NCBI GenBank assembly: GCA_033065855.1 | Contig: JAVXUO010002007.1 | Location: forward strand, 124,001 to 188,000 | Reading direction: 5' to 3' | From: Escallonia rubra | Taxonomy: Eukaryota > Streptophyta > Magnoliopsida > Escalloniales > Escalloniaceae | DNA length: 64,000 nucleotides | Shown here: positions 1 through 64,000 of the stretch, piece by piece | How positions within the stretch are numbered: position 1 is the first letter of the stretch | How the letters are laid out: each line of letters starts with the position of its first letter | Notes under the pieces: generated by a model | Database searches by the model: none | Told to the model about the DNA's origin: nothing | Seen by the model: only the letters and a program-made list of their open reading frames with translations | Position numbers and translations under genes: made by a program

Positions 1-1154
1 GAAAGTGGAATAGGAGAGAGAAAATGAGTTAGTGGAGTCTTAAATGTTGAGAGAGAGATAAAATAAAAAAAATGGGTCAAGAGAGAGAAAATGAGTTTAT
101 GGAGAATTAAATGTGAAGAGAGAAAAAAAAAAAAAAAAGTTTTAAAAGAGTAAATATGTAAAAATACCTACATAACTTTTCTTAATTTAGAAAATGAACA
201 ATTTTTGTTAGACATTTTAAAAAAAGAATATGATCAACTTATATGGGAGAGATGAAGTATATGTTAAGCAATATTTGCATACATCTTTATTATTGTCAAC
301 TGATTTGATAGTGACATCGTCTTTAAAGAAATAGTTAGGTGTATAGTCTTCAAAGCCTTTCTCCATTCACATACAAATTTATTTATACATTCCAACAATA
401 AATAATAGGACTGGGTTTGGCATGAAGTGCACTCACTTGGAGCAAGTTGTTAAAGCCTAATGCTACAACGAATGTAATCGTAAGGGAAAATGGACCAATG
501 ATGGACTTTTTATTTGTTATGTATGATATATATCATTTTTTATAACATTGCAAATGCAATGGATTAATTAAGTTTTATTTTTTCTAAATTTGTTCCTTTT
601 TACTAAAGAAAAAACTTCCCATAACACATATAAGGTAGATTTTAGAAGTAAAATAGGGTTAATCTCAAATTAGTACCTTAAAGTATCACTTTGATCAGTA
701 TTGCTTAAAGAACTTAACATTGTGCCTGAAGTCCATTTTTAAACAAATCAGCTGATGGACGGTGGAATCCTTTAAAAAGTCTAGGGTCTGACCATTACGA
801 TGTGTCAGTCTTTTTTCCTCAAGGTTTTGTTGGGTCATTCCCCGGAAGTGATAAAAATCAGATAAAAAGGAGAAAGAATGTACTGCATAAAATTGTGCTC
901 TCGCTCCTCTCAGCACTTTTTTACCAGACACAAAACAACACCTAAATTAAAGCAAGGCTTACTGATTCAATTGCAATACCGTTTGATTTTGACTTGATCT
1001 TTAAATTCATATTTGTCAAATAAACACTGACTATAATATTAAGGCTTTTCACCAGTTCTGTAAAATGATGCTTTGAGGGAGAGGAGATGGGAGTTACCGA
1101 TGAAACGATGAAATGAAGAGACTGAGAGATAGTAAGTTTGTAATAGTGGGCTAA
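1..1154. other. Tail of the repeat module and AT-rich spacer
   Basis: No gene is seen. Bases 1-230 are A/G-rich with repeated gagagag runs, and look like an old MITE or simple-sequence remnant. From about 250 to 660 the sequence matches the tails at 7740-7915, 16850-16985 and 31804-32100, sharing the landmark 'ggactgggt.tggcatgaag'. This is the segment that follows the LRR gene in each module, so the window probably opens just 3' of a further LRR copy outside it. The remainder matches 32100-32280 loosely. Short ORFs here have no recognisable product. Confidence 0.6.
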
Positions 1155-1163
1155 TATATTTTA

Positions 1164-2301
1164 GGGCTAATTACACATATGTTCCTGAAATTTGGGAGTA
1201 ATTACACTCAGGTCCACAAAGTTTCAAAATGTAACATTCCGTGACAAAAAGTGTTTCAAATGTATCACCCGTGTCCATCCGTTAGGGTTCCGTTAAAAAA
1301 ATGTATTTTTTGGCTTATGTCATCATCATGTATTTTTAAATTGACAATACTACCCTTATAGAATATTACAAATCATATTATGATATTTTTTTAATTACAA
1401 AAGCTTTCAATTTTTTTTAATGAAACTCTAATTTTCATCCCTTCCAACCCCTAACCCTAATTTTCATCCCTTCTAACCCCTAATTTAATCCATGCCGCCG
1501 CCGCCCCCTCCCCCAAATCCACGCCGCCGCCCCCTTCCCCAAATCCACGCCGCCGTCGCCCCCTCCCCTAAGACCCACGCCGACGTCCACAGTGATGGGT
1601 CAACTGTTACTGGCCCAGCGCCGCCTTTTGATAGCTGCAAGAATTTACAGACGGTGATGGTTGAGCTAAAGACCCACAGTGATGGGTCAACTGTTACTGG
1701 CCCAGCGCCGCCTTCATCGGCCGATTGGTCTTGTCGGCAACACAGCACACTACTACACATACGCAGTCAATACATGAACACACACTAACAAACACAAAGT
1801 CTCTGCCGCCGATCGCGTTGCAGCCGGCATATTTCGTTGACGTCCACCGGCGTGGAAGACGCTAGTCACTACCCCGCTGATCTACTCTCTCTCTTTCTCT
1901 GCTCTCTCTTTCTATTCTTTCTCCCCATGCCCACAAATTTGCCCCCAAACAGTCATGGCCATAAACCCACGGCCCCTTCACAGATTAACCCCCAAACCCA
2001 TTTACATACACCTACACAATTGCGGCATACACAGCCCGTTGGTACCACTACGGCAAACATGGCATTAATGGTATTAAAAATAAGATGAAGAGTATTGGAA
2101 TTAATGGAAGAAGATGAAATAATGGCATTGGAAAAAAATAAGGTTCTAACTCAGGGGCAATACAGTCTTTTCATTAAAATCGTTAAGATTTTTAGGGTTC
2201 CGTTTGTCGATGGACATAAGTGTTAGTGTGTTACATTTTGAAACTTTGTAGACATGAGTGTAATTACCCTCAAACCTCAGGGACATAGGTGTAATTAGTC
2301 T
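1164..2301. mobile_element. Non-autonomous Mutator-like (Pack-MULE-like) element
   Basis: The ends are inverted repeats of about 75 bp: the left end opens gggctaattacacatatgt and the reverse complement of the right end opens agactaattacacctatgt. A perfect 9-bp target duplication, tatatttta, lies at 1155-1163 and 2302-2310, the hallmark of the Mutator superfamily. No transposase is present. The interior from 1490 to 1860 is far richer in G+C than the surroundings, with CCGCC runs and a block around 'cagtgatgggtcaactgtta' present twice (about 1590-1627 and 1677-1714). Such a core in a MULE is typical of captured host DNA, but the source gene is not recognised. The ORF of about 98 codons through it is proline-rich and is not called as a gene. 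Confidence 0.88.
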
Positions 2302-2310
2302 TATATTTTA

Positions 2311-3777
2311 TATTTGTGTCCTTAGTTAATTACAATCTTAAGTTCAAATGACGGGTAATTAAGGAAAATTAATATGGACACTTGTCTTTTTCTAAATGAG
2401 TCTCAATGTAACACCAAAATTATGCTACACCAAACTATGTTTCCCTTAAGATGTGGTATAGATATATATTAGGAGCTTTGAGACTAAATCATGATCTTTA
2501 CAAGGTGTAATTCCAAGAGTCAGTGAATTAATCACCATAAATCAAAGCATGTCACTAGTACCGGTTTCACTAAAAATCTTTCAAGAAAAAATTGTCATGG
2601 AGTATTCGGACCTTTTCTACCGAAAGGAACAAAAGTAGATGCACATTTTTTTCCTTGATGAGCTTTCGAAGTGGACCTGACGCTAGTCTTTGTCATGCAC
2701 TTAAAGTTTACCAAACAGACTTCTCCCAACTCCCAACTTTACACTTCAACAATTTTGCTTCAAAAAATCTAGTCGTTAAAAATGATTTTTTTCTCCAAAG
2801 CCAATCAAATATTACTCGCCAGTTAAGCTACAAAAACTTAATTTGATTGGCAATATTGGAATCTTTGAGCTTGCAAATTGTTTGAGTTCTCGTCGTTACT
2901 TGGAAGCAGGATGGAACAGAGAGATTTCGTCCGCGAATGGCCCAAACGCCCAAAGAATCTCAACCCCATTAGACGACTTGGAAATATATTGTTAAAAGTC
3001 TCTGGCAGAATTTCCACTGAGTGTCTTGCCAGCACACTTGCAAACAAAAAGTCTCTCTCGTTTTGGAATCTCTCTCTCTCTCTCTCTCTCCCCCCACACA
3101 CACACACGAACACGTTATAGACCTTGAAAAATCTCTTTCATTCTCTTTCTGACCGGTGATTAGTGAATTAGGATAAGAGAAATTCTATATTTGCAAGTGA
3201 ACACTCGTACAGTCTTCGATTGGAAATATATATGGCGTCTCTAGTGTCTTCCTCTCTTATTTTTCTAACATTTGCCTAACTTTGAATAAACTGTGTTTAC
3301 CAAGCATCTCATATTTATACTAAGGGTGCAAATAGCCTTTTTAAGAGAAATGTCACAACCTTTAAATAATATTTTAACTGAAGTGACACAACTCTTGACA
3401 GAAGATATTTATTTCAAAGGGAGATTTGACACTTTCCAAATAGAATTCTCGACAGTCTTACAAGTGGACATGGTAAAATCATGTTACTATGTAGTTGTAG
3501 TGTTAATCATGTTATTTTGTGTTCCACAGTTTGTTTCTTAGTTTAGACTTTTGTTTTAAGTAGGCAACATGAGATTGCTTGGTCGTCTCTGCAGCTGATT
3601 AAGTGTAACTGCGCTTAATTAGAAAAAAGAAACGTAGAGCACAACATGGGGGCATCACAATTTTATTGAGAAACAAAATAAATCAACACTTATAATGTAT
3701 ATCCCAACATCCATGGGATATTTATTGTCGTTATGTGTATGCAGCGATGCACAAAGATGATCCAGATCTATACTCCT
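2311..3777. other. Spacer 3' of BBE copy A
   Basis: No gene is supported. There is a CT/CA simple repeat at about 3068-3110. From about 3540 to 3777 the sequence is the conserved 3' flank of the BBE genes and is closely repeated at 34740-35027. In module B this flank and the preceding spacer are missing. Confidence 0.55.
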
Positions 3778-5431
3778 TTATCCCTGCATCCATCGCCATA
3801 GCGAAACAGGAGGAATACTTTGCTCATTCCTGAAGAAATTACCAGGATCCACCATGGTTTTCACTTTAACCAACCTGTTGAAATTGTTCTTGAAGTACTT
3901 AAAGCCCCAAATGCTTGCTTGTGCATAGCTTGTGTTGCCTTGGTTGTTCACTCCAACATCCAGATCTCTGTAATTGATATAAGCAGCCCTTGGAAACTTG
4001 GAAACATAAGGAGCCATGTAACTGTAAAGCCTTCTTATCCAACTTATATGCCTTTCAGCTGCCACTTCCCCTTCTTCCTCCCAGTACACCAAATGCTGGA
4101 TTTTGTACAAATTTCCAGCTCTGTGTGGAAAAGGAAGTGCGTACTCCGAAATCTCATCCATCTTTCCACCATATGGACTCAAAATCATGACTGCAGCCTC
4201 TGCCTCATCTTCATAAAACATTTTCCATATGCCTTCAAGTCCGTTCTTCGATATAGGTTCCTTCACATAATCCGATTTGGCTTTGAAATATAATTGCCTC
4301 GCAAGAGGAGTCCTGTCCAACAAAACCTCAAGTGATTCTCCACGGGGGAAACCGGCAATATAGAGGACAGATTCTATCCAACTCATTTCCGTACAATCTT
4401 CTTTTCCTAACCCCAGCTCCGGGAAGCTTTCTTGCATCAACGAAAGAAGCCTATCTAGTACACCAAGAAACAAGGAGTGGAATGTCGCTTGTATTGTTTG
4501 CTCACCATCCCGCGTTGAATTCACTCTCGTTATAACGATTCCAATGAATAAATCTTCAGGAAATTTGCTGGCAACAGATTGCCATTTGTGAACAAGGTTG
4601 GTGGCATTTTGTTCCAAGGTTTTGTCGACGGTGAATACCGTCACCTCTTGTGGAACAGAAAGTAACTTTATTTTCCATTCGAGAATGACTCCAAAACTAG
4701 CACCTCCACCTCCTCTGATTGCCCAAAAAAGGTCTTCTCCCATGGATTTTCTATCGAGAATTTCACCATTTACATTGACCAAGCGAGCATCAATGACATT
4801 ATCAGCAGCAAGGCCATATTTTCTTAACATCATGCCATAACCTCCACCACTGAAGTGTCCACCAACACCAACAGTAGGACAAGTTCCGGCTGGAAAGCCA
4901 AGAACTTTACTCTTTTCGGCAATCCGATAATAAAGTTCGCCAACAGTTGAACCGGATTGAACCCACGCCGTGCGAGTTTCAGTGTTTACAGTGATAGACT
5001 TAAATTTGATCATGTCAAGTACGACAAATGGAAGCTCAGAAACATAGGAAAGACCCTCATAGTCGTGGCCACCACTTCGAACCCGAATCTGCAGGCCGTG
5101 TGCCACCACTTCGAACCCGAATCTGCAGGCCGTGTGTTCTGGAACATTTTATAACAGTAGAAATTTGGGATTCATGCGATGGAGTAACAATCACAGTAGG
5201 TTTCGGGGTGTCGGATGACGTGAACCGAAGGTTTTGTATGGAGAACTGCAAGATAGGCAGATAAGAAGGGTTGTTTGGGGTATATATGACTTGAGAGATG
5301 GAGGTGGAATTTTGAGAGTGGAGGGAAAGACATTGAAGAAAATCTTCATGGTTTTGAGCTGAGGCTGCCCATGAAGATGAGAAGAGAAGAACCAAAACAA
5401 ATGAAAGCCCTGAAGTACTTTGGATATTCAT
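3778..5431 (-). pseudogene. Berberine-bridge-enzyme-like oxidase, copy A (frameshifted)
   Basis: This is a secreted FAD-linked oxidase of the BBE-like family, a near-identical sister of the intact copies at 7943-9568 and 35028-36647. The start at 5431 (MNIQST) is chosen because a TATA box lies at 5477-5484 and a signal peptide follows directly. The frame runs through the signal peptide and first FAD-domain strands, then is broken by a 34-bp tandem duplication (5069-5102 repeated at 5103-5136). 34 is not a multiple of three, so the upstream frame ends soon after. Beyond it the remaining 440 or so codons are open and keep the flavin-linking His ([12 protein letters not shown]), the flavin-linking Cys ([12 protein letters not shown]) and the C-terminal BBE domain. 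The C-terminus is also altered by a short deletion and reads SLWRWMQG instead of RKKKGD. It is probably a recent pseudogene, since apart from these two changes it looks functional. Confidence 0.88.
5069..5136. repeat. 34-bp tandem duplication inside BBE copy A
   Basis: The unit starts ccaccacttcgaacccgaat and ends ccgtgtg. It occurs twice head to tail with no spacer (5069-5102, 5103-5136) and only once in copies B and C. It causes the frameshift of copy A and sits on the codons just before the flavin-linking histidine. Confidence 0.95.
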
Positions 5432-5476
5432 GTTAATTCGTGAAGTGGATGTGTACATTAGCTCTTTAGCTCCATC

Positions 5477-5494
5477 ATTTATAGTGCATGCATG
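5477..5494 (-). promoter_or_regulatory. TATA box and RY motif of BBE copy A
   Basis: On the minus strand CTATAAAT (5477-5484) lies about 45 bp before the chosen ATG. CATGCATG (487-494 of this kb, i.e. 5487-5494) lies just upstream of it. CATGCATG is the RY element known to bind B3 factors of the ABI3/FUS3/LEC2 group. The same arrangement occurs at copy B and, with one base changed, at copy C. Confidence 0.6.
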
Positions 5495-7479
5495 CCTAGG
5501 AATTGAAGATCAACCGAATGTGAACATTTGGGTTTGTGTTTGTGTTGTTTGAAAAGCTTTATCCAAGCATCCAGTTGGGTTGAAATTTCTAGACAGAGAA
5601 AATAGAAATTAAAGCTCTTCCTAATGCAGAGAGCAAATTCTCAAATGATCAGCTTTGCGGTCTCTTGCGGCCTCTCACAAGGCTCTGACATTTCAGAACT
5701 CGTGATGAATTCATTCAAAAGAGGAAATTTTCCACTCCAAAATTCATCTCACCTATCGGAAAATTCATCCTCGTCATTATCACTTTTCTTGTATCTGTTA
5801 CGTGGTTACATCGCAATCCTTAGTTCATTGCTGAGTTCATTCTTTATCTGTTTGAGTCGTTTAATTAGAGTAATTCGTAATTTAACATAATATCAGAGTT
5901 AGAATTTGTCAAGATTTACCGGGGTCTTGTGGTTTGCTATGCGAGAGGGACCCCTTTAATCAGATCGAGACTTGAGATCATCTTATATTCCACGCTACGC
6001 TTGAAAACAGGTATTAAAGTCTCACATTAACTATACATAATGATTGAAATCAGTTACATTTTCTGGATTTTCTTATTTCAGGGTAAGTTACTTATTTTTA
6101 GTTAACTCTACATATTTGGGTACACTTTCTGGTCTCTCATATAAAGAGGCAAATAATCTTCCTAGTTGACATACTGTGCAATTGTGGTGGGTGGGGCTGG
6201 AATGGTAGTTGACATCCAGGGAAGCTTTAATTTTTCTTGTTCAATGGTCTTGTATTAGTAAGAGTAAGAACATGCAAACGGGTGATCATGAATTGAATTC
6301 TTGAGCCATCTACCTTCAAAATGAGGCCACAAGTTTTTAGGAGAAAGTTGAACTGCAATATTATTGGCTCTTGTGATATGTTGAATGGACTGACCCAATT
6401 TTCGGTTCTAATTCACGCCATATTTAACGTTCCCTTGGTGCATTTTTCATCCCCCCCCCCCCCCTTTTTTTCAGTACCTTGTCTCTTTTTTCCTTAACTG
6501 ATTTTTCACGCATCAACATTTTTTTTTAGCTAAATTTTTTTTTGTTTTTCTATTTCACCTTCTTTGTTTTGTTTTTCCTTTTCAGCTTTTAAATACCCTA
6601 ATTAACTTTTTGCTTTGTTTTTCCCTCCGAGTTATCTCACCACGCTTTCATTTTCCAATGTGTAGATTTCGACTACGTTCATCTCTCAATGTTCATTTGC
6701 CATCAACAAGATTAAAAATATAGTAATTATCAGAAGAGTAGGATTGTTATTGGAATAATATATGGAAGGCGTAATCGGTAAAAAAAAATGATTTATAACA
6801 TTTGTATTTTTATAGGTAGTATAGATGTGATTCATTAATTAATCGTTCAGAATAGAAAATAACAAGTCCTTGTGATTTTATTGATGTAATTTTCATTTAA
6901 ATGTAACTATTATGCAAGCAAACTCATGTATGTTGTAAGACAAACCAAATAAATAAGTCTACATCTTCCATCGTCCAGCAGCTTCCAGTTTTCTTTGAAA
7001 AGGTAAAACATGAAAATTTTGGTCAATCAGAGGGCTTATTGACATTCCTTTCGGACTTATTCCAATGTATAGGAGCAGTGAGAAATAAATGTTAAACTTT
7101 TCTCCTTTCCTATTGTCAAAGGCTGTTTCCAATTTGGATGCAGCTAGCTTTTGCATTTTCGTCTAGTTTTATCCTTACCTCTCTCTCTCTCTCTTATTAG
7201 TGGATCATGATTCCGCTCTACATCAAAGAGTAGTATTTTTCAAACACTCCATTTAATAACTTAAATTTTTAATATGCTTTCAAAGTCAAACTGAACGATT
7301 TATGTATGACGGAAAGAGTAGTATTTTTCAAACACTCCATTTAAATAAAATATGTTTTAATAATCTATCATTTATATATATATTTTAATAACAAGTGTAC
7401 AAGGCAAATCCATATAAAGAAACCCTGTGAGACAAAGAAGAAACCTGTGAGAGTAAGCAATTGACCTGAGACCACCACC
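5495..7479. other. Head-to-head spacer of module A
   Basis: This 2-kb spacer between the divergent BBE and LRR promoters has no gene. It is shared with 9632-14998 and 36703-45022 and appears to be the least interrupted version of the spacer, so it is the best empty-site reference for insertions in B and C. It contains a C9-T run at about 6450, a CT repeat near 7180, a truncated right half of the Stowaway-like MITE of module B at about 7255-7335, and a short direct repeat 'gagtagtatttttcaaacac' at about 7228 and 7316. Confidence 0.6.
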
Positions 7480-7638
7480 ATGTCGATCACGATCAGCTCA
7501 CCACCACCTGAGAATTCTACTCTCAGCCAACCCAAACCTGAGATGTCGCAAACCCACCTCTGTTAGGTAATGCCAAACCGAAAAAGTTCACCATGTCAAT
7601 TTTTCAAGATGGCTTCCCCTCAAATCCCCACATGAAGA
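7480..7638 (+). pseudogene. 5' stub of the NLR-type LRR gene, module A
   Basis: The first 160 bases of the LRR gene found intact at 14999 and 45023 are recognisable, starting MSITISSPPPE. Relative to those genes it has lost about 18 bases encoding TTPSQ and carries a frameshift soon after, followed by a stop. The match ends near 7638, where it joins unrelated DNA. All the coiled-coil, winged-helix and LRR sequence is gone. The upstream leader (gacaaagaagaaacctgtga) is shared with both full copies, which shows that this was once a complete gene start. Confidence 0.85.
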
Positions 7639-7942
7639 AAAGAGTTTTTTAACCACATATCCTTGTATTAAACTTGGCTAGTTACTGGATCCGTGTATAA
7701 TGCAGGGGATAGAATAAAAATAAGTACTTTTAATAGTAAAAAGACATACTTCCTTATTGTTGCCAATTGATTTGATAGTATCCCTTCTTTAAAGAAATAG
7801 TTCGGTCCTTAGCCTTCAAAGCCTTCTTCATACAAAAAATTTTGTACATTCCAACAGTATATATATTAGGACTGGGTATGGCATGAAGTGCACTCACTTG
7901 GAGCAAGTTATTCAGATCTATACTCCTTTATCCCTGCATCCA
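7639..7942. other. Deletion junction between modules A and B
   Basis: The LRR stub runs into about 100 bp of unplaced sequence, then into the module tail (about 7740-7910), which jumps at 'gagcaagtta|ttcagatcta' straight to the BBE 3' end. In module A the same two points (about 450 and 3767) are some 3.3 kb apart, and in module C about 3.1 kb. Module B has therefore lost its 3' spacer by deletion. Confidence 0.65.
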
Positions 7943-9568
7943 TTAGTCCCCTTTCTTCTTTCGCCGTAGCGAAACAGGAGGAATACTTTGCTCATTCCTG
8001 AAGAAATTACCAGGATCCACCATGGTTTTCACTTTAACCAACCTGTTAAAATTTTTCTTGAAGTACTTAAAGCCCCAAATGCTTGCTTGTGCATAGCTTG
8101 TGTTGCCTTGGTTGTTCACTCCAACATCAAGATCTCTGTAATTAATATAAGCAGCCCTTGGAAGCTTGGAAACATAAGGAGCCATGTAACTGTAAAGCCT
8201 TCTTATCCAACTTATATGCCTTTCAGCTGCCACTTCCCCTTCTTCCTCCCAGTACACCGACTGCTGGATTTTGTACAAATTTCCAGCTCTGTGTGGGAAT
8301 GGAATTGCATACTCCGATATCTCATCCATCTTTCCACCATATGGAGTCATAATCATCTGCGCGGTCTCTGCCTCATCTTCGTAAAACATTTTCCATATGC
8401 CTTCAAGTCCGTTCTGCGATATAGGTTCCTTCACATAATCCGATTTAGCTTTGAAATATAGCCTCACAAGAGGAGTCCTGTCCAACAAAACCTCAAGTGA
8501 TTCTCCACGTGGGAAACCGGCAAAATAGAGGACAGATTCGATCCAACTCATTTCCGTACAGTCTTCTTTTGCTAACCCCAGCTCCGGGAAGCTTTCTTGC
8601 ATCAACGAAAGAAGCCTATCTTGTCCACCAAGAAACAAGGAGTTGAATGAAGCTTGTATTGTTTGCTGACCATCCCGCGTTGAATTCACCCTTCTTATAA
8701 AGTTTCTGATGAATAAATCTTCAGGAAACTTGCTGGCAACAGATTGCCATTTATGAACAAGGTTGGTGGCATTTTGTTCCAAGGTTTTGTCAACGGTGAA
8801 TACCGTCACGTCTTTTGGAACAGAAAGTAACTTTATTTTCCATTCGAGAATGACTCCAAAACTAGCACCTCCACCTCCTCTGATTGCCCAAAAAAGGTCT
8901 TCTCCCATGGATTTTCTATCGAGAATTTCACCATTTACATTGACCAAGCGTGCATCAATGACATTATCAGCAGCAAGGCCATATTTTCTTAACATCATGC
9001 CATAACCTCCACCACTGAAGTGTCCACCAACACCAACAGTAGGACAAACTCCGGCTGGAAAGCCAAGAACTTTACTCTTTTCGGCAATCCGATAATAAAG
9101 TTCGCCAACAGTTGAACCGGATTGAACCCACGCCGTGCGAGTTTCAGTGTCCACAGTGATAGACTTAAAGTTGATCATGTCAAGTACGACAAATGGAAGC
9201 TCGGAAACATAGGAAAGACCCTCATAGTCGTGGCCACCACTTCGAACCCGAATCTGCAGTTGCAGGCCGTGTGTTCTGGAACATTTTATAACAGTAGAAA
9301 TTTGGGATTCATGCGATGGAGTAACAATCACAGCAGGTTTCGGGGTGTCGGATGATGTGAACCGAAGGTTTTGTATGGAGAACTGCAAGATAGGTAGGTA
9401 AGAAGAGTTGTTTGGGGTATAAATGACTTGAGAGATGGAGGTGGAATTTTGAGAGTGGAGGGAAAGACATTGAAGAAAATCTTCATGATTTTGAGCTGAG
9501 GCTGCCCACGAAGATGAGAAGAGAAGAACCAAAACAAATGAAAGCCCTGAAGTACTTTGGGTTTTCAT
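7943..9568 (-). CDS. Berberine-bridge-enzyme-like FAD oxidase, copy B
   Basis: This is a secreted flavoprotein oxidase of the BBE-like family (FAD_binding_4 plus BBE domains), 541 residues, the usual length. The start at 9568 (MKTQST) is preferred to the in-frame ATG nine codons upstream because it begins the signal peptide (residues 1-25, cleaved after ASA) and suits the TATA box at 9614-9621. Bicovalent flavin attachment is predicted: His113 in [12 protein letters not shown] and Cys175 in [12 protein letters not shown]. The family disulphide cysteines lie in DFLQCL and VIKCSR. The residue after CPT is Val, with His five residues later; in characterised relatives this pairing allows reaction with O2, so an oxidase rather than a dehydrogenase is inferred. 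It carries an extra Leu-Gln pair (HGLQLQIRV) from a 6-bp duplication just before the flavin His. The substrate is unknown; relatives act on monolignols, oligosaccharides or alkaloid and cannabinoid precursors. No introns are seen. Confidence 0.9.
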   Translation of the reverse strand: MKTQSTSGLSFVLVLLFSSSWAASAQNHEDFLQCLSLHSQNSTSISQVIYTPNNSSYLPILQFSIQNLRFTSSDTPKPAVIVTPSHESQISTVIKCSRTHGLQLQIRVRSGGHDYEGLSYVSELPFVVLDMINFKSITVDTETRTAWVQSGSTVGELYYRIAEKSKVLGFPAGVCPTVGVGGHFSGGGYGMMLRKYGLAADNVIDARLVNVNGEILDRKSMGEDLFWAIRGGGGASFGVILEWKIKLLSVPKDVTVFTVDKTLEQNATNLVHKWQSVASKFPEDLFIRNFIRRVNSTRDGQQTIQASFNSLFLGGQDRLLSLMQESFPELGLAKEDCTEMSWIESVLYFAGFPRGESLEVLLDRTPLVRLYFKAKSDYVKEPISQNGLEGIWKMFYEDEAETAQMIMTPYGGKMDEISEYAIPFPHRAGNLYKIQQSVYWEEEGEVAAERHISWIRRLYSYMAPYVSKLPRAAYINYRDLDVGVNNQGNTSYAQASIWGFKYFKKNFNRLVKVKTMVDPGNFFRNEQSIPPVSLRRKKKGD

Positions 9569-9613
9569 GTTGATTCTTGAAGTGGATGCGTACATTAGCT
9601 CATTAGATCCATC

Positions 9614-9631
9614 ATTTATAGTGCATGCATG
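9614..9631 (-). promoter_or_regulatory. TATA box and RY motif of BBE copy B
   Basis: CTATAAAT on the minus strand (9614-9621) is followed upstream by CATGCATG (9624-9631). The layout matches copy A. About 150 bp further upstream a block with 'aaatgatcagctttgcg' is conserved in all three copies. Confidence 0.6.
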
Positions 9632-11471
9632 CCTAGGAATTGAAGATCAACCGAATGTGAACATTTGGGTTTGTGTTTCAATGTTGTTTGATAAGCTTTA
9701 TCGAGTTCTAAGACTATTATTCAAGCATCTAGTTGGGTTGAAATTTCTACACACAGAAAAATGAAAGCTGATCCTAATGCAGACAGGAGACTTCTCAAAT
9801 GATCAGCTTTGCGTCCTCTTGCGGCCCTCACAAGGCTCTGACATGTAAGAAGTCATTAATTCATTCAGAAGAGGAAATGGTCCACTCCAAATTCATATCA
9901 CTTATCAGAAAATTTATCCTCCTCATTGTCACTATTCTTGTATCTGTTACGTGGTTATATCACAGCCCTTAGTTGACTCTTAAGTTCATTCTTTATCGGT
10001 TTAAGTTTTTTATTAGAATAATCGGTAGCTTAACATAATGTCAGAGTTAGAATTTGTCAAGATTTGCGAGTGTCTTATAGTTTGCTTTGCGAGAGGGGCC
10101 TCTTCAATCAGATCGAGACTTGGGATCATTTTATATTTCACGCTACGCGTGAGAACGGGTGTTAAAGTCTCACATTGACTACATTTTTTTTTTGTACTTC
10201 TCACATTGACTATACATTTTTTTTTTTTGGTACTTCTCACATTGACTATACATGGTGATTAAAATCGGTTACTTATACTTGGTGGACTCCTCCTCCTCGT
10301 GGCATGCTCGCAACACTCTTCATCACGTGCAAGCCCTCGATTACATGTGGAAAGAAAGCACAATTAGAAACAAATCAAGGTGCACTTGCTACGACCTAAA
10401 GCTGACATACATTTTCTGGATTTTCTTATTTCTAGGAGAGTTACTTATTTTTAGTTACTTCTACATATTTGGGTACACTTTCTGGTCTGTCATATAAAGA
10501 GGCAAATAATCTTCCTAGTTGACGTAATGTGCAATTGTGGTGGGTGGGACTGGAATGGTAGTTGACATCCAGGAAAGCTTTAATTTTCTTGTTCAATGGT
10601 CTTGTATGCAAACAGGTGAATTGAATAAGGCCACAAGTTTTTAGGATAAAGTTGAACTACAATATTAGCTTGTCTGAGACTAGAAGAGGACATTTTTCTC
10701 TAAAAAGAAGAGGGATCTAGAGCTACAAGGTTTAATTTTATTTTCTTGAAAGAGTGGGAAAAACAAGCGTCATATGTGATTAAGTATCTTAATCATAAAT
10801 AACAGTAGTTCTGTTTATCTTCAAATAAGAAAGGTGCTATAACATAGATCTTTCAATTGAACTACGTTAAGAACTAAGAGTCGAGATAATGGAGCTGATC
10901 GATGTTACTCGCTTTTTTTGGCCTTGAGGTCTGAATGAAGTTATTTTTCTTGTATTTTTTACCATTGAACTCTTGGGTCTTTACGGAAACTAGCATGGAG
11001 CACATGCATTGCACGTGAATGTGGCCGAGAGTAATTTTTTAAGTCATGTCATTTGCTCTTGTGATCGGTTGAATAGACTGAACTAAATTTCAATTCTAAT
11101 TCGCGCCATATTTAACCTTCCCTTTCTTTTCCATTTTTTTTGGGTGCACTTTTCGTCCCTTTTTTTTCTTTTAACTGATTTTTCACGCTTCAATATTTTT
11201 TTAGCTATTGTTTTTTTTGTTGGCATATTTCAATTTCTTAGTTTTGTTTTTCCTTTTCAGCTTTTAAATACCTTAATTAACTCTTTGCTTTGTCTTTCCC
11301 TTCAAGTTAAAGGGCTTTTTTTTTTTTTTTTTCTCTCTTTCTCACCACACTTTCATTTCCCAACATGTAGATTTCGATTGCATTCATCACCCAATGTTCA
11401 TTTGACATCACCCGTATTACAAACAAAGTAATTATCAAAAGAATAGGTCTGTTATTGGAGTAATATATGGA
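9632..11471. other. Head-to-head spacer of module B, left part
   Basis: No gene is seen. It is homologous to 5495-6770 and 36703-39950. It contains a local triplication of 'tctcacattgactatacat' at about 10170-10255 (single in modules A and C), spaced by T-runs. Around 10990 it holds the intact, uninterrupted version of the site filled by the solo LTR in module C ('ggaaactag|catggagcac'). Confidence 0.6.
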
Positions 11472-12479
11472 CTTGGTGTAAAATTCTGAGAATTAGAGAC
11501 CAATTTAGCAAATATTGTCATTATGAAGTGGGGGATGACAAGTCTACATGGCTTTGGTTGGACAAATGGCTAATGGAGGTTCCCCTCATAGAACAGTATG
11601 GACAAAGAGTGGTATATGACTCAGGATTGAATATCAATGCCAAAGTAACTGACCTCTTACAAGGCAATGAGTGGAGACCTAATCAGCAGACCAACTGAGC
11701 TAAGAAGGCTCAATTCTGTCTTGGAAAATAGAGATCCACCAATCATCAGTAGGCCAGATAAGGTCTGTTGGAAACTGCAAGCTAATGGGGAGTTTACTAT
11801 CAAAACAGCTTGGGAAGGAATCAGAACAAGATCACCTCCTGCACCTTGGGGGAAAGTAATATGGTTTGCTGGGAATATACCAAGATGTGCCCTAATATTA
11901 TGGCTAATATGCAAAGATGGATTAAGAACTAAATCAAAGCTAAAAGCCCGGAATATCATCCAAGAAGACCAATGTGTCCTCTGTTTCAGTACCCTGAAAC
12001 TGTGGACCACTCGTTTATAGAATGCTCATATGCAAGAGAATTGTGGAAGCTAGCACTCAGTAAAACGGATGAAACTATCCCATTAAGTTCATGGAATCAG
12101 TTTCTTCAATATACCACAAGACATTTCAGGGGGAAAAGCTTGCAAGCAAAACTCTACAAACTATTGATGGCAGTCATAACCTATGGAATTTGGCAAGAAA
12201 GGAATGCTAGAATTTTTTAACACAAGCAAGCAAATGGGCAGGGGTGCTTCCAAATGATACAGCAGTGGATCGAGTATAGAATTTACAGCTGGAGTAGAGT
12301 ACCAGGCTAGCCACAAGGAAGAACCAATTTCTTTGCCAAGCTTGGGGCCTGGATGAACAGCTACCGAAAAGAGAGTAAACATACTAAAGAACATGTAAAT
12401 AGTGGAAATCCTTGAAAACTTTGTAAAGGTGTTTGTTTTGAGCTTATATGAATAAAAGGACCGTTGACCAAAAATATAT
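11472..12479 (+). mobile_element. 5'-truncated LINE relic with zf-RVT domain
   Basis: This is the 3' end of a non-LTR retrotransposon. Its translation shows the reverse-transcriptase zinc-binding region common to plant LINE ORF2: FTIKTAWEGIR, then PRCALILWLICKDGLRTK, then a Cys/His segment CVLC followed in another frame by DHSFIECSYARELW. At least one frameshift (about 11990) and an early stop break it, and the upstream endonuclease and RT core are missing, so it is dead. The insertion is clean: a 9-bp repeat, atatatgga, lies at 11463-11471 and 12480-12488, and the uninterrupted site is visible at about 6760 and 39940 in the sister modules. Confidence 0.85.
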
Positions 12480-12488
12480 ATATATGGA

Positions 12489-13330
12489 AGGCAAAATCAG
12501 TAAACAATTATTTATAACATTCGTACTTTTATATGTAGCATAGATGTGACTCGTTAATCGTTCAGAATGGAAAATAACAACTAAATGTAATTTTAGTCAT
12601 GTAAATTTCATTTAAATGTAATTATTATGCAAGCAAACTCATTTATGTTGTGAGGGAAACCAAATAAATAAGTATACATCTTCCAGCTTTCTTTGAAAAG
12701 GTAAAACATGAAAATTTTGGTCAATCAGAGGGCTATTGACATTGCTTTCGGACTTATTCCAATGTATAGGAGCAGTGAGAAATAAATGTTAAACTTTTCT
12801 CCTTTCCTATTGTCACAGGTTGTTTACAATTTGGATGCAACTAGCTTTTGCATTTTCCTCTAGTTTTATCTTTACCTCTCTCTCTTATCAGTGGATCGTG
12901 ATTCCGCTCTACATCAAAGAGTTGTATCAGTCTTAAAGATAAAAATAATTATCTTTAAGGGTTCTCTATCTTTTACGCTAGAAATTATTGCGACAAGTTT
13001 TTGTCTTTAAACTGCGAGAGAAGATCTTAATTCCCTGATTGTACAATAATATTTGTTACTAAGATTTCCATGCACACATGATTGAGACTAGGTCACTTCT
13101 GTGTACTCCAATTTAGCACATGATCTTTTGTGTCATTCTTGTGTGTTAATAAAGGATTAGTAACTTGATTTTATACATGCATATATTTTGGCTATAATTT
13201 TGAAGTTGCAATGCTGAGGTGGCGTTCCATCTTTAAGCTGTTCACGAGATTTGTCGCTTTCACGCTCTTACTCCTTCTCCTTACAAGTAAAAACATTTAA
13301 GAAAATTTTAATTTTAACCTTTTTTATATA
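12489..13330. other. Spacer of module B, middle part
   Basis: No gene is seen. It is homologous to 6770-7210, 40020-40757 and 43670-44450, with the conserved marker 'ccaatgtataggagcagtga'. Confidence 0.55.
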
Positions 13331-13469
13331 CTACGGAGTATACCTCCGTCATAAATTGATCATATTTTCATTTTGAGCCATACCACAAAAATTAATTACC
13401 TCCAGATCAAAAAAGATTATGTAGTAATACCATTTTCATACTTTTTAATTCTATTTCTATCTTCACCAA

Positions 13470-13504
<35 letters not shown>

Positions 13505-13696
13505 CTCACTTTCTTACACTTTTTTATTCTATTTTTCTCTCAATATTTAACACTCTACAAACCAAATTTCTCTCTTGGTCCACTTTCTTCTCACTCTCTC
13601 TTTAAGGGTAAAATGAAAAACATACAATATATAACGTATATCTTTAATATGCGTTCAAAGTCAAACTGAACGATTTATGTAGGATGGAGAGAGTAG
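13331..13696. mobile_element. Stowaway-like MITE
   Basis: The ends carry the plant Stowaway (Tc1/mariner) signature: left 'cctccgtcataaattgatc', right 'tttatgtaggatggagagag', which are imperfect inverted repeats beside TA. It is about 365 bp with no coding capacity and includes a CT microsatellite at 13473-13502. A truncated relative, only its right end, is in module A at about 7255-7335, and a related element sits at 44514-44834 in module C. Confidence 0.6.
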
Positions 13697-13709
13697 TATT
13701 TTTCAAATA

Positions 13710-14560
13710 AAATATGTTTCAAATAGAAGGATAATTGTGCAGGTCAAACACTTTCGCATAACGCCACGTATCGAGTTTATCGACATGGAGAATCTTTGGT
13801 ACGATTTGTGTGTGGCATGTCTGAACAAGGTAGAGTACCACGATGGCAGAGCGATATGCAGTACCTGCATCGAAAAAAAAGTACAAGTTGTGCCCATGTA
13901 TGTATTAGACATTCGGTATTAACCGTACGTGCATTAATATATTAGATGAGTAATCGTTGTTTTTGTTTTTAAAACAGGTACAAACTGCACATTACAGTGT
14001 CTGATGCAAGCGGAAGTAAGTAACTTATCTTCTCAAACAAACAAGCCGAGTATATTCTACAGTGTCCAGCATCTCAACTACGAAACTTGAAGCACCAGGT
14101 GCATTTAATACTAACACACCCACCATATTTTAAATTAACGAAGATCTGATGTGTCTAATATCTTAGTGGTTATAGAATTATGGAAATGATATGTTACAAG
14201 AGTACATGGAGTTGCTGAAAGACGAGATGTATTCATTCAAAGCTTGCGCACCGAGAAACGCATATGAAAATGCATATCCTACATGTGTAGAATGGGTGCT
14301 AAGGTTGAACCGGGAGGAAGAATGTGTGCATGCATAGGAAATGTTTCATGACGAGAAACAACACGTAAGTAGCAGTAGAAACATTATAACGTCATTTTAT
14401 ATGACTAGCATTCATCAACGACATCTACTAATTAGACCTTCGATGTTGAGCAAGAATGCCGAGAAAAAGCTGTCGCACAAAGACATGTAGTTCAACAGTT
14501 AGGAAAGAGAATTTGAAAATGACGAGGAGCTAAGCTTTGCTACACTTTGCTGCAATTTGA
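13710..14560 (+). pseudogene. Replication protein A large-subunit-like fragment
   Basis: A split coding fragment resembles the C-terminal OB-fold of the RPA 70-kDa subunit (Rep_fac-A_C). The first piece (about 13740-13910) reads LWYDLCVACLNKVEY then AICSTCIEKK, a CX2C...CX2C zinc ribbon inside an OB fold. It is followed by a GT...AG gap and YKLHITVSDASGS (13979-14016), the next OB strand, then AEYILQCPASQL and a further piece around 14180-14330. Plant genomes hold many RPA1-like genes, some carried by Helitrons. This block is absent from the matching spacer of module A (7340-7420), so it was inserted into module B. It lacks the N-terminal domains and no complete frame is seen. The exact ends were not resolved. 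Confidence 0.6.
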
Positions 14561-14998
14561 ATATGACGAGGAACTATCTCAGCATTGTATATATTTTACT
14601 TTTAGGTTTGAGTATTTTTACTATTTTATTATGATCTTGCTCTGTAACTTAATTTGATAAAAAGTTAGTCCATGATTAACTCTTCCCGCAAGTTTATGGA
14701 CACAATGATTAGATGCTTTTAGATCAACTCATGTAAACATGGACAATATTTAGCTTCTCTTTCTGTTTGTCTGTAAGATATTTACAACTTATTTTCTTAT
14801 GTTACTGTCTGTAAGATATTGTAATCCCTCTTTTGTATAGCCGGCTTGGTTTATATATATATATATTTCTCTTCTTAACCAAAAAAGAAACCCCGTGAGA
14901 CAAAGAAGAAACCTGTGAGAGTAAGCAGTTGACTTTGCTAACTCGTAATAGAAATCTCCTCAAACCACAGATTCTGGTTCTCTTCAAACCTCACCACC
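14561..14998. other. Leader region of LRR gene, module B
   Basis: No gene is seen. From about 14880 it matches 7420-7479 and 44905-45022, including 'gacaaagaagaaacctgtga', which probably belongs to the promoter or 5' UTR of the LRR gene. Confidence 0.5.
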
Positions 14999-16840
14999 AT
15001 GTCGATCACGATCAGCTCACCACCACCTGAGATTTCTACTCTCACAACTCCCTCCCAGCCAACCCAAACCCAAGATGTCGCAAACCCACCTCTGTTAGCT
15101 AATGCCAAACCCAAAAAGTTCACGATGTCAATTTTTCAAGATTGCTTCTCCTCAAATCCCCAAATGATGCAACCCAAGTCAGTCAACCCTAATATTACCA
15201 CTTCAATCACCACTACCACCACTGCTGGCAGTACCCGTGATGAAAAGCTATCAAATTTGGTACAACAAGATCTAAATGAAATCAAAGAAGCCTCAGACAA
15301 GCTCAAAAATTTCAAAGACCGCGTCGATGTACAAGCCAGTGAGGCCACAGAGGAATTCGAGAAAATAAAAGAGGTTGCAAGTGGAAGTGGAGGTAGTTCG
15401 GATGAGCTCCGGGAATTAAAGAAGAAAGTCACCAAATTGAAGCTCCAAATCACTTCGACCCACAAGATTCAATCGCAAAAAAAGGACCCACATCGGAATC
15501 TGCGGCCAGATGGATTTGGAAAGACCAAGAAAATTCTTGCGGCCAAGGTGTTCGACGAAATGCCCCAACTGTACAAGAATCCAACTTTTGAGAATAGCTT
15601 GGCATTTCAGGATTTTCAGACAAATTATAACAAGCTCAATCCTGAATTGAAGCTTTGCTTGCTATGTTTTGCGGTTTTTCCGGAGAATGTTATCATAAAG
15701 AAAAGGGTCATGGTGTATTGGTGGATAGGGGAGTGTTTCGTACCTCCTAGGGGAGCATTACAGGAAATTGCCAAAGGGAAGACACCAGAAGACTTTGCCA
15801 ATGGGTTCTTTCACAATTTTATGGAAATGGGTTTCATTGAGCCTGTTGACAAAATAGGCAATCCAATAAAGGTTTCTTCCATGGTGGACAGTTGCAAAAT
15901 GCACCCTTTTACTCGTTCCGCGGTGATTGCGCTTGCAGCTAGGGCTGATTTCTTTGATTTTGATAATAAAGGGAACCCGACTGAGGAGTTTGCTAATTCT
16001 TTTAGGGCATGCTTAGCAGGTAAGGGACTAATAAACCTTCAAAACTTGGATAAGCTGCACATGTTGTTTAATGTGAACGAGGCTATTCTTGAATTTAGAC
16101 GGGAATGGTTTCTGAAGATGAAAAATGTTAATGTTCTTTATTTGGGAAGGTGGCAGACCGCGGCCACTCATCACATTGAAGTTGAGGATACTAAATTTCT
16201 AAGTGGACTGGAGAATATGAATCATTTGAGGTTCTTTAGTCTCCAAGGGGTGTCTAGAGTTACGGAACTTCCAGATTCCATCTCGCATCTAACGGGTTTG
16301 ATGATCTTGGATCTGAGAGCGTGTCACAATCTTGAGGTGATTCCTGAAGGAATTGGCTTACTCAAGAACTTGACACACTTGGACATGTCCGAGTGTTACT
16401 TAATAAATAATATGCCAAAGGGTCTTGCATTTCTATCGGCACTAGAAGTCCTAAAAGGGTTCATAGTTGGAGATTTTAATAGTAAAAGCTCGTGTACTCT
16501 TGATGATTTGGCGAAATTGCCGAGGCTGAGAAAGTTGAGCATCTACACGGGTGCGACAGACTTTCCTAGAGACCTGCAATTGACAGCTTTAAAGCGATTT
16601 CCAGAGCTTCGCAAGCTAACAATAGCATGGGGTAGGGGCTCTTTTCTTGAAAGAACTATCAGAAGTGGTAAGCAAGCAATGACACCAGATATTGCAAAAA
16701 CAGGAAATAGCGGCCAAGATAAAAATGCGGGACAACCAGCTACTCCACCTGCCAAGAAACCACATGCCACTGGTGCTACTATCATCGTTTCCACTAACCT
16801 GACTCAAACTAATGATGGTGAATATGCAAATTATGAATAA
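14999..16840 (+). CDS. NLR-derived LRR protein without NB-ARC core, copy B (C-terminus replaced)
   Basis: This RPP13-like-4 type protein of 613 residues has no intron. In order: a Ser/Thr/Pro-rich N-terminus; a predicted coiled coil (about 80-150, DLNEIKEASDKLKNF to KKKVTKLKLQI); a stub resembling a P-loop with changed residues (DGFGKTKKILAAKVF, near 170-185); a winged-helix-like stretch (LKLCLLCFAVFPENVIIKK then YWWIGE); an MHD-like KMHPFTRSAVIALA; then LRRs (LPDSISHLTGLMILDLRAC and following). Kinase-2, RNBS-B and GLPL motifs are absent. Compared with copy C it holds 23 extra residues (RGSFLERTIRSGKQ and following) and, after AKKPHATGA, ends in about 20 unrelated residues that run into the module tail. 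The last 120 residues of LRR sequence are therefore lost. It may be a functional short form or a decaying copy. A role in immune signalling is inferred from family only. Confidence 0.8.
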   Translation: MSITISSPPPEISTLTTPSQPTQTQDVANPPLLANAKPKKFTMSIFQDCFSSNPQMMQPKSVNPNITTSITTTTTAGSTRDEKLSNLVQQDLNEIKEASDKLKNFKDRVDVQASEATEEFEKIKEVASGSGGSSDELRELKKKVTKLKLQITSTHKIQSQKKDPHRNLRPDGFGKTKKILAAKVFDEMPQLYKNPTFENSLAFQDFQTNYNKLNPELKLCLLCFAVFPENVIIKKRVMVYWWIGECFVPPRGALQEIAKGKTPEDFANGFFHNFMEMGFIEPVDKIGNPIKVSSMVDSCKMHPFTRSAVIALAARADFFDFDNKGNPTEEFANSFRACLAGKGLINLQNLDKLHMLFNVNEAILEFRREWFLKMKNVNVLYLGRWQTAATHHIEVEDTKFLSGLENMNHLRFFSLQGVSRVTELPDSISHLTGLMILDLRACHNLEVIPEGIGLLKNLTHLDMSECYLINNMPKGLAFLSALEVLKGFIVGDFNSKSSCTLDDLAKLPRLRKLSIYTGATDFPRDLQLTALKRFPELRKLTIAWGRGSFLERTIRSGKQAMTPDIAKTGNSGQDKNAGQPATPPAKKPHATGATIIVSTNLTQTNDGEYANYE

Positions 16841-16985
16841 TATAGTATACGTTAAGCAATATTTGCATACTTCCTTATTGTTGCCAACTGATTTGATAGT
16901 ATCCCTTCTCGAAAGAAATAGTTCAGCGCATAGCCTTCAAAGCCTTTCTCCATTAACATACAAATATTTTTGTACATTCCAAAAA
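16841..16985. other. Module tail, left part, interrupted by the nested elements
   Basis: This is homologous to 250-400 and 7740-7855 and continues after the nest at 31812. The break at 'tacattcc' coincides with the target site of the Mutator-like element. Confidence 0.75.
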
Positions 16986-18829
16986 GAGGAAACAACACAA
17001 ATGGTCCTTAAACTTTAGGCCATTCGCATACATATTCCCTTAGTTTAAATTTAATAAGAATAGTCCTTGTAGTCTTTAAATTTATTCCCTGCAGTCTTTT
17101 TTCACACGGCCGTCTATTTTCAGCTGTTAGTTTGCCTTTTGGTGGAAGTATTTTTGTCTCTTCACCTCTCGGCTTTCCTCCAAAATTAAACTGAGTGATT
17201 CCCCTCTTTCCAACAAGCATATCCCCACTCAATTGATACATATTACGCCAGTAGTAGGAGATGTAAGAATTGGTAAATTGAATAACTTTTTATTTGATTG
17301 ATAATTATATAAAGCAGAAAATATTTTATAGTTCCATTTGTGGCAAAAGCGGAAATAGTAGTGAAGGCGAAGGTTCCAACACATAATACTCATGTGTATA
17401 TGTATGCTTGAAGGAAAGCAATACTCATGTGTATATGTATGCTTGAAGGAAAGCTATGAGATAACATACCAAGGAGAAGAAAAAGTCAAATTAGATACAA
17501 AGAGCCATGGAAGCTCGATGCTCGATGCTTTTCTGGATTGAGTTGCGCACTTCATGGATTGACCTCAATCCAGGAGGGAGGTTTTATGTGTGCAAAACCA
17601 ACAGGGTAAAATTCTAGTTTTATGTGGTTCCAATTCGATTTTCTTAATTAGTTGATTTTTTTTTCTCATTTTGTGACTTGAAAATTGAGTTAACTATAAT
17701 GCATACCAACTATTTGTAAAATGGCTCACGTGGATATTTTGAGTGTTATGATCCCCCTACGTGTCATAGATCATGTCAACTCATTCCTCGACTCTTGGGA
17801 AAGATTAAGCATATGCATGGATGTTCATATTACAAGGCGCAATCACAGGAAAAAGAAGCTTTCACTGCAAGAAAATCCACTTTTAGCGACGGACAATTCC
17901 GTTGCTAATAGTGGGTTATCCGTTGGTAAAGACTTTCAGCGACGGACTGTCCGTCGCTCAAAGTCCGTGGTTAAAAACCCCGTTTCTAAAAGATTAGCGA
18001 CGGATTTTGGTGATTCGTCGGCAAAAGGTTTACTTTTACCGACGGAAATAATTACTTTTAGCGACGGAAAATTTCGTCGCTAAAGGTATTTTCTATATTT
18101 TCCTAATTTTTTAATTTCTGCATAAAAAATCTTTTAGTGACTAAAATTCCGTCACTAAAAGTCCGTTGTAAAAGTATTTAGTAACATTCATTCCGTCGCT
18201 AAAAGTCTTTAAATCATTTACCAACAGATTTTTAACGACAATTTCGTTGCTAAAAGTCTATATCTAAAAATATTTACCATTTTGCAGAAGAACTTTTAAC
18301 GACGGAATTCTGTCGCTAAAACCCAAAAGGCTGTTTTTTATTTTTATTAATTTTTAAAATTCCAAATCTGTTTTAGACAGTTACTTCTAATCAACTAATC
18401 CGACAATAATTTAATTACTTAAACTAGCATTCATCTTTACCAAATTCCAAGTAAAACAAAAGATTTAAGCTAGATGTCAATACGTATCTCAAAATTCAAA
18501 ATCTCAATATGAAACTAAAAAACCTACTAAAAAACGTACAACACATTGCAAAATAATAGCTATAGGAATGACTTCACACCATCCTGTAGTTAGTTCTGTT
18601 TTGGCTTTCACGATTCACCTTCCTGTATCCCCCTCCTTCAAAAACAAGGACAATGGTAACCACAGAATAATTTCAAAGAATGACAAGAGCATCAATGACA
18701 CCTGAATTCCTCATCCATAATCATAATACTGCACGATCTGATAATATACACACCATTATTAACCACTTAACACTTGATCCCACAATACAGGAAAAGGAAA
18801 AAAGACAGCGATTGGTGGAGGATGGAGAG

Positions 18830-18883
<54 letters not shown>

Positions 18884-18886
18884 TAA

Positions 18887-18979
18887 AGCCCTGCTCTTGA
18901 AAGGAATGCCTCTGATAACTATCTGATGGTACAAAGCAGCAAGAGCGGCCCCAATGAACGGACTAACCCAGAAGATCCA
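18887..18979 (-). pseudogene. Captured last exon of a PIP1-type aquaporin gene
   Basis: Read on the minus strand, the sequence encodes [18 protein letters not shown], then QIVI and RGIPFKSRA, which is the sixth transmembrane helix and C-terminal tail of plasma-membrane intrinsic proteins of the PIP1 group. Directly upstream is a good 3' splice site (ctgcctttcag) preceded by AT-rich intron-like sequence, and PIP genes do have an intron at about this point. After the tail the frame runs into TTT/TCTC codons from the GA repeat, so the normal stop is not seen. No NPA motif or other PIP exon was found in the element. The fragment lies inside a CACTA transposon, so it is a transduplicated piece and not a resident gene. 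Confidence 0.85.
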
Positions 18980-19229
18980 CTGAAAGGCAGGATGAAAAAC
19001 AAAAGTTAGAGCTCATTTATGGATTCAAATCGGAACTTAAATCATCATCCCATGCATTGTCTTTGTTCTAAATGATTGTAGCAGCAGCTAATTCGCAATT
19101 CCCAATTGCAAATTGTATACCAAACCTATTTCTAAAATTGTAAGAAAATAAAAAGAAAGGGTTAAAAAAACTAAGAATCAAACATTGGATCAGAAAATTT
19201 ACCTTGTTTTCACCGTCAAAATAGCCACC

Positions 19230-19480
19230 ATGCGGTGGCCGGCGACAATGGAATTCAGCGGGCATGATGCGTGCGGGACTGTAGCACCGGGCGTGCGTGG
19301 CTGTTTCACCTGCGGGGCGTGCGTCGCGTGCCTAGCTGCTGGCGCCGGCGGGGATGCGGTTGTGTGGCACGGGGGTGAGGTGGGGGGGCTTTAGAGAGAA
19401 GAGAGATGCATAGAGAAAACAGGAAGAGAAGCTGTGGCTGGGAGAAAAGAATGCAACTAGGGTTTGTGTCTATTTATATA
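19230..19480 (-). promoter_or_regulatory. Possible promoter and first exon of the CACTA-borne chimeric gene
   Basis: On the minus strand tatataaata (19471-19480) is followed by a CT-rich, leader-like stretch and a GC-rich open stretch, ending in 'ggtgaaaacaag|gtaaat' near 19200, which resembles a 5' splice site. With the acceptor before the aquaporin exon this could form a two-exon chimeric transcript. The first exon's source is not recognised. This is inference from layout only. Confidence 0.4.
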
Positions 19481-19665
19481 ACTTTTAGCGACGGAGTTTC
19501 ACCGTCGGTAAAAGTCCGTCAGTAAAAGTTATTTAAATATTATTTAAAAAAAAAAAAAGCTTTTCAAAAAAGGAAGAATTTTTCAAATACAAATTAGTGA
19601 CGGATTTACCGTCAGTAAACGTCCATCGCTGAAAATATTTACCGACGAAAAATTCCGTCGGTAAC

Positions 19666-20109
19666 TGTTGCAGCTAAAAACTGGTTCGGGAACAGCACCA
19701 GGAATCAGGCCTGCAAAAGAGAACACGGAGTTACCGCCGGGTGGGGTTCCGGCGGGGGAACGCTCCGATGCTTAAGTCAGAGAAGGCTAACGATGTAGAA
19801 CTCTGAGAAGCAGTAAAGACACAATGTGTATATGTGTGAGCTTAGCTTTACCTGGGGGGGCTTGACCCCCTTATATAGTGGTAGCAAGTGGAATCCAATT
19901 AGAACTGGGCTTCGGTCAACCCTAATTAGAATCCCATTAGGATCCTAGAGGATACCATATTAGTCTCTGCTGATAGAGTCAGATCTTCTTTAGGATTCTG
20001 CTCGTTGACTGATATGGTAAGTGCCATATCAGTAGTGAGTCAACATGGGTTACGCGTCATCATTGCCACGTGTCGTCCGTAGATTGGAGGGGTATTTTTA
20101 GCTATATCA
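19666..20109 (-). repeat. Downstream LTR of the Tat element
   Basis: This 444-bp LTR reads as identical to the one at 30424-30867. It includes a G-box-like ccacgtgtcgt and, on the minus strand, a TATA-like stretch (ctatataagg). Confidence 0.95.
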
Positions 20110-20224
20110 TATGCCCCCTGCTTTTACCAGCTTTAATGAGGCGGGTGGAAGCACACTTTTTCCACTGGGGATAGCGGAATACGCCAAAAACAGAATTGAA
20201 TACGTTTGTCAATATTTCCAAATT

Positions 20225-20865
20225 TCAAAGAGTATTCTGCTCGGACAAGATTATGTTCGGACATGAATCTGTTCGGACGATTTTCTGCTCGGACGATTTT
20301 CTGCTCGGACAAACTTCTGCTCGGACGGAATTCTGCTCGGCCGTAAATCTGCTCGGCCGGAATTCTGCTCGGACCAGATTCTGTTCGGGTAGTCTGTTCG
20401 GATATGAATCTGTTCGGACGATTTTCTGTTCGGACGAGATTCTGCTCGGACATAAATCTGCTCGGACGGAATTCTGCTCGGCCGTAAATCTGCTCGGACG
20501 GAATTCTGCTCGGACGAGATTCTGTTCGGGCAGTCTGTTCGGACGAACTTCTGTTCGGACGAGCATTCTGTTCGGACGAGCATTTTGTTCGGGCAGTCTG
20601 CTCGGACAAACTTCTGCTCGGACGGAAATCTGCTCGGACGAAATTCTGTTCGGACGAGCATTCTGTTCGGACGAGCATTTTGTTCGGGCATTCTGCTCGG
20701 ACAAACTTCTGCTCGGACGGAAATCTGCTCGGACGGAATTCTGTTCGGACGAACTTCTGTTCGTCCGAGCATTCTGTTCGGGCAGTCTGCTCGGACAAAC
20801 TTCTGTTCGGACGAGCATTCTCTGTTCGGGCAGTCTGCTCGGACAAACTTCTGCTCGGCCACGTT
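20225..20865. repeat. Short-period tandem array in the Tat element
   Basis: There are some forty imperfect copies of a 14-16 bp unit of the type ttctgctcggacgga / ttctgttcggacgag. Stop codons are rare in several frames of both strands, so long artefactual ORFs appear; none is a credible protein. Confidence 0.9.
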
Positions 20866-21255
20866 CACTCTGTTCGGGCAGAGTGTTCGGACACGATTCT
20901 GCTCTGGCACGATTCTGTTCGGACACGTTCACTCTGTTCGGGCAGAGTGTTCGGACACGACTCTGCTCGGGCAGGATTCTGTTCGGACACGTTCACTCTG
21001 TTCGGGCAGAGTGTTCGGACACGACTCTGCTCGGGCAGGATTCTGTTCGGCCACGTTCACTCTGTTCGGGCAGAGTGTTCGGACACGATTCTGCTCGGGC
21101 AGGATTCTGCTCGGCCACGTTCACTCTGTTCGGGCAGAGTGTTCGGACACGATTCTGCTCGGGCAGGATTCTGTTCGGACACGTTCACTCTGTTCGGGCA
21201 GAGTGTTCGGACACGATTCTGCTCGGCCGTTGGTACTCTGCTCGGGCGGAGTGTT
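20866..21255. repeat. 64-bp tandem array with hairpin core
   Basis: About six copies of a 64-bp unit start at 20866, 20930, 20994, 21058 and onwards. Each opens with the palindrome CACTCTG-ttcggg-CAGAGTG, a 7-bp stem with a 6-base loop. The same hairpin recurs in the array on the other side of the antisense ORF. Confidence 0.92.
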
Positions 21256-21568
21256 CGGGCGAGATTCTGCTCGGGAATAACTTTTGGTGTTTCCAATGTG
21301 TCACGTGCGAGGATTTGAGCGGGAATCCTTTTGAAAATTTTCAAGCTTCTGCTCTCTTCAGCTTGTGACACGTTGCAGGTACATGAACCGTTGTGTTTCC
21401 CAAGAAACGGTTATTTGGCGTTTCTCTATAAAAGGGAACTTCCACTTCATTTTTCCTCCATTCGAAATTTGGGAGCTCATTACTCTGCAAGTAAGTCTTT
21501 CCCTCTACCCTTCCTGTTCAGCACTTCAAGTTTGTTGTAGTCTCATATTTGCAGTAGAAGTAGAAAAC

Positions 21569-23575
21569 ATGTCTGATAGTTCGTCTTCGAGTAGTAGTTC
21601 GTCTTCGAGTTCAGAACGAGTTGCAACTTCAGGAAGTGAAGTTGGGACTTCAAATCCACAACCCCCACTACCTTCAACTTCTGAACCTCTCCAACCTTCA
21701 TTCTCTCGACGATTTCAATCTTCAACTTCACAACCATTACCACCTTCATCTTCACAGCCTTCACAATATTTATCTGGGGGAAATCCTTTAGGAGAAGTAA
21801 AGGATCAGGCCGAAGAAAAGGCTAATCCAAAGCCTTGGTATACTGCTGACGAAAAGTCTAGTAAGATGTCGACTGAAGATTTGCAGGATTTAATTCGGGA
21901 ATATCCTCTTCCCGAAGGTTGGTATGCTCGTCTTCCTGGTTTGGGTGAACTAGCTAACTACGGCACAAAGTTTGAAACAGGTGTCTACGAGGAGCAGGTG
22001 AAGTCTGGATATAGACTTCCTCTTCATCCTTTCGCTCTTCGTTTCTTTGAGCATTATCGCATGGCTCCTGGGCAGCTTGTTCCAAATGCTTGGAGGAAGC
22101 TTGCCGGTCTCATATATTTGGTTCAGACTTCAGGTTACAAACCAGATGTAACTGATTTTATGAGAGTCTTCTTTGAAGTCTGTTTTGTTAAAGGGGTTGC
22201 CAACTGTCCCGGTTGGTATTATATTCACAGTAGGCAACGACTTCTGAAGGGGGGCCCAAAGTCGAATAAAGGTTGGCATTCCAGATACTTCTTCGTTGGC
22301 CGAATGGACAAGGGGGACCTTCCTTTTGACAAAGTGTGGAACCCTTATTGTAAGGATTTCGAGAATCCTGGCAAGCCTACTCCCAATAACCAGACTAAGC
22401 ATATACTTAGTCATATCAAACTTCGAGGCGGTCTTTGTATAGACGAGCCTCTTTCGGAGGAACAATTGGAGTGGGCGAAGATGATACCTCCAAAGCCCAT
22501 TCCAGCTGGTCTTCTGATACCTCCTCTTCCTGCTATTCCTAGTGTGTCATCTGCTGAGACTGTTTCTTTAGGTGTGTTTTGCACAACATTTTGAATTGGA
22601 CTTGGCTTCAATATTGATTCTTGTATTGACTTCTTTCTTCGTTGCAGAAATGGCTAGTGGTGGTGGAAAGCCGCAGCAAGGAAGCTTTCTTGGCGTTCTT
22701 CAGAAGGCTAAAGGGAAGCGAAAGGAGAAGCAGCCAAGTGTGGAGCTGCCTCCTGCTCCTAAGAGGGCTAAAGTCACTCCTTCAGAACGCTCTCCCCAAA
22801 TACTTGATCAAGTTTCTATTGAGGATGATCCCATCTTTCGTCCGAGGTGGGCACTTAGGCGTGATGACCTTGGGATGCCGGACAGCCAAATCTCGGAGCA
22901 GCATCTTCGTCATGGGATTCTTCCTCAAGACAAGGAGGTTTTCCAGAATCAGACCCACGAGACTTTTGCCTGCTCCTTTGCCCAGGCCGTTTATACGGTA
23001 CTGTCTTTTGTTTCAACTAGGTTTTATGTTTTTGTTTCCAAGTTTCATTCAGGTGCTGATCCTTATCTTCATTCCAGATGTACGCCAGTGGATCTGAGAT
23101 GGTTTCTCGCTTTGAGATGGCAAGGCAGGTGGCGGCTGAGGAGGCCCAGCTGACAAGGGAAGCAGTTAAGGAAGCACAGGAAGCAACCCATCGTGCTGAA
23201 GAGCTGAGCAAGCGTGAGGAAGATCATCTGGATCGGATTGCATCTCTGGAGAAGAAACTGGATCGGGTCAAGAAGAGGGCTGCAGAAGAGGTGATCAAAG
23301 CTCGAGACCAAGGTATTCGCGATTTCTTAGAGGGGAACGCGGGGGATGAATGGCTGAAGAAGCGAACCGAAGATGGTCTGGAGATTTATGAGCTTGGCTT
23401 TGTGAAGGCCAAGGAGATGTTCGCTGAGCGCTTTCCTGATATCCCCTTGGATGGTTTCGTTCTGCCTGCGGTTGGGTCACCATCTGGGGAGACTGTTATG
23501 CCTCCAGAGGCAGGAGATGTCGCAGCTTCTGATCTTCCAGGCGAAGGTCCTTCTGGTGATGCCCCTGAGGCTTAG
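21569..23575 (+). CDS. Antisense extra ORF of the Tat element (Transposase_28-like), probably spliced
   Basis: This lies on the strand opposite gag-pol, between it and the downstream LTR. Segment 1 (21569-22571) has a long Ser run, then a globular region with WYARLPGLGELANYG, SGYRLPLHPFALRFFEHY and PGWYYIHSRQR, resembling the 'putative gypsy-type transposon' domain (Transposase_28). Candidate introns with GT and AG borders lie at about 22572-22648 and 22998-23077. Segment 2 is basic and low-complexity. Segment 3 (23078-23575) is a long coiled coil (AAEEAQLTREAVKEAQEA). Antisense extra ORFs of this kind are known from the Tat lineage, with unclear function. A CT-rich leader with TATA-like 'tctataaaag' at about 21424 suggests its own promoter. 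Confidence 0.65.
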
Positions 23576-23930
23576 ACTTGTAGCTAGCCTTTTTATTTTG
23601 CTGAGACAAGTTTTCACTGCCCTCTTAAGGGCTTCTATGTAAAACTCTTATCTTTAATTTTTCAGCAACTTTAACTTTTACTATGTGTTTGTCATGGTTT
23701 TGTGTTTTACCATTCACACAGTATTATTCGCTTTTACTTTGACTCAAACCCTTTAATCGTCACTTAAAGAGTCGGCAAAGAGGTCAAGCACCCTCGCTTG
23801 GCTTATATTTCGAAGATGCAAAAGTTTTGGTGGAGTGACGATGCCCCCATTAACTTTTGTTTCTTCACGGACTTAGATCTGTAGCTAATCCGCCTGGCTT
23901 CTCTTGTATTTTGAAAACTCAAGAGTTATA

Positions 23931-24645
23931 CACTCCGTTCAGGCAGAGTGCTCGGCCATCACTCTGTTTTAAACAGAATGTTTTGGTTTTATCTTTCTTA
24001 CTCTGTTCGAGCAGAGTGCTCGGCCATCACTCTGTTTTAAACAGAATGTTTTTAGCTAAGCTTGTCACTCTGTTCGGGCAGAGTGTTCGGCCGTCATTCT
24101 GTTCGGGCAGAATGTTTTGGCTATGCTTGTCACTCTGTTCGGGCAGAGTGTTCGGCCGTCATTCTGTTCGGACAGAATGTTTTGGCTAAGCTTGCCACTC
24201 TGTTCGGGCAGAGTGTTCGGCCGTCATTCTGTTCGGGCAGAATGTTTTGGCTACGCTTGTCATTCTGCTCAAGCAGAGTGTTCGGCCGTCATTCTGTTCG
24301 GACAGAATGTTTTGGCTAAGCTTGCCACTCTGTTCGGGCAGAGTGTTCGGCCGTCACTCTGTTCGGACAGAATGTTTTGGCTATGCTTGTCACTCTGTTC
24401 GGGCAGAGTGTTCGGCCGTCACTCTGTTCGGACAGAATGTTTTGGCTATGCTTGTCACTCTGTTCGGGCAGAGTGTTCGGCCGTCACTCTGTTCGGACAG
24501 AATGTTTTGGCTAAGCTTGCCACTCTGTTCGGGCAGAGTGTTCGGCCGTCACTCTGTTTGGACAGAATGTTTTGGCTAAGCTTGTCACTCTGTTCGGGCA
24601 GAGTGTTCGGCCGTCACTCTGTTCGGACAGAATGTTTTGGCCAAG
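23931..24645. repeat. 65-bp tandem array with two hairpins per unit
   Basis: About eleven copies of a 65-bp unit are present. Each holds CACTCTG-ttcggg-CAGAGTG, a 9-base linker ttcggccgt, a second palindrome CATTCTG-ttcgga-CAGAATG, and a 16-base linker ttttggctaagcttgt. The first two units are the most diverged. It lies 3' of the antisense ORF and 3' of gag-pol in their respective senses. Confidence 0.93.
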
Positions 24646-24836
24646 CTTCTATTACAACAATACTGAGAAAGAATAACTTTATTAATAGAGTAGAAAATAA
24701 AGTTTACATTGGATTGCTTAACAACCCATTTATTCGAAACAATCTGCTTAAGATTATTTTTAAGACGTTGGAGTTCTGATAAGGTCTGTGCCCCTTATCC
24801 CCCAAAAAAGGAAGTGTTTTGGCTCCTGCCGAGACA

Positions 24837-27800
24837 CTACTGGTAATATCTGCGCAAGTTCTCAGCATTCCAAGTGCGAGGGATTGGTTCTCCAGAAAGT
24901 TTTCCTAGTGCGTAGGCGCCCGGTTTGAGCACCTTTATGACACGGTAGGGTCCTTCCCAGTTGGGAGATAACTTTCCCGTAGCTGCTTTTGGATCGGAAA
25001 CTTCTAGTTTGCGAAGGACCAAATCTCCTTCGTTGAACTGTTTGGATCGGACCCTCTGATTGTAATATCGTGCCACTCGTTGTTTTATTACAACAGATCG
25101 TGCATGGGCTTGAGCTCGAGCTTCATCTACCAAATCAAGATTTGCTCGGAGTCCATCTTCATTGTTCAATTCGTTGAAGTGTAAGGCCCGTATTGTTGGT
25201 ACTCCTATCTCGACTGGCAACATTGCTTCCGTTCCGTAGCATAGTAAAAAAGGTGTTTCCCCTGTGACTGAATGTGGAGTTGTTCGATAAGCCCACAATA
25301 CTTTGGGGAGTTCGTCTACCCATGCGCCTTTAGCTTCGTCTAGCTTCTTCTTCAATCCTTGCAGGATGCTTCGATTCATGTTTTCGGTCTGTCCGTTGGA
25401 TTGTGGATGAGCTACGGAGGTGAATCTCAAATCGATCGATAGATTCGAACAAAAGGTTCGAAAGTTGTTGTTGTCAAATTGTTTCCCATTATCAACGATC
25501 AAGGCCCTTGGTATTCCGAAGCGGCAGACGACATTTTTCCAGAAGAACTCTTCACACTTGGCTGAAGTAATGGTGGCCAAAGATTCTGCTTCAGTCCATT
25601 TGGTGAAGTAGTCTATTGTCACGATTACGAATCGTCGTTGTCCAGTAGCCATGGGAAAAGGTCCCAAAAGGTCCATTCCCCAAACAGCAAAGGGGATGGG
25701 AGAAACAATTGAGGCCAAAGGAGCAACCGGTGTATGAGAAACTGGCGCGAATTTCTGACATTTATCGCATCTTCGAGTGAAGTCGATCGCGTCTTTCTGC
25801 ATTGTAGGCCAGTAGTATCCTTGCCTTAGGATTTTCTGTGCCAATGTTCTCCCTCCAAGATGTTGGCCGCATATCCCTTCATGAACTTCTTGTAATGCGT
25901 AAAGGGATTCTGATGGTCGTAGGCATCTGAGGTAAGGAAGGCTGAACGATTTCTTGTATAAAGTCCCTTCTACCAAAGCATACCGTGCAGCTTTGACACG
26001 AAGATTTCTGGTTTCGTGTCTGGTACTCGGTAATTCGCCCGTGGACAGGTATTTGGTGATTGCGTCCATCCAACAGGGTTCTTGATCTATTACTTCAACA
26101 TTAGCTTGAGAAGTGATACTGCGGTCCTTGAGGAACTCAAGGTATATCGGTCGTCGAACATCAATTTCTTCAATGGAGGCGAGCCTTGATAATGCATCTG
26201 CCTGTGTATTCTGATCCCGGGGAATCTGGCGAATGGTGAAATTTTGAAACTTCACCGCTGAAGTTTTGACTAAGTCGAGATATTGAGCCATTCTATCATC
26301 CCTGGCTTCATAATCTCCCAGGACATGATTGACCACCAGCTGTGAATCACTATGAACTGATAGGGAGTTCACCTTTAAGGCGTGTGCTAACCTTATCCCC
26401 GCGAGGAGGGCCTCATACTCTGCTTCGTTATTCGAGGCTTGAAAACCGAAGCGAAGTGCGTATTCGATAGTAAATCCTTCTGGACTTATCAGAATAATCC
26501 CCGCTCCACTACTGCCAATAGCTGAAGAACCGTCTACATAAAGATTCCAAGGATCTGGAACCTCTGAAATTACTAATTGCGGAGGGTCTTCAGGTAGTGT
26601 ACACTCCACAATGAAGTCTGCTAAGGCTTGAGCTTTGATTGCTGTGCGAGGTTTGTATTGGATGTCAAATTCCCCCAACTCTACGGACCAATTGACTAGT
26701 CTCCCTGAAGCCTCTGGGCTCAGTAAAACTTTTCTAAGTGGTTGGTCCGTCAGTACAATAATAGTATGAGACTGGAAGTATGGTCGAAGACGTCTGGCCG
26801 ATATGATAAGGGCTAGTGCAATCTTGTCGATCTTCGGGTATCTGGTCTCTACATCTTGCAAGACTTTGCTAATGTAGTAGATGGGTTTCTGAACTCCATC
26901 TTCTTCTTTAATTAGAACAGTGCTGACTGCGACGTCAGTGACTGAGAGGTATAGGAATAAGTCTTCACCTGAAAGTGGTTTTGAAAGTAGGGGTGGAGAA
27001 CTTAGATAGGTTTTGAGTTCTTCAAATGACTCCTGGCAGCCATCTGTCCAAGTGAAACTTTTTGCTTTTCTGATAGCTTTGAAAAATGGCAAGCATCGTT
27101 CAGCTGATCGGGCCATGAACCTTCCCAAGGCTGCAACCCTTCCTGTCAACTCTTGTACTTGCTTGACTGTTTTTGGGGACGTCATGCTTTGGATAGCTTT
27201 GATCTTCTCTGGGTTCGCTTCGATCCCTCGCTGAGAAACTATAAATCCCAAAAACTTTCCTGATGCGACTCCGAAAGCGCATTTGAGTGGATTTAACTTC
27301 ATTCTATACTTACGAAGGATGTCAAAAGTTTCTTTCAAGTCTTTGGCATGGAATTCGGATTTTATGCTTTTGACGAGCATATCGTCGACATAAACTTCCA
27401 TGTTCTTCCCAATCAAGTCTCGAAATATCATGTTCACCAGACGCTGGTACGTTGCTCCGGCATTCTTGAGTCCGAAGGGCATCACCTTGTAGCAGTACAA
27501 CCCTCTCTCTGTGATGAACGAAGTTTTGGAGACGTCGTCTTTGTGCATCATAATCTGGTTATAACCAGAATATGCATCCATGAAACTAAGTAGTTCATGG
27601 CCCGATGTAGAGTCGATAAGAAGGTCTATTCTTGGGAGTGGGTAGCTGTCCTTCGGGCAGGCTTTGTTGAGGTCCGTGTAATCGATGCATATCCGCCATC
27701 TGTCGCCTGATTTAGGAACCATGACTACATTGGCGATCCAATCTGGGTAGTGGACCTCTTCAATGAAGTTGGCCGTTAGGAGTTTATCGACTTCTTCTTC

Positions 27801-30389
27801 AATCTTCTCCTGTCTCTCTGGTGCAAAAGTCCTTTTCTTCTGCTTGACCGATTTTTTGGACGGATCAACATTCAGCCTATGGGTGATGACCTCAGGATCA
27901 ATTCCAGGCATGTCTGCGGCTGTCCATGCAAAAATATCCGCATAGGTTCTTAATAGGTTCACCAGCTCAAGTTTGGTGTCTTCCTTAAGATTTGATCCTA
28001 TCCGAACCGTCTTGCTTTCTTCCCCGGGATAAACTTCAATGCTGATAAGATCTTCAACTGGTTCTCCCCTTTGTATCCTTGTATCTTCCCGGAGGTCGTC
28101 TATAATGAGTGCTTCCTTGCTTTTTGATCGGCATGAAGTCACGTAGCACTGGCGAGCTGTAGTTTGGTCGCCTTTCACCTCTCCAATCCCGTGTTCTGTG
28201 GGGAATTTCATTTTGAGGTGATAAGTTGACACTACAGCCTGAAACTGATTGAGCGCTGGTCGTCCCAATATTGCGTTGTATGCTGAGGGGACCTTTACCA
28301 CCACAAAATCAAGCATGAAGTTGGCTTGTGCCGGAGGTGTGCCAATCGCAACCGGGAGTGCGATAATACCTTCGACTGGAACTGGATGATTGGAGAATCC
28401 ATACAACGGTGTATCCATCTTTCGGAGACGGTCTGTTGGAATGTTCATCTTCTTGAATGCATCGTAAAATAAGACTTCCGCAGAACTTCCGTTATCGATC
28501 AGGACGCGTTTCATGTCGAAGTTCCCAGCCTTTATGGTGATGACTAATGGATCATCATGAGGAGTTTTTACGTCCTGCGAATCTTCATCAGAGAAGGTGA
28601 TCGTTGCTGCGGGTGTTGCCTTCTGCTTTTTACTTGGGGGTTGACTCGTTATGCACACTTCTCTGGCGTATGCTTTTCGAGCTTGTCCAGATGATCCTCC
28701 TGCTGCCAGCCCCCCAGATATAGTGTTGATTATACCTGCATTCTCTTCTCGATCTTCTCTTTCTTCCACGGCCGGGGGTGTCTGTTGTCGACCTTCCCTT
28801 GGAGCAACGAACTTTCTCAACTGACCACGCTTGATAAGGGCCTCAATTGCTGCTTTAAGCGACCCGCAGTTATCAGTTGCATGGCCATGATCTTTGTGGA
28901 AGTGACACCATAAATCTTTGTTCCTCTTATTTGGCCGGGATCTCATCTTATCTGGCCACTGGAGAGCTTGATTGTCCTTGATCTCGTGGAGAATCTGAGA
29001 TGGCTTGGTGTTAAGGGGTGTCAGATCTTTCGGAGCAAACGGGTCTTTGGGACGTCGTTCGTCCGGTTTAGATCGTTTTACTGATTTTCCTCCTTGGGGA
29101 GTTATTTCTCGAGTTCGTTTCTTCGTGTTTTCCTTTTCTTCTCCATGTCGCCCTCTGTGTGTTTCCAGGTATTCTTCAGCTTGAATATATTTGTTTGCCT
29201 TCTCAAGTAGGGCTCTCATATTGCCTGGTGGACTTTTGTTCACAGAGAAGGCAAACTTGGATGTCGGACGGAGAGCGCGGAGAAAGGCAGTGTATTTCAC
29301 AGACTCGTCTAGATTGTCAACCTCCAAAGTCGCTGCGTTGAATCGTCCAAGGAAACAAGCCAAAGATTCGTTTTTCTCCTGCACAATGTTAAGCAGGCTC
29401 GCCGAATTCTTTCTTCGGGAGCGACTACTTACAAAATGCTTTTGGAAGAGATCCGACAATTGGCTGAAAGAAAAGATTGATCTTGGTTTGAGAGATTTGA
29501 ACCACGCATGTGCAGCTTTTCTGAGAGTAGTGGGGAAGGCTCTACACATGACAGCATCCGAAACTTGGAGGAGTAACATGTTGGTTTCAAATTGATAAAC
29601 ATGTTCTCCAGGATCTCCCGTCCCGTCATAATGGTCGCACTGAGGCATTCGAAAGTTGGGCGGTAGCTTTGCTTTCTCAATAGTTTCGGATAACGGATAT
29701 CCAGATTCTTCCCTTGGGAGAGATCGTTCTGGAGAACGATATCTAGGTACTATCTTCCAGGAGTTTCGTTCTTGGGAACGAAACTCAGGCGTCGTCTTCC
29801 TGTGGACAGATCTTCGAGGAGTTTTAGCTTTCGCGGCTCGCCGGGGAGATGAGTTGGTACTGCCTTCGACTGATGGATCCCGTCGATAGCATGATCCGCT
29901 TCTGGTCATGTGACTTCCGCTCTTAACTCTGGGATCATAAGTTGGATCGGCCGTTGATTGATACTTGCGGCCGTAGCTTGATCTGGAGGTGAGACGAAGA
30001 CGGAGGTCGCTAGGATCAAGATGGGAATGATGAGTGGACTGTGGAGCCGCCACCCTGTCAAGCTTTTGTTGAAGAGTGTTTACAACATCCTTCAGTTCGT
30101 GGATTTCCTTGGTAAGGTTATCATGTGGTGTTTTGAATAGCTGACGGTTAAGGCGATGGCGAAGGTCACCGTTTTTCAGAGTAGACGTTGGAGATTTGTT
30201 TCTCCGAGGTCTAGTTTCTGATTCGGGAGTAGCAGATGTTACGTTGACGTAATTATCTTCGGAAGAACTGGTGCGACGACGACGCAGAGGGGTCGAGCGC
30301 TGATCATGAGAATGACCTGGTCGATGAGAGTCCTTAGTTCTCGCATGATGATTCTGTGAAGAGTCATCGGAAGAAGAGTGGTTAGCCAT
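24837..30389 (-). CDS. Gag-pol polyprotein of the Tat-lineage Ty3/gypsy element
   Basis: A single open frame of 1850 codons. Approximate order: basic Ser/Arg-rich start; coiled coil (about 95-115); Gag domain (about 245-375, with AHAWFKSLKPRSI); a Cys/His segment WCHFHKDHGHATDNC (about 495); aspartic protease with LIDNGSSAEVLFYDAF (about 635); reverse transcriptase with FMDAYSGYNQI, MPFGLKNAGATYQ and YVDDML (about 915-1005); first RNase H (about 1140-1230); second, archaeal-type RNase H starting LYVDGSSA (about 1280-1410); integrase with zinc finger (GQHLGGRTL ... CDKCQKF) and core with TIDYFTKWTEAESLA and HPQSNGQTENMN. The dual RNase H and DNGSSA protease motif support the Tat assignment. 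It looks whole. Confidence 0.93.
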   Translation of the reverse strand: MANHSSSDDSSQNHHARTKDSHRPGHSHDQRSTPLRRRRTSSSEDNYVNVTSATPESETRPRRNKSPTSTLKNGDLRHRLNRQLFKTPHDNLTKEIHELKDVVNTLQQKLDRVAAPQSTHHSHLDPSDLRLRLTSRSSYGRKYQSTADPTYDPRVKSGSHMTRSGSCYRRDPSVEGSTNSSPRRAAKAKTPRRSVHRKTTPEFRSQERNSWKIVPRYRSPERSLPREESGYPLSETIEKAKLPPNFRMPQCDHYDGTGDPGEHVYQFETNMLLLQVSDAVMCRAFPTTLRKAAHAWFKSLKPRSIFSFSQLSDLFQKHFVSSRSRRKNSASLLNIVQEKNESLACFLGRFNAATLEVDNLDESVKYTAFLRALRPTSKFAFSVNKSPPGNMRALLEKANKYIQAEEYLETHRGRHGEEKENTKKRTREITPQGGKSVKRSKPDERRPKDPFAPKDLTPLNTKPSQILHEIKDNQALQWPDKMRSRPNKRNKDLWCHFHKDHGHATDNCGSLKAAIEALIKRGQLRKFVAPREGRQQTPPAVEEREDREENAGIINTISGGLAAGGSSGQARKAYAREVCITSQPPSKKQKATPAATITFSDEDSQDVKTPHDDPLVITIKAGNFDMKRVLIDNGSSAEVLFYDAFKKMNIPTDRLRKMDTPLYGFSNHPVPVEGIIALPVAIGTPPAQANFMLDFVVVKVPSAYNAILGRPALNQFQAVVSTYHLKMKFPTEHGIGEVKGDQTTARQCYVTSCRSKSKEALIIDDLREDTRIQRGEPVEDLISIEVYPGEESKTVRIGSNLKEDTKLELVNLLRTYADIFAWTAADMPGIDPEVITHRLNVDPSKKSVKQKKRTFAPERQEKIEEEVDKLLTANFIEEVHYPDWIANVVMVPKSGDRWRICIDYTDLNKACPKDSYPLPRIDLLIDSTSGHELLSFMDAYSGYNQIMMHKDDVSKTSFITERGLYCYKVMPFGLKNAGATYQRLVNMIFRDLIGKNMEVYVDDMLVKSIKSEFHAKDLKETFDILRKYRMKLNPLKCAFGVASGKFLGFIVSQRGIEANPEKIKAIQSMTSPKTVKQVQELTGRVAALGRFMARSAERCLPFFKAIRKAKSFTWTDGCQESFEELKTYLSSPPLLSKPLSGEDLFLYLSVTDVAVSTVLIKEEDGVQKPIYYISKVLQDVETRYPKIDKIALALIISARRLRPYFQSHTIIVLTDQPLRKVLLSPEASGRLVNWSVELGEFDIQYKPRTAIKAQALADFIVECTLPEDPPQLVISEVPDPWNLYVDGSSAIGSSGAGIILISPEGFTIEYALRFGFQASNNEAEYEALLAGIRLAHALKVNSLSVHSDSQLVVNHVLGDYEARDDRMAQYLDLVKTSAVKFQNFTIRQIPRDQNTQADALSRLASIEEIDVRRPIYLEFLKDRSITSQANVEVIDQEPCWMDAITKYLSTGELPSTRHETRNLRVKAARYALVEGTLYKKSFSLPYLRCLRPSESLYALQEVHEGICGQHLGGRTLAQKILRQGYYWPTMQKDAIDFTRRCDKCQKFAPVSHTPVAPLASIVSPIPFAVWGMDLLGPFPMATGQRRFVIVTIDYFTKWTEAESLATITSAKCEEFFWKNVVCRFGIPRALIVDNGKQFDNNNFRTFCSNLSIDLRFTSVAHPQSNGQTENMNRSILQGLKKKLDEAKGAWVDELPKVLWAYRTTPHSVTGETPFLLCYGTEAMLPVEIGVPTIRALHFNELNNEDGLRANLDLVDEARAQAHARSVVIKQRVARYYNQRVRSKQFNEGDLVLRKLEVSDPKAATGKLSPNWEGPYRVIKVLKPGAYALGKLSGEPIPRTWNAENLRRYYQ

Positions 30390-30423
30390 GTTCCCTGTAA
30401 GGGTCCCACGGATGGCGCCAATC

Positions 30424-30867
30424 TGTTGCAGCTAAAAACTGGTTCGGGAACAGCACCAGGAATCAGGCCTGCAAAAGAGAACACGGAGTTACCGCCGGGT
30501 GGGGTTCCGGCGGGGGAACGCTCCGATGCTTAAGTCAGAGAAGGCTAACGATGTAGAACTCTGAGAAGCAGTAAAGACACAATGTGTATATGTGTGAGCT
30601 TAGCTTTACCTGGGGGGGCTTGACCCCCTTATATAGTGGTAGCAAGTGGAATCCAATTAGAACTGGGCTTCGGTCAACCCTAATTAGAATCCCATTAGGA
30701 TCCTAGAGGATACCATATTAGTCTCTGCTGATAGAGTCAGATCTTCTTTAGGATTCTGCTCGTTGACTGATATGGTAAGTGCCATATCAGTAGTGAGTCA
30801 ACATGGGTTACGCGTCATCATTGCCACGTGTCGTCCGTAGATTGGAGGGGTATTTTTAGCTATATCA
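30424..30867 (-). repeat. Upstream LTR of the Tat element
   Basis: It is 444 bp, reads as identical to 19666-20109, and carries the promoter of gag-pol. It is followed on the minus strand by the primer-binding site at about 30403-30420. Confidence 0.95.
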
Positions 30868-31802
30868 GTAACTATCTTTAGCGACATACTTTTACCGACG
30901 AAAATATCCGTCGCTAAAGTGCTTTTTAGTGACGCTAATTAGTCCTTCGCTAAAAATCCGTCGCAAAAAACTCTTTTTCTTGTAGTGTTTGAATGGCTAT
31001 GTTCTTGTTATATCTGATGGCTATGGTCGAAGTAGTGGTGTTGACCTATCTTATGGCTGTGGTGTTACGGTGTATGAAGTAGTGCTTAGGTTACATGTTC
31101 CTACAGTCAGTAAATGTGTGCTCAAATGGCATTGTGCTAGTTCTAGTTTGTAAATTATGGTACGTAAATAGCTATATGCTTAGGTTTTAATTTGTTATGT
31201 TGTAACTAGCACAGAAAAATTAAAGCAATGGGCTCCAGTTTGTTTTGATTCAATGGTGCCTGAAATGGGTTTCTTTTATGCAATGGTGCTTGAATTGACT
31301 AGTACAATGCAATTGATACGCACAAAACATAACTCCGTGAGCAAGAACACATGAGCGCAACATGAAGGCAGAATTCCCAAACTTGATGCCCCTTTCCCTC
31401 TTCACCCAAGTCATTATGCTTCGATTTCGACAATTATGGAATCGCTATCAAATCAAAACCCTAAAATAGATAATGTATTCAATTCAATCAATATTACAAT
31501 CTCTAGTCAAAGCCTAATTGACATCTAATCTTGATTATCAGGTCTACTTGACAATAAAGGAAGCCCTAATTCGTACCTAATGCACCACCGTTCAACACCT
31601 CTCTGTTTTGACAAAATGGTCTATAGGGTTAATTTTGGAGAAAAACTTACGAGGTATATTAACGGCTGAAAATAGACATCCGTGTGAAAAAGAACTACGA
31701 AGGATAAACTTAAATTACAGGGATTATTCTTACTAAATTTAAACTATAGGGATTATGAGTGCAAATGGCCTGAAGTTTAGGGATGACTTGTGCTATTTCC
31801 TC

Positions 31803-33212
31803 TTCCAACAAGATATAGTAGGACTGGGTATGGCATGAAGTGCACTCACTTGGAGCAAGTTGGTAAAACTTTATGCTACAACAAATATAATCATAAGCGA
31901 AGGTGGACCAATGATGGACTGTTTAATTGTTATTTATGATATATCTCATTCTTATAACATTGCGAATGCAATGGATCAAGTTTTACTTTTTCTAAATTGG
32001 TTCCTTTTAACTAAAGAAGAAACTTCTCGAACATGTGTCGGTAGGTTTTAGTAGTAAAATAGGGTTAATTTTAAATTTGTACCTTAAAATATCACTTTAG
32101 CACAGTTTAAGGACCTACCATTTCAAAAGTACCACACGAGTACATAAAGTACCATTTCTGAATCAAATTAGTTTGAAGGCTGATGAACTGTGCATTCTAT
32201 TAAAAAGTCCAAGGGCAGGACTGCCTTCACAAAAAAAGTATGATGTGTTGGTCTTTTCCCTGTCTTCTCTTTCCCACTCACCCACACACACACGGAGAAC
32301 CCAAACACCCTATAACATACACCCGCGCGTGCACACACACAGAGTAGGACATAGACAAGCCTCGTAGCAGCCACCCACTCACACACAGAACCTCCACACC
32401 ACCTTCACCGGAGTCCACCAACAGCGACAATCACGACAAAACCAAACATGCACCACCATAATCTGTCTCTGGCTTTCTCTCCAAAAATCAGTTCAAACTC
32501 ACCACAATCGTAGTCAGAAGCTGCCGAAAAACCCATGTTTTCAACTTTTAGGTCATCAACGACGTCGTTTGGATAAGGCCTGGTTCTGCGTATGTGTTTG
32601 TGTGCTAGCTTGACCAAAGTGTGCGCACTTCCCTAACCACCACAAGTCTCCAAGTCTTGCACATGTTGTGCTATATAAAGTGGAGAGCAGACAACGGTAG
32701 CAACCAAGTCAAGTTATTCGTATTTTTAAGCTTTGAGGCTCTAACCCAACTTGCAATCTTGCTGTTTCTCAATTCCTTTGCTGTTTTTCCTAATTGGGTG
32801 TTTTGAATTTCGTATTTTCGTAAGCTGGAATCGATGTGGCTAGAGTTATAAGTTGAGGTGGTTGAATTACCTTAGATCAAATATCAAGAGATTGAGGCAA
32901 CATTTATGATGAAACAAAGAGTGTGTCTGTGTGTTGGGGGGGGGGGGGGGGGGGCGCGGATATGGGTTTGTATTACTCTTGTGTGTGTGTTTGTGTGTGT
33001 GTGTGTGTTTTCTTTAACTGAGGTTCATTCCATGTCAACTTCTTGCGATGACATGGACCAATCAACTAAAAAAGATGGCCACATAGACACGTTTTATGAG
33101 CTTTTTTTTTTTTTCTTTTTTCATAAAAGATAGTCATACTCCTGGGCTTTTCAACAGATTCCATTGTCTATCACCCTTCAGATTAATTTGATCAATGACT
33201 TGTCTAGTCTAA
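31803..33212. other. Module tail (right part) and 3' spacer of module C
   Basis: The module tail resumes at 31804 and matches 395-700 with the 'ggactgggtatggcatgaag' landmark. No gene is supported. It contains CA repeats (about 32280-32340), an uninterrupted run of about 20 G at 32936-32955 followed by TG repeats to 33008, and a T-run at about 33102. The CA-rich ORFs on both strands are low complexity. Confidence 0.6.
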
Positions 33213-33804
33213 GGCCCCGTTTGACAGGACTTTTTAATTTTTTTAGTTTTGAAAACTGAAAAAAATAAGAGCGTTTGATAACTATTTTTTTCCCCTTCAG
33301 TTAAAAAATCAGTTTTTAAATCAAAGTTGTTTTTAAAAACTCCAAAAATGAGTTTTTTTTTCAGTGTTGGTTTTTTTTTTTTTGAGACCACCACCACCCT
33401 CCCACCGCCTGCAGGCACCTCCGGTGACCACCGTTGGCCAGCAACCACCTCTGGCAACCATCGCCGATGACCGCCGGCAACCACCTCTGGCAACCATCAC
33501 CGACGACCGCCAGCGGCCACCTCCGGCGACTGCCAGGTGCTGGCGGCAACCTCCGGCGACCACCGTCGACCACCGGCACGCCCCACCACCGCCACCGCAA
33601 ACCACCACAAAAAAAAAACTCAAAAAAAAAATTGGGTTATCAAACACCAAAAAAAAAAATCTCAAAAAAAAAAAAAAAACTGGGTTATCAAACACCCACT
33701 TGTTTTTTTAAAAAATAATAATAATAATAAACTGCTCTTTAATTTAATTTAATTTTTTTTGGAAACTGAAAAAAAAAAAAAAAAAAAGTTTGTCAAACGG
33801 AGCT
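33213..33804. mobile_element. PIF/Harbinger-type MITE with GC-rich core
   Basis: The terminal inverted repeats are ggccccgtttgac on the left and agctccgtttgac read inward from the right. The target duplication taa (33210-33212, 33805-33807) is the TWA site of Harbinger/Tourist elements. The AT-rich arms (aaaaaaact, cagttttt) enclose a GC-rich minisatellite of 'ccaccggcaaccacctc' type at 33390-33600. It is the same family as 61584-62378. It encodes nothing credible. Confidence 0.8.
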
Positions 33805-33807
33805 TAA

Positions 33808-35027
33808 GTTTTTGTTTTTATCATTATTATCCGTGTTGCTTGAGTGTAGAAACATTGTACTACTCCAAGTCCAAATGAGACATAAAAATATAATATAGAA
33901 TTAACACCTCATGACATTTGAAGACAAATATAGAGAAAGTTTACTTTCACACCAAATTTTGTCACGCTGTGTAAAAATAGGCGCTTTCATAAATCTAACA
34001 TAAACCGAAATACTTATATAATATAATGGATAAAGTATGAGTTAAATAAAACTAATTATATGTTGGAAAAGTTTCAAACAAATCTTTTTCTATGGTGTTC
34101 TTATGTCCTGAGTATTTAAACTCTTAAGATTCAAGATTCTACCTTTTAGCAATATCATCTAAAAGACACTCTATCCACTAATGTAGAAACATGAGATATG
34201 TAAAGAAGATAATGTAGAATGGAAATCTTATGATGTTTGAAGGCAAATGTACATAATTTTTCTTTTTTTCTTTTTTTTTTCTTAACACCATGTTTTGTCA
34301 AACTATCTTTAGTCATAAAATAAGGTTTAGAAAAAGATGTGACGTGTAAAAATAGATGCCCCCTTAAATCTAATATAAACAAAATTACTTATATCATATA
34401 GTGGATAAAACATGAGTAGATTGAACTAATTTTTTGTTGAAAAATTTTGAATTTGGACAAATCATTCCCTATGGTGTTCTTCTAGTGTGAATCATTAAAC
34501 TCTTAAGCATTGTAAATTCTTTTTTAGCAATATACTCACCTACTATGGTTTTATTTCAGCTTTTAGACTCCTAAAGACACTTTATATGAAAAGAAGAAAA
34601 AAACTGGATATCTAGTAAATAAAATTGCATAAAAAATCGAAAAAGATATTAGTTATGCGGAAATTATGTTAGATTCAGGATATTAGCTACTTTGTAGTTG
34701 CAGTGTTAATCATGTTATTTTGTTTTCTAAAGTTTGTTTCTTAGTTTAGACTTTTGTTTTAAGTAGCCAGGCAACAAGAGATTGCTTGGTTCTCTCTGCA
34801 GCTGATTATGTGTAACTGCGCTTAATTAGAAAAAGAAACGTAGAGCATAACATGGGGGCATCAACATCTTTCTCTTAATTCAAGCAGGAAACCAATTTTA
34901 TTGAGCAACAAAATAAATCAACACTTATTATGTATTTCCCAACATCCATGGGATATTTATTATCGTTATGTGTATGCAACCAGGTACAAAGATGATCCAG
35001 ATCTATACTCCTTTATCCCTGCATCCG
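33808..35027. other. AT-rich spacer and BBE 3' flank of module C
   Basis: No gene is seen. Two related AT-rich segments (33840-34160 and 34170-34510, sharing 'aatgtagaa', 'acatttgaagacaaat' variants and 'tatggtgttctt') look like an old local duplication. From about 34690 it is the conserved BBE 3' flank. Confidence 0.5.
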
Positions 35028-36647
35028 TTAGTCCCCTTTCTTCTTTCGCCATAGCAAAACAGGAGGAATACTTTGCTCATTCCTGAAGAAATTACCAGGA
35101 TCCACCATGGTTTTCACTTTAACCAATCTGTTAAAATTGTTCTTGAAGTATTTAAAGCCCCAAATGCTTGCTTGTGCATAGCTTGTGTTGCCTTGGTTGT
35201 TCATTCCAACATCAAGATCTCTGTAGTTAATATAAGCAGCCCTTGGAAACTTGGAAACATAAGGAGCCATGTAACTGTAAAGCCTCCTTATCCAACTTAT
35301 ATGCCTTTCAGCTGCCACTTCCCCTTCTTCCTCCCAGTACACCAAATGCTGGATTTTGTACAAATTTCCAGCTCTGTGTGGAAAAGGAATTGCATATTCC
35401 GAAATCTCATCCATCTTTCCACCATATGGACTCAAAATCATGTATGCGGCCTCTGCCTCATCTTCGTAAAACATTTTCCATATGCCTTCAAGTCCGTTCT
35501 TCGATATGGGTTCCTTCACATAATCCGATTTAGCTTTGAAATAATGCCTAACAAGAGGAATCCTGTCCAACAAAACCTCGAGTGATTCTCCACGTGGGAA
35601 TTCTGCAAAATATAGGACAGATTCGATCCAACTCATTTCCGTACAATCTTCTTTTGCTAACCCCAGCTCCGGGAAGCTTTCTTGCATCAACGAAAGAAGC
35701 CTATCTCGTCCACCAAGAAACAAGGAGTTGAATGAAGCCTGTATTGTCTGCTCACCATCTCGCGTTGAGTTCACTCTCGTTATAATGATTCTGATGATTA
35801 AGTCTTCAGGAAATTTGCTGGCAACAGATTGCCATTTGTGAACAAGGTTGGTGGCATTTTGTTCCAAGGTTTTGTCGACGGCGAATACGGTCACAGTTTC
35901 TGGAACAGGAACCAACTTTATTTTCCATTCGAGAATGACTCCAAAACTAGCACCTCCACCTCCTCTGATTGCCCAAAAAAGGTCTTCTCCCATGGATTTT
36001 CTATCCAGAATTTCACCATTTACATTGACCAAGCGTGCATCAATGACATTATCAGCAGCAAGGCCATATTTTCTTAACATCACGCCATAACCTCCACCAC
36101 TGAAGTGTCCACCAACACCAACAGTAGGACAAAATCCGGCAGGAAAACCAAGAACTTTACTCTTTTCGGCAATCCGATAATAAAGTTCACCCATAGTGGA
36201 ACCGGATTGAACCCACGCCGTGCGAGTTTCAGTGTCCACAGTGATAGACTTAAAGTTGATCATGTCAAGTACGACAAATGGAAGCTCAGAAACATAGGAA
36301 AGACCCTCATAGTCGTGGCCACCACTTCGAACCCTAATCTGCATGCCGTGTGCTCTGGAACATTTTATAACAGTAGAAATTTGGGATTCATGCGATGGAG
36401 TAACAATCACAGTAGGTTTCGGGGTGTCGGATGACGTGAACCGAAGGTTTTGTATGGAGAACTGCAAGATAGGCAGATAAGAAGAGTTGTTTGGGGTATA
36501 AATGACTTGAGAGATGGAGGTGGAATTTTGAGAGTGGAGGGAAAGACATTGAAGAAAATCTTCATGGTTTTGAGCTGAGGCTGCCCATGAAGATGAAAAG
36601 AGAAGAACCAAAACAAATGAAAGCCCTGCAGTACTTTGGATTTTCAT
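35028..36647 (-). CDS. Berberine-bridge-enzyme-like FAD oxidase, copy C
   Basis: This is an intact, intronless, secreted BBE-like oxidase of 539 residues. The start at 36647 (MKIQST) is chosen over the upstream in-frame ATGs because those lie within about 10 to 25 bp of the TATA box (36685-36692), too close to be in the transcript. Features: signal peptide 1-25 (cleaved after AASA); disulphide pair Cys34 and Cys96; FAD-linking His111 in [12 protein letters not shown] and Cys173 in [12 protein letters not shown]; oxygen-gatekeeper Val176 and His181, which suggest an oxidase; FAD-fold motifs [17 protein letters not shown] and [14 protein letters not shown]-terminal BBE domain with [10 protein letters not shown] and [14 protein letters not shown]. 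It lacks the duplications that affect copies A and B before the flavin His (HGMQIRV), so it probably shows the ancestral state. Product, substrate and tissue are unknown. It acts in the apoplast or vacuole if the family pattern holds. Confidence 0.92.
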   Translation of the reverse strand: MKIQSTAGLSFVLVLLFSSSWAASAQNHEDFLQCLSLHSQNSTSISQVIYTPNNSSYLPILQFSIQNLRFTSSDTPKPTVIVTPSHESQISTVIKCSRAHGMQIRVRSGGHDYEGLSYVSELPFVVLDMINFKSITVDTETRTAWVQSGSTMGELYYRIAEKSKVLGFPAGFCPTVGVGGHFSGGGYGVMLRKYGLAADNVIDARLVNVNGEILDRKSMGEDLFWAIRGGGGASFGVILEWKIKLVPVPETVTVFAVDKTLEQNATNLVHKWQSVASKFPEDLIIRIIITRVNSTRDGEQTIQASFNSLFLGGRDRLLSLMQESFPELGLAKEDCTEMSWIESVLYFAEFPRGESLEVLLDRIPLVRHYFKAKSDYVKEPISKNGLEGIWKMFYEDEAEAAYMILSPYGGKMDEISEYAIPFPHRAGNLYKIQHLVYWEEEGEVAAERHISWIRRLYSYMAPYVSKFPRAAYINYRDLDVGMNNQGNTSYAQASIWGFKYFKNNFNRLVKVKTMVDPGNFFRNEQSIPPVLLWRKKKGD

Positions 36648-36684
36648 GTTAATTCGTGAAGTGGATGTGTTCATTAGCTCCATC

Positions 36685-36702
36685 ATTTATAGTGCATGCG
36701 TG
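36685..36702 (-). promoter_or_regulatory. TATA box and altered RY motif of BBE copy C
   Basis: CTATAAAT on the minus strand (36685-36692) has next to it CATGCGTG (36695-36702), the RY motif of copies A and B with one base changed. Confidence 0.55.
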
Positions 36703-37957
36703 CCTTGGAATTGAAGATCGACCGAATGTGTTTTAGTCTATTCAAGCATCTAGTTGGGTTGAAATTTCTAGACACAGAAAAAAGAAAGATCCTCCTAATG
36801 CAGACAGCAAAATTCTCAAATGATCAGCTTTGCGGTCTCTTGCGGCCTCTCACAAGGCTTTGACTTTTAAGAACTCATTAATTCAATCAAAAGAAGAAAT
36901 TGTCCACTCCAAAATTCATATCACCTGTCGGAAAATTCATCCTCATCATTATCACGTTTCTTGTGTCTGTTATGTGGTTATATCACAGCCCTTAGTTAAA
37001 TGCTGAGTTTATTCTTTATCGGTTTAAATTTTTAGAGTAACGGTAACTTAACATAATATCAGAGTTGGGATTTGCTAAGATTTGTCAGGGTCCCATGGTT
37101 TGCTATGTGAGAGAGGCCCCTTTAATAAAATCGAGACTTGGGATCATCTTATATTCCACGCTATGCGTGAAAACAAGTGTTAAAGTCTCATATTGACTAT
37201 ACATGGTGATTGAGATCAGTTACTTATGCTTGGTAGGGTTCTCCGCCTCTTGGCATCCTCGTAACACTCTCCCTCACGTGCAAGCCCCCAATTATATGTG
37301 AAAAGAGAATGCGAAACAAATCAAGGTGCACTACAACCAAACGTTGACATACATTTTCTGGATTTTCTTATTTCAGGTAAGTTACTTATTTTTAGTTACT
37401 TCTACAAATTTGGGTGCACTTTCTGGTCTATCATATGAAGAGGCAAATAATCTTCCTAGTTGACATACTGTGCAATTGTGGTGGGTGGGGCTGGAGGATT
37501 TCTTTGCTTTTCTGGGTCCAGGGAAGTCTTGTTTTAGTAAGAGTAAGAACATGCAAACTGGTGAATTGAATTCTTGAACCATCTACCTTAAGAATGAGGC
37601 CACATTTAGGAGAAAGTTGAATTACAATATTAGCATGTCAGAGACTAGAAGAGGACATTTTTCTATAAAAAGAATAGGGATCTAGAGCTACAAGGTTTAA
37701 TTTTATTTTCTTGAAAGAGTGGGAAAAAACATGCGGCACCTGTGATTGAGTATCTTAATCATAAATAACAGTTGTTATGTTTCTCTTCAAATATGTTAAG
37801 AACTAAGAGTCGAAGTAATGGAGCTATTCGCTGTTACTCGCTTTTTTTGCCTTGAGGCCTGAATGAAGTTATTTTTCTTGTATTTTCCCTCTTTTTATTA
37901 ATTAATGAAGTTCTTGGACTCTTTACCATTGAACTTTTGCATCTTTAAGGAAACTAG
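36703..37957. other. Head-to-head spacer of module C, left part
   Basis: No gene is seen. It is homologous to 5495-6360 and 9632-10990. Confidence 0.55.
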
Positions 37958-39447
37958 TGTCAGACCCAAATAATTTGTAGTTCAATTATTATTATGTTTT
38001 AGCTTACTTGCGTAATTTAGTATTTTTTTTTAGGTTTACTTTTGAATAAGTACTACATCTTTGAAGGTCTTTTAGTTATTTACCAATCTTTGAGACTTTT
38101 AAGGGCTAGGCAAGTTTATTTTATTGATGCATTTAGTGTTGGCTTACAGAGAAATAGAAGAATGGGAAAACTAAGGTTTTAGAGATAACATACAATTGTT
38201 TTACGCACAATTAGTAATTAATCTTGAATCCACTTTCATTATAAGGATGAATTAGATCATATTAGAATTGTGCTTGTTAATATTTTAACGTAAGTTAGTT
38301 AATTAAAATATTTAAGTTTTGAGATTTTCGAAAGCTTACGCGATGTGGTGAAGATTATTGCGTAAATGTGAGGTAAATGTTACATAAACTACAACCATCT
38401 CTACTGAAGTTGATATTGTTATTCGTATCCTGTTATTTTGACTGAAACAACTTTTGTTGAAATCTTCTTCAATTTTCGTCCCTATCCGTTTATTTGAATT
38501 TTCGTTCACAGGGTCGCATAACTGCAACATTAGATTTTCTCAATTGCATCTCATCTCACGGATGTGTCGTGTGTCCTTTGTATATGACGCCCAGTAAAAT
38601 AGATGCAACAGATATATGTGTCGTGTGTGTCCTTTGTATATGTGTCGTGTGTCCTTTGTCGTGTGCCCTTTGTATATGTCCTTTGTATATTCACGCCACT
38701 TTATAGTTCTTTGTCAATCACTGAGGGTGTGTACTTGATCCTTTTCGATTCGTCCTATCTATACAGAGACATGAAGATTCAATCTTCTCTCTTCCGTCAT
38801 TCCTCACATGGGGCTACCTAGGTGGCACATCACATGTCAAACTTAGGTCGACGTGCTTTACACTCAAGTATTACGTGATTGTATCGTATTTGATTATTAG
38901 TTTAATTATTCAAATGCGACGCTTTGACTTTGATTTCATCTTTGACATGAGTTAACATCCCGAAATGAGATTTGTTCGTGCTAAGATTATTTTTCATCTA
39001 TACACTTGTTTTGATAAGTTTCGTTTTGACTTAGCTACATGTTATTGAATATCTGCATTGTATTTCGTAGATGTGTTTGTGTAATTTTTGCTGGGCTTTG
39101 TGCTCACCCCCCTCTCCTCCCATTTCAGATAATTGAGCTAAGATAACGGTAGAAGAGGTAGCTATATACATGAGCTTGGAGTTGTTCATAACTTTTAAAC
39201 TCTCTTTAGTCACTTTGTAATAGTTTGATTAAGTAACTGTTCGAAACCCCGGTTCCTAGAAACTATTGTTATCAGATATTTGCAGCATTTATTAGACATT
39301 GATGGTGAATGCAAATGTATATGTTTAGAGCTGAGATTGCTTTTTGAGGTTATATTTTTGTAAAATATGTGGGGTATTATATTTCTGGTAAACAGGAATA
39401 TTTTGAAATAGTATGCGAAGGTCCACCTCCAGATCGGGAGCGTAACT
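37958..39447. mobile_element. Solo LTR, probably Ty3/gypsy
   Basis: A block of about 1490 bp opens TGTCAGACCC and closes GGGAGCGTAACT; its second copy ends GGGCGTGACA at about 42511, the usual inverted TGTCA...TGACA ends. It is flanked by actag (37953-37957 and 39448-39452). The empty site 'ggaaactag' followed by 'catggagcac' is present at about 10990 in module B. No internal coding region is attached, so it is a solo LTR, the product of recombination between two LTRs. It includes imperfect copies of 'tcgtgtgtcctttgtatatg' at 38565-38695. Confidence 0.75.
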
Positions 39448-39976
39448 ACTAGTACGTAGCGCGTGCGTTGCACGTACCGAGAGTAATTTTTTAAGTCAGA
39501 TCATTGGCTCTTCTGATCTGTTGAATGGACTGAGTCAATTTTCGGTTCTGATTCGCGCATATTTAACCTTGCCTTTCTTTTCCATTTTTCCTTTTTTGGG
39601 TGCTTTTGTCATCCCTTTTGTTTTTGTTTTTCGGTACCTTTTTTTTTCTTAACCAGATTTTTCACGCTTCAATATTTTTTTTAGCTGTTGTTGTTGGCAT
39701 ATTTCAATTTCTTTGCTTTTGTTTTTCCTTTTCAGCTTTTAAATATCCTAATTAACTATTTGCTTTGTCTTTCCCTTCGAGTTAAAGGGCTTCTTTTGTT
39801 TCTCCTCTTTCTCTTTTCCAACACACTTTCATTTCCCAATGTGTAGATTCAATTGCATTCATCACCCAATGTTCATTTGACATCAAGCGTATTACAAACA
39901 AAGTAATTATCAAAAGACTAGGACTGTTATTGGAGTAATATATGGAAGGCATAATAGGTGTATATATATATATATG

Positions 39977-40011
<35 letters not shown>

Positions 40012-43000
40012 GCATATATAATATCGTACTTTTATATGTAGTATAGATGTGGCTCATTAATCGTTCAAAATAGAAAATAACAACTAAAGGTAATTTTAGT
40101 CATGTAAATTTCATTTAAATGTAATTATTATGCAAGCAAACTCATTTATGTTGTGAGGGAAACCAAATAAATAAGTATCCATCTTCCATCTTTCAGCTTT
40201 CTTTGAAAAGGTCAAACATGAAAATTTTGGGCAATCATAGGCCTATTGATATTGCTCTCCGACTTATTCCGATGTATAGGAGCAGTGAGAAAAAAATGTT
40301 AAACTTTCCTCCTTTCCTTTACTTTTCTCCTTTCCTATTGTCAAAAGGAAAGGAAAAGGATGCAAATACGACGAGATTATTCTTGTAAACGGTTGATTAC
40401 AATTTGGATGCAGCTAGCTTTTGCGTCTAGTTTTAGCTTTACCTCTCTCTTAATATTGGATCATGATTCCTCTCTACATCAAAGAGTCGTATCAATCTTA
40501 ACGATAAAAAATTATCTTCAAGAGTTTCCTGTCCTTTTCGCTAGAGATTATAGCGACAAGTATTTATCTTGAAACTACGATAGAAGATCTTAATTCCTTG
40601 ATTGTACAATAATATTTGTTACTAAGATTTTTACGCACACATGATTGAGACTAGGTCATTTTTGTGTACTCCAATTTAGCACAGGATCTTTTGTGTCATT
40701 CTTGTGTGTTAATAAAGGATTAGAAACTTGATTTTATACATGCATATATTTTGACTCAAACAACTTTTGTTGAAATCTTGTTCAATTTTCGTCACAATCC
40801 ATTTATTTGAATTATCATTCACAGGGTCGCATAACTGCAACATTAGATTTTTTTTCTGGTGCATCTCATCTCACGGCTGTATTGCGTGTCCTTTGTATAT
40901 GACGCCCAATAAAATAGATGGAACATCGCGCCACTTTAGTTCTTCGTCAATCATTGAGGGTGTGTACTAGATCCTTCTCAATTTTTCCTATCTATACATA
41001 GACGTTAGAGATATCAAAAGGGTCGGGCCGGCCTGACCCTAAATAGGCCCGGGCCGGCCCGACCCTAAACGTGAATAGTGCTGGCCCTAACCTGTAGGGC
41101 CTTGGGCCTGGGCTAGGGCCAGGCCTAATATTTTCTGAAATTGGCCCGGCCCGGGTCAGGCCCGGCCCTTGGCCCGTTTCTGGCCCTCTTTTCGGCTCTA
41201 TTTTGGCCCAGCCCTTTGGCCCTAAACCATTTTGAGTCATTTGTTTTTCTTTTCCCTTCTTTCTCGCACATCATTCTCTCTATACCTCATATTTTACTCT
41301 TTTATTTTAATTTTTTGGACATGCACATTTCTTTATATTTACTCATGTGAAAAGATTGTCTTTTTGCGAACAAAATTACTCTTTGTTGCTAATTAACATT
41401 CTCAAATAAAGTAAATGTAAAGCTCTAAGGCACTTCATTAGTCACGAGAGAGATATTGAATGGTTTAAAGCCTATCAATTGTATTTATTTTTTGAATTAG
41501 TATTTTTGCAACACAAAAAAGAAAAAAAAAGGGCCTGGGACCGGCCCTAGGCCCGGCCCTAAAGTTAGGGCCTAGGGCTTGGGCCTGGACAGGGCCTCCA
41601 TTTCCAAGATTTGGGCCCGGCCCAGTTTACAAGGCCCAAAGCCCTAAATTGGACCGGCCCTTTGACACCTCATTAGACATTAAGTTGGAAGATTCAATCT
41701 TCTCTCTTCCGTCATTTCTCACGTGGACCCGTGTGCCTTTGAGATAGTTTAATATCCTTTAGATTCCTTTGAATTGAATTAATACTTAGAACCTATACGT
41801 GTTTAGACTAACGTGATATCATGACATGATATGGTTATTGCAACCGGTATGCAAGCTTTGAACTTAGAATATTCATCACGTATTTAGGTTAACGTGCTTT
41901 ACACGCACGTATTACGTGATTGTATCGTATTTGATTATTAGTTCAATTATTCGAATGTGACGTTTTAACTTTGATTTCATCTTTAATATGAGTTAATATC
42001 CCGAAATGAGATTTGTCATATTAAGATATACACTTCGTTTTGATATGTTTCATTTTGATTCAGCTACATGTCATTGAATACCTGCGTTGTATTTCATGGG
42101 TGTGTTTGTGTGATCTTTGTTGCGCTTTGTGCACACCCACCCCCCTTCTCCTTCCATTTCAGGTAATTGAGCTAAGATAGAGGTAGAGGAGTTAACTATA
42201 TGCATGAGCTTGAAGCTCTTTTTAAATTTTAGACTATCTTTAGTCACTTGAGACTAAGAATTTTGTAATAGTGTTATTAAGTAACTTTTTGAAAACCCAG
42301 TTCCTAGAAACTAACTATTGTTATCAGATTTTTTTGCAGCATTTATTAGACATTTATGGTGAATGCAAATGTTATTGATTTAGGATATATTTAGAGCTTT
42401 GATTACTTTTTGAGGCTATACTTTTGTAAAATATGTGTGGTGTCATATATCTAGTAAGTAAGAATATTTTGAAATAGTATGCGAAGGTCCGCCTTCGGGT
42501 TGTGGGCGTGACAACTTGTATGTAGCACGTGCGTTGCACGTGCATGTGACCGGAAGTAATTTTTTAAGTCATAGTATTGGCTCTTGTGATCTATTGAATG
42601 GACCGAATCGATTTTCAGTTCTGATTCGCTCCATATTTAACCTTCCCTTTCTTCTTCTTTTTTGTGCTTTTGTCATCCCTTTTGTTTTTTGTTTTTAGGT
42701 ACCTTTTTTTTTTCTTAACAGTTTTTTCACGCTTCAATATTTTTTTAGTTGTTGTTTTTTGGTTGGCATATTTCAGTTTCTTTGTTTTGTTTTTCCTTTT
42801 TAGCTTTTAAATATCCTAATTGACTATTTGCTCTGTCTTTCCCATCGAGTTAAAGGGCTTTTTTTTTTCTTTCCCTCTTTCTCTTTCTCTTTCTCTTTCT
42901 CACCACACTTTCATTTCCCAATGTGTAGATTTCGATTGCATTCATCACTCAATGTTCATTTTACATCAACCGTATTACAAACAAAGTAATCATCAAAAGA

Positions 43001-43530
43001 GTAGGACTGTTATTGAAGTAATATATGAAAGGCATAATATGTAAAAAAATATATATATTTATAACATTCGTACTTTTATACGTAGTATAGATGTGACTCA
43101 TTAACCGTTCAAAATAGAAAGTAACAACTAAAGGTAATTTTAGTCATGTAAATTTCATTTAGATGTAATTATTATGCAAGCAATCTCATTTATGTTGTGA
43201 GGGAAACCAAATAAATAAATATACATCTTCCATCTTCCATCTTTCTTTGAAAAGGTAAAACATGAAAATTTTGGTCAATCATAGGGTTATTGACATTGCT
43301 TTCGGACTTATTCCAATGTATAGGAGCAGTGAGAAAAAAAATGTTAAACTTTTCTCCTTTCCTACTGTCAAAAGGAAAGGATAACGATGCAAATACCCGA
43401 CGAGGTTATTCTTGTAAACGGTTGATTACAATTTAGATGCAGCTAGCTTTTGCGTCTAGTTTTATCTTTACCTCTCTCTTTAATTATTGGATCACGATTC
43501 CTCTCTATATCAAAGAGTTGTACAGTCTTA
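38444..43530. repeat. Tandem duplication of solo-LTR half plus spacer in module C
   Basis: The segment 38444-40756 (second two thirds of the solo LTR plus following spacer) is followed by a second copy from 40757 to about 43530. The join at 40748-40756 shares attttgact with 38435-38443, which suggests a microhomology-mediated duplication. A third, partial copy of spacer only follows at about 43600-44450. The second copy has since received a hAT element. No gene is seen anywhere in this stretch. A TA microsatellite lies at about 39960-40020. Confidence 0.7.
41006..41672. mobile_element. Non-autonomous hAT element with GGCCCGGCC-rich ends
   Basis: The ends are tagagatatcaaaagggtcg and, inward from the right, tgaggtgtcaaagggccgg. 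The flanks atagacgt (40998-41005) and ttagacat (41673-41680) are an 8-bp duplication with two changes. The uninterrupted site is visible in the sister repeat at about 38765 (tacagagacatgaagattc). It is about 670 bp, with inverted subterminal runs of ggcccggcc and an AT-rich middle, and no transposase. It is related to the larger element at 48399. Confidence 0.8.
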
Positions 43531-44513
43531 GTCCAGTTCAACAGGTAACTGGTAAAGACTCATCAAACCCTGTGAAAGTTGGAGGTTTACTCAAAATCTC
43601 TTAATTAATGAAATTCTTACACTCTTTACCATCGAACTCTTGCATCTTTAAGGAAATGTGACTCATTGGTCGTTCAGAATTGAAAAAAAAATTTGAAGGT
43701 AATTCTAGTGATGTAAATTTCATTTAAATAGCAATTATTATGCAAGCAAACTGATGTATGTTGTGAGGGAAACCAAATAAATAAGTATACATCTTCCAGC
43801 TTTCTTTGAAAAGATAAAACATGAAATTGGTCAATCATAAGGGCTATTGACGTTGCTTTTGGATTTATACCCATGTATAGGAGCAGTGAGACAATAATGT
43901 TAAATTTTTTTCCTTTCCTATTGTCAAAAGGAGAGGAAAGGAAAAGCAATTCAAATATGACGAGATTATTCTTGTAAACGGTTGTTTATTATAATTTGGA
44001 TGCTGCTAGCTTTTATATTATCGTCCAATTTTATCTTTACCTTTCTCTCTTATTCATGGATCATGATTCCGCTCTACAGCAAAGAGTTGTATCAGCTTTA
44101 ATAATAAAAAATTATCTTCAAAAGTTCTCTTCTTTTTCGCTAAAAATTATAGTGACAAGTATTTGTCACTAAAACTATGACACAATAATATTTTTTCCTA
44201 GAATTTCTACGCACACATGATTGAGAGTAGGCCACTTCTCTGTAATCCAATTTAGCACACGTTCTTTTGTGTCATTCTTGTGTGTTAATATAGGATTAGT
44301 AACTTACTTTTATTTACGTGCATAGATTTTGGCTATAATTTTTAAGTTGCAATACTGGGGTGGCGGTTCCACCTCCGATTTGTTCACGAGATTTTTCGCT
44401 TTCACGCTCTTGCTCCTTTCCTACGTAATTTAATTTACAAGTAATAACATTTAAGAAAATGTTATTTCAACCCTTTTTTATATATTTTTAAGAAATTTAA
44501 AAATATATATTAA
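43531..44513. other. Spacer of module C, right part
   Basis: No gene is seen. This is a third partial copy of the spacer, in which sequence like 37905-37953 is joined directly to sequence like 40049 onward, and it then follows 12530-13240. Confidence 0.5.
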
Positions 44514-44834
44514 TAACTACTCCTTCTGTCCCTAAAAATTGATCATATATACTTTTTAGGATGTTTGAAAAAATTAATTATTATTCAAATTAAAAAAGAT
44601 TTCATAGATAATTTTTCATGTTTACTCTTCTTATACTTTTTTAATTCTATTTTCTCTCTTTACGTTTAATCTTCTTCTAATCTATTTTTCTTCTTCCTGG
44701 ATCACTTTTTTCATTCCCTGTCTCGCTCGCACTCTCTCTTGGGTAGAATGAAAGACTCATCAAATATGAGTAATATTCCAAATAAAGGTGCAAGTAAAAT
44801 CTGATTAATTAATTAGAAATGGAGGGAGAACTAT
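44514..44834. mobile_element. Stowaway-like MITE
   Basis: About 320 bp: left end 'tactccttctgtccctaaa', right end 'aatggagggagaactata', imperfect inverted repeats beside TA. It has no coding capacity. It lies just upstream of the LRR gene of module C and is related to 13331-13696. Confidence 0.65.
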
Positions 44835-45022
44835 ATAAAAAAAATTTAAATTTTTAATACCAAGTGTGTAAAGCAAATGAATTTAAAATGCATAAAAAAA
44901 AAACCTGTGAGACAAAGAAGAAACCTGTGAGAGTAAAAAGCAATTGACTTCACTAAACTCTTAATAGACATCTCCTCTGTACTTCTAACCAGAGATTCTA
45001 ATTCTCTTCAAACACCACCGCC

Positions 45023-47185
45023 ATGTCGATTTCGATCAACTCACCACCACCTGAGATTTTGATCAACTCACCATCACCTGAGATTTCTACTCTCACAACT
45101 CCCTCTCAGCCAACCCAAATCCAAGATGTCACAAACCCATCTCTGTCAGCTAATGCCAAACCCAAAAAGTTCACCATGTCAATTTTTCAAGATTGCTTCT
45201 CCTCAAATCCCCAAATGATGCAACCCAAGTCAGTCAACCCTAATATTGCCACTTCAATCTCCACTACCACCACTGCTGGCAGTACCCGTGATGAAAAGCT
45301 ATCAAATTTGGTACAACAAGATCTAAATGAGATCAAAGAAGCCTCAGACAAGCTCAAAATTTTCAAAGACCGCGTCGATGTACAAGCCAGTGAGGCCATA
45401 GCGGAATTCGAGAAAATAAAAGAGGTTGCAAGTGGAAGTGGAGGTAGTTCGGATGAGATCCGGGAATTAAAGAAGAAAGTCACCAAATTGAAGCTCCAAA
45501 TCACTTCGACCCGCAAGATTCCATCGCAAAAAAAGGACCCCCATCGGAATCCGCGGCCAGATGGAATTGGAAAGACCAAGAAAATTCTTGCGGACAAGGT
45601 GTTCGACGAAATGCCACAACTGTACAAGAATCCAACTTTTGAGAATAGTTTGGCATTTCAGGATTTTCAGACAAATTATAACAAGCTCAGTCCTGAATTG
45701 AAGCTTTGCTTGCTGTGTTTTGCGGTTTTTCCGGAGAATGTTATCATAAAGAAAAGGGTCATGGTGTATTGGTGGATAGGGGAGTGTTTCGTACCTCCTA
45801 GGGGAGCATTACAGGAAATTGCCAAAGGGAAGACACCAGAAGACTTTGCCAATGGGTTCTTTCACAATCTTATGGAAATGGGTTTCATTGAGCCTGTTGA
45901 CAAAAAAGGCAATCCAATAAAGGTTTCTTCCATGGTGGACAGTTGCAAAATGCACCCTTTTACTCGTTCCGCGGTGATTGCGCTTGCAGCTAGGGCTAAT
46001 TTCTTTGATTTTGATAATAGGGGGAACCCGACTGAGGAGTTTGCTAATTCTTTTAGGGCATGCTTAGCAGGTAAGGGACTAATAAACCTTCAAAACTTGG
46101 ATAAGCTGCACATGCTGTTTAATGTGAATGAGGCTATTCTTGAATTTAGACAGGAATGGTTTCTGAAGATGAAAAATGTTAATGTTCTTTATTTGGGAAG
46201 GTGGCAGACCGCGGCCACTCATCACATTGAAGTTGAGGATGCCAAATTTCTAAGTGGACTGGAGAATATGAATCATTTGAGGTTCTTTAGTCTCCAAGGG
46301 GTGTCTAGAGTTACTGAACTTCCAGATTCCATCTCGCAACTAACGAGTTTGATGATCTTGGATCTGAGAGCATGTCACAATCTTGAGGTGATTCCTGAAG
46401 GAATTGGCTTGCTCAAGAACTTGACACACTTGGACATGTCTGAGTGTTACTTGATAGATAATATGCCGAAGGGTCTTGCATTTCTATCGGCACTAGAAGT
46501 CCTAAAAGGGTTCATAGTAGGAGATTTTAATAGTAAAAGCTCGTGTACTCTCGATGATTTGGCAAAATTGCCGAGGCTGAGAAAGTTGAGCATCTACACA
46601 GGGGTGACGGACTTTCCTAGAGACCTGCAATTGACAGCTTTAAAGCGATTTCAAGAGCTTCGCAAACTAACAATAGTTTGGGGTACAGGAAATAGCGGCC
46701 AAGATAAAAGTGCGGGACAACCAGCTACTCCACCTGCCAAGAAACCACATGTCCCTGGTGCCCTTATGAGAGCTGTGGCCTTCAATCAAGGAATTGCGGC
46801 ACAATCTGTAGTTCCCTTGCTTCCTTCTTGGCAACTAGAAAAATTGGATCTTCAATGTTTTCCTGAAAAGTTTGCTCCTGATTGGCTGAAGCCTAGGAAT
46901 CTGGGGAGCCTCAAGAAACTCTACGTTAGAGGAGGGAAGCTATGTGATCTCGGTCAGTTTATGGAATTCGATGACGGCGGTACAAACTCTATGCCGAAAA
47001 AGGATACTTGGGTCGTGGAAACCTTGTGTCTGAAGTACTTGACGGAATTAGAAATTGATTGGAGCGAATTACAGCGCTTGAGTCCAAAATTGATGTACTT
47101 GAAGAAAGTCGAATGTCCAAAGCTGACATTCTTCCCTTGCGACGAGAGTGGAGTATGGGATATCAAGGTAGCTGCGAGGAAATAA
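45023..47185 (+). CDS. NLR-derived LRR protein without NB-ARC core, copy C (full length)
   Basis: An intronless 720-residue protein of the RPP13-like-4 type, the most complete of the three module copies. In order: Pro/Ser/Thr-rich N-terminus, with a 9-residue near-duplication (INSPPPEILINSPSPE) not found in copy B; coiled coil (about 95-160); a P-loop-like stub GIGKTKKILADKVF (181-194); a winged-helix-like segment (about 215-300: LKLCLLCFAVFPENVIIKK, YWWIGECF); an MHD-like KMHPFTRSAVIALA; and LRRs from about 385 to the end (ELPDSISQLTSLMILDL, LPRLRKLSIY, LEKLDLQC, LTELEIDW). The kinase-2, RNBS-B and GLPL motifs of NB-ARC are missing, so it should not bind ATP by itself. Related Arabidopsis proteins are the At5g45510-like LRR proteins (from memory). 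It may act with a separate CC-NB protein such as 56148-57413; that is inference. Confidence 0.85.
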   Translation: MSISINSPPPEILINSPSPEISTLTTPSQPTQIQDVTNPSLSANAKPKKFTMSIFQDCFSSNPQMMQPKSVNPNIATSISTTTTAGSTRDEKLSNLVQQDLNEIKEASDKLKIFKDRVDVQASEAIAEFEKIKEVASGSGGSSDEIRELKKKVTKLKLQITSTRKIPSQKKDPHRNPRPDGIGKTKKILADKVFDEMPQLYKNPTFENSLAFQDFQTNYNKLSPELKLCLLCFAVFPENVIIKKRVMVYWWIGECFVPPRGALQEIAKGKTPEDFANGFFHNLMEMGFIEPVDKKGNPIKVSSMVDSCKMHPFTRSAVIALAARANFFDFDNRGNPTEEFANSFRACLAGKGLINLQNLDKLHMLFNVNEAILEFRQEWFLKMKNVNVLYLGRWQTAATHHIEVEDAKFLSGLENMNHLRFFSLQGVSRVTELPDSISQLTSLMILDLRACHNLEVIPEGIGLLKNLTHLDMSECYLIDNMPKGLAFLSALEVLKGFIVGDFNSKSSCTLDDLAKLPRLRKLSIYTGVTDFPRDLQLTALKRFQELRKLTIVWGTGNSGQDKSAGQPATPPAKKPHVPGALMRAVAFNQGIAAQSVVPLLPSWQLEKLDLQCFPEKFAPDWLKPRNLGSLKKLYVRGGKLCDLGQFMEFDDGGTNSMPKKDTWVVETLCLKYLTELEIDWSELQRLSPKLMYLKKVECPKLTFFPCDESGVWDIKVAARK

Positions 47186-48398
47186 CATCATCCGTTCAAG
47201 TGGTGTTTTCTTCTAAGTAGCCTACGTGAACAACAGTCCGTCTTTCATGTTTAGGTATATTCTTTTATTTCTGTATCTTAGTTTCTTGTTTATGTGAATA
47301 GTGGATGTTCTGAGTCGGTAAGTTGTTATTTTGTTGATCAATACCACGGGGAAATTTTGTAGGCCAACTCTAACATTCATTTCGTGCAAAATATGTCCTT
47401 GATAAAAAGATAACCTGTGGATTGAGTGGTGGATTTAATGGAAAGAACGCAAGAAGGGTATTTCTTTTCTATCCTTTGAGAAATTTTAGTAAACCCAGAG
47501 CTGTGTGTAGGACGGATAAGGTAGAGAGGCTGTTAGGAAACGTCTGTAGAATGCAATCCTGGCTTCAGCTCAGCAGGCTCTGGTTCATAAGTTCATTCCT
47601 TATCCTGAGGTTTCGATAGTAGAACCTTGTCAGTGTCATTCTTGAGTACTGTCCTATGTTGAAATGAGTGTTCTTTCTTGTAACACAGAAAAAAAATTAA
47701 ACCTTTCAATAACTATACTCAGAGTTTCAGCGGATGCAGACTACCTTTCAATCATGTTGCATTGAAATCATTCACGTTTTCCTGAGAGGCAGATTGTGGT
47801 CACATCATTCCACAGTATGCCCAGGAACTCTTTCAGTACTTTTTACCGTAGGATACCTTTGGGCTTTGACATCATTTCCAAATGACTATAGAAGCAAAAT
47901 CGAGGTGATTGTTTGGAAGCTTATCATTTCCTGGCTATTGAAAAGTTATTCTCTGACCCCCTTGTGCTTTCATTTGGTTTGTCTTTAGAGCATCTAATTA
48001 ATGTGAAACTATAGTTTTTCCTGTCATAGGAGAACCATAAGGTAATGGCAGTTGAACTTGTTTGGAAATGAAGAGTTGCAAATACTTGAGGACTTGAAAA
48101 TGGCTTCACTTCGAATGCCCAGGAAGTTTTCTTAATTCTGTTGTTACACCTCTATCACATACCTGGATGCTACTAAAACAGCAGACAATGGTTTCCGCTT
48201 GACCTAAAATATGTGTCTACTAAATGCATTGGTCTCTTTTTATTAATGCAGATTCAGTTATGTTGGCATCTGTGGGTTTTCTTTAATAGAGAGTGAATTC
48301 AGTTGACAAAATATCGATCACCCTTCACAATTGTTGCGGTACTTATGGGGTATGTTGTTTATGCTGAGAGCTGCTTCCCTAACCTTGTGGGTCATTCA
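47186..48398. other. 3' flank of LRR copy C
   Basis: No gene is identified. 47186-47400 is probably the 3' UTR. The rest is moderately AT-rich single-copy sequence. A 60-codon frame runs across the hAT insertion point (48340-48398 and on from 54540) but matches nothing I recognise. Confidence 0.45.
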
Positions 48399-49165
48399 CA
48401 GAGATGTCAATGGGCCGGGCTTGGGCTGGCCTAGCCCAGGCCCATCGGGCCTCCAACGAAAACGGGCCGGGGCCGGGCCTGAAGAAGGAAACCGGGCCGG
48501 GCCTGAAATCTGGGATATTTGGGCCCTGTCCAAGCCCTAGGCCCAATATTTAGGGCCGGGCTTGGGCCGAGTCCGGGCCCAATTTTTTTTTCCTGTTCTT
48601 AACTCCTTCTTATTCACATTTATAAATTAAATGGTTGGAGACTTAGAGGAACATCACAAGCCTCAATCGCCAACTGAAACTAGTGTAAGAGGTTCCCCAC
48701 TGACGTTGTAGTACGGTTCCCGTTATAGATGCTTAACTGAAAATCACTTCAAATGCTTTGTCATTATAATTGAAATTTATGATGATAGCCATTTATCGCT
48801 AAAATGCAACAACACTCGTTTATTGACACATAAATATTATTCAGCAGCGGATCTGATGTCTCTTAAAACTGGTATCAGTGTAATGACTGAAAATCTGTCT
48901 CGCAAATTAACCAAAGTAAAGCAGTGTCGCACAGTCAGAAGAGTAAATTCATATACTGAATTTGGTGCAACAGCTTAATACTGATAAAATCCGAAAAAGT
49001 TGGGATAACATGTACACTACTTATATGACTTCTCCGGACAAGCGTATATATGCATCATAACAAAATCAATCTGCAACTGTTTCTGCACTTCCCAAAGCTG
49101 GAGAGTGAGTGTGTGTATGTGTGTAAACTGTAAAGTGACGATGGATGCTAAAGCAAGAATCATAG

Positions 49166-52100
49166 AGTAAAAGGAGAAGTATTGCTGGAATCTCACTTTC
49201 TTAAGTGAGTGATCTTCTCTATTTATATAATTACAAACCATTTGAATTTACAGATATGATGATAATCCTATCTAAAGTAGTTACAATCTGAAGTTTAAAC
49301 AAAGGGAATTTAAGTTCAAAATACAAACTTATGATGAAGAGATAAGTGGATAAGCTGGGCTTCATATCACCATCAAATGGTCTCTAATAGGCCCCCTCAA
49401 GCTAAAGGTAAGCGGCAGCGAACCTGAAGCTTGTCACGAAGAGTAATGAAGCGGTCAGAGGAAAGTGGTTTGGTGAAGATGTCAGCAACTTGGGCGTGTG
49501 TTGGAAGAAAGCGAATGCGAAGAAGGTTTTGAGAGACTTGGTCACGAACAAAATGAAAATCAACCTCAATGTGTTTGGTTCGAGCATGAAAGATGGGGTT
49601 GGCAGACAAGTAGGTGGCTCCGATGTTGTCACACCAAAGTGTAGGAGGTTTGGGTAGAGAAACGCCAAGTTCATGAAGAAGAGAACGAAGCCAAATGAGT
49701 TCGATGGTGGCATTTGCAACAGCACGATATTCAGACTCTGTGGATGAACGAGCAACAGTGGGTTGCTTTTTGGCAGACCATGAGATAAGATTAGGGCCAA
49801 GATAGATGGCATAACCCCCGGTTGATCGGCGATCATCAATATTACCCGCCCAGTCTGCATCACTGAAGGCATGCAGGGAAGAAATGGGAGATTTTTGGAA
49901 GAGTAGGCCATGAGAAATGGTGGCTTTTAAGTAACGTAAAATTCGCTTGACGGCAGTCCAATGAGCATCAGTAGGATGTTGCATGAATTGTGCCAGTTTA
50001 TTAATGGCAAAGGACAAGTCAGGGCGAGTGAATGTGAGGTATTGTAGGGAGCCAATGATTTGGCGGTAGTGAGTAGGGTCAGGAAGAGGGTGGCCAGAGG
50101 TTTTGGAGAGTTTAGGGGATGAAGCAATAGGAGTAGGTAGGGGTTTGGCATTGATCATGGAAGTTTTCTGTAAGAGATCAAGAATGTAACGTCGTTGGGA
50201 AAGTATAAGGCCAGCGGAGGTGTAACTAATTTCAATGCCAAGAAAGTAGCTTAGAGGTCCAAGGTGGCGAATGTCAAATTCGCGACGAAGGCAAGATAAG
50301 AGAGTAGTAATTAGGGACGAAGAGCTACCCGTTAATATGATGTCATCCACATAAACGAGTAAGTAAAGGGTGTGACTGTTGCGATGAAGGATAAAAAGAC
50401 TGGGGTCAGTTTGAGAGGGGCTAAAGCCAAAGCGGACTAAAAAATCAGAGAGGCGTGTGAACCAAGCCCGAGGGGCTTGCTTGAGACCGTACAGTGATTT
50501 GTGTAATTTGCAAACATGAGAAGGGGACGACGAATCAAGGAAACCAGGGGGTTGGGCCATGTATACCTCTTCAGAGAGATGACCATGAAGAAAGGCGTTG
50601 GAGACGTCTAGTTGGTGAAGTGGCCAAGAATGAGAAAGAGCGAGAGAAAGTAGAACACGAACAGTTGTTGGCTTGACAACGGGACTGAAGGTAGCAGTGT
50701 AGTCGACACCTTCCTGGTGATGAAAACCTTTGGCGACAAGTCGAGCTTTGTAACGTTCCAAGGAACCATCAGATTTTCGTTTGATCCGAAAAACCCACTT
50801 ACAACCAATCACATTCATGGAAGGATGGAATGGTACAAGGGACCATGTTTGGTTTTTAGCAAGGGTAGTGAGCTCATCTTGCATGGCAGTGCGCCAATGG
50901 GAAGTTTTGTTGGCTTGGGTAAAATTGGTGGGTTCAACTTCTGAGGAAACAGAGGAAAGTAGAGCTTGGGGAAGGGGGTGTTTGGTAGAGAGAGAGGCAG
51001 ACTTAGGAAGCTTTCGTTTGGGATGTGGGCGAAGAGACATGAGGTGGGTGCGAATGGGAGCTGGATGTTGAGTTGAGGTAGACGAAGCATGAGGCAATTT
51101 GGAAGGTTGGGGGATGTGATTAGGACGTGTGACATTAGGGTGAGTAGAAGGAGGTGAGGATTGAAAAGGTGCGGTGGAAGTAGCAGAGTTGGGATGGGGC
51201 GAAGTGGGTGTATCGGTGGAGGTGGCGGGTGAGGAAGAGTGATGGTGAGAAGAGTTGGTGTTGAAGAAGGGAGCTTGTGAAGGAGATAAAGACATACCTG
51301 ATAAGACGCCACCAGAAGGAGTACTTGAAGGGGTCCAACGAACTGCAGGTAACTCCGCAAATGAGGGGGAATAAGATTGTGCAGGAGGAGGAGGAGAAGA
51401 TTGTGAAAATGGAAAAAAATCTTCATTAAAACGAACATGACGTGCAATATAAATGCGACCAGTGGCTTTGTCTAGGCAGCGATAAGCATGATGATTAGGA
51501 CTATAGCCTAGAAAGACACAAGGTGTGGAACGGAAGTTGAACTTGCGAGAATGATATGGGCGTAGAAGCGGAAAACATGAGCAACCAAAAACGCGAAGAA
51601 AGGAGTAGTTAGGTGGCCGACTAAAAAGTTTTTCATATGGGGACAAGCCATTTAGGACAGGCGTAGGAAGACGATTAATGAGGTAAATTGCCGTTTCAAA
51701 TGCATAATCCCAATATTTGAATGGTATTGACGAATGAGCAAGAAGAGAAAGACCAGTGTCAACTACATGTCGAATTTTACGTTCGGCATGACCGTTTTGT
51801 TCGTGAGTGTGTGGGCAAGCAATGCGTTGGAGAATACCTTCAGAAGCAAGAAGCGGAGTTAATTTTCGAAATTCTCCACCCCAATCAAACTGAATGGCCT
51901 TCAAGTGAACATTATACTGACGAAACGCAAGGGCTTGAAACTGAGTAACTATAAAGCACACTTGAGATTTACGCATTAACGGAAAGTACCATGAGAATTT
52001 CGTAAAATCATCAACCATAATGAGAAAAAATTTATGTCCATTAACTGAAGGTAGAGCAGGGCCCCAAACATCCATGAAAACTAATTCCAAGGGTTGCTTA

Positions 52101-53922
52101 CTGACAAAGGAAGAGGAGGAGAGAGGAAACTTAGACATTTTTCCTAGACAACAAGAACTGCAGAAAGTAAAATTTGAAGACGAACATGGCAAGTTATTTT
52201 TATGAAGGACTTGACGAACGCCTTTGGAGTGAAGGTGACCAAGTCTGTGATGCCATTGATCGAGAGATGTGCGTTCACCGATATGAGCACGAGGAGAGTG
52301 AAGTGAGTGCAGTCGATAGAGCCCCTGATCAAGCGTTCCGGTGAGAAGCGGCGTCTTGGTGTCCTTGTCCTTCACAATAAAAGAAAACGGATGAAATTCA
52401 AAAAAGCAGTTATTGTCTTTTGTGAATTGATGCACTGAGAGAAGATTTTTGGTAATGGTAGGAACATGTAAGACATTTGATAAATGAAAGGAAGAGGTGG
52501 GAGTTTGAAATTTAGTGGAACCAATGTGGGTAATTGGAAGTCCGTTACCGTCACCAACACGAAGTTGATCAGTGCCCTTGTATTCATCTGAGACATGAAG
52601 TTGTTGCAGGCTGTTTGTGATGTGGTGAGTAGCCCCCGTATCAGGGAACCAAGACTCAGGAATTGAAGCATGATCACCAGAGGAATAGGTTGCGATATGA
52701 GCAGATGGATCAGAATTGCGAGAACTCTGATAACGGTATTGACAGCGGTTGGCATAATGACCGAATTGCCTGCAAATTTGACAGCGAGCTCCAACAGAAT
52801 GTCCACCAGAATTTCCAGAGTTGGAGCGAGACCGATTAGAGTGATAATTTGATGAAGACCCGCGACCGTTACTGTTGTTGGAGTAGCGGTTGAAAGATTG
52901 AGAATGCTGATTGCGCTGTGGAGGAGGAGAATAGGTGACGTGTGGATGTGAATTGGCAGAAGAAGAAGAACGGTGTGCAATTTGTGCCGAAGGCAGTTGA
53001 ATGGATGGTTGCATGGCACGCAGACGTATCTCCTCACTAGTAAGAAAGCTGAGAAGTTCTGGATAAGACACCGGAGTGAGCCGAGACGAGAGAGCAGCAA
53101 CAGCTGGGTAAAAGTCACTGCCAAGATTATTGAAAATGATGGCGTTGAATTCAGCAGGTGAAAGTAGTTTTCCAGTGGCACCCAATTGGTCAGCAAGATA
53201 TTTCATCTCCTGGAGGTAAGTGGCGACGGGTTTATCGTCGCGTTTGGTATTGTGAAATTGCATTAAAAGTTGGAGCACGTGGGTATCAGAAGCAGGACCA
53301 AAGGCTTGGGAGAGGGCAGCCCATGCAGATGCAGCAGTGTTATGGCCAACAACGACAGGGAGGACAGCTTCAGAGAGAGAAATGTTGATCCAACTGAGGA
53401 CGTATTGATCACGATCAAGCCATTGTTTGTAGGCTGGATTAGGGGTCTTGACATTGGAGCCATCAATGATAATTTCCGCGGGAGGACACGGTTCAGTGCC
53501 GTCGACGAGGCCGAGAAGATTGTTTGAACGAAGAATAGGCATGAGTTGTGTTTGCCAAAGAAGATAGTTACTGGTGGTAAGTTTAATAGTGGTGAAGTGC
53601 TGGAGGTTGGGGATGGCGGTGGAATTGTTGACAGCGGAGGAGGAAGCCATTTTGGAGGAAGAAAAAAAAAAGGAACTAACCGTAGGCTCTAGATACCATG
53701 TAAAAGGAGAAGTATTGCTGGAATCTCACTTTGTTAAGTGAGTGATCTTCTCTATTTATATAATTACAAACCATTTGAATTTACAGATATGATGATAATC
53801 CTATCTAAAGTAGTTACAATCTGAAGTTTAAACAAAGGGAATTTAAGTTCAAAATACAAACTTATGATGAAGAGATAAGTGGATAAGCTGGGCTTCATAT
53901 CACCATCAAATGGTCTCTAATA
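49166..53922 (-). mobile_element. Ty1/copia LTR retrotransposon, looks whole and young
   Basis: The 224-bp LTRs at 49166-49389 and 53699-53922 differ at only about three positions by eye. The element reads on the minus strand. Next to the upstream LTR is a primer-binding site complementary to initiator tRNA-Met (TGGTATCTAGAGCC, 53685-53698), and a purine tract (ttgagggggcc) precedes the downstream LTR. One long gag-pol frame is open. Flanking 5-mers (catag, aacgg) do not match, so no target duplication is evident. It is inserted in the hAT element. Confidence 0.9.
49397..53650 (-). CDS. Gag-pol polyprotein of the Ty1/copia element
   Basis: A single frame of 1417 codons. Approximate order: Gag (1-250, [16 protein letters not shown] and [12 protein letters not shown]); a Ser/Asn-rich linker; a CCHC knuckle [14 protein letters not shown] (about 292); aspartic protease [13 protein letters not shown] (about 337); GAG-pre-integrase [12 protein letters not shown] (about 470); integrase core [13 protein letters not shown] and FDWGGEF (about 530-690); a Ser/Pro-rich linker; reverse transcriptase with WKVFRIKRK-like [24 protein letters not shown] and YVDDIILTG (about 950-1190); RNase H with [19 protein letters not shown] and [12 protein letters not shown]. 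The order integrase before reverse transcriptase marks it as copia. It looks whole. Confidence 0.92.
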
Positions 53923-54539
53923 AACGGGGAATAAAGCATGAAGCCACATGCACAATAAACGAACCATCTTGTCTATCAACTTTTGCATAAAGCAGAAGCT
54001 AAGCCCACTTATCCATGCACAGCATTCATCCTCTTCAACCCCCCAAGTGCCAAAGCCTTTTAGACTTTTCAAACACAAATCCACATTTTATAAACCCTAG
54101 TTACACCACAAATCTTCCTACTTTATTCTTTTCAAGATGGCTACTGAGACACATTGAATTAAAGCTAAACTAAAGTAACAGAAAACAGAAAAGCTCTTCA
54201 TATTAGATAATCTCTTTAATCAAAAGTTTCGAACACAACCTAACCCAACCCCACAGAGAACTGCTCTATAAGAAGGCAAGAACAAGAAGCTGATGAGTAC
54301 TCTCTATATCCATTCCACCAAAAACCCACATCTGAAAAAGAAAAAAAGGGAAAAGGGCCAATTTCGGGCCGGGCTTTTTTAGGGCCAGGCCATTTTTCCT
54401 GACACTTTGGCCTGGTCCAAGGCCCTATTCCTTCGGGCCTGCACTGTTCATAAAAGGGCCGGGTCAGCTCTGACTTTTTTAGGGCCGAGTCGGGCTGGGC
54501 CGCGGGCTGCCGGGCCCGTTTAACATCTCTAGTCATTCA

Positions 54540-56147
54540 TGACCCTGATGTTCTTGTCTTTGAGCTTCTGTTTTATTCAGTCGATGATAAAGAGATGTCA
54601 AAGACAATTAAATTGAAGGTCTTGTGGAGGAAGATGCCAGAATCAGGGGTCCCATGATAGCAATCAGCAAATACACTGGAAGGCTGCAACCTGGTCCTAG
54701 GACAGGTCATGTACCTGAATTTATTCAAATAAAAAAGTTAAAGGGCAAAGGTAAAGATGATGCTACCTTAAAACTTTTCCACAAGGAAAACAAAAGGAGC
54801 CAATGGTGTCATCTTAAAGAAAGTGAGCTAATAGTAATAATGTAATAAATTACCAGCAGTAGTTCCTCCTTTTCAAAATACTACTGCTGTTTAGTACAGA
54901 ACTCAGTAAGATACATGCAAGTGGAAGTGGATCTAACTGGTCTTACTTTGCTGCCGCCTGCTAAGGAATCTATCCTTTTTCATGTGCTACTCAACACTCA
55001 CCTCCCCCTCTTTCTGTACTTTAATCCTTTATTTATTTTTTGATTAAGAGAAAAAATATATTATATATAAAAAAATTTACAAATCGGATCAGATCAACTA
55101 TTTTACAAACATAAAAGACAGCATTAATTGCTATCAATAACACTACACATTAACAAGTAACCTACATACCTGATACAAATTACAATTAGATTGAAGCAGA
55201 GCATATCTTACACTTTAGCCTAACTTTTCGTAACTTGTCGAGGCGTACGGTTACAATTTAACACCAATTACAGCAAAACACATAAAAAATACAACACATT
55301 TTACAGCTTCGTCCTCTACTTAGATACATAACTTAAAACTTACTACTCATGGTAAAGTTCAAAAAGTAAAAAAAAAGGGAAAAGATAAAACAGAATCTGC
55401 GAGACATATTGTTGTCCGAAGTGATTTGCCACTCAAAGAGTGAAAAGAAATTTGAAGCATATCATAAGCAAATACCAAAATCCAATTCCAAGTAATATCA
55501 TTAAGCTGGAACTAAGAAATTGTGTCAGATAAGGTCCGTGCATTTGCCAGTGTTGGGGCGGTGTGTGGCGGTGTCGGTGGGTGGGGCTTGGGGAATGGCA
55601 GCGGGAGAAATTGGTAGGCCAAAGAAGAAGTGAAAAGTAGAATAAGAGACAAAAGAGAGAGAGAGAGAGAGAGAAAATCAAACCCAATTTTAACGCAGAC
55701 AGTTTTGTTTCCAAAGTCAAGGATTTGGACAGAAGTACTTACTAATGACAAATTAAAACATCACGTGGTAAAATTGAAAAGATGGCTCCTCTAGTGAAAT
55801 TTCCATGTAGTTTCAGGGTACTTGGTGCATTTAACCCATCTTCAATACTTAGAGACTTCACCGGCTAAGGAATCTATCTTTTTTCATGTCCTCCTCAAAA
55901 CCCACCTCCCCCTCTTTATGTACTCTAATCCTCTAATTAGTACATAACTTAAAATTTTACTACTCATAGCAAAGTTCAAAAAGTGAAAAAGGGAAAAGAA
56001 AAAACAGAATCTGTGAGATATACTGTTGTGTGAAGTGATTTGCCACTCAAAACATTAAGAGAAATTTGAAGCAATATCAGAAGGAAAGACAAAAATCCAA
56101 TTCCAAGGGATATCATTAAGCTAGAACACAGAAATCATGTCAATTTC
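54540..56147. other. Spacer with a direct repeat 3' of the CC-NB-ARC gene
   Basis: No gene is supported. A segment at about 54955-55545 is repeated at about 55862-56147 ('ctaaggaatctatc.ttttt', 'gtgatttgccactcaaa', 'ccaattccaag..atatcatt'), so the 3' flank of the CC-NB-ARC gene has been duplicated. The left copy carries an extra 300-bp AT-rich block (55020-55315). Between the copies is a GA microsatellite (55653-55674). Confidence 0.6.
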
Positions 56148-57413
56148 CTAACAAGTAGGCTGCTGCATTCCATTCTGAGTATTCACGCTTGCTCGAAGAT
56201 TTTTATTCATAATGTCACCCAACATTTTTGCAGCCAATGGAAGCCCACCACACTTGTTCACAATGTCATCTTTCAATGTTTCCAGGCCTGCAGGGAGCTC
56301 TGTTCCTTCTTTCTGAACTGAGTCCTTGAAAATCAGCCAAATCACCTCGTCAGAAAGTGGCACAAGTTTTTGCAAATTCTCCTCGCCCACCATTTTCTTT
56401 CCCATTTCCTCATCCCTGCTGGTCACAATTACAGTTCCACCACACCCTTTTGGCAACCCAGATCCTATCTGCTCTCCCATTTCCTCTTCATAAGACAACC
56501 CAGATTCCAAAGTCTCGTGAAAATTACTCACATCATCCAGGATAATCAAATACTTCTTACCTACTAATTGCATTCGAAGCGCAAAGATCAGACCTTTGAG
56601 ACCGTGTTTTCCGTCAACACTCGCGATAATCTCGTCTTCTACCCCAACGCACATCAACATTCTCTTCACTAATTCTTTCTTCTGGTCACCGTCTTCATTG
56701 GGTCGCTTTGACATACAAACCCAAATCCTGGGAAGAAAAGATTCCTTCACTTTAGAGTTACAGAAAATCATTTGTGAAAGCGCTGTTTTCCCAATACCAG
56801 CCATGCCTACAAACGCAATTGCCTTAAATCCATAATCCCTTTCTCGGAGAACAAGCAGCCTCTCGAGGGACAGCAACTTGTCACCAAGCCCATGAACCTT
56901 TTCTGGATCTACGTGACGAGTGCTCCACCTGTAAGTTTCTACTTTTTGTAGCAAGCTTGCTCCGTCGGTGACTGGCGTACTAGCAACTGGAACTGGAGCT
57001 AGAATTGGAACTGGAGCTGGAACTGGAGCTGGAGCTGGAACTGGAGCTGGAGCTGGAACTGGAGCTGGAACTTCTTTGAACACCCCTTCTTTCAGCTCCC
57101 GTTCGACTTTTTTCAGTTTCCTACTGAGTTTGTACGCAAAGAGCACTGTCTCGGGAGAGATTGAACTTTGCTTCTTCGATACCATCTGCCATTCTGTTAA
57201 TAAATTGCTGAGGCAATAGAGCTTCTCCCTGCGTACTTTTGATACTTCTGCAGGTGGGGAATTGGTTGGTTTACTTTCTAGCACCTCCTTGAGCCGTGAA
57301 AACTGCAAGTGCAGTGGAGCCAATTTTGCTACGAGAAACTTTTCAGATGACTCTATGTCCTTGATGGCATCACTGAGTTTGTCCAGTAGATACTGTTCAA
57401 TCTCCTCTGCCAT
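56148..57413 (-). CDS. CC-NB-ARC protein lacking winged helix and LRRs
   Basis: A 421-residue intronless protein. Residues 1-115 are helical and coiled-coil-like (MAEEIEQYLLDKLSDAI ... YKLSRKLKKVERELKEG). Residues 124-152 are a Pro-Ala-Val repeat (APVPAPAPVP). From about 170 comes an NB-ARC core: P-loop GMAGIGKTALS (213-223), RNBS-A-like PRIWVCMSK, kinase-2 KKYLIILDDV (about 300), RNBS-B GGTVIVTSRDEEMG, and GLPL motif CGGLPLAAKMLG (about 390). The protein stops 25 residues later, with no winged helix, MHD motif or LRR. All the nucleotide-binding motifs look intact, so it should bind ATP/ADP. The length fits a known group of short RPP13-like proteins (At5g45490-like, from memory), so it is probably complete and not truncated. 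It converges with the LRR genes on its left, which hold what it lacks. Confidence 0.88.
   Translation of the reverse strand: MAEEIEQYLLDKLSDAIKDIESSEKFLVAKLAPLHLQFSRLKEVLESKPTNSPPAEVSKVRREKLYCLSNLLTEWQMVSKKQSSISPETVLFAYKLSRKLKKVERELKEGVFKEVPAPVPAPAPVPAPAPVPAPVPILAPVPVASTPVTDGASLLQKVETYRWSTRHVDPEKVHGLGDKLLSLERLLVLRERDYGFKAIAFVGMAGIGKTALSQMIFCNSKVKESFLPRIWVCMSKRPNEDGDQKKELVKRMLMCVGVEDEIIASVDGKHGLKGLIFALRMQLVGKKYLIILDDVSNFHETLESGLSYEEEMGEQIGSGLPKGCGGTVIVTSRDEEMGKKMVGEENLQKLVPLSDEVIWLIFKDSVQKEGTELPAGLETLKDDIVNKCGGLPLAAKMLGDIMNKNLRASVNTQNGMQQPTC
56988..57075. repeat. 12-bp minisatellite coding the Pro-Ala linker
   Basis: About seven copies of ggaactggagct and its 6-bp variant ggagct lie in frame in the CC-NB-ARC gene. 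Unit lengths of 6 and 12 keep the frame, so the linker length can vary without harm. Confidence 0.85.
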
Positions 57414-58889
57414 CGTAGAACTTCCTAAGAGGCCAAGATCTTAGATGGAGGGGTCTCAAGGTTGAAAGTTGTCTCTATTGGACTCAGCTTAGTCAGCTAC
57501 GACGATGGCTCATTAATATTTTATGCAAGACAGGGTGTTTAGAGCTTTCACCTCTAATATTTAAAGACTTTGCTAGACATGTTGACTCTACGAGGTTAAA
57601 AATATTATAGATTTGTAACTACATGTCTAGGCAACATTCTTTCCGGTACAATTTAAAACTGAAGTGATTAACGGTGGATTTTACAAAGAAACTTAAGGGA
57701 TGCACGTTTACAGGATTTGTTTTCGTGTTTTTGTATTTTGGTTTTTTTTTTTTAAATTTTAGTATTCAGTTCTGAAATCGAATTGTGTACTTTTAATATT
57801 TTTACCGTATCTATTTTTTTTTCAATATTTACTGTACGTTTACAATTTTTAGTCCACGCTCAGCTTTTACATTGCCCAAAAAAGTCATTAATCAACCTTT
57901 AAAAATCCCATCACGTTGGGCCCACCCCAATCCCCTTCCCTTCACGTGCTAGACACTTGAAGCCTTCCCCTTCCCCTTTCCCTTGTCCGAGACTTTCCCC
58001 TTCCCCTTCCCCTTCGCTTCCCTTCTTTCCATGGCCCACATTATCACTCGTAGTAAGCTCTCACACAAGGACAGGCCAAAAACAAATGTTCATGCATTGT
58101 CAACATGCTAGTATATTGACTGCTCGTTCAATCTTGTTTGATCAGCTTCGAAGCAATGCGTCTCAGATTAGAAGCGGAGGACTGCAAAATGTACAGGGTC
58201 GTGACAGTGTACTAGGGATAACAACTAACTACAGATTTTTACATTCAGTGCATATCGGAAAGGCTACAGACTTGGTTCTTGCTTTAGCGTTAGCACTGGC
58301 ATCTTTGCTTTATGCCATGAACATAGTTATCAGCAAGAATGGTTCAATGAGGAGCAGGCTACCATTCCTTTTGTTTGCACAGCTGCTAAAAGATTACAAG
58401 ATTCCACCTCTGATTTTTTAAGACTTCACTCAGTTGATTTTGTGTTCATAATACATGTAGGGTTGGCTATCCCTGTTTGTCTCCTTTGTTGTTAGCTTGT
58501 TGGCTTAGTTTGTTCTGGTTACGTTGCAGGGTTTTTATGTTCTCCTTCTCTTTCTTTGTTTGTATCTGTAAGAATCCTTGTATGCCTTCTTCCTTAATGG
58601 TATATATTTCTTATTTTCCAAAATAAAAAAATTGTAGGCCATATATTAGTATGCCCAAGATAAGGACAAGAGCGGCCGAAGTTACCCAAGAGTACGTGGT
58701 TAATTGTTATACTCTGGGGAGTTAATTGAAAAAAAGGATCTAAAAGTTAACTAGGACCATGGTCCATCCGATGCCCCTAGGCGTTCGCCAATAATTAAGC
58801 TTGAAAATAAGTTTTAACATGCACGTGTATGATATTTTATATTTTTTGGCACTATTAATACGATATAGAGAGAATGTGAACAAAAAAGT
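57414..58889. other. 5' flank of CC-NB-ARC gene and single-copy spacer
   Basis: 57414-57960 is AT-rich upstream sequence. 57957-58421 holds a plus-strand frame of 154 codons starting in a CCTTCCC repeat. Its middle (ARSILFDQLRSNASQIRSGG) looks like a mitochondrial presequence and a hydrophobic stretch follows (DLVLALALALASLLYAMN). It matches no family I recognise and codon context is weak, so it is noted here and not called as a gene. A poly-A-like tract at 58618-58632 after 'ttaatggtatatatttctta' would fit a processed retrocopy. Confidence 0.35.
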
Positions 58890-59850
58890 ATGACAATACG
58901 GAAAAAAAAATTAATTTCCTTTTCAACTATAAATTGGAAAGATAATGTCATTTATTTGGGTAGACAATTTTACTTTTCCCTACCTAAAAAGATAAAGGTA
59001 CAAACAATCATCTACCCTGATTGGAGTAGGTCCAAGTGTACCGCAATGAGTAGATGGCTCATACTTCCGATCAATCTTAGGGGATTTTCCTTATCAAGGC
59101 GAAGAGGAAGGAAAAATTCGAGCCGTTATTCAGATCGTAAGAAGATAGTTATAACCTTTTATATATCGACAATTAATTGTAATTAAATAGTTTTAATGAC
59201 TTTTATTTACTGACGCTAAAAAAGATCTGTTAAGAATTATCGCTGAAAGTATTACCAGAAAAGTCACTAAATACATTTAGCGATCATTAATTATAAGACG
59301 TTGTAGTTATCTTCCTAAAATTAGGATAGCAGCAAAAATTTCTCCAAAGAGGAGTGAATGGCATCTAACCCCTATGATCAGAACGTTTTTGTCCATAAAA
59401 CTCTGTGGTTTTAATTTGACAACTAAAGTCTTGGCATTTCAAATTTCAAACAATTGGATCCAAAACTAAAAATTCGCGAAAATTTTGTTCACGACTGTAT
59501 GAGTATGCAATGCACATGATTTTCAGAAGGGGAAGGGGAAGGGGGGTGGAAAAAATCTGGCTACTATCCCAATTAGAGGAATCTTCCTCCTACCCCCTAT
59601 ATAACGACAATCAATCGTCTGTTAGAGGAATCTTCCTCATACTCCCTATATAGCGACAATCAATCGTCTTTAAATGTTTCTAATGACATTTCTTTAGTGA
59701 CGCTAAAAAAGAGTTACTAATAATTGTCGCTGAAAGTGTTAGAAGAAAAGTCATTAAAAATATTTAGCGACTATTAATTGTCACTATACACGGGATTAGA
59801 GGAAGATTTATACAACCCGAGTAGAAATTAAAGTTTGATATTGGGTGGGG
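58890..59850. repeat. Diverged repeats with 'cgctaaaaaag' and 'gcgacaat' motifs
   Basis: The segment 59155-59310 is repeated at about 59648-59800, sharing 'gacgctaaaaaaga', 'cgctgaaagt' and 'agaaaagtcat/c', and a third short copy of 'gcgacaatcaatcgtct' lies at about 59605. The motif resembles, but is not the same as, the subterminal repeats of the CACTA element at 17863. They may be the ends of an old DNA transposon. No gene is seen. Confidence 0.45.
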
Positions 59851-61583
59851 GGAGGGGGTGAATCTGTCCAAATATAACATGTTTAGCTGTAAAAATTTTA
59901 TTGGCTACATTCGTATATAATTATACTTTTTACATTTTGGTTTTATTTTTTGTTAACTTGTTTACTCCTTCCATTCATTTTTCTTTCCTTTCTCCCTTTG
60001 CCATGAAGACCCGCCACCGACCATTACCACTACCATCATCACTCCAAGACCCCCACTATTGCAATACGAAATTCACATCCACCACTTCAACAAAACCACC
60101 ACCTTGGCACAACCAAAATGACCAAGTCAAACCACCGTCCTTCTTAAACCCGCCACCACCTTTTAGCAATCTCACCCTTTGGCATCACCATAATTACCAA
60201 TCCAAATCTGCCGGCGGCACAACCCAACCACCCTTCGCTGCTTAGCCTCCTCCTCATCCTAAAAATTACCTTCCCCGTTTTCCGTATCACTCAGCCACAA
60301 ACCCTTTTTAAACCCCGCTCTCGCTCCCGCTCCCTACCCCATTCCCTCCTTCCTGCCCCCACCCTTATCCGCCATCACCAATGATGACACAACCTCACCC
60401 TGCCTCCACTGCTCCACCTCCCCCTCCTCCCTAAAACGCCATAATGACACCCATTTCCCCCACTACAATGACTCCGTCGATATCCCTTTGTCCCTCTCCC
60501 AATCGTCATCTTATCGGGCGTCATCCTCCCGTTACAGAGTTTCGCTACCAAAATCATGATAGAGACTAATTCTGGTGCGGGGGTTGATAGATGACGGGGG
60601 CGGTGAAGAGTGATGATTGTGGGGGTGGAGTAGTGGTGTCAAGTGGCTCTAAGTGAGAAAGGGGGGAGTGAAGCAGTGGGTACAGTTGTGGAGTGAGAAA
60701 CAAATAAATGAAATATACAAGTTTGGACATCTTTGCGCCTGTGTAAAGGGTGCTTGAGTACCATGGACAGAAGGCCATCCATATCGTTTAGACTACATGC
60801 CTGATTTCGGTCCAATTGTTTAAAATTTAAAATGTCAGTGTTTTTATTGTTAAAATTGAAGTTACAGGTTTTAAATGCAAAAACGTTCAAATTATAGGGG
60901 TTAAATGCCATTTAGCCAAGAGAAGAAAGTTGATTATTAAAGGATAATTAAGCAGGTATTCCTCTGTCAATACCATCCATTTCCTGAGATGGGGTTTTCA
61001 GGCATTGATTGATACGGTGGTTCATTGTATCTGTTGAGGATTTATTACCCTCTGTTGTCCGTCCGTAACTGAGTCTCATCACAGTCCAGCTGGGTGGGAT
61101 ATTATTGAGTAGCTTGCATATGGAAGTCTCATCATGTGGTGGTACTTTACGTAGTCAATGTTGACTTGTTTATTACATGAATGAAACAGCAAAGATTGTT
61201 AAAAAACCAACATTTGTCTGCACAGATTGGAATTTTATTCACCTTTTGTTACTCATCTATTCACTACAACCAACACCATAAAAATGTTGAATCCTATGTT
61301 TCATTCGTGATTTTGGCAGCCCCACTTCTCATAGCACTTGAATTTCAAGTCCACTTGAGCTCTTAGGAAGGTTTTTCAGGCCTTACATCTGGCTCCTGTT
61401 GAACTTGCAAGATAGAGGATCAGCTGATATAGATTTGGGATCAGAACAGTCCAAGAACTTGGTGGTTCAATAATGTTTTGAGCAGACAACGTGCTACGCA
61501 ACTTGATGCTATCAACTACCATCTGATGAAAGAGATTGGTTAATAAAGAAAGAAGACCATGAAAAATAGACCAACAAGTCTTC
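59851..61583. other. Spacer with no recognised gene
   Basis: 59990-60560 is C-rich and proline-codon-rich, with ORFs on both strands that are compositional. 60560-61480 is single-copy with no coding signal that I can support. Confidence 0.4.
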
Positions 61584-62378
61584 GGCCTAGTTTGACAAAA
61601 TTTTTTGCCTCAGTTTTTTTAGTTTTTAAAAACTGAAAAAAAGGTTTTATATGCAAAAACGTTCAAATTTAGTTTAAAAACCAGTTTTTAAACTGAAGAG
61701 AAAAAAGTTGAAATTAAAGGATTTTTTTTTCACTTTTGGTTTTTTTCTTAATACCACCACCATTTCCCAGATGCCGGCAGCCATTCAGGCGACCACCGCC
61801 GGAGACTGCCGGCAGCCACCTCCGGCCACCACCACAACCACCGGCCACCACCTCCGGCCGTCGGCGACCACCGCCGGCGACTGCCGGCTGCCACCTCCGG
61901 CCGCCGGCGACCACCGCCGGCGACTGCCGGCAGCCACCTCCGGCCGCCGGCCACCACCGCCGGCAGCCACCTCAGGCGACCTCCGCCGGAGACTGCCGGC
62001 AGCCACCTCCGGCCGCCGGCAGCCACCTCCGGCCTCCGGCGACCACCGGCAGCCGGCGACTGCCGGCAGCCGCCTCCGGCCGCCGGCGACCACCGCCGGC
62101 GACTGCCGGCAGCCGCCTCCGGCCGCCGGCGACTGCCGGCAGCCACCTCCGGCCGCCGGCCACCACCGGCCACAACCGATGAACCCCACCACAGCCACCG
62201 CAAACCACAAAAAAAAAAAAAGTCAAAATAAAAAGGGATACCAGACACCAAAAAAAACCTAAAAAAAATGTTATGAGTAGACAACGTGTTTTTATAAAAT
62301 AAAAAAATTAACTACCATCTGATGAAAAAGATTGGTTTTAAAAACTGAAAACCAAAAAAAAAATTTGTCCAACAAGTC
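61584..62378. mobile_element. PIF/Harbinger-type MITE with expanded GC-rich minisatellite
   Basis: This is the same family as 33213-33804: the left end is ggcctagtttgacaaa, the inward right end gacttgttggacaaa, the inner arms are cagttttttta and aaaactgaaa, and a shared stretch 'ccacagccaccgcaaacca' precedes the right arm. The core (61775-62165) is a GC-rich array of about 12-bp and 39-bp units (gccggcgactgccggcagcc, acctccggcc). The flanks ttc/ttc fit a 3-bp duplication but the ends are degenerate. Long ORFs on both strands are artefacts of the array. Confidence 0.65.
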
Positions 62379-62568
62379 TTCATGAAAGCATATCAGATTT
62401 TGACCAGTGCTATAGGCATTCTAACAACAGTTATACAAAATAAAGCAGTAAAGGCTTTTCTATGTTTTCTAATCTGTAGTTGTTGCTCGAGAAAAGTTAC
62501 ATTGTTTTCTAAAGAACATCTTAAGAGGAAGAGGGAAGAAAAATGACCATCCTTCGCCTTGTGTAGCA

Positions 62569-64000
62569 CTACTTGCCGACTATCATCTTCATCTTTCCTA
62601 AGGAAACTTGTTCATGGTACTGCTTTCCTAAGCCCAGATGAGTCATCATGAGCCAGATGAACGTAAGGAGTTCGCCACCTCTACTCGGTTGTTCTGCATG
62701 AACCGTAGGTCTGCAATTAATTGCAGCATAGGACATCAATTCCACCCACACCTTGCACATCAGCTTCCACCGGCTTTGCTCCAGTTCTAAGAGCTGTTTA
62801 GCCAGGATACAAGCATCGAACAACACGGACTTGCTCTTACCTCCCTTGACTGCAGTAGATCTTCCGATCGTATTCACTAAAAGGAGCTTCTCGCAGGCAT
62901 TCAAATCATGCAATACGTCTGATTTGCGGAAGAATCTTTTGGTCTCTGCGCAGCTGTCCTGGAATACCAATTGCCAATTGCCTGCAACAGGCGCCAGCAT
63001 GGTAGGCTTCATGACCAGAAGATAAAAGATGTAATTCGAAAGGAGCTTACATAGTTCTCTATCAGTAACATCTTCATCAGATTCGCTGTCTCTGTAGTAA
63101 CACAGACTAGAGGCAATGTGCCATAGTAGGAGGCTCTCCGCGTACTGAAAATGTTCAATGCTCCAACTCATTTCACCATGACCAGATTCCTTCAAGAAAG
63201 CCCCAGCTCTCCCCTGTGAGCACAACATCTCGCCGGCTTTCACGTCCTCAGCACCCTTAGATTTTTCCTTCAGTTCTTCAAAAATGAATTCTAGTACGTA
63301 ATCCTCGATTTTCCTGGAGGACCATGACATCGCCATGACTAGATTGTCAACAAAATCGCCGATGCCCAACGAAACTAGGAAATGCTCAAGCCTAATGGAA
63401 CGACAACTTAGACAATAGTGTATAAAACTGCCCTGGGACACGGATCCTGACCACCTCTTTCTCTTCATAACAAAAGCAGCAACCAATTCGCCCCACCTAT
63501 TCTTAAGGGAAATGACCGTCCAGTCGGAAAAAATAAGCCTAATGAAAGACACAACATCAAGTATTATGGCCCCAATGAGCAACAAGTAAGTTATGGAATC
63601 ATCACTCTTTCGGTGCTCATGTTCCTTCATCAAAGTGAAGAACAAAAATGCTACTAGCTCTGAGGTAAAGCTCATGACACGGAACAAATACCCCAGCCTA
63701 CAACGTGTGACGGCCAGCTTGGTGTGGAGAACCTCGTACATGAAGCTTAGCTCGAACTCAATCAGTTTAAATGCGTCCTGTGCATTCCTCTTGAGAAAGA
63801 AATCTCGGCTCACTTCTCTTTCCCTGGAGCTAAAAATGTGACCAACGATTAGTCCCTTAAAGGTGTCGAAGATTCCATAAGCAGTTTGTAGTAATAGCCT
63901 CTCATCCATGACCACAGACTCGCTGACTGAATATTTAGACCCCCATAATCTTCTCTTTGGTTCAGGCACTATCTCGACACGTATGGGAAGGTTCCCCTTC
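62569..64000 (-). CDS. DUF4220/DUF594 membrane protein, N-terminus beyond the window
   Basis: The frame is open to the window edge and reads GNLPIRVEIVPEPKRR before SKYSVSESVV, so the start lies outside. About 477 C-terminal residues are visible; the family is usually 600-750. The visible part has the end of DUF4220, with two or three hydrophobic segments (VMSFTSELVAFLFFTL, YLLLIGAIILDVVSFIRLIF), then a soluble stretch including a helix EDYVLEFIFEELKEKSK, then DUF594: KLLSNYIFYLLVMKPTMLAP and, near the end, WVELMSYAA, CRPTVHAEQPSRGGELLTF and WLMMTHLGLG. The family is plant-specific, multipass and of unknown biochemical role. No breaks are seen in the visible part. Confidence 0.88.
   Translation of the reverse strand, partial: KGNLPIRVEIVPEPKRRLWGSKYSVSESVVMDERLLLQTAYGIFDTFKGLIVGHIFSSREREVSRDFFLKRNAQDAFKLIEFELSFMYEVLHTKLAVTRCRLGYLFRVMSFTSELVAFLFFTLMKEHEHRKSDDSITYLLLIGAIILDVVSFIRLIFSDWTVISLKNRWGELVAAFVMKRKRWSGSVSQGSFIHYCLSCRSIRLEHFLVSLGIGDFVDNLVMAMSWSSRKIEDYVLEFIFEELKEKSKGAEDVKAGEMLCSQGRAGAFLKESGHGEMSWSIEHFQYAESLLLWHIASSLCYYRDSESDEDVTDRELCKLLSNYIFYLLVMKPTMLAPVAGNWQLVFQDSCAETKRFFRKSDVLHDLNACEKLLLVNTIGRSTAVKGGKSKSVLFDACILAKQLLELEQSRWKLMCKVWVELMSYAAINCRPTVHAEQPSRGGELLTFIWLMMTHLGLGKQYHEQVSLGKMKMIVGK

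Follow-up and report, generated by a model that had tools for sequence, protein, structure and literature searches.

In a stretch of Escallonia rubra DNA, two separate, neighboring genes encode, one each, the nucleotide switch and the sensor portion of a known plant immune receptor type; together they may form a two-part receptor. The stretch analysed (64,000 nucleotides of contig JAVXUO010002007.1, hereafter the window) contains a gene for the nucleotide-binding half (CN, 56148–57413, minus strand, 421 aa) and a gene for the winged helix and LRR half (LRR2, 45023–47185, plus strand, 720 aa), both recognized from their ORFs, Pfam matches and match to ZAR1. From these sequence comparisons, we take the two linked genes to be complementary fragments of the ZAR1 type, and the locus to contain a CC-NLR lineage in two pieces. 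ZAR1 itself is a single-chain CC-NLR of the MADA type which forms a resistosome, and its winged helix and LRR part locks the switch and senses. To our knowledge, plant NLRs with known structures carry switch and lid on one chain.

The CN protein consists of a helical N-terminal region, a proline/alanine-rich linker and an NB-ARC core (residues 194–404, Pfam E 1.6e-28), without winged helix or LRR. Pattern search located, all on the minus strand, the P-loop GMAGIGKT (residues 203–210, 56784–56807), the kinase-2 motif LIILDDV (residues 289–295, 56529–56549), the RNBS-B motif VIVTSR (residues 328–333, 56415–56432) and the GLPL motif CGGLPLA (residues 388–394, 56232–56252), and detected neither FPE[DN] (RNBS-D) nor MHD/MHP in this protein. 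The stop codon lies 27 residues past GLPL, and behind it no WHD or LRR sequence was recovered by self-comparison or by a six-frame search of the window. The ORF is intact, as are those at 14999–16840 and 45023–47185 of the plus strand. In its intact NB-ARC motifs, lack of LRR, early stop after GLPL and lack of a remnant behind it, the gene conforms to the CN class (CC-NB without LRR). CC, NB-ARC and LRR do not occur together on one chain as in a single-protein CNL; the NB-ARC is found only in the CN gene, and WHD and LRRs only in the LRR genes.

The minus-strand flank behind the CN stop codon (55312–56142) includes a stretch present twice (55929–56142 and 55312–55527, about 85% identical). This repeat at first resembled terminal repeats, and a small transposon truncating the CN gene was considered and rejected; alignment and flanking sequence suggest that the 3′ flank was duplicated, and no resumption of coding was found.

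Rx_N is not among the Pfam matches of CN residues 1–131, and the N-terminal region has no solved-structure match. Its model contains four helices (2–21, 29–46, 54–80 and 87–111) of low confidence (block pLDDT 52–64), and the single-chain model of the protein is unusable (mean pLDDT 42.9). The N-terminus MAEEIEQYLLDKLSDAIKDIE is identical to the MADA consensus MADAxVSFxVxKLxxLLxxEx at 4 of the 13 fixed positions, a score equalled or bettered by 238 of 20,000 shuffles. Positions 9, 13 and 17 are hydrophobic; the same positions of the MADA motif are reported as essential in NRC4 (PMC6944444). The first helix of CN appears weakly MADA-like, with a likeness that is modest.

LRR2 begins with an N-terminal extension without known domain (residues 1–206 have no Pfam match at E up to 10), followed by a winged helix and LRRs up to a ZAR1-type C-terminus; the NB core is absent. 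The winged helix (Pfam residues 235–311, 45725–45955, plus strand), with FPEN (RNBS-D) at its start, was delimited by Pfam, pattern search and comparison with ZAR1. The MHD-like motif (residues 310–312, 45950–45958, plus strand; pattern search and alignment) reads MHP, and the aspartate is replaced by proline in both LRR copies. The terminal LRRs (residues 597–710, 46811–47152, plus strand) match significantly only ZAR1 among the solved structures. The paralogue LRR1 (14999–16840, plus strand; 93.9% DNA identity in a 1,792-column alignment) has lost the last repeats, as the 139 C-terminal residues of LRR2 have no counterpart in it. A third copy is represented by a fragment of the 5′ end with stop codons (7473–7635, plus strand), found by sequence comparison. 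The LRR2 model (from residue 88, with an LRR1 row) is unusable (mean pLDDT 33.0), the putative coiled-coil region being helical with low confidence.

Both LRR proteins share the NB-less architecture. Pfam gave WH_DRP at 29.9 bits in LRR1 and 33.9 in LRR2 (cut-off 27) and no NB-ARC match in either at E up to 1, and the kinase-2, RNBS-B and GLPL patterns were absent from both. A P-loop stub (GIGKT/GFGKT) had also been claimed for these genes, and proved no better than shuffles. Against the P-loop region of ZAR1, scores as high were reached by 128 of 2000 shuffles for LRR2 (1–204) and 371 of 2000 for LRR1 (1–195), and against the window's own NB gene by 916 and 658 of 2000, respectively. As proof that the genes derive from a complete NLR, the stub was rejected as unproven, since even the best of the four comparisons was matched by 128 of 2000 shuffles. 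The original prediction, of LRR genes with a winged-helix-like segment and LRRs and without kinase-2, RNBS-B and GLPL, next to a gene which holds the missing core and ends just past GLPL, is upheld in the main; it fails for the P-loop stub and for the last repeats of the 14999 copy.

The solved-structure comparison covered about ten NLRs. For both halves, the best relative among these is RPP13-like protein 4, which is ZAR1; their assignment as RPP13-like in type agrees with this. In detail, CN scored 87.5 bits over ZAR1 147–369 (NRC1, 41.5), and LRR2 scored 124.6 bits over ZAR1 392–717 and 733–838, followed by 7crb_A with 62.4 bits (annotated as NAD+ hydrolase; match confined to the LRR stretch) and MLA13 with 59.8. 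The winged helix of LRR2 alone gave 42.6 for ZAR1 and 28.0 for the runner-up, and the terminal LRRs alone gave E values of 6.3e-10 and 0.24. Among these solved NLRs, ZAR1 is closest for NB, WHD and terminal LRRs separately, which assigns the genes to a ZAR1-type lineage. In ZAR1 coordinates CN and LRR2 are complementary without overlap (about 147–369 and 392–838). Five query segments (four from ZAR1, one from Sr35) were also searched with phmmer --max against the window translated in six frames (1,984 stretches). The NB segment matched the CN gene only and the WHD/LRR segments the LRR genes only, two other rows having E values of 0.43 and 0.94; this six-frame search revealed no full-length NLR in the window. 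ZAR1 H597 and W825, presumably contacts of the pseudokinase RKS1, align to S428 and E697 of LRR2, which is not regarded as a ZAR1 orthologue.

The LRR2 and CN ORFs are separated by 8,962 bp and convergently oriented, consistent with the 9 kb of the original prediction, and 4.76 kb of this gap are occupied by a young Copia retrotransposon (49167–53922, minus strand). Its LTRs (49167–49389 and 53700–53922) differ at one of 223 bases (222/223 identical). The region is rich in repeats and transposons. Copy numbers are uncoupled in the window, the LRR gene being duplicated (one truncated copy, one fragment) and the CN gene single. Beyond CN, a DUF4220/DUF594 gene (62569–63969, minus strand; E 2.2e-41 and 9.6e-21), whose 5′ part may exceed the window end, is a possible synteny anchor.

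Between LRR1 and LRR2, dN/dS is 0.16 for WHD and LRRs and 0.81 for the N-terminal part (Fisher p 0.014). The winged helix alone has three synonymous and five non-synonymous changes (dN/dS 0.40), and the LRR part alone 16 and seven (dN/dS 0.11). Comparison of the two copies shows purifying selection on WHD and LRRs taken together; the signal comes mostly from the LRRs, and the winged helix is little constrained. The interpretation as linked, complementary ZAR1-type parts is retained with this selection, without the P-loop stub.

Starting from this anatomy, complementarity, linkage in the window and constraint, the best single mechanism, unproven and put forward tentatively, is that CN and the WHD-LRR protein act in trans as one receptor. 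CN would bind and exchange ADP/ATP and could execute the response via its weakly MADA-like first helix. The WHD-LRR protein would dock in trans on CN or its oligomer and, once docked, would keep it off; upon sensing, it would release or re-position CN. The ZAR1 match by a wide margin, the complementarity without overlap, the intact NB motifs and the constrained WHD and LRRs count in favor of such a receptor, as does the lack of a WHD/LRR remnant behind CN, At5g45490 being likewise recorded as NBS only (PMC4008172). The same applies to salicylic acid co-induction, the B. oleracea locus numbering and the Rx and Mi-1.2 domain interactions (PMC2175511, PMC7795555, PMC3478704). Co-induction of neighbors could also stem from shared chromatin. 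Against the trans receptor count MHP in place of MHD, the LRR protein's own extension of ~200 residues at the place of the expected NB connection, the uncoupled copy number, the little-constrained winged helix and the modest MADA likeness, as well as the inactivity of Rp1-D21 parts expressed apart and the Group A placement of At5g45440 and At5g45490 in a cladogram (PMC4342346, PMC6312357). A bolder version, rather unlikely as it stands, is a naturally split resistosome, in which an ancient fission of a ZAR1-type gene between GLPL and winged helix gave a linked pair kept across eudicots, and the WHD-LRR protein is a removable lid controlling nucleotide exchange and assembly of CN in trans.

Almost as likely as the trans receptor is that the genes are truncated NLRs independent of each other and derived from a single old tandem cluster, with a linkage that is inherited and not functional. 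The WHD-LRR protein would then be a modulator or decoy, competing with a full-length ZAR1-type NLR for partners as is proposed for NRG1C against NRG1A/B, and CN would act alone or with other NLRs. This would suit the uncoupled copy numbers in the window and the high constraint on the LRR part (dN/dS 0.11), as expected of a part with fixed partners. However, it leaves by itself unexplained the complementarity and common ZAR1 type of the linked fragments, and the full-length NLR is absent from the window. Moreover, with S428 and E697 of LRR2 at the putative H597/W825 contacts, nothing points to competition for the same pseudokinases. Its precedent is NRG1C (PMC10561179, PMC9851556).

That the genes are decaying pieces of a disrupted full-length ZAR1-like NLR, without a present role, appears improbable. 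The truncation of LRR1 by 139 residues, the stops in the third copy and the repeat- and transposon-rich region would fit decay, but LRR2 and CN keep long intact ORFs, the NB motifs are intact, WHD and LRRs have a dN/dS of 0.16, and similar Arabidopsis genes are expressed (PMC2175511). Very improbable is a single gene misread as a pair, or a full NLR interrupted by an intron, a transposon or an assembly error. The Copia element and repeats between LRR2 and CN could suggest it; however, the two genes lie on opposite strands, no WHD/LRR was found behind CN on its strand and no NB sequence elsewhere in the window, and the NB-less structure is common to two LRR copies.

NCBIfam gave only matches far below the cut-offs. 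In bacterial, archaeal and viral collections, pattern matches numbered 47 (genome_contigs) and 4 (viral_contigs) for LRR2 and 16 and 5 for CN, with no confirmed relatives.

A parallel in Arabidopsis, part of the original prediction, agrees in part with published work on At5g45490 and At5g45510. In addition, At5g45520 is presumably an LRR gene, and DUF594 genes presumably flank the At5g45440/At5g45490–At5g45510/At5g45520 cluster. As in E. rubra, a CN gene without LRR, At5g45490 (NBS only, 1,394 bp), accompanies an LRR gene without NB-ARC, At5g45510, described elsewhere as a divergent NL, and both are among 15 salicylic acid-induced genes (PMC2175511, PMC4008172, PMC5093994). For a named pair, the chance that both fall among the 15 is about 0.008, assuming an assay of 162 genes. 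In B. oleracea, Bo2g127270 and Bo2g127290 are paired with At5g45490 and Bo2g127320 with At5g45510, with near-consecutive locus numbers (PMC7795555). These numbers and those of the Arabidopsis loci are an indirect sign of linkage outside E. rubra. At5g45490 is put under CNL in one paper's table (PMC8116057), and a CC-NB-ARC cladogram places At5g45440 and At5g45490 in Group A and ZAR1 in Group C (PMC6312357). We infer orthology of the E. rubra genes to At5g45490/At5g45510. Among the matches listed, the relevant passages on these genes describe no split-receptor function for the cluster, and those of PMC2175511 and PMC7795555, which name At5g45510 together with At5g45490 or At5g45440, propose no split receptor. 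No natural split NLR was found among the matches listed from the open-access literature.

ZAR1, the closest solved relative of both CN and LRR2, is one protein, whereas in E. rubra NB and WHD-LRR are two genes; furthermore, the E. rubra LRR copies read MHP at the MHD motif, the H597/W825 positions are changed and Rx_N is not recognized in CN. Parts of Rx and Mi-1.2 were reportedly expressed as separate chains in work on their interaction. The CC/NB and LRR domains of Rx interact, likewise CC-NB and LRR of Mi-1.2, and constructs of Rx, Bs2 and Mi-1.2 resemble the E. rubra pair in this demonstrated interaction between CC-NB and LRR parts (PMC3478704). These constructs are artificial, whereas the E. 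rubra split is natural and falls between GLPL and winged helix. On the other side, separately expressed CC-NB-ARC and LRR of maize Rp1-D21 elicited no response, a caveat being that little LRR was expressed, and autoactive Rx and Mi-1.2 are cited as active in cis and not in trans (PMC4342346). Published tests of NLR parts in trans are divided. NRG1C, which lacks the CC and most of the NB-ARC and antagonises its full-length neighbors NRG1A/B, is similarly an NB-less LRR protein of NLR origin adjoining NB-bearing genes (PMC10561179, PMC9851556). In contrast to NRG1C, a CCR helper NLR beside full-length paralogues, LRR2 has an LRR-less ZAR1-type CN as its neighbor.

The window appears to be nuclear plant DNA and carries three long NLR-related ORFs among transposons and berberine-bridge-enzyme-like genes. 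The NB-ARC gene, CN (56148-57413, -), encodes 421 residues with NB-ARC at 194-404 (Pfam, E 1.6e-28). P-loop, kinase-2, RNBS-B and GLPL were all found by pattern search, the protein ends 27 residues past GLPL, and an Rx_N domain was not recognised by Pfam. LRR2 (45023-47185, +) encodes 720 residues, with a WH_DRP winged helix at 235-311 followed by LRRs and zero Pfam matches in the first 206 residues. Its paralogue LRR1 (14999-16840; 93.9% DNA identity over a 1,792-column alignment) is without the final 139 residues, and a third copy is present as a 5'-end fragment only (7473-7635).

The three proteins were compared with all solved structures, with about ten NLRs among the listed matches, so that the ranking covers solved NLRs only. 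The best match of CN was ZAR1, a single-chain CC-NLR (87.5 bits, over ZAR1 147-369), followed by NRC1 (41.5) and Sr35 (about 37). ZAR1 was also the best match of LRR2 (124.6 bits, over 392-717 and 733-838), ahead of 7crb_A, labelled NAD+ hydrolase (62.4 bits, LRRs only), and MLA13 (59.8), and likewise of LRR1 (89.4 bits vs 62.3 for the next). Searched alone, the winged-helix part of LRR2 gave 42.6 bits with ZAR1 vs 28.0 with Sr35, and its last 171 residues had ZAR1 as sole significant match (E 6.3e-10; next 0.24). From these best-match ranges it follows that, at the level of aligned sequence, CN and LRR2 are complementary in ZAR1 coordinates, separated by about 20 residues and without overlap. 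The first 131 residues of CN had zero solved-structure matches at E up to 10, and the first 206 of LRR2 had eight weak ones, led by a designed miniprotein (E 0.00042).

A six-frame check (phmmer --max, 1,984 window stretches of 20 residues or more) used ZAR1 147-369, 392-505, 576-717 and 733-838 plus one Sr35 winged helix, leaving out ZAR1's first 146 residues. In the whole window, the NB stretch matched the CN gene only, and the winged-helix and LRR stretches matched the LRR genes only, 733-838 being confined to LRR2; two further rows were left, at E 0.43 and 0.94. S428 and E697 of LRR2 replace ZAR1 H597 and W825, which we take to be contacts to the pseudokinase RKS1; LRR2 is therefore not simply a ZAR1 orthologue. 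In the LRR proteins the MHD motif reads MHP, retaining the histidine, which contacts the nucleotide in ZAR1, and not the aspartate.

Behind CN, on its own strand, winged-helix or LRR sequence was not found in a search of the window. The stretch directly past the stop codon has a second copy, about 85% identical, some 400 bp beyond it, so the present end of CN would be older than that duplication. The 3' end of CN thus looks natural rather than cut. The Copia element between CN and LRR2 (49167-53922, -) has LTRs differing at 1 of 223 positions and is therefore a recent insertion; discounting it, the two genes are about 4.2 kb apart.

The original prediction of an NLR split over separate genes holds in that both genes are of ZAR1 type and divide ZAR1 cleanly, and the observation is now sharper, except for the supposed P-loop stub. 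The stub (GIGKT/GFGKT) was near the shuffled level in all four comparisons (128, 371, 916 and 658 of 2000 shuffles). For the single pair LRR1/LRR2, with regions of our choosing and LRR1 truncated, the winged-helix and LRR part (343 codons) has a dN/dS of 0.16, from 19 synonymous vs 12 non-synonymous changes, and the N-terminal part (196 codons) one of 0.81, from 6 vs 17 (Fisher p 0.014). Within the latter, dN/dS is 0.84 at 1-90, 1.31 in the helical 91-165 and 0.55 in the stub (166-205). Most of the constraint signal is supplied by the LRRs (346-548; dN/dS 0.11, 16 synonymous, 7 non-synonymous), the winged helix (206-345) having 0.40 (3 and 5). This argues that the LRR part has been retained for function since the duplication, and the N-terminal extension, including the stub, less strictly.

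Over its first 21 residues CN is similar to the MADA consensus, in register with it and hydrophobic at positions 9, 13 and 17, but identity is limited to 4 of the 13 fixed positions, and 238 of 20,000 shuffles were equally good. AlphaFold2 models (mean pLDDT 42.9 for CN, 33.0 for LRR2) hint at four helices at the CN start and, at such low pLDDT, support nothing more. Between these helices and the NB-ARC lies a proline-alanine-valine repeat, VPAPAPVPAP (residues 116-147; 56973-57068, -), which seems unusual as an NLR linker.

Three berberine-bridge-enzyme-like genes (3778-5109, 7943-9595 and 35028-36686, -; 88.6-90.6% DNA identity) each have an LRR gene or fragment to their right (7473, 14999, 45023), and these units are probably one larger duplicated block. 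A Gypsy-type polyprotein ORF (24837-30389) is adjoined by minisatellite-like arrays (20133-21368, 23931-24779) in which several reading frames contain long ORFs.

In ZAR1, the winged helix and LRRs keep NB-HD1 in its ADP-bound form. In Escallonia the NB module (CN) and the lid (LRR protein) come from different genes, and the lid would act in trans. This is the most economical reading of CN and LRR2, and judged from sequence a pair acting in trans is a serious though tentative possibility. For Rx and Mi-1.2, interactions between CC/NB and LRR parts have been described (PMC3478704). Elsewhere, Rp1-D21 parts in trans gave zero response, with the caveat of low LRR expression, and autoactive Rx and Mi-1.2 are cited as active in cis but not in trans (PMC4342346). 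The main rival, by analogy with NRG1C-like modulation (PMC10561179, PMC9851556), is that the LRR protein is such a modulator and CN independent, which is nearly as likely as the pair acting in trans. Copy number is uncoupled in the window (a single CN vs one intact LRR gene plus two broken ones), which favours independent modulators somewhat, but the complementarity of type and boundary better matches a split receptor. Individually the genes are of known kinds; with the ZAR1 type divided cleanly between two linked genes, what is new is the pair as a unit, its function being putative.

Beyond CN lies a DUF4220/DUF594 gene (62569-63969, -). Presumably DUF594 genes surround At5g45490 and At5g45510 in Arabidopsis, so it may be a member of an old linked-gene block. 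At5g45440, At5g45490 and At4g19060 are placed in CNL Group C, together with ZAR1, in one classification, and with Group A in a CC-NB-ARC cladogram, for which the authors blame ambiguous alignment (PMC6312357). One table gives At5g45490 as NBS, with a length of 1,394 bp, a 1 in the last column that we read as one exon, and counterparts in both B. rapa and B. oleracea (PMC4008172); a second has it as CNL (PMC8116057). At5g45510 is listed with LRR present and NB-ARC absent (PMC5093994). After 4 h of salicylic acid, 15 genes were significantly induced, including the CN At5g45490 and the divergent NL At5g45510 (PMC2175511); the chance of both being among them is 0.008 if 162 were assayed, and neighbours can share regulation without joint function. 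In Brassica oleracea, Bo2g127270 and Bo2g127290 are tabulated with At5g45490, and Bo2g127320 with At5g45510 (PMC7795555). At4g19060 (NB only) and At4g19050 (given as NBS-LRR) have consecutive numbers, as have Bra013373 and Bra013372, and these are possibly a second linked pair of the CN/LRR kind.
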